Shown here: piece after piece, positions 1 through 22,520 of the stretch
How positions within the stretch are numbered: the first letter of the stretch is position 1
How the letters are laid out: every line of letters begins with the position of its first letter
Virus record (IMG/VR): IMGVR_UViG_3300036761_003974
Span: 1-22,520 of that record
From: a virus
DNA: 22,520 nt
Strand: one strand, 5' to 3'
The notes under the pieces: model-generated
Database searches by the model: none
Seen by the model: the letters and a program-made list of their open reading frames with translations, nothing else
Told to the model about the DNA's origin: nothing
Program-made: the position numbers and the translations under genes

Positions 1-181
1 GGATACCGCGAAACTGCCAAGCCAGACCGGCGTGCAGTTCCAGATAGGAGAGGAAGAACCTCCGCGCCTCCGCGCTCGTCAGCAACTCGCGTTCGAGCGA
101 TTCGCGTTCCGCCGGGCCCAAGGTCCCCGCGACGTAATCGTCGGCCCAATCCCGGAGCCGGGCGGCTTGGTCTGAGTTCAT
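1..181 (-). CDS. Anti-sigma/FecR-like planctomycete protein, N-terminal part (runs off the window)
   Basis: The first 60 residues of a minus-strand gene are visible; the rest lies beyond position 1. It begins MNSDQAARLRDWADDYVAGT and continues as an acidic, helical, Cys-free segment (AERESLERELL, then FFLSYLELHAGLAW). Its ATG (181-179) overlaps the TGA stop of the upstream sigma gene in an ATGA junction, so the two are probably one transcript with coupled translation. In planctomycetes, short sigma-70 factors are commonly followed by a FecR- or LamG-domain membrane protein with such an N-terminus, which acts as the presumed sensor or anti-sigma partner. No membrane segment or FecR domain is in view, so this role is inferred from position and N-terminal character only. 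Confidence 0.55.
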   Translation of the reverse strand, partial: MNSDQAARLRDWADDYVAGTLGPAERESLERELLTSAEARRFFLSYLELHAGLAWQFRGI

Positions 182-705
182 GATGTGCTTCCTTCCGCAA
201 GGACTCTCAACATGCAGTCGTGCAGGATGGCCCGGATCCGCCGCAGGCTCTTGTACAGGGCATTGGCCGAACGCCCGGCCGCAGCCGCCGTGCGGTTGAG
301 CGGCCCTTCCCGGTAGCTCTCCTCCAGCAGGGCCATTTGGCGCGGCGGAAGCCGGTTCAGGCAGTGCCGCAGCGCCAGGTGGCACTCCTCCGAGAATCGG
401 CCCCCCGCCTCCCGGCTCGTCACGAGCAGCTCCGCCACTTCCTCGCTCAACAGGGCCTGCCGGGTGGATTCGCGGCGGCGGAAATTGCGCACATGGTTTT
501 GGGCGATCGCGCAGGCCCAACTTACAAACTGGCCCTTTTCCGGATCGAACTTCGCCCGCTCTTGTCACAGCGTGAGGCAAGTCTGCTGAAACAAGTCCTC
601 GACATCCTCACGCCGCGGCACGAGGGTGAACAAAAAGCGGTAAACCCTGCTTTGGTTGGCTAGCAGGAGGGTGATGAAGCGGTTGTCAGACTGTTCGGTG
701 GTCAT
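178..705 (-). pseudogene. Sigma-70 family (ECF-like) RNA polymerase sigma factor interrupted by in-frame TGA
   Basis: Reading from the ATG at 705-703 gives one continuous frame of 175 sense codons except for a TGA at codon 47 (567-565). Before it comes region 2 (RVYRFLFTLVPRREDVEDLF, then QQTCLTL). After it the frame resumes as QERAKFDPEKGQFVSWACAI and the helix-turn-helix region 4 (HCLNRLPPRQMALLEESY, then NRTAAAAGRSANALYKSLRR). The interrupted position is normally Trp in this family. The second sigma factor in this window (16614-17192) has LDLWRRLSKFDPGK where this one has LTL-stop-QERAKFDPEK. A GTG at 492 could restart translation but would yield only region 4. The stop overlaps the ATG of the next gene. 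Many other genes here end in TGA, so a changed genetic code is not supported. A nonsense mutation or a base-call error is most likely. Confidence 0.8.
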
Positions 706-1160
706 CTCTATAATTGATTGGTCGCACCAGCGGGAAAGTGGCCCAAGAAAACGAGACTGTAGTAAGTTTGCCGGGACGGATCACGGTAACCCTTTTCTGG
801 ACAAGAGGTTACGGCGAGGCGCCAATGCCAGAATGGCACACCCAACTTGCCTGCCATGAATCCTGCCCACGGAACGCACAGGCCGGCTTTCCGCTGGGTA
901 TCTGCGAAAGACAGATGCCGCATGGTTCCCGGTAAAGGTGCTATAGTCTCGAAAACGCTCCGAATTTCCAAGCTGGCTTTCACGTATTGTCCCGCCGGGA
1001 AAGCAAGCGTACAGTCGAATCGACCCGCAAGTCCCCGTTTTGCCAGTCACCCATTGGGTTTCCCTGTCGCAATGGCATGAGTTTTGCCCAACGCCTCCTG
1101 TTTTTCAGGGGGCTGATGCCCACCGCTGCTTGTGGTTCCTGCATCTCCTTCTCGTCTTGC
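706..1160. other. Intergenic region between host sigma factor and phage fragments; no gene seen
   Basis: About 455 bases without a convincing coding frame: the open frames here are short, overlap one another and lack ribosome binding sites. It separates a host-type regulatory gene pair from the first phage-derived gene, so it probably contains the left edge of the mobile element. I found no copy here of the 22-bp repeat seen beside the recombinase at the other end, so the boundary is not fixed. Confidence 0.4.
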
Positions 1161-1907
1161 TCAGGGCCGCGTCCGCGGGCCGGGATAGGCGTCGGCTCCG
1201 TCTGTGCCGCCGGCCCGGTTGTGGATGCGCTCCAGGCGGCGGATGGCGTAGATGGACGCCGGGAAGTCCTCGAGCAGGGCCTCGTTGCACTCGAACTCCG
1301 TCTTCATGGATTCCAGCATCGACCTGGCCCGTTCGGCCGTGGCGCCGATGAGGCAGACGAAATGCCGGTGGGCGTACAGGATGGCCCAGATGCAGGCCAT
1401 CTCGGCGAGGGTCGTCTTGCCGCTGCCGCGCGGCATGGCCTGGGCGAACTGGCCGCCCCTGAGGACCGCCGCCTCGATCTTCGAGATGACCTTCAGGTGG
1501 TCGCCCGACCAGGCCAGGGTGAAGGCGGCCGGGAAGTAGGTCTCACAGAACCGACGGAAATCCTTCTCGCAGGCAGCACGGCGCTCGGGGTGGACCACGT
1601 CGGGGATGGGGGCGATCTCACGGCCCGTGGCCGAGAGCCGGCGGTTCCTGGCCGCCGCCTCAGCCTTCAAGGCATCGTAGCTTGAGGGGCCCTGGCCGGG
1701 TGTGCGCGGGCTGTAGCGTGCTTGCCAGGAGGCCACGAGCCAAGCGGCGTAGGCCAGGACGTTCACGCGCGTGGAGTCGCCCACGCGGAGGCCTGCCCGG
1801 ATGACATTCCGCCGGACACGGGCCTCGCTCGTCACCTCGCCGAGGCGGGTCGAGTTCAGGAGGCCGGCGAGTTTGCCGGGCCGCATGATTTTCAGGTCGA
1901 TGCTCAC
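1161..1907 (-). CDS. Phage terminase large subunit, truncated after the N-terminal part of the ATPase
   Basis: A 248-residue protein with a clear Walker A motif (MPRGSGKTT, residues 158-166) inside a segment collinear with the second terminase at 9031-10173. Shared stretches include DFRRFCETYF versus [28 protein letters not shown] versus [18 protein letters not shown], and GATAERARSML versus [11 protein letters not shown]. The terminase reading runs to about residue 230 (IYAIRRLERIHNR). It then changes to a short Gly/Pro/Arg tail and stops. No Walker B or RNase H-like nuclease domain is present, although full-length relatives have both. The first 60 residues include a helical segment (NVLAYAAWLVASW). 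The start is GTG at 1907, overlapping the TGA of the upstream small gene (GTGA). It is probably a non-functional packaging-motor remnant. Confidence 0.75.
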   Translation of the reverse strand: MSIDLKIMRPGKLAGLLNSTRLGEVTSEARVRRNVIRAGLRVGDSTRVNVLAYAAWLVASWQARYSPRTPGQGPSSYDALKAEAAARNRRLSATGREIAPIPDVVHPERRAACEKDFRRFCETYFPAAFTLAWSGDHLKVISKIEAAVLRGGQFAQAMPRGSGKTTLAEMACIWAILYAHRHFVCLIGATAERARSMLESMKTEFECNEALLEDFPASIYAIRRLERIHNRAGGTDGADAYPGPRTRP

Positions 1908-2119
1908 GGTTTCTCGGCCACTTCCTTCTCCAACCAGGCCATCAGTTCCACGAGGTTCAGCCGGCCGTCGGCCAGGACGGGCGCGCCGGCGTCGATGGCC
2001 GCCCGAACCATGTCCTCCGTGACGTCCCGCCCGCCCGCCGCCGTCAGCAGCCGGGCCGCCTCGGCGGGCGTTAGGGCCGCGGGGTTCAGTTGCTGCGAAT
2101 TGGGTTGGTCAGCGTCCAT
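1904..2119 (-). CDS. Small phage protein upstream of terminase (possible small terminase/DNA-binding subunit)
   Basis: A 71-residue acidic protein: a Gln/Asn-rich start, then LTPAEAARLLTAAGGRDVTE, then a C-terminal helical stretch (GRLNLVELMAWLEKEVAE). The helix-turn-helix-like spacing and the position immediately before a large-terminase gene, with a GTGA stop/start overlap, suggest a packaging-initiation or small terminase role. No diagnostic motif proves this. It is divergent from the plus-strand gene at 2283, so about 160 bases (2120-2282) should hold promoters for both directions. I could not identify convincing promoter boxes there. Confidence 0.5.
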   Translation of the reverse strand: MDADQPNSQQLNPAALTPAEAARLLTAAGGRDVTEDMVRAAIDAGAPVLADGRLNLVELMAWLEKEVAEKP

Positions 2120-2282
2120 CGGGAATCTTCCAGAATCTTGCCGCCGGGGCGTAACTCGCGCCGGGGGCGCGACATGCGGCGGCGGAATCTATGCCCGTTC
2201 CTGCATATTTGTCCTTGATTCCGGGCCGAAAACATGCCCTGATCCACGTGGTGGGGCAACGCGAACGCGAAAGGAGCAGGCG

Positions 2283-2537
2283 ATGAAAACGACGCGAATG
2301 ACGGTCGAGGGCACGAAGGGCTGGGCGAACATCGCCTACCGCGAGGTGGCGGGGAAGCAGGTCATCGGCATCCGCGGCGACGGGGCGGCGGGCGTATTCG
2401 ACCTCAACGCCGACACCCGAGACGAGCGGAGCCAGCAGTATGCCGCCGCCCGACTCCAGCAGAACCTCGACGGGTACGTCGGCACCGCGGGCGACGTGGC
2501 CGACTACCTGCGGGCCATCCAGACCTTCGCCGACTGA
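2283..2537 (+). CDS. Conserved-looking small hypothetical protein
   Basis: An 84-residue protein starting MKTTRMTVEGTKGWANIAYR and ending in a likely helix (VADYLRAIQTFAD). The start is supported by AAAGGAGC eight bases upstream of the ATG. The N-terminal half looks beta-rich (VAGKQVIGIRGDGAAGVFDL), the C-terminal half helical; there are no Cys residues, no signal peptide and no membrane segment. I do not recognise the family. It leads a three-gene plus-strand set (2283, 2640, 3117), each with its own strong Shine-Dalgarno, ending with a HARE-HTH protein; the set probably shares one transcript. Confidence 0.6.
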   Translation: MKTTRMTVEGTKGWANIAYREVAGKQVIGIRGDGAAGVFDLNADTRDERSQQYAAARLQQNLDGYVGTAGDVADYLRAIQTFAD

Positions 2538-2639
2538 CCGGACCTGCACGCGGAGCCTCGCCAGGTGGCGAAGCCGAGCGCCTGGGCCCGCACGGGGCGG
2601 GACGGCAGACGACCAGGACAACGCACAGGAGGACGAACC

Positions 2640-3077
2640 ATGAAGAAGCAGGTCCTCACGATCCGCGAGGCGAACCGCCTGGCGCGGGGCCGGGCGCGGG
2701 TGACGACGAGCCCCGAGGACGGGCGGCTCTGGCGGGTCGAGGGCGACGGCTGGGTCGAGGCCCACGAGCCGATGGGGCGCCTGGCGTGGCAGACGTTCCT
2801 CGCCGAGAAGGTCGACGCCGAGGCCGAGGAGCCGACGCCGACCAGCGGACGCCACGAGATGGTGGCCTACTCCGGCGAGCAGACGGCGGTGCTCAAGGAC
2901 GTCCTCAGCGACGCCCTGAGCCCGCAGGCCGTGGCGGCCATCGCCGCCTACCTCCAGCCGGCCAAGACCAAGGACAAGGCGGTGAACCACGAACTCAGGT
3001 GGTTCGCCGAGCGGCTCACCGAACTGGTCGGTGGGCCCGAGATGCAGGGCCGCCTCGCGGAAGAGGTCGGCCTGTAA
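2640..3077 (+). CDS. Hypothetical protein, middle gene of the HARE-HTH set
   Basis: A 145-residue protein beginning MKKQVLTIREANRLARGRAR. AGGAGG lies eight bases upstream of the ATG, which is why this start was chosen over the longer open frame. The first 50 residues include Trp-rich beta strands (RLWRVEGDGWVEAHEP). An acidic linker follows (EKVDAEAEEPTPTSG). The last 80 residues are mostly helical (LSDALSPQAVAAIAAYLQ, then LRWFAERLTELVG). No catalytic motif or family is recognised. It sits 102 bases after the 84-aa gene and 39 bases before the HARE-HTH gene on the same strand. Confidence 0.6.
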   Translation: MKKQVLTIREANRLARGRARVTTSPEDGRLWRVEGDGWVEAHEPMGRLAWQTFLAEKVDAEAEEPTPTSGRHEMVAYSGEQTAVLKDVLSDALSPQAVAAIAAYLQPAKTKDKAVNHELRWFAERLTELVGGPEMQGRLAEEVGL

Positions 3078-3116
3078 CGAACCGTCCCACGGGGACGCCA
3101 GCGAAAGGAGTCGGTC

Positions 3117-3653
3117 ATGAAGAAGGCAGACGTCAAGGTCGGCGAGCGCTACAGCGCTAAGGTGTCTGACAAGGTGGTTGTGGTCCGCATCGACGCGGAG
3201 AACCCGCACGGCGGGTGGGACGCGACCAACGAGGCCACGGGCAAGAAGGTGCGAGTGAAGAGCGCCCAGCGGCTGCGGGGCGCGGCCAAGCCCAAGGCCG
3301 CCGCCCACGAGGCCGCCCCGGCCGCCGACGTTGGCGCGGGGGCGAAGCCGGACGCCAAGGTGGCCCCGGAGGCCAAGGGCAGGAAGCCCAAGGCCGCCAA
3401 GGCGAAGGGCGAACGCAAGCCTGGCATCCTGACGCTGGCTGCGGACGTCCTGAAGGACGCCAAGGCCCCGATGGACTGCAAGACCATCGTCGAGAAGGTC
3501 CTGGCCAAGGGCTTGTGGCAGACGAAGGGCCGGACTCCTTCCGCGACCCTTTACTCCGCGATCATCCGTGAGGTCGCCACGCGGGGCAAGGAGGCCCGGT
3601 TCCACAAGACGGGCCGGGGCCAGTTCGAGTTGAGCGCCGCCGCACGCCAGTAG
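3117..3653 (+). CDS. HARE-HTH domain protein, copy A
   Basis: A 178-residue protein in three parts. Residues 1-60 form a small beta-rich module ([20 protein letters not shown], then [20 protein letters not shown]). Residues 60-105 are an Ala/Lys/Pro-rich flexible linker. Residues 105-178 match the HARE-HTH winged-helix fold (AADVLKDAKAPMDCKTIVEK, KGLWQTKGRTPSATLYSAI, FHKTGRGQFEL). HARE-HTH domains occur in RNA polymerase delta subunits, chromatin proteins and restriction-type enzymes, and are thought to read DNA or its modification state. The start has GAAAGGAG upstream. A paralogue (8388-8891) on the opposite strand has the same architecture and a similar hairpin after its stop. Function here is inferred: DNA binding, perhaps linked to the element's DNA modification genes. 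Confidence 0.75.
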   Translation: MKKADVKVGERYSAKVSDKVVVVRIDAENPHGGWDATNEATGKKVRVKSAQRLRGAAKPKAAAHEAAPAADVGAGAKPDAKVAPEAKGRKPKAAKAKGERKPGILTLAADVLKDAKAPMDCKTIVEKVLAKGLWQTKGRTPSATLYSAIIREVATRGKEARFHKTGRGQFELSAAARQ

Positions 3654-3655
3654 CA

Positions 3656-4204
3656 TCAACCTGCCTCCCCCAAGCGCCCGGGCGCGTCCTGCCTGGGCGT
3701 CTCTTCGGCCTCAGCCTGGGCGAAAAGTGGAGCGGCGTCTCGGAACTGCCCCGAGCCCTGGAACCTGGGAGGTTCCCGGATCGCTCTTGATCCCTCCGCC
3801 GCTCTCGTCTCCCCACCGCCCTCGAGTGTCCAGACGCAGTCATCCTTCTTCGGGTACTCCTGGCCCCACCGGAATGGCGACTCGCGGAGGAGCCGCTTCC
3901 TGAGGCCGTGGCCACACAGGAAGTGGCAGTACCGGAACTGTCGGCCGCGGACACGCCTGAGGCCCACGCTCCGCGAGAAGGCCCGTTCGACCGCCTGGTT
4001 GACCGCCGGGTCGCGGGCGAGCATCTGGAGCCTCGGCCCCGTCCCGACGACGTCGTTGGCCAGCGTCAGGACGATGCCCTTGGCGTAGCGGTCGGCGGCG
4101 ATCTGGTCGGCCAGGGAGTGCTGCTGAACGCCGCCGGTCTCGTCGGACGCGCTCGCCGGCCCTTCGGCGTTCGTGCGAATCGCGTCTTCCAGGTCGTCGC
4201 CCAT
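3656..4204 (-). CDS. Chimeric orf: portal-like N-terminus fused to Mom-like C-terminal tail
   Basis: A 182-residue open frame starting at ATG 4204 with AGGAGA eight bases upstream. Residues about 25-75 resemble the N-terminus of lambda-type phage portal proteins (SLADQIAADRYAKGIVLTLA, then NDVVGTGPRLQML). At about residue 77 the sequence switches to a tail nearly the same as the C-terminus of the Mom-like protein at 11865 (RSVGLRRVRGRQFRYCHFLC, LRKRLLRESPFRWG, YPKKDDCVW, EPPRFQGSGQF). The two tails are also highly similar as DNA (3722-3973 and 11919-12155) and differ by 15 bases in length, in frame. The likely origin is a recombination or deletion that removed most of the portal gene and the front of a mom gene. 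It is unlikely to work as a portal. The last residues (AQAEAEETPRQ onward) are unique. Confidence 0.65.
   Translation of the reverse strand: MGDDLEDAIRTNAEGPASASDETGGVQQHSLADQIAADRYAKGIVLTLANDVVGTGPRLQMLARDPAVNQAVERAFSRSVGLRRVRGRQFRYCHFLCGHGLRKRLLRESPFRWGQEYPKKDDCVWTLEGGGETRAAEGSRAIREPPRFQGSGQFRDAAPLFAQAEAEETPRQDAPGRLGEAG
3675..3699 (+). terminator. GC-rich hairpin after HARE-HTH copy A
   Basis: Nine-base arms CGCCCGGGC (3675-3683) and GCCTGGGCG (3691-3699) pair fully if one G-U is allowed, with a 7-base loop, followed by TCTCTTC. A corresponding hairpin with near-identical arms follows HARE-HTH copy B (8345-8373), so it appears to be a conserved 3' element of this gene. It lacks a long T-run, so it may be a weak or factor-assisted terminator. 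It overlaps the 3' end of the convergent gene at 3656. Confidence 0.5.
3722..3973. repeat. Mom-tail direct repeat, copy A
   Basis: The segment from GAAAAGTGGAGCGGCGT to GAGGCCCACGCTCCG is closely similar, in the same orientation, to 11919-12155. Conserved runs include CCGGAATGGCGACTC and ACACAGGAAGTGGCAGTACC. Copy A is 15 bases longer. Both encode the C-terminal tail of a Mom-like protein on the minus strand. The pair is about 8 kb apart and could recombine. Confidence 0.75.
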
Positions 4205-4255
4205 CGCCTGTCTCCTGCCTGCCCGCCTTGGGCGGGACGACCCGGCCGGGCGACG

Positions 4256-4297
4256 GCCAAAAAGAAAGGCCGTGCGGGGGTTCGGCCCCGAACGGCC
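4256..4297 (-). terminator. Intrinsic-terminator-like hairpin upstream of the portal-like chimera
   Basis: On the minus strand, GGCCGT (4297-4292) pairs with ACGGCC (4273-4268), with a second inner G/C stem, followed by TTTCTTTTT (4267-4259). It ends about 55 bases before the start codon at 4204. No clear minus-strand gene ends just upstream, so it may be a leftover terminator or a leader attenuator for the chimeric gene. Confidence 0.5.
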
Positions 4298-4474
4298 TGT
4301 ATCTTCTCGGACTCCGCGACGGGGATCAGCCGTCGCGTCGTCGCCCAGCCGGGTTGTCAACTCCTGCCTGCTAGTGATCTATACGCTTGAAAAGGAGGCC
4401 ATGCAAGAGATTCCCGCATGGCCCCGTTACACCGGTGTACTTTTTTTGCGGACATCAGCCTTATGACAGGCGGA

Positions 4475-4553
4475 CACGCGGCCATCATCCGCTGCCGCTG
4501 CCAGTGCCTCGACTACCGGGAGGTGTGCAACGACAAGGACTCCTTGGGCCTCC
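4475..4553 (+). pseudogene. Relic of the zinc-ribbon gene (C-terminal part)
   Basis: Read on the plus strand, this stretch encodes HAAIIRCRCQCLDYREVCND and aligns base by base with the 3' half of the intact zinc-ribbon gene at 8049-8282 (TAIIRRRCRCLDCGQVRVDK). GGCCATCATCCG is identical, followed by GCCG.TG.C.GTGCCT.GACT and CGACAA.GA. The last metal-binding Cys is replaced by Tyr (CLDY for CLDC), and no matching N-terminal zinc knuckle is found in frame. Upstream, AAAAGGAGG (4391-4399) precedes an ATG that opens only a 21-residue frame. I read this as a decayed copy. Confidence 0.55.
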
Positions 4554-4567
4554 CACGCACAAGGCGT

Positions 4568-4596
4568 TTGCCTCGCCCTGGTTTGTGGTGTATAGT
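4568..4596 (+). promoter_or_regulatory. Candidate sigma-70 promoter for the PEP-CTERM gene
   Basis: TTGCCT (4568-4573), a 17-base spacer, then TATAGT (4591-4596): a good vegetative-type promoter by sequence. Transcription starting near 4603 would give a leader of about 160 bases before the start codon at 4764. Planctomycete promoters are poorly charted, so this is a prediction. Confidence 0.5.
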
Positions 4597-4688
4597 TACC
4601 CTTGCGGAAGGCCGCGGGGTAAGGGCGCTCGCGGGGGGGGTGAGTGATGCTGCGCGGGCTCAGCAACGACAACCTGAGTGTGTTCGGC

Positions 4689-4730
4689 GGGCGATTTCCG
4701 GGGGAATCCCGGAGGTCGCCCTTTTTCTTT
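4689..4730 (+). terminator. Intrinsic terminator/attenuator hairpin in the PEP-CTERM leader
   Basis: Arms GGGCGA-TT-TCCGGG (4689-4702) and CCCGGA-GG-TCGCCC (4708-4721) pair over 14 positions, the two T-G pairs being wobble in RNA, around a GGAAT loop. TTTTTCTTT follows. It lies downstream of the candidate promoter and only 34 bases before the start codon. It therefore either shields the gene from upstream transcription or acts as a leader attenuator. Confidence 0.65.
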
Positions 4731-4763
4731 GGCAAACCGCATGGCATGGAAAGGGGAAGGGCA

Positions 4764-5822
4764 ATGATCAGCGTAACAGGTGTGGAGAGGGCAGCGGTGG
4801 TGGTGGCGTTGTGTGTAGCGATGGCCTCGGTCGCCACGGCGGCGGTCAACATCGAGACGGTGCCCGTGGGCAACAAGGGCAACGCTGGTGAGTGGTCTGG
4901 CGAGAGTTATGGCGGTTATGGCACGGACCGCATCTGCGGTGCGGTGGCCTACTCCTTCAACATGGGCAAGTACGAAATCTCGGCGGGGCAGTACACGGAA
5001 TTTCTGAATGCCGTGGCTAAAACTGATACTTTTGGGCTGTACCTAAGTCCAATGGGCGATAATCCCGTTGGTTGCCATATCCAGCGGAACGGAGGTTCCG
5101 GTAGCTACACCTACACCGTGGCGTCCGATTGGGCCAGTCGCCCTGTGAACTGGGTTTCTTGGGGAAGTGCAGCGAGGTTCGCAAACTGGTTGACTAATGG
5201 ACAACCGACTGGTGGGCAGAACCTGGCGACCACGGAGGACGGTTCGTACTACCTCAACGGCGGAACCACTAACGAACAACTCTTGGCGGTCACGCGAAAG
5301 GCCAGTGCGAGGTACGTGATCCCAACGGAGGATGAATGGTACAAGGCAGCCTATTACGACTGCGACAAACCCGGTGGAGCAGGTTATTGGGACTACCCAA
5401 CAAAGTCGAACTCGATTCCAAGCAATATCCTGTCTTTGACCGCCAACAATAACGCCAATTTTAACGCCTCTTTCGGGGGCAACGACTACACTATCGGGTC
5501 GCCGTACTGGTACACTGAAGCGGGTGCGTTCGCCAACTCATCCGGCCCCTGGGGCACATTCGACCAAGGCGGGAATGTGTGGGAGTGGAACGAGGCGGTT
5601 CTCCCCGACCCTGCTCATATGTGGGACGCAACTCGTGGTGTTCGCGGGGGCGATTGGAACAGCCCCTACACAACTCTCCAGGCTTCCTATCGCAATGGCC
5701 TCGACCCGGGGAGCGGCCGCTATAGTGCGGGGCTCCGTGTCGCCGAGGTTCCCGAGCCGGCTACGATGAGCCTGTTGGCGCTGGGTGGCCTGGGGATGCT
5801 GGTCCGCCGCAGGCGGAATTAA
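4764..5822 (+). CDS. Secreted SUMF1/FGE-fold protein with PEP-CTERM anchor
   Basis: A 352-residue exported protein. An N-terminal signal peptide (VVVALCVAMASVATAA) is followed by a formylglycine-generating-enzyme (SUMF1) type fold: KYEISAGQYTEFLNAV, RPVNWVSWGSAARFANWL, ARYVIPTEDEWYKAAYY, GGNVWEWNEA, RGVRGGDWNSPY and AGLRVAE. The paired active-site Cys of true FGEs is not present after RGGDW, so it is more likely a lectin-like or structural relative than an active oxidase. The C-terminus is a textbook PEP-CTERM: VPEPATMSLLALGG, hydrophobic segment, then RRRRN. This marks it for exosortase-dependent sorting to the cell surface. ATG 4764 was chosen because AAGGGGAAGG precedes it directly and it opens the signal peptide. 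It is a host-type gene, with relics of the phage zinc-ribbon gene on both sides. Confidence 0.85.
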   Translation: MISVTGVERAAVVVALCVAMASVATAAVNIETVPVGNKGNAGEWSGESYGGYGTDRICGAVAYSFNMGKYEISAGQYTEFLNAVAKTDTFGLYLSPMGDNPVGCHIQRNGGSGSYTYTVASDWASRPVNWVSWGSAARFANWLTNGQPTGGQNLATTEDGSYYLNGGTTNEQLLAVTRKASARYVIPTEDEWYKAAYYDCDKPGGAGYWDYPTKSNSIPSNILSLTANNNANFNASFGGNDYTIGSPYWYTEAGAFANSSGPWGTFDQGGNVWEWNEAVLPDPAHMWDATRGVRGGDWNSPYTTLQASYRNGLDPGSGRYSAGLRVAEVPEPATMSLLALGGLGMLVRRRRN

Positions 5823-5845
5823 TCGTCCTACAAACCAGAACTCGG

Positions 5846-5936
5846 CTAGGCATGCTCTTTGCCTGTCCGCACCTGATCGCAGTCCAAGCACCGGCCAGCA
5901 GCGGCGGATGATTGAACTGTAGGCCGTGCCGTCGTC
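5846..5936 (-). pseudogene. Frameshifted relic of the zinc-ribbon gene
   Basis: The minus strand aligns with the 3' half of the intact gene at 8049-8282. DDGTAYSSIIRRC matches VDGTPYTAIIRRRC; after a 1-base insertion the frame continues as CLDCDQVRTGKEHA and a TAG stop at 5848-5846, matching CLDCGQVRVDKEYL. The DNA keeps GGACTGCG..CAGGTGCGG and AAAGAG. The upstream part with the first CxxC is lost. It lies in the same orientation as the intact copy, with the HEPN gene between them. Confidence 0.7.
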
Positions 5937-6023
5937 CTGGGTGCGCATGCTGCGTCCCACGGCTCGGTTTGCTCAAGAAGTTGGGCGAACGTCGGAGGCG
6001 GTCAACGCCAGACCCGCTATGTC

Positions 6024-7643
6024 TCATACCGTTATGGAAAGCAGCAAGTCCAATGAGCGGCGCAGTTGTAGGCGGTCACCCTCGCGCCAGCAGCACCCAT
6101 AAGCGCTCTGTATTAGTTTGCGTTTGTCTTCGAGTTCCAGTTGTCCGAGGCGATTCTGTAACTCGGTACGCTCTTCGCACGGGAGATCAGGCTGATCACA
6201 CTGGCGGGAGAGTTTTCGGACGATCTCTGCCGGTTCGCCTGCAATCAGCAAGCGCGCTACGCGGGCCATGAACATAAGTAGTGCGAGACGTACTATATTA
6301 TGCAGCACTGCAAGTTCGATGTCAGGGCCTTCCCGGAGGTCCTCCGTCTCGATTCCCAGTGACTTGCAGACGGCCAGCGCCTCGCCGTGCTCGTCAGGGC
6401 AAGAAGGCTGCGCCAAGAACTGTTGTTGCTCAAAAGTGCTTCCGTGCGCAGTTCTCGACCGCTGCTCGTAGGTCCTGAAGACCCACGCGCGCAGGATGCC
6501 AACCGCAGACTGTGTTGGCGAGACAAGGCTCGCACAGCAGATGGAAACCGTACTTTTTACATCAACTTCTTTTTCCTTCTTCTGCTTATCCCGAAACTTG
6601 GGGCGTACCTTCTCGTCACGTTCACCGGAAAACAGCGCCTCCAGAGCCATGACATACAGGAGTTGGCGGAACTCCCAATCAGGCCGATTCCATCCGCAGG
6701 CACGAAGGAATCGGTCAATTGCGCGGTGCAAGTAGAGGGGGAGGAAGGGCGCAAGGGCTAGAACCTGTATCTGTAAAGCGTCCCAGAACCGCGGTAGGGC
6801 TTCGGCGCCCGTTGGGGCAAGCCGATAGGTTCTTAGGACAGGAGGTCCGTCGGGTTCGCTCCATGAACTAGGATAGAGATCCTCTCCATGACAGGGATAG
6901 TGGTACACCGAGCGGTCGAACAAGCTTGAGTTCCAATGGAACGTCTGCCGAATGATGGCTGGACCGGGAGAGGTCTTGAACAGGTTCAAGGCCAAGTTGA
7001 TCTTGCGGAAAGGGCTCTCGATTCCCAGAACGGGACGGTGTAGCCCAATGCCTCCTCGCATGAATAGCCGATCTTGGAGCGGCATTGTTTGTTCCTGGAC
7101 CACAATGAACCATTCGCGCGCAAGCGCCTGGCGTACTTCCTCGTCCTCGGCATACTGATCGAGCCTGCATCGCCCGATGAAGGCCTCCCGGAGTTCGGTG
7201 TCTGTCAAGTGGCGAATAGCGAAATCCTTCGTTTCAACCGCGGGGCCGTCACAGGCAAACCCCTCCAAGAAAGCCGCATGCGTGAAGTTCACATCCGTTC
7301 TCGAAAGCTCCTCGACCATCGCCTTCTGGATTGAGTTGGCGTCAACATTTTGTCCACGTATCAATTCATCGTAGATGCGGAAGTTCCACAGGAAGGCCGA
7401 GAGATGCCACCTCCCGAACCCTCTGAACACCAGACCGACTTCCTGTCCGCAGCTTGCTAAGCCTTCGAATTCCTTGGCGGCGTTTTGGAATTCTGCGGTT
7501 CGTTCTGCGCGCTCGAAGATGGCGCGGAACGTTGGGGCTGGGTTGACCGCCGTCTCGGGCCAGGGTTGGCCATCAAGGGAAGGCAGCAGCTTCGCCCGAC
7601 AAAGACTCAGGTAAGTATCAAGTGCCTGGGCAAACGCGCTCAT
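6024..7643 (-). CDS. ApeA-like HEPN-domain protein, probable anti-phage RNase
   Basis: A 539-residue protein with noticeably lower GC than its neighbours. The C-terminal part has features of ApeA-like HEPN domains: an alpha-helical core around residues 326-341 (FRQLLYVMALEALFSG) and the HEPN nuclease signature Rx4H at R395-H400 (EQRSRTAHG). More helices follow (LHNIVRLALLMFMARVARLL). The N-terminal 300 residues are of mixed fold and unrecognised; in ApeA-type proteins this part senses phage or binds substrate. HEPN proteins with this motif are usually metal-independent RNases that cut tRNA or other RNA and abort infection. The gene stands alone, without a partner antitoxin reading frame, between a relic and an intact copy of the same zinc-ribbon gene, as expected for cargo. 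No strong Shine-Dalgarno precedes the ATG. The defence role is inferred from the motif and position. Confidence 0.6.
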   Translation of the reverse strand: MSAFAQALDTYLSLCRAKLLPSLDGQPWPETAVNPAPTFRAIFERAERTAEFQNAAKEFEGLASCGQEVGLVFRGFGRWHLSAFLWNFRIYDELIRGQNVDANSIQKAMVEELSRTDVNFTHAAFLEGFACDGPAVETKDFAIRHLTDTELREAFIGRCRLDQYAEDEEVRQALAREWFIVVQEQTMPLQDRLFMRGGIGLHRPVLGIESPFRKINLALNLFKTSPGPAIIRQTFHWNSSLFDRSVYHYPCHGEDLYPSSWSEPDGPPVLRTYRLAPTGAEALPRFWDALQIQVLALAPFLPLYLHRAIDRFLRACGWNRPDWEFRQLLYVMALEALFSGERDEKVRPKFRDKQKKEKEVDVKSTVSICCASLVSPTQSAVGILRAWVFRTYEQRSRTAHGSTFEQQQFLAQPSCPDEHGEALAVCKSLGIETEDLREGPDIELAVLHNIVRLALLMFMARVARLLIAGEPAEIVRKLSRQCDQPDLPCEERTELQNRLGQLELEDKRKLIQSAYGCCWREGDRLQLRRSLDLLLSITV

Positions 7644-7767
7644 AGTCTCAGTGACCAGTTGGTGGCCTCGGTGGGCGGGAAGGGCTGCCAGAGAGCAGCG
7701 CGTCTGGAGCAGGGACTGACCTCTCCCCCACCGGGCTCAAGAGGGTTCGCCGCGCTAGACGCCGAAT

Positions 7768-7854
7768 TCAGCGACGACGCCTTTGCAGGGCCTCAAGGAC
7801 CTCTGCTACGGCAGAGAGAACGATGACCGCGATACGAATGATGGTTGGCCACAT
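7768..7854 (-). CDS. 28-residue hydrophobic micro-ORF
   Basis: Encodes MWPTIIRIAVIVLSAVAEVL and ends EALQRRRR: one short hydrophobic helix with a basic C-terminus. GAGGAGG lies six bases upstream of the ATG, one of the best ribosome sites in the window. The size and shape resemble small membrane peptides or type I toxin-like peptides. It lies upstream of the HEPN gene on the same strand. Coding status is suggested only by the ribosome site and composition. Confidence 0.35.
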   Translation of the reverse strand: MWPTIIRIAVIVLSAVAEVLEALQRRRR

Positions 7855-8048
7855 GCTTGACCTCCTCGCTACCTGAAGGTGACGTTCCGTTTCTCTTGCC
7901 AGCCATCACGTTCACCTTCTGGTCCGCGTTGAGGATTGTGGCCAGAACGAATACTACTGTAGCCGCCTCCCGCTTTTTGTCAAGAGTCCGCCTGCCTTGG
8001 GAGCACTTCGGAACATCGTGTCGCGGCGGCGCCTCATGGGGCCCGTAG

Positions 8049-8282
8049 TCAGAGATACTCTTTGTCGACCCGCACCTGGCCGCAGTCCAGGCACCGACAC
8101 CGGCGTCGGATGATGGCCGTGTAGGGTGTGCCGTCGACACGCAGGCCGGGGCGCTTCTGGGCCATCTTTCCCCAGTACTCGCTGCGGCGGGCGCTGCCGC
8201 ACTTGGGGCAGTGCGACCGCTCGACGACCACCACGTCCACCGCGTTCTTGCTCCCCTTGGGTCCTGCAATTCGCTTCGCCAT
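8049..8282 (-). CDS. Small zinc-ribbon protein (phage regulator-like)
   Basis: A 77-residue protein with a four-Cys zinc ribbon: HCPKCGSARRSEYW near residue 25 and CRCLDCGQVR near residue 65. This is the arrangement of Ogr/Delta- or Com-type phage regulators and of phage zinc-ribbon adaptors. ATG 8282 was chosen over the longer frame because AGGAG lies about nine bases upstream and the N-terminus is then basic (MAKRIAGPKGSKN). It is the last gene of the long minus-strand phage operon, after HARE-HTH copy B and a hairpin. Two decayed copies lie at 4475-4553 and 5846-5936. A nucleic-acid-binding regulatory role is inferred. Confidence 0.7.
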   Translation of the reverse strand: MAKRIAGPKGSKNAVDVVVVERSHCPKCGSARRSEYWGKMAQKRPGLRVDGTPYTAIIRRRCRCLDCGQVRVDKEYL

Positions 8283-8344
8283 CGCCAATCTCCTATCGCA
8301 CGTAGGACACATGCCATGCCTGGACCTGACCGGCCACCCGGACA

Positions 8345-8373
8345 GACGCCCAGGCGTGTGCGGCCTGGGCGTC
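8345..8373 (-). terminator. GC-rich hairpin after HARE-HTH copy B
   Basis: Perfect 11-base arms GACGCCCAGGC (8345-8355) and GCCTGGGCGTC (8363-8373) around a 7-base loop, between the HARE-HTH stop (8388) and the zinc-ribbon start (8282). It corresponds to the hairpin after copy A (3675-3699), including a preceding CCCAA and a following TCTG/TCTC. There is no long T-run, so it may only partly reduce expression of the zinc-ribbon gene. Confidence 0.5.
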
Positions 8374-8387
8374 TTGGGCGGATACGG

Positions 8388-8891
8388 TTACTGGCGGGCA
8401 GCGGCCGTCGCCTCGAATTTCCCGCGCTCGGTCTTGCGGAACCGGGCGTCCTTGCCCTTGGCCCGCACCTCCCTGAGAATGGCTGCGTAAATTGTGGCGG
8501 CAGGGGTCTTGCCGCCGGTCTTCCAGAGGCCGTCGGCCAGCATCTCTTGGACCATGTCCTTGGTGTTCATCGGCTTGCCCGCCAGGACCAGGACCTTCGC
8601 CGCCGCGTCCAGGCCGCTGAGACCGTCGCGCTTCTTGGCCTCCCGCTTCGCCTTGGGGGCCTTCGGGGCGGCCGTGGGGGCCGCGGCGGAGGCGGTGGCC
8701 GCCGCCTTGCCCGCGCTCGGGACCGGGCCACGCAGGCGCTGGGCGCTCTTAATGCGGACCTTCTTGCCGGTCGCCTCATTCACCGCGTCCCAGCCGCCGT
8801 GGCCGCTCGTGCCTGTGATCCGCACCGGCACGACCTTGTCCGATACCTTGGCCAGGTACGCGCTGCCCACCTTCACCTCGTTCTTCTTCAT
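8388..8891 (-). CDS. HARE-HTH domain protein, copy B
   Basis: A 167-residue paralogue of the protein at 3117-3653. It has an N-terminal beta module ([20 protein letters not shown], then [20 protein letters not shown]), a shorter Ala-rich linker, and a C-terminal HARE-HTH winged helix ([55 protein letters not shown]). The ATG at 8891 overlaps the TGA of the upstream 46-aa gene (ATGA), and GGGAG lies upstream. As a gene in the same transcript as two DNA methyltransferases and Mom, a DNA-binding or modification-sensing role is plausible but not shown. Confidence 0.75.
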
Positions 8892-9028
8892 GGCTCGACT
8901 CCCATCGGCGGAATTGCCGGGCTGAGGGTCGCCCAACCGCACTTGCGGCACACGAGGCCCACGGCGTCTCGGTTCTGAAGGTCCGAGAGCCGCAGGGGCT
9001 GCCGCTGGTCCGGCGCTCGAGTGTCCAT
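8888..9028 (-). CDS. 46-residue protein with a single CxxC (half zinc ribbon)
   Basis: Encodes [20 protein letters not shown] and then [27 protein letters not shown] directly precedes the ATG, and the TGA overlaps the HARE-HTH start (ATGA). It begins two bases after the terminase stop. VGLVCRKCG looks like the first half of a phage zinc ribbon; the second Cys pair is missing, so it may be truncated or may dimerise around the metal. Confidence 0.6.
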
Positions 9029-9030
9029 TG

Positions 9031-10173
9031 TCACCTCCCCACGAGGGTGCTCAGGCGCACCCGGCCCCTCGGCCGACGCCGAACCAGGCCGACGTCCACG
9101 CCCGGCAGCGTCACGCCACACATGGCCGCGCCGACCACGCAGCCGACCAGGCAATCGAACCAGTGGTTGTCGAAGGCGTTGGCCCGCGGCTTCCACTCGT
9201 GCACGGTGCGGTTTCGGCCCTGCGTCTTGACAGGCACCTCCGCCGTCAGGTGCTCGGCGAGGAGCCTGTGGTCCTCCGGCTTCCGGCCCCAGAGGCTCAG
9301 GTCGCCCCGGTCGCCGTGCGGCACAGCCAGACGCGCGTGCAGGAACGACTTCCAGTAGTTGGTATCGAAGAGGACATGGCGGGGCACGTTCCTGCCCTTC
9401 GCGCCGGGCACCCGCCAGTTGTGGCCGACCTGGTCGCCGGCCTTCCGGCGGTATTCCGAGAAGGGCAACTGCGAGGCCGACACGCCGCGGCCGTGGCTCG
9501 GCATCACCGCCGCGCCGAAGGGCGACTCGCGGCAGAACTGGTACACGAGGCCGGTCGACTCCCCCCAGTTCGCGTCGATGAGAAGCCGCTCGATGCGCAG
9601 CAGCGCCCCGTCATCGCGCCGCCATTCCTGGTTCATCAGCCGCCCCACGAGCGCGTCCAGGCCCGCGCGGATGGCGCCCTCCGGCCAGTCGGCGCAGAGA
9701 AGCTCGTTGGTTTCGAGCCAGGTCTTGATGTCCCTGAGGAGTTCCTGCGCCCGTTCGGCCGACGCCGCCACCAACGACACATAGGGCCGGTAGCCCCCCA
9801 GGATGGCCCACAGGCAGGCGGCCTCCGCGAGCATCGTTTTGCCGCTCGCGCGCGGCATGGCATGGGCGAAGAGGCTGCCCTCGCGCACGGCCTGTTCAAT
9901 TTTGCCGATGGCCCGGAGGTGGTCCTCGGACCAGGGCAGGTAGAAAATCTTGGCGAAGTACGTCTCCGAGAAGAACCGGAAGTCGGCGATGGCCTTCGCC
10001 CTGCGGGCCGAGTCGGCGACCGCCGGCAGCGGCGCGATGTTCTGGGCCTCCTCCACCATCGTCCGCTGCCGGGCGGCGGCCTGGGCCTTGTGGCGGGCGT
10101 AGCCGGTGACCGACCAGCGCCGCCTACGAGTGGTCAGCGCCTTCAGGACCTCGTTCAGAACCGATGCGCTCAA
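9031..10173 (-). CDS. Phage terminase large subunit with a large internal deletion
   Basis: A 380-residue protein joining two separate parts of a terminase. Residues 1-164 are the front of the packaging ATPase with Walker A (PRASGKTM, 107-114) and match the terminase at 1161-1907. From about residue 166 the sequence reads as the C-terminal nuclease region: [20 protein letters not shown] with a candidate catalytic Asp200, then [40 protein letters not shown] and [17 protein letters not shown]. The middle of the ATPase, including the expected Walker B and coupling motifs, is absent. Family members are usually several hundred residues longer. The frame is kept across the junction (about 9678). 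The start appears to be TTG at 10173 with GGGG upstream, inside the end of the preceding gene. It cannot be a normal packaging motor. Confidence 0.75.
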
Positions 10174-10426
10174 CGCGGGTAATCCCCTGCATAAGCTGGT
10201 CCATCATGTTCTCGCCGCACGTCTCGCCGCAGAAGAGCGCGGTCTCTTCCATGACGCCAATGATAGCGCGGATGGCCTTGCTCAACTCCGCCTTGGTGAC
10301 CCGCTCCTCGCGCCGAACGTAGCCCGCCTTGCGGATGGCCTCGTCGATCCACGCGGCGTCGGGCTTGCCGGCGGCAGCCGCCTGGATGAGCGCCGTCAAC
10401 GTGGTGTGAATGTCGGATGTAGTCAC
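10124..10426 (-). CDS. Small phage protein preceding the terminase
   Basis: A 100-residue, mostly helical protein: MTTSDIHTTLTALIQAAAAG, then AELSKAIRAIIGVMEETALF and a short Cys pair (FCGETCG). Its ATG overlaps the methyltransferase stop (ATGA), and its last 50 bases overlap the terminase start. The position suggests a small terminase or packaging helper, equivalent to the 71-aa gene before the other terminase, but the sequences are not obviously alike. The family is not recognised. Confidence 0.55.
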   Translation of the reverse strand: MTTSDIHTTLTALIQAAAAGKPDAAWIDEAIRKAGYVRREERVTKAELSKAIRAIIGVMEETALFCGETCGENMMDQLMQGITRVERIGSERGPEGADHS

Positions 10427-11868
10427 TTCGAGACCTCACTGGGAGCCGTTTCCTGGGGTTGCCGCTCGGCCTTCTTGCCCGTGAACTGCTCGAAGCGCTG
10501 GACTATGACGTCTGCGTACAGGGTGTCGAGTTCCATCAGGTAGGCCCGGCGGCCCGTCATCTCGCAGCCGATGAGCGTGCCGCCGGCGCCGCCGAAGAGG
10601 TCCAGGACGTTTTCACCTGGCCGGCTGCCGTATTCGATGGCCCGTCGCGCGAGTTCCACGGGCTTCTCGGTCAAATGCTGCATCTGCGGCGGGGGAATCT
10701 TCTTGATGTGCCAGAGGTCCGCCGCGTTGTTCGGGCCGAAGAACTTGTGGCCGGCGCCCTCCCGCCAGCCGTAGAAGCAAATCTCGAACGCCCCCATGAA
10801 GTCCTTCCGCGTCAGGACTGGCCACTCCTTGTCCCACACGATGCCCTGACTGAAGTACAGTTCGCAGGCCTTCAGCACCGGCGGGTAGTTGCCGAGGTTG
10901 GCATACCCGCCCCAGATGTAGAAGCAGCGGCCGGGCATCAGCACGCGGGCGATGTTGCCGAACCAGGCATGGAGCATTGCATCGAAATCTTTGGGCGACA
11001 TGAAGTCGTTGACCAGGGGCCGGTCCTTCGGCCGCATCTTCTTCGTCGTGGCGCGCTTAACGCCCTGGCGGGCCACATCGAACGACTGGTGGTGCATCAG
11101 GCCGCGATGGGCGTCGGCGGCCTCGGCTCGCTTGGCAAGTCGCTCGCGGTCCTGCGCTCCCCGCTCGGTGGTCGACCGCTCGCACTGCAGGTCCTCTCGG
11201 CGAGAGAAGGAGGTCAGGCCCGCCGCGATGGCGTTGTTCGAGCGCGGCTCGACCTTGACGTTGTACGGCGGGTCGGTGTTGACGAGATGGACGGGGGCGC
11301 CGGCCAGGAGCCGGTCCACGTCCTCGGCCTTGCCCGCATCGCCGCAGAGCAGCCGGTGGTTGCCGAGTATCCACAGGTCGCCGGGCTTGGTGATCGCCTC
11401 GTCGCCCGGCTCAGGCACGGCATCCGGGTCCGTCTGGCCCGGGTTCATCTCGGCGGCCAGCGCCTTGGCCTGCTCGGCCAACTGGGCGAGCAACTGCTGG
11501 ACGCCCGGCTCGCCGCTCTGGACGCCTTTCAGGAGCTCGAGCAACGCAACGCCATCCAGTTCGGCGAGAGCAGTGGTCGCATCGAACGTCGCCAGGAGGT
11601 AATCGGCCTCGGCATCGTCCACGTCGAGGATGAGGACCGGCCACTCCGTGGCGCCGGCCTGCACGCGGGCATGGCCATCGATGAGGGTGAGTTTGCCCCC
11701 ATTGCGTTCGCTGCAGTACGCCACCAGGGCCCCGGCAATCCCCACCTCGGCCAGGACACCCGCCAGGGCGTCCTTCTGGGCCTGCGGGTGGCGGCGGAAG
11801 TTGCGGCCGTTCTCCAAGAGGTCGGCCACCGGCACGCGACGGAAATCCTTGATGCGGTCACGGATCAT
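10423..11868 (-). CDS. ParB-like domain fused to DNA N6/N4 methyltransferase (beta-type order)
   Basis: A 481-residue two-part enzyme. Residues 1-110 form a ParB/sulfiredoxin-like nuclease fold (PVADLLENGRNFRRHP, TLIDGHARVQAG). Residues 160-481 are an amino-methyltransferase: TDPPYNV catalytic motif IV (DPPY at 199-202), a long recognition segment, then the SAM-binding motif DLFGGAGGTLIG at about 423-434. Motif IV before motif I is the order of beta-class enzymes, which methylate adenine N6 or cytosine N4. This fusion is common in phages and protects phage DNA from host restriction. The start ATG overlaps the stop of the mom-like gene, so both modifications are made from one coupled message. 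No restriction partner is nearby. Confidence 0.85.
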   Translation of the reverse strand: MIRDRIKDFRRVPVADLLENGRNFRRHPQAQKDALAGVLAEVGIAGALVAYCSERNGGKLTLIDGHARVQAGATEWPVLILDVDDAEADYLLATFDATTALAELDGVALLELLKGVQSGEPGVQQLLAQLAEQAKALAAEMNPGQTDPDAVPEPGDEAITKPGDLWILGNHRLLCGDAGKAEDVDRLLAGAPVHLVNTDPPYNVKVEPRSNNAIAAGLTSFSRREDLQCERSTTERGAQDRERLAKRAEAADAHRGLMHHQSFDVARQGVKRATTKKMRPKDRPLVNDFMSPKDFDAMLHAWFGNIARVLMPGRCFYIWGGYANLGNYPPVLKACELYFSQGIVWDKEWPVLTRKDFMGAFEICFYGWREGAGHKFFGPNNAADLWHIKKIPPPQMQHLTEKPVELARRAIEYGSRPGENVLDLFGGAGGTLIGCEMTGRRAYLMELDTLYADVIVQRFEQFTGKKAERQPQETAPSEVSK

Positions 11869-12665
11869 TCAGCATCTCCTTTCCTGTCCGCCGCGATGGG
11901 CGGTGCTGCGAAGTCGGTGAAAAGTGGAGCGGCGTGTCGGAACTGACCCGACCCCTGGAACCTGGGCGGTTCCCGGCTCTCCCTTGAGCCCTCCGCCGCG
12001 CCCTCGAACGTCCAGACGCAGTCGTCCTTCTTCGGGTAGTTGTGGCCCCACCGGAATGGCGACTCCCGCAGCAGCCGCTTTCGCAAGGCGTGCCCACACA
12101 GGAAGTGGCAGTACCGGAACTGCCGGCCCCGCACCCGCCTGAGGCCTACGCTCCGGGTGAACACCCGGTCGCGCCGGCCGCAGCGGGTGGTCACCTGGCG
12201 GGGATGCACGACCTCGTTCTCCGGCGTCACGTAGAACTCGGTGCGGATGAACCCGCCGTAAAGCCAGTTGTCTGCCTGGTACACGAAGCCGGGCTTGCCG
12301 CGCATGCCGTCGGCCCACGAGAAGAGGACCACCCGCCCTGGCTCGCGCTGGCGGATGTACTCCCGGCAGAGGCGTAGGAAGTGGCTCTCGCCGTTCCGCG
12401 GCTCGGAATCGAGCATGCACAGGCGGTTCAACTCGTAGTAGTCCGACGTGGTCAGGCTCGGGAACAGCCGCTGGATGGTGTGCCGGGGCCTGACGCCGTA
12501 GCCCCACGACGCCACGCCCACAAGGTCCACGCCCGCGAAGCACCCCAGCGAGAGCAGGCAGTGCGGCGGCACCCGCACCGCATAGTGATGGGCCGCCACG
12601 AACGCGGCCATCAGGCTTCGCGGCACGGGTTCGACGTGGTACGCCTCGAATCTCTCGGTCGCCAC
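11865..12665 (-). CDS. mom: Mom-like DNA adenine hypermodification protein
   Basis: A 266-residue protein whose residues 15-160 carry the hallmarks of the Mu Mom family (GNAT-like fold): LVGVASWGYG near residue 48, YELNRLCMLD (77-86), and SWADGMRGKPGFVYQADNWL (117-135) followed by YGG. Mom converts adenine in DNA to a carbamoylmethyl-type derivative, which blocks many restriction enzymes. Residues 170-245 form an extra tail (RYCHFLCGH, LRKRLLRESPFRWG, YPKKDDCVW) that recurs in the chimeric orf at 3656. GTG 12665 was chosen because GAGGGAGA precedes it; the longer frame has no ribosome site. It is coupled by ATGA to a ParB-methyltransferase. In Mu, mom is tightly controlled by Dam methylation and the zinc-finger protein Com. 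No Com-like gene overlaps its start here, but small zinc-ribbon genes lie in the same operon. Confidence 0.75.
   Translation of the reverse strand: MATERFEAYHVEPVPRSLMAAFVAAHHYAVRVPPHCLLSLGCFAGVDLVGVASWGYGVRPRHTIQRLFPSLTTSDYYELNRLCMLDSEPRNGESHFLRLCREYIRQREPGRVVLFSWADGMRGKPGFVYQADNWLYGGFIRTEFYVTPENEVVHPRQVTTRCGRRDRVFTRSVGLRRVRGRQFRYCHFLCGHALRKRLLRESPFRWGHNYPKKDDCVWTFEGAAEGSRESREPPRFQGSGQFRHAAPLFTDFAAPPIAADRKGDAE
11919..12155. repeat. Mom-tail direct repeat, copy B
   Basis: Counterpart of 3722-3973 in the same orientation, lying inside the intact mom-like gene. The copies differ by scattered substitutions and a 15-base length difference that preserves the frame, which points to selection on the encoded tail at some stage. 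Confidence 0.75.
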
Positions 12666-13086
12666 CGCTGTCTCCCTCAGTCCAGCCGCCACGCCCCCAG
12701 TCGGCGTGGGCGCGACTGGCGCGAAATCTCAAGAAAGAAAGTGTCCTCGATACCACGACTGCCTCGCGTGGCCTTGGCCGCCGCCATCGGCGAGGAAGTA
12801 CCTATTCGCCTGCCGCCCGTCGCCGCCCGCTGCGCGCCACGTTTTGCCACGTCGCCAACAGCCTCGTCTCTCGACGTTCGCTTCAACTCGCCTTGCCCTC
12901 GTGGCCCGTGCGGGCGCGTTGGCGCACGTCTTACGGCAACAGCTTCTCAGGAAAAGAAGCACAGGCCACTCGTAGCCCGTGGCCACCTGTTCTTCTCACA
13001 TTCTTCTTTCCTGATAACGTCTTTACCTGTTCTGTACTGTACTGTTCTGTAGTCACGCTCTTGTCACGCTTGGACCGTGACATTTG
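12666..13086. other. Non-coding gap with T-rich/CTGTA repeats and part of the iteron array
   Basis: Between the initiator-like gene and mom. Near mom, CCACGCC (12689-12695) and GGCGTGG (12703-12709) form a small hairpin. At 13028-13050 there is a TGTTCTGTACTGTACTGTTC run; on the minus strand this extends the initiator frame past its TGA as TTEQYSTEQ, a repeat-coded sequence often seen at the ends of phage replication genes. A TTG-started 69-residue minus-strand frame (12677-12886) runs into the mom ribosome site but has no recognisable features. Confidence 0.5.
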
Positions 13087-13313
13087 TCACGCATCGTGCG
13101 TGACGCCGACGCCTTGCCGCTCGCGCTGCCTGCGCTTCCTTTCAGCGTTTTGCAGGCGTTTTTTCGCGGATTCGGCGTTCCACCGCTCCCAGTGCGGGAA
13201 GATGATTCCGCGTTCGTCCTCGAGCAGCCACCCGACTTCGAGCATGGCTTTGCCGAATCCTGTCACGCCGGTGACCTCATCGAGCGTGACACTTGTCACG
13301 CTGTCAGCGTGAC
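13052..13313. repeat. Iteron-like GCGTGAC/GTCACGC array (candidate replication origin)
   Basis: Copies of GTCACGC or its complement GCGTGAC occur at 13052, 13063, 13086, 13098, 13262, 13284, 13295 and 13307, with variants at 13075 (CCGTGAC) and about 13269 (CGGTGAC). Within each cluster the spacing is 11-12 bases, about one helical turn. Two pairs form palindromes: GTGACATTTGTCAC (13077-13090) and an 18-base one at 13284-13301. The array lies in and just after the initiator-like gene, as iterons do in lambda O-type origins. Confidence 0.6.
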
Positions 13314-13461
13314 CGTCGGTGGTGTTGGAGTCCGCCCATTCCCAGGCTTCCATGCAGAGGCACGCGACGAGGCGGCGGTCGAGGCTGAGGCGGTTGGCGA
13401 TGGCGATGACTTCGCGCTTCAGCGTCAGGCCTTTCGTCCAGGCGATCCAGTCCCCGGCCAT
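13087..13461 (-). CDS. Phage replication-initiator-like protein (DnaD/O-type N-terminus)
   Basis: A 124-residue protein. It starts MAGDWIAWTKGLTLKREVIA and has a winged-helix-like body: LSLDRRLVACLCMEAWEWAD, VTGFGKAMLEVGWLLEDERG, then IIFPHWERWNAESAKK. It ends in a very basic tail (RLQNAERKRRQRERQ). This layout is typical of the N-terminal DNA-binding domain of phage replisome organisers. The ATG follows the primase stop by one base and GGAG lies upstream. The Val-Thr repeats in the middle are encoded by GTGAC iterons. It is shorter than many initiators and ends at a TGA, after which the same frame stays open for about 50 codons, so the C-terminus may be truncated. Confidence 0.65.
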   Translation of the reverse strand: MAGDWIAWTKGLTLKREVIAIANRLSLDRRLVACLCMEAWEWADSNTTDGHADSVTSVTLDEVTGVTGFGKAMLEVGWLLEDERGIIFPHWERWNAESAKKRLQNAERKRRQRERQGVGVTHDA

Positions 13462-13462
13462 G

Positions 13463-14305
13463 CTATGGTCTCCAATACAGGGCGCCGGCGATGACAGCGT
13501 CCACCACTGGCCGTGTTGCGCCCGCCTGCAGCCAGGCCCTGGCATCCTTGCCCTGAAGCGGGCGGATCACCTTGGGCCGTCGGCCCGCCTCGGTCAGCGC
13601 CTGGGCGAGGCGGTCGGCGCCGTCGATACCAGGCCCGTCGGTGTCGGCCACGATGACTACTTCGCAGCGATTGAGTACGCGGACGACCTCGATGACGATT
13701 TCGACAGCCCCCGCGCATGACGGGCGACCGATGGCGTCGTAGCCGAGATCCAGGAGGGCCGCCACGTCGGTAGGCCCCTCGCACAGCAGCAGCGGCCCGC
13801 TGCCGGTCAGGTCCTCGGGCCAGAAGATGCCATTAAGGCTGCCGCGGATGGCCCACTTCTTCCCGTTCTCAGCCCGCAAGCGGACACCGATGGTCTGGTG
13901 CTTGTCGTCGCACATCGGGAATGCCCAAGCCCGGTGCGGCGCCGCCCACGCGATCCCAAGCCGACGTAGGCTGTCAGGCGAGACGCCGAGGCTGGCTGCC
14001 AGGCGTTCGACCTCGGCCGTCCGCGTGTCGCGCTCGAACCGGCGCAGCAGCGCAATCCAGTCCGTTGTGCGCGGTAGGGGGGCTCGGGGCCGCGGCATGT
14101 AAAGGCTTGGAGCGGGACGGGGCGCGGGGTCGGCGAGCCGGTGTAGCCAGCCACCGTTCTTGGTCGGGCGGTCGGATTTGACGCGCATGCAGATGGCCAC
14201 GCTGCCATCGGCCGAGTAGCCGCACCAATCCCCATGGCCGCACACGGCACATGGTCGGCGCCGTGTCACTCGACCCCATCCCGTTTCGGTCGCAGTCTGT
14301 GTCAT
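13463..14305 (-). CDS. TOPRIM/CHC2-type phage DNA primase
   Basis: A 280-residue primase without a helicase part. The N-terminus has a zinc motif (C19-x2-C22, then CGYSADGSVAIC to C39). The TOPRIM core follows, with the catalytic Glu in LLLCEGPTDV (E176, D180) and the DxD metal pair in VIVADTDGPGIDGAD (D221, D223). Between them is LRRLGIAWAAPHRAWAFPMC and a GVRLR strand, as in the primase half of T7 gp4-like proteins. It makes RNA primers for element replication and is followed one base later by the initiator-like gene, forming a replication cassette. Its ATG overlaps the TGA of the upstream nuclease-like gene. Confidence 0.85.
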   Translation of the reverse strand: MTQTATETGWGRVTRRRPCAVCGHGDWCGYSADGSVAICMRVKSDRPTKNGGWLHRLADPAPRPAPSLYMPRPRAPLPRTTDWIALLRRFERDTRTAEVERLAASLGVSPDSLRRLGIAWAAPHRAWAFPMCDDKHQTIGVRLRAENGKKWAIRGSLNGIFWPEDLTGSGPLLLCEGPTDVAALLDLGYDAIGRPSCAGAVEIVIEVVRVLNRCEVVIVADTDGPGIDGADRLAQALTEAGRRPKVIRPLQGKDARAWLQAGATRPVVDAVIAGALYWRP

Positions 14306-14844
14306 GCTCTCTCCAGATCGCGATAGGTGTAGACGAAAGCCGGCCGCAGCTTCTCAATGGGAATGGCAAAGAAAGAGGCGCGACCGTGGATTCGGTTCTG
14401 TCGTTTGGTGCCGATGGCGGGGAGGCCGCCAGCTCGTTCGACGAGGAGTTTGTAGGCGGCAACGTCGAGGACGACCCATTTGTCGAAGTCCGTCTCGGCC
14501 TCGTTGGCCCAGCCGTAGAAATACAGTTGGGACCCCAGTTTGAACCACTCGCCGGGTGACTCATGCTCCGTGCCCTCGGCGTTCATATATTCCTGCGTGA
14601 AATCCAGATACTTAAGGGCCGCATGGCTCCGGTATTTCTCCTGGATGCTCACCCACTGTCCCGCCTGGAATCGAATCAGGGCGTCGATGCCGAACTCCTT
14701 GTCGAGCACATGGACCTTGACGCCCTCTTTCCGCAGGTCTTCGACCTCGCAGCCCGGGAAGAGCCGGTGGTAGATGCGTAAGGCGGCCGGTTTCATCCGC
14801 TCTTGGAACTTCACCGTGGGCAGATTCTCAAAAGGTTGCCTCAT
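14302..14844 (-). CDS. Putative PD-(D/E)XK-like phage nuclease
   Basis: A 180-residue protein with a probable restriction-endonuclease-like core: GIDALIRFQAG (D54), a strand, then WVSIQEKYRSHAALKYLDFT, giving D-x(n)-(Q/E)-x-K spacing. Downstream are WFKLGSQLYFYGWANEAE and DKWVVLDVAAYKLLVE. The motif uses Gln where Glu is usual, so catalysis is uncertain. The location between a methyltransferase and a primase, with ATGA overlaps on both sides, suits a recombination or DNA-processing nuclease. An alternative is a DNA-binding relative that has lost activity. Confidence 0.5.
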   Translation of the reverse strand: MRQPFENLPTVKFQERMKPAALRIYHRLFPGCEVEDLRKEGVKVHVLDKEFGIDALIRFQAGQWVSIQEKYRSHAALKYLDFTQEYMNAEGTEHESPGEWFKLGSQLYFYGWANEAETDFDKWVVLDVAAYKLLVERAGGLPAIGTKRQNRIHGRASFFAIPIEKLRPAFVYTYRDLERA

Positions 14845-16160
14845 ACGGTTCCGAAGATTTCCTCATGCGGTTCCAAGACCCGCCCGTAGGTGGCAATACG
14901 GCCCTTGGCGACCGCAAGGTACTCCGCGTTATTCTCGATCCCGTGGAACCTCCGGCCGAGTTGAAGCGCGGCAATGCCGGTGGTGCCACTCCCGACAAAG
15001 GGATCGCAGACCAACTCGCCCGCGCGCGTCACGGCGTTCACGAGCCAGCGCATTACCGAGATGGGCTTCTGCGCCGGGTGCTGCTTCATCTCCGCGCCGT
15101 TGAAATTGGATTGGGGCACAGCAGCGACATGGCAATCAAAGTCGTGAAGCTCCTCCCCCCAATGCCCATCGGACAACTCGATCCGGCGCGTGCTGCCCTG
15201 GCGGCGATAGAAGAAGATGGGCTCCCAGGTCTGCTTGAATCCGCGGCGGCTCTGCGGGCTCTTGTTGTTCGGATAGTGCCAGACCAGGAGTTGCTGGAAC
15301 TCGTAACCCTTGAGCGACTGGTCAAACCACTGGCGCCCGGTCCACAGGTAGCGCTGGCTCCAAAAGATGAGGATGGTGTCGGCCCCACACGCTGACCAGC
15401 GCGAGCACCACTCGCGGGTAAAGGATTCCAACTGTTTCGGTTCCCACGGCTCGTCGAGAATGCCGTAAGGCGGGTCGGTGATGAGCGCGGCGCACGGCAC
15501 AACATCCTGAGCGGCGGTCAGAACCCATCCCTCGGCGGGTGCCGCGCTCGCGCGCTCCTCGGCGGCTCTTCTTGCTCGACGTACCTTCGAAAACGCCCGG
15601 TCTACCTTGCCCGTCTCGTCCATTTCCTTGACGAGTGGGCCGAAGAGCTTGGGGTCGTCCTGGGCCGCCTGGACGACGGCCTGAGCCTTCTCATAGGTGC
15701 GCCGCTTCATGCCGACGGCGGCGGCGACCCTTTCCCTGACGCGAGCCTTCTTCACTGTGGGCAATTTGCCCACAGTGTTCTTGGGCCTGCCCGGTGCGGT
15801 TCCCCCGTGTTGGCGCTGCCGCTCCTTAGCGGCCCTGCTCTCGATAGTCTCGATTGCCGCCCCGACGGCGACGGCCTCGGACGGCGCGAAGTCCTTTCGA
15901 CAGACATTCTCGTCACGCTGAGCGACGAGCAACCGAAGGGCATCCTCCAGACTGTCTGCAACCACGGCCTCGATTTCCGTCCACCCGAGCAGCCTCGCTG
16001 CCTCGACACGCCTCTGACCGGCAATCAACCGGTTCTTAGAATCGAGGACAACGGGTTGCAGCAGGCCGACGGCCCGGATGCTCGACACCAACGGCCCCAG
16101 ATCGCCAAGGTCTTTCCTGTAGCGACCCTTGATATGAATCTGGTTGATGGCAACTTTCAC
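14841..16160 (-). CDS. ParB-like domain fused to DNA methyltransferase, second copy type
   Basis: A 439-residue protein. Residues 1-85 are ParB-like (INQIHIKGRYRKDL, IRAVGLLQPVVLD, LIAGQRRVEAARLLGW). Residues 85-205 form a helical ParB-type DNA-binding middle (VGMKRRTYEKAQAVVQAA). Residues 210-439 are a methyltransferase with LITDPPYGIL (DPPY at 229-232) and CDPFVGSGTTGIAA (from 386). It is clearly different in sequence from the fusion at 10423, so the element carries two modification specificities. GTG 16160 was chosen because GAGGAGG lies just upstream; the longer frame lacks a site. The gene contains a 25-base near-perfect palindrome at 15753-15777. Confidence 0.85.
   Translation of the reverse strand: MKVAINQIHIKGRYRKDLGDLGPLVSSIRAVGLLQPVVLDSKNRLIAGQRRVEAARLLGWTEIEAVVADSLEDALRLLVAQRDENVCRKDFAPSEAVAVGAAIETIESRAAKERQRQHGGTAPGRPKNTVGKLPTVKKARVRERVAAAVGMKRRTYEKAQAVVQAAQDDPKLFGPLVKEMDETGKVDRAFSKVRRARRAAEERASAAPAEGWVLTAAQDVVPCAALITDPPYGILDEPWEPKQLESFTREWCSRWSACGADTILIFWSQRYLWTGRQWFDQSLKGYEFQQLLVWHYPNNKSPQSRRGFKQTWEPIFFYRRQGSTRRIELSDGHWGEELHDFDCHVAAVPQSNFNGAEMKQHPAQKPISVMRWLVNAVTRAGELVCDPFVGSGTTGIAALQLGRRFHGIENNAEYLAVAKGRIATYGRVLEPHEEIFGTV
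15753..15777. repeat. 25-bp palindrome inside the ParB-methyltransferase gene
   Basis: CACTGTGGGCAA, a single central T, then TTGCCCACAGTG: 12-base perfect arms. It encodes NTVGKLPTV in the linker between the ParB-like region and the helical DNA-binding part. A perfect inverted repeat of this length in coding DNA is unusual and looks like a protein-binding site or RNA hairpin. Confidence 0.7.
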
Positions 16161-16186
16161 GGTGCCTCCTCGGAGCGATGTTTGGC

Positions 16187-16208
16187 CCTGCGACCTGCAT
16201 GTCGCAGG
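16187..16208. repeat. Hairpin between 102-aa gene and ParB-methyltransferase
   Basis: CCTGCGAC (16187-16194), six-base loop, GTCGCAGG (16201-16208): perfect 8-base arms just before the methyltransferase ribosome site. No T-run follows on the minus strand, so a translational or processing element is more likely than a terminator. Confidence 0.4.
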
Positions 16209-16228
16209 AGCGTTTGGGGCTGTGGCGT

Positions 16229-16537
16229 TCAGCACCGGGCCACCTCCGCCTGCGGCGGCTTGGGCGCACCCTCGATGCGCTCGACCTGGAAGGCATCCGC
16301 GCCGAATTCGCGAGTGATGAAGCCCGCGAAGATGCGGTTAAGGGTACGGCCGACTTGGGTGCCCGCGTCGACCACGCAGACGCGCTTGGCATTCTCGATG
16401 CAGTAGCCGGCGTCCAGACGAACGCAGCACTGGCCGTGCAGGGACTCTGCTGCCAAGACGGCCAGAAGCAATGTTTCCTCGATGTCTCGGAGCGACACGC
16501 CTTCTCTGAACTGGTACTTGTAGATTTCCTTGGGCAT
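16229..16537 (-). CDS. Hypothetical phage protein (102 aa)
   Basis: Starts MPKEIYKYQFREGVSLRDIE, with AAGGA upstream of the ATG. The first half is helical (SLRDIEETLLLAVLAAESLH), followed by strands (CCVRLDAGYCIENAKRVCVV) and FAGFITREFGADAFQVERI. Four Cys residues are present but not in a zinc-ribbon pattern. It lies between the sigma factor and the ParB-methyltransferase. No function is recognised; its small size and early position suggest a regulatory or host-takeover protein. Confidence 0.6.
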   Translation of the reverse strand: MPKEIYKYQFREGVSLRDIEETLLLAVLAAESLHGQCCVRLDAGYCIENAKRVCVVDAGTQVGRTLNRIFAGFITREFGADAFQVERIEGAPKPPQAEVARC

Positions 16538-16613
16538 TGCGAGTCCTTTCTTTGCAGCACTGTGAAGGCCTGTTCCTTACGTACCGGAGGCGAAGGGAAA
16601 GCGCCGGGAGATT

Positions 16614-17192
16614 TCAGAGGTATTCCCTAAGCCGGGCTTTCTCGAACTTGCGACGGTTCTTCAGAACGGATTCGTGCAGCGTCCCGCGCGGGGTGCCTGT
16701 TTCCCGCGCTACTTCGGTTAGGTCTTGCCTCATCAGCCGACGACAAAGGTCACGCAGTTCCGGCGGGAGGCGTGCAAGAGTGGCCTTAGTGTCGAGACCC
16801 AAATCAACGCTTTCTTCCACGGAGTGGCCGGGAACACCTGTTCGCAGATGGCGGGTGTCCTCGCCAAGCGTGTCGCCGCATTCCGCTGACCTTCCGCCGT
16901 CCTGGTCCTCCAGCGGGCGGTTCAACGAGGACCGGCAACGGCGGAAGTCGCGGCAGGGCGCTGTCCTGGCCTCGATGATCGATGCGACTTTGTGTTCCAC
17001 GACGTGGGTGATGAACGCGTTGAGCGGGGCCTTGCCGGGATCGAACTTTGACAGACGACGCCAGAGGTCCAGTCGCATGTCCTGGGCAAAGTCTTCCCAG
17101 TCCACTTCGGGGGATGCTGCCGTCCTGGCCAACTTCCGAGCCTTGAATCTGATCAGGTTTTCCGCATAGTCGCCGATGCCCTCGACACCCAT
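16614..17192 (-). CDS. Phage-encoded sigma-70-like (ECF-type) sigma factor
   Basis: A 192-residue protein with sigma region 2 at residues 10-75 (AENLIRFKARKLAR, WEDFAQDMRLDLWRRLSKFD, NAFITHVVEHKVASIIEA). A charged linker follows. Region 4 helix-turn-helix is at 140-192 (LARLPPELRDLCRRLMRQDL, then TEVARETGTPRGTLHESVLK). GAGGAGG precedes the ATG. As the first gene of the long minus-strand operon it probably directs RNA polymerase to element promoters. No anti-sigma gene is adjacent. Its RRLSKFDPGK segment lines up with the host-type sigma pseudogene at 178-705 and supplies the expected Trp there. Confidence 0.75.
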   Translation of the reverse strand: MGVEGIGDYAENLIRFKARKLARTAASPEVDWEDFAQDMRLDLWRRLSKFDPGKAPLNAFITHVVEHKVASIIEARTAPCRDFRRCRSSLNRPLEDQDGGRSAECGDTLGEDTRHLRTGVPGHSVEESVDLGLDTKATLARLPPELRDLCRRLMRQDLTEVARETGTPRGTLHESVLKNRRKFEKARLREYL

Positions 17193-17256
17193 GTGGGCCT
17201 CCTCGTGGCGGAGGAGGCGTTCTGGGGCGGAAGGCTAGGCGCCCCCGTATTTCACA

Positions 17257-17390
17257 GGGGCGGACAGGGGCGGACAGCGCGGACTGTCCAAGGATTTCTG
17301 CAAAGGGTCCGTGTCGCCGCAGAACTGGGGGTGGACAGGAAGGGATCTTTTCAGTATGTGTCCGGTGCTGTCCGCGGACAGGGCGGACAG
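17257..17390. promoter_or_regulatory. GCGGACAG repeat/palindrome cluster (candidate operator or iteron region)
   Basis: GGGGCGGACA is repeated in tandem at 17257-17266 and 17267-17276. GGACAG/CTGTCC form an inverted repeat with a 6-base spacer (17272-17289). CTGTCCGCGGACAG at 17368-17381 is a perfect 14-base palindrome, directly followed by GCGGACAG (17383-17390). GTGGACAG lies at about 17331. The cluster fills the gap (17193-17437) upstream of the sigma-led operon, which suits repressor or activator binding. No gene is seen in the gap. Confidence 0.6.
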
Positions 17391-17437
17391 TCGAAAGGCG
17401 TTAGCCGCTAGTCGTCATGACGTGTGAGCCAGTCAGG

Positions 17438-20368
17438 TTAGATTTGGTCAGCGCGCGGGATAGAACCGTATGGTGCCGACCGGCCCGAACGGGTACTTGC
17501 GAGGTGCTGCTCGTATTCACGCACGTATCGGTCGAATGTGGCAGCGTTTGTCGGCAAAGTGTACTCACGCGGTATCAGCGCGGCAGTCTTCAGTTCTTCC
17601 AAGCCGCCGTCTCTTAGCCACAGAAAGACTTCCTTGTGAGTCCTGGACACCAATTCCTGCTTGTGGCTGAGGGCGGCTCGATAGGCTTCACAAGCCTTCT
17701 TCCGAGACGGTGGAGGTTCGGATTTCGCTCCTGTTGAACCTGCCGTGGGCATCTTCCCGTCCCCAGAGTCGCTTGGATTTCCACCCTCTTGCCCAGTGCC
17801 GGGTTTGGGCGAGGGCGCACCGAGCTCGCCAATACCGGACTTGGTCTCCTCTTCCCAAATCGCATGGTTCAAGGAGACAATCGCACTATCCAACTCTTCC
17901 AGGTAGCGCCAAGACACCGGGTGAGGCGACCACCTCGGAAAACCCGAGCGCGCCACGCCTCGGCATTTCTCAACGATGCCGATGCAGGCCCAGTCCGGCG
18001 TGTGTTGTCCCAGGACGGCTATGGCAAGTCGGCAGATCTCATCGGCACTTGCCTCAAGCGGACCGACTCCGTCTGCCTCGATCTGCCATTCGGGCCAGAA
18101 TACGCACACTCCCTCGTCAAAGACGTTGCCCACTCCCTTCCCCGCGCCAAACATCTCGTAGGCTGCATTTGCGAAGTCCTCAACGCCTTTGGCGTGGCGC
18201 AGAAGGACCTCCGCCGGAAGGGGTTGGTCTCCTCGATGTTGTTTCAGGTCATCAGGGTCGAATACCTCTCGCCTATCTAGCGTCTCCCAACGGGCCGCAA
18301 AATCCTGTCGCCGGGCGTGCGCATACCAGAGGAAAAGCAGCCTGTGCAGTTTGACGGCCTGAAGCAGATGTTTGAGCTCCGGCCTGGCTTCATTGCATGG
18401 CCGAACCGAGAATGCGCACGGTCGGTCTGCACCCCAGCTGTCGCACTCGTTCTGGACAAGAAGCCATGCCTGAACCGGCTGCCATTGGTCTGTCGCCAAC
18501 ACTCCGATCAGCCTCGCCTTAGCAGCCTCGTCTTTGCACCGCGGAAGGAGCAGGACGACCCCCTTTCCGGTGCGGTACGCGCACCCGAGCAAATCACCAG
18601 CCATGTTCTGAAAGAGGGGCACAAGGCGGTCCTTTTCCTTGAACCAAGTTGTGTCGAGCCTTACGTCGATGGTCGGCCCCAAGAACGGCAGAAGTTCGCT
18701 GGCCCACTGCGGGGCATCCTTCGGCACTACTAGCCGAGAATCAGGTGGTTCCTGGGGCTCGAAACGGAACCCCTCTGCCGCCACGAACGGCTCCTCGTCG
18801 CGGTATTCAGCCAGATCAACGGCCACCGGCGCAATTCCCCACAAGCCTTCCTCGGCATACTTCCGCTCTGGTGGCAGGGCCCCGAATTGTCTTGCTGCAT
18901 CCTCAATCGAGATGGCCGATCCTTCGGCGGCGCTCTCGTTCGAGTCGTACTTCCGGAACCGAACATCCACCTTCACGGGCTCTACGAACGCAACAGCGAT
19001 CAAGGCTCCGGATCGAAGTCCCTTCAGAAGGTTCTCGTACTGCTCCGGTAGTTCATTCGCGAGCGGCGGGTGTCCTGCAGCTACCAAGGCACTTGTCATT
19101 GCCTCCTGGCGGTGGGCAAATTCCTCAGGCCACAAGTGCATTGCCGTAGCCGGATATGGGATGGCGGCGGGAAAACCCAGGACCACGTCAGGGGAGTGGA
19201 CATAGAGGGCGGGATCGTACTCGTAAACAGGGCGCGCAAGGACGGACACCGTGTTGAGCCCGGCCTGCCGAAGAACTCCTGCCAGCCGCTCGTTAGGGCA
19301 GATCACGTTGCATGTTTGCACGCTTCCTGGGGCTGGCGGCGATTTGCTGTGCGTCTCCGGGGCCGAAGGCGTTTTCGCTTTCTCCAGAAGAGCATCGCTT
19401 GGCTTACCGCCGTTTGTCGACTCGGCCAACGGCTCCGTTGGCGCGGAAGGCGGCTTAGCCGGCAGCGCCCTAGTACCGTCGTGTTTGACTGTGGCGGCAG
19501 ATTCGGCGGTCCTACCGACCGTCTTGCCAACGCCCAGTTTCTCTCGGAGTTGGCGTTCCCAGCGTGTTGCCATGACGGAGAAATCGCTGTCTTCGCCAAC
19601 CACTTCGCCCTTCTGATATCTGGCAACGGAGGCGTCCGCAAGGATCGTCTCACCAACGTCAAGCGCGTCCACCGTCGCGTAGCCAAACCAGAGTTTCTCC
19701 CCTTGGCTTTTCTGGAACATGTCGACCAAGCGGGCAGCCAAGTCTTCTGAATCGACTTTGTGGAAGTAAAACTTCTCATTGATGTCCACCCTCGGGTCTA
19801 GCGGTATTATTGTCCCATACGTGAACCAGAGGTAGGCACCCTTCGCCTTGGCCGCCGTTGAGCCACTTTGCCCTTGGGTAGCATCGTCAGCCCCCGATTC
19901 GTCACGGATAAGCGGCTCCCATCGCTGAGCCTGGTATCGCAGGCGCATGAGCAATACCGTTCCCTTATCGTGGGGCAGGCCGCCGGCAGCCCACACGCCG
20001 GGGTCCCAGTCGCCGACCGACTCTATCTCCTGCAATACCTTGATGCTGTCTCGACAGAAGACACGTTGGGCGAATTCCAACTCCTCTATGTCGATAACAC
20101 CAAAGACAGGTTGGACCGCCCATTCGAGCAGATTCTTGAACGCCTCAATCGTTCCGACGGGAGCTTTCAAATCGGCCGGGGGGTTTGGCTTGCCATACCT
20201 GAACAAGTCCAACAGTTTCTCCGCGACAACCGGCGAGTCTACTTGGCAGAATACGCGGACTTTCCTCTCATGGGTTAGACTGGGATCAAGCGCAAGGTCG
20301 GGGTCGCCGCTGGCGTCAGTGCCCAACAGCATATACGGCAGCTGGGCGGTCAAGAAATATGGGGGCAT
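17438..20368 (-). CDS. Large protein of unknown function with internal N-terminal duplication
   Basis: A 976-residue protein at lower GC than the phage operon. Two related units are visible at residues about 12-155 and 179-277: LALDPSLTHERKVRVF, VDSPVVAEKLLDLF and RWEPLIR align with IPLDPRVDINEKFYFH, VDSEDLAARLVDMF and RWERQLR. A disordered Pro/Ser/Lys linker (280-370) leads to a globular middle (ICPNERLAGVLRQAGLNTVS, FPAAIPYPATAMHLWPEEFA), then mixed alpha/beta sequence. A second disordered linker near 865-905 precedes a helical C-terminus (LWLRDGGLEELKTAALIPRE). No catalytic motif, membrane segment or signal peptide is recognised. ATG 20368 was chosen, with AGGTGAG before it. It stands between the operon control region and the recombinase, a usual place for cargo or defence genes; function is unknown. 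Confidence 0.7.
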   Translation of the reverse strand: MPPYFLTAQLPYMLLGTDASGDPDLALDPSLTHERKVRVFCQVDSPVVAEKLLDLFRYGKPNPPADLKAPVGTIEAFKNLLEWAVQPVFGVIDIEELEFAQRVFCRDSIKVLQEIESVGDWDPGVWAAGGLPHDKGTVLLMRLRYQAQRWEPLIRDESGADDATQGQSGSTAAKAKGAYLWFTYGTIIPLDPRVDINEKFYFHKVDSEDLAARLVDMFQKSQGEKLWFGYATVDALDVGETILADASVARYQKGEVVGEDSDFSVMATRWERQLREKLGVGKTVGRTAESAATVKHDGTRALPAKPPSAPTEPLAESTNGGKPSDALLEKAKTPSAPETHSKSPPAPGSVQTCNVICPNERLAGVLRQAGLNTVSVLARPVYEYDPALYVHSPDVVLGFPAAIPYPATAMHLWPEEFAHRQEAMTSALVAAGHPPLANELPEQYENLLKGLRSGALIAVAFVEPVKVDVRFRKYDSNESAAEGSAISIEDAARQFGALPPERKYAEEGLWGIAPVAVDLAEYRDEEPFVAAEGFRFEPQEPPDSRLVVPKDAPQWASELLPFLGPTIDVRLDTTWFKEKDRLVPLFQNMAGDLLGCAYRTGKGVVLLLPRCKDEAAKARLIGVLATDQWQPVQAWLLVQNECDSWGADRPCAFSVRPCNEARPELKHLLQAVKLHRLLFLWYAHARRQDFAARWETLDRREVFDPDDLKQHRGDQPLPAEVLLRHAKGVEDFANAAYEMFGAGKGVGNVFDEGVCVFWPEWQIEADGVGPLEASADEICRLAIAVLGQHTPDWACIGIVEKCRGVARSGFPRWSPHPVSWRYLEELDSAIVSLNHAIWEEETKSGIGELGAPSPKPGTGQEGGNPSDSGDGKMPTAGSTGAKSEPPPSRKKACEAYRAALSHKQELVSRTHKEVFLWLRDGGLEELKTAALIPREYTLPTNAATFDRYVREYEQHLASTRSGRSAPYGSIPRADQI

Positions 20369-20371
20369 CAC

Positions 20372-20578
20372 TCACCTGTCTGTGTTCGGGTCGTCCCGGC
20401 GCATCCGCCGGACAAAGCCCCGATGTCTCCAGCAAGCAGCAGGATAGTGTCCTGTGGGGTCAGCGTCAAGCCTGCCCAATGGTGCAGGCCGAACGCGTTG
20501 GCACTCCGGGCAGACTCCGCGTTTTCTCCCGGCGCTTTCCTCGCCGCTCCGGTAAGTAATTGGTAAGGGCTGTTCCAT
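20372..20578 (-). CDS. Possible small protein preceding the 976-aa gene
   Basis: A 68-residue frame, MEQPLPITYRSGEESAGRKR, with one CPECQRVRP knuckle and a distant Cys (GHYPAACWRHRGF). Its TGA lies within the AGGTGA ribosome site of the 976-aa gene, which suggests coupling. However, no ribosome site precedes its own ATG and codon use is not decisive. Confidence 0.35.
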   Translation of the reverse strand: MEQPLPITYRSGEESAGRKRGVCPECQRVRPAPLGRLDADPTGHYPAACWRHRGFVRRMRRDDPNTDR

Positions 20579-20593
20579 GTTTTGGCAGGTGAT

Positions 20594-20788
20594 ATGGACG
20601 AATTTCCGGAAACCCCTTGTATTCCTCGCGGGAAGAGGCAGGATCACCCGGCGCACGAAGCCGGGCGGCCTGTCCTGCTCAGCGTGCGCCGGGGACCTGA
20701 AGAGCGGCGGGCCATGCGGCAGTGGCTCGTCAAGGTCCTGGCACGGCGGGCGGTTGAAATCCTGCAAGGAAGGGAGGACGGAAGATGA
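20594..20788 (+). CDS. Possible small protein overlapping the recombinase start
   Basis: A 64-residue frame starting MDEFPETPCIPRGKRQDHPA and ending in a basic helix (MRQWLVKVLARRAVEIL). Its TGA overlaps the recombinase ATG (ATGA), and GCAGGTGA precedes the start. It would be a small partner or leader for the recombinase. It is also possible that the gap 20369-20784 is only a divergent promoter and attachment-site region. Confidence 0.4.
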   Translation: MDEFPETPCIPRGKRQDHPAHEAGRPVLLSVRRGPEERRAMRQWLVKVLARRAVEILQGREDGR

Positions 20789-22434
20789 CGAGGAAAACAG
20801 CCATCTACGCGAGGTACTCGTCCCATGCCCAGGACGGCGGCACCTCCATCGAGGTCCAACTGGAGGCCTGCGGCCGTGGGTTGGAGCCCGCCAGCGTCCT
20901 GGAGTACGTCGACCGGGCCAAGACGGGCAGGGCGGTGGCGGGCCGTGAGGCCCTTCTGCAACTCCTTGCCGATGCCGTGGAGGGCAAGATCGAGCGTGTT
21001 CTCGTCTACAAGTACGACCGCGTTGGCCGCAACCTGGCCGAGACAAGCGCCATCATTGCCCAGCTTGAGGACTGCGGCGTCGAGGTCGCCAGCGTCACGG
21101 AAGGCAAGGACGCCCTTGCCAGGGGCATGCACTTGGTCATCAGCGAGCACTACTCCCGCGCGCTGGCCGAGCGAACGCGGGACGGACTGGTCAAACGGTT
21201 CGAGCAGGGCGCCTGGCCGGGCGGCCCGCCGCCGTATGGGTACAGCATCGAGCAGACGGAGGACAAGCTGCACCGCCTGAGAATCAATGAGGAAGAGGCC
21301 GCCGTCGTCCAGTGGGTGTTCCAGACGTACACGACCGAGTCCGTCGGCTGCAAGGAGATTGCCCGCCGGCTTCATGGCCGTGGCATCTCGCCGCGAAAGG
21401 CCTCCAGGTGGGCCCATACGGGCGTCAGGGGGATGCTGGTCAACAGTATCTGCACCGGCCGGCTCGCGTACAACCGTCGCCGGTTCAAGGTCCAGAAGCA
21501 GACAGGACGGCGCGTGGCGGTCCGGAACGACGAAGCCGACCACCTTGTGCAGCAGGACGAGAGGCTCCGAATCATCGACGACGAGCAGTTCCAGGAGGCC
21601 CAGCAGCGGCTCGCGGGTCGCCGCCGGGGGCGGCGCGGGCCGTACCTGAGGTCCGAGGCCCGGCCCTTCACGGGCCTGATCTTCTGCGAGACGTGCGGCA
21701 GCATCTGTTACCGACGGAAGAGCAAGAACGCCAAGGGGGAGTACCACTACTATGGCTGCGGCTGCCGCCAGCGCCACGGGCCCGATGCGTGCGAGAACGC
21801 GGCCAGCATCCGCGAGGACCTGCTTCTCCAGGAGGTGGCCAGGACGTTCAAGGACCTCTTCGAGGACGCCGACTCCATCATTGAAGAGGCCACTGCGGAA
21901 GCCCAAAGGCTGATGCGGAAGAACAGGGGGGCGGTACGACGCATCGGTGGGCAACTGGCCGAAATCGAGAGGAAGGTCGCGTCCCTGACGAGGCTGTTGT
22001 GCGACCCGGACATCGACGTGGCCGCCAAGAGGGCCATCTCGCGCCAACTTGGCGAACAGGAGGCCGAACGAGAACGGCTACAGAAGGCCACGTCAGGACT
22101 GGCGGAAGAGGCGAACGACGGCACGGAACACCTCGCCGACGCCGTCAGGCAGGCCCTGGACGAGGCCCGGGAGTCCTTGGCTTCCGCCGCCACGACCGCC
22201 GAACTGCGGGAGTTCGTGGACCGGTGGGTCGGTCCGATGGTTCTCAGGCCGGACGGGACCATCGTGGAAAGAACACTGGCCGCGGAGGATACCTCCGAGG
22301 CCAGTGTGAAGGGGTTGGTAGCGGGGGCACGCTTTCTCATTTACCCACGACCGCCAGCGGGCGGCCACCTGCCCTTGTCCGGCGGCGTCCTCGTGCCGTT
22401 CACCTGGTGCCGCGAGTGTCACCGGGCAGGTTAG
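20785..22434 (+). CDS. Large serine recombinase (integrase)
   Basis: A 549-residue recombinase with all expected parts. The catalytic resolvase domain (1-135) has the nucleophile in IYARYSS (S12), VLVYKYDRVGRNLAET and HYSRALAERTRDGL. The recombinase domain follows (about 150-260; GGPPPYGYSIEQ, EIARRLHGRGISPRK, MLVNSICTGRLAYNR). A zinc ribbon (FCETCGSICYRR and YGCGCRQRHGPDACEN, about 307-343) comes next, and a long coiled coil (about 360-460; IGGQLAEIERKVASLTRLL) controls directionality. It integrates or excises the element by cutting attP and attB with 2-base staggered breaks. ATG 20785 follows GGAAGGGAGG. The gene looks full-length and active, unlike the packaging genes. Its stop codon lies inside a 22-base repeat. 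Confidence 0.9.
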   Translation: MTRKTAIYARYSSHAQDGGTSIEVQLEACGRGLEPASVLEYVDRAKTGRAVAGREALLQLLADAVEGKIERVLVYKYDRVGRNLAETSAIIAQLEDCGVEVASVTEGKDALARGMHLVISEHYSRALAERTRDGLVKRFEQGAWPGGPPPYGYSIEQTEDKLHRLRINEEEAAVVQWVFQTYTTESVGCKEIARRLHGRGISPRKASRWAHTGVRGMLVNSICTGRLAYNRRRFKVQKQTGRRVAVRNDEADHLVQQDERLRIIDDEQFQEAQQRLAGRRRGRRGPYLRSEARPFTGLIFCETCGSICYRRKSKNAKGEYHYYGCGCRQRHGPDACENAASIREDLLLQEVARTFKDLFEDADSIIEEATAEAQRLMRKNRGAVRRIGGQLAEIERKVASLTRLLCDPDIDVAAKRAISRQLGEQEAERERLQKATSGLAEEANDGTEHLADAVRQALDEARESLASAATTAELREFVDRWVGPMVLRPDGTIVERTLAAEDTSEASVKGLVAGARFLIYPRPPAGGHLPLSGGVLVPFTWCRECHRAG

Positions 22435-22470
22435 AACCGGCCAGTGATGGGCAGGTCAAAACCGGCCAGT
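22424..22470. repeat. 22-bp tandem direct repeat at the recombinase 3' end
   Basis: GGGCAGGT-TAG-AACCGGCCAGT (22424-22445) and GGGCAGGT-CAA-AACCGGCCAGT (22449-22470) differ only in three central bases and are separated by GAT. The recombinase stop TAG is the variable triplet of copy 1. Such repeats mark the ends of some IS families (multiple terminal repeats of IS21 type) or an attachment/control site. The last 50 bases of the window hold nothing further that I can identify. Confidence 0.65.
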
Positions 22471-22520
22471 AATTCGTGTTCCTCTATACCTCATTTCGGC
22501 TGTTCCTGGCAAGCTTCTTT

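Follow-up and report, generated by a model that had tools for sequence, protein, structure and literature searches.

The window, which here means the whole stretch of DNA analysed, is a 22.5-kb IMG/VR virus record. It encodes P0003, a 976-aa modular protein, on the minus strand (20368 to 17438), and the reading frame proposed in the original prediction was found at those coordinates. The frame is intact, with a stop at 17438 and a start at either GTG 20371 or ATG 20368. ATG 20368 is favored because both relatives of the protein likewise begin MPPYYL/MPSYFL, and the length of 976 aa is counted from this codon. As predicted, P0003 is flanked by a control region, which bears repeats, and by an integrase, which is a serine recombinase-type enzyme encoded divergently 413 bp away. 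This arrangement is kept in three records. The lower GC content attributed to the gene is also present but modest (58-61% vs 65-71% in much of the window).

The downstream operon is co-directional with P0003, and its later genes include a TOPRIM primase-like protein, a methyltransferase, and a Mom-type protein. The setting is that of a temperate phage or prophage, and a PEP-CTERM/FGE-sulfatase gene in the window hints at a planctomycete-like host. The features are collected in Table 1.

Table 1. Features of the P0003 locus, in window coordinates
Feature	Position	Strand	Remarks
P0003, 976-aa modular protein	17438..20368	minus	open frame; ATG kept in both relatives
N-terminal repeat unit 1, residues 1-160	19889..20368	minus	7-copy alignment AF2 pLDDT 85.8
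Repeat unit 2, about residues 176-279	19532..19843	minus	aligns with unit 1
Linker 1, residues 280-347	19328..19531	minus	also in P0004, whose downstream modules differ
Core module, residues 348-642	18443..19327	minus	missing from both relatives
Module B, residues 648-846	17831..18427	minus	common to P0002 only
C-terminal module, residues 889-976	17441..17704	minus	differs in all three; proposed DNA-binding end
CTGTCCGC / GCGGACAG repeat array, proposed operators	17257..17395	.	between P0003 stop and sigma gene
Large serine integrase, divergent neighbor	20785..22434	plus	PF00239, PF07508, PF13408; phrog_95 E 4e-89
Sigma-70 region 2 protein, first in downstream operon	16614..17192	minus	PF04542 E 2e-6; phrog_1740 E 5e-11
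102-aa conserved protein, adjoins sigma gene in wider group	16229..16537	minus	relatives in 43 IMG/VR loci
ParB-like nuclease domain + DNA methyltransferase	14841..16235	minus	PF02195, PF01555

Several other features of these records were observed. The 3' end of the integrase gene overlaps a tRNA-Met in L002 (768-844) and L003 (9532-9608), a putative attachment site, and these therefore look like integrated elements. The window copy of the integrase (22310-22434) drops in similarity where L002 and L003 have the tRNA-Met. Terminase- and Mom-type sequence is present in degenerate duplicate in window positions 1-4400 and 8000-12700 (3719-3989 vs 11916-12171, 82%; 3107-3285 inverted vs 8723-8902), which suggests either a rearrangement or an additional, related prophage. 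A 539-aa protein without a family match (6024-7643, minus) contains an R-x4-H-like stretch, RSRTAHG, reminiscent of HEPN RNases. L009:14283-15104, near the G001 terminase, has a sub-threshold match to DUF6338 (E 6e-4).

P0003 and its two relatives

P0003 was originally described as an orphan, and no match was found in Pfam, PHROGs, PADLOC, NCBIfam, or PDB sequences. A housekeeping or phage structural assignment was sought among PHROG, Pfam, and NCBIfam families, of which P0003 matched none; it also matched none of the PADLOC defense models and has no similarity to QatC/QueC in Pfam or PADLOC. The whole protein and its separate modules gave no match in family, PDB-sequence, plasmid, or phage tblastn searches. 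Two scans of genome collection contigs, one by pattern for the P0003 family and one for the integrase, gave no match and hence neither a cellular homologue nor a host lineage; searching 42 related virus records over their full length also gave no match.

Two relatives are present in IMG/VR: P0002 in L002 (911 aa) and P0004 in L003/G001 (927 aa). The three proteins occupy the same position beside integrases that are 90-92% identical between the window and the other two records. P0004 was reached solely via its integrase. When the viral collection was scanned with P0003, P0002, P0004, an alignment of the three, or the core, these three family members were the only ones returned.

A duplicated N-terminal domain and a mosaic chain

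The N-terminal duplication noted earlier is real; it is weak within P0003 and stronger against unit 1 of the relatives. Units 1 and 2 of P0003 align with a score of 46 (shuffled mean 27, sd 4.6; 1 of 500 shuffles as high), and unit 2 aligns with unit 1 of the relatives at scores of 59-63 (0 of 500 shuffles as high). Unit 1 is 74% identical to that of P0002 and 33-38% identical to that of P0004. An alignment of the seven copies in the three proteins is modeled by AF2 as one compact domain. This model has no fold match (best E 2.8 in the PDB and 0.51 in BFVD), and the repeat unit is thus a fold without a counterpart among the solved or viral structures searched.

The remainder of the chain is a mosaic. 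Units 1 and 2 are common to P0002 and P0004, unit 1 and a linker to P0003 and P0004, and unit 1 and module B to P0003 and P0002. The linker match joins residues 267-355 of P0003 to L3 463-549 (38% identity, E 3e-7). Module B is 56-69% identical between P0003 and P0002 (56% over 649-900). It was considered as a further copy of the repeat unit, and this was dropped; it is helical in a low-confidence model and lacks alignment support. The core has no match in Pfam, the PDB, or plasmids and no relative in viral contigs. The C-termini of P0003, P0002, and P0004 share no similarity with one another. No helix-turn-helix (HTH) homology was detected in the P0003 C-terminus by Pfam or hhalign, and it did not match the profiles of the C-terminal types T1 and T4 of the wider group (below). 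The linkers had been called disordered. They are rich in Pro/Ala/Ser/Gly, and the full-length AF2 model gives them no structure, but this model is unreliable (pLDDT 33) and was set aside.

The mosaic is also visible in the DNA. The window and G001 are 92% identical up to the start codon (20355) and 79% identical from the sigma gene (17017), with just 61 bp of similarity between these two points.

Repeat arrays behind the gene

Each family member has a distinct array in the spacer between its gene and the sigma gene. In the window, CTGTCCGC is found as five exact 8-mers in 131 bp of spacer, and three more are found elsewhere in the 22.5 kb. The G001 spacer holds five copies of CACTTTCC, which are all the copies of that 32-kb record. 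The L002 spacer has GTTAC/GTAAC (GTTACC) six times in two clusters. None of 200 shuffles reached the count of the window or G001 array, and neither record has a denser 8-mer array outside the spacer; the L002 array is imperfect and falls short of significance in exact-k-mer shuffles. The layout is alike in the three records, with a cluster soon after the stop codon and a second about 100 nt further. These predicted, operator-like sites before the sigma operon thus differ by record, and within the P0003 family the link between array and C-terminus is based on n=3. A search of the spacer gave no sigma-70 promoter. The CTGTCCGC array was also tried as a guide to other phages and abandoned, as the scan matches carried no related genes.

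A different set of repeats is embedded in a small gene after the primase. The window copy (12960-13470, minus) has 10 GTCAC/GTGAC and no GTAAC/GTTAC, and the homologous stretches in L002 (9310-9740) and G001 (22590-23070) have 9 GTAAC/GTTAC and no GTCAC/GTGAC. The motif has thus switched in concert, and the repeats may be iterons of an origin.

C-terminal types and their sites in the wider group

The 102-aa neighbor of the sigma gene was used as a query and identified 43 IMG/VR loci. The sigma/102-aa pair is constant in loci that are long enough, and the preceding gene varies, being modular across about 20 records. In an all-against-all comparison of the preceding proteins, N-terminal families are recombined with C-terminal types. 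The T1 C-terminus is found on P397-type (L018) and P315-type (L029, L033) N-termini, and the T2 C-terminus is found on QatC-like (L015), L017-type, and P315-type (L026, L044, L048) N-termini.

In 623 kb, the inverted repeat TTGCAGT-N17-ACTGCAA is found solely behind T1 genes (L018, L029, L033), 10-18 nt past the stop codon. GCYACR-N5-YGTRGC is found seven times in the same 623 kb, always directly downstream of a T2 3' end, and the T2 gene of L015 has a one-base variant of it. One site, in L013, lies outside the motif-discovery set, and the truncated frame before it ends T2-like. Both motifs were picked after inspection, with L013 as the sole unplanned match, and the near-identical loci L029/L033 and L044/L048 are not independent. 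Behind most other slot genes, the exact-k-mer test gave no significant repeat arrays; sites there may be few or degenerate. DNA-binding homology is seen in the C-termini of the L020 slot protein, which has a Trans_reg_C (E 2e-9), and of the L029 slot protein, which has a weak HTH_Crp_2 match below the cut-off (E 0.002). Since the C-terminal type travels with its site over unrelated N-termini, the two are best read as a DNA-binding domain and its operators.

A proposed operon switch and its rivals

There is, in our judgment, an even chance that P0003 is an operator-binding phage regulator of the switch (immunity) type, with an exchangeable DNA-binding end and operator. The N-terminal repeat units, core, and module B would be input or assembly modules. 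The last module would grip the short repeats in the spacer that separates the P0003 stop codon from the sigma operon, and binding would control that operon, most likely keeping it off in the prophage. The C-terminal module and the repeat array would swap jointly between related phages as one cassette, altering regulatory specificity and leaving the integrase and downstream genes unchanged. By analogy with the T1 and T2 types of the related records, the C-terminal module of P0003 would bind DNA and the protein would regulate the sigma operon through the CTGTCCGC operators. The position, the mosaic build, the distinct array behind each family member, and the linkage of C-terminus and site in two other C-terminal types of the locus are observed; that P0003 binds DNA, which module would do so, whether it represses or activates, and what the N-terminal units do are inferred. 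Against a regulator stand the lack of HTH homology in the P0003 C-terminus, the spacer without a sigma-70 promoter, the small family, and the unexplained core and module B. A chain of 976 aa would also be unusually long for a repressor, and some slot proteins match the defense protein QatC.

Defense cargo is the main rival, and both readings may be partly true. It was the role favored by the original prediction, and it has the support of proteins that match defense models at homologous positions; the exchangeable DNA-binding-type ends with matching sites instead favor a regulator. We consider it unlikely that P0003 is a prophage-borne defense or superinfection-exclusion effector, in which incoming phage is sensed or attacked by the units and core, and the C-terminal module serves as an adaptor or in autoregulation. 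The variable slot adjoins the integrase. QatC-like proteins lie in the slot, directly before the sigma operon, in L015 (5511-7652) and L020 (4469-6388) (PADLOC E 3e-56 and 3e-62). Farther upstream lie an HmaC match in L024 and, in L042, a type I restriction enzyme (HsdR), relatives of which occur in L035-L047. Among the genes compared, pairwise dN/dS is highest for unit 1 (0.49; integrase 0.19), but these pairwise values are below 1, carry no significance test, and are not a test of positive selection. P0003 itself has no PADLOC match and no recognizable catalytic domain, and the slot QatC-like proteins also have extra, exchangeable C-terminal domains: one is linked to an operator, and the other is a winged helix of the Trans_reg_C family.

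Two further readings concern the repeats. The arrays may be read by another factor, e.g., the downstream sigma, with the P0003 gene as hitchhiking accessory cargo in a swapped segment. The sigma genes also differ among the three records (57-58% identical), so the arrays could track sigma, but the T1 and T2 sites follow the C-terminus of the upstream gene over unrelated N-termini, and we regard this reading as improbable. More improbable still is a replication or partition initiator, where the repeats are origin iterons bound by P0003 in a plasmid-like phage state. The direct repeats have an iteron-like spacing of about 10 bp and the operon encodes ParB-like proteins, but the element carries an integrase, the inverted repeats that make up the T1 and T2 sites resemble operators, and the small post-primase gene with its embedded GTCACGC/GTAACGC repeats is a better origin candidate.

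Extending the regulator reading to the wider group is more tentative and less likely than not. The locus before the conserved sigma operon would be a polymorphic phage switch, whose regulators combine an N-terminal sensor or enzyme module, drawn from unrelated kinds (repeat arrays, a QatC-like enzyme, a Zn-ribbon type), with an interchangeable DNA-binding end, and the operators of that end would follow the stop codon directly. If this is true, the DNA site that follows a gene could be predicted from the type of its C-terminus, a sequence-level rule that would help to read the lysis-lysogeny circuitry in a group of uncultivated phages. Regulatory specificity would move as domain-plus-operator cassettes, and some proteins of this locus with defense-like N-termini, e.g., QatC-like proteins, may act as regulators or be fused to them.

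Comparison with known systems

We do not place P0003 in any known family of repressors, as no HTH is recognizable in its sequence. In lambdoid phages, the repressor and its operators move together when phages that are otherwise alike exchange immunity regions. The regulator and operator proposed here would likewise be exchanged as a unit; unlike the lambdoid repressors, P0003 has a large, repeat-bearing N-terminus and no CI-like protease domain, and no sequence relation was found. The Qat system is represented by the QatC-like proteins that fill the slot in L015 and L020, to which P0003 is not similar.

BrxR/WYL regulators of defense islands are multidomain, dimeric proteins that bind inverted repeats (PMC9122601). 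No WYL domain was found here, and the target appears to be a phage sigma operon. The likeness lies in a multidomain regulator with inverted-repeat sites, where binding is predicted in our case, at loci with defense genes (PMC9122601).

Cluster A mycobacteriophages possess immunity repressors and stoperators, and repressor and sites co-vary (PMC6550527). Their repressors carry the HTH at the N-terminus, and the sites are scattered across the genome (PMC6550527), unlike the P0003 locus, where the variable end is C-terminal, the chain is a multidomain one of 900-980 aa, and the sites are just behind the gene. As in Cluster A, the proposal is of a temperate-phage regulator whose site motif diverges with the protein and whose neighbors are syntenic (PMC6550527).
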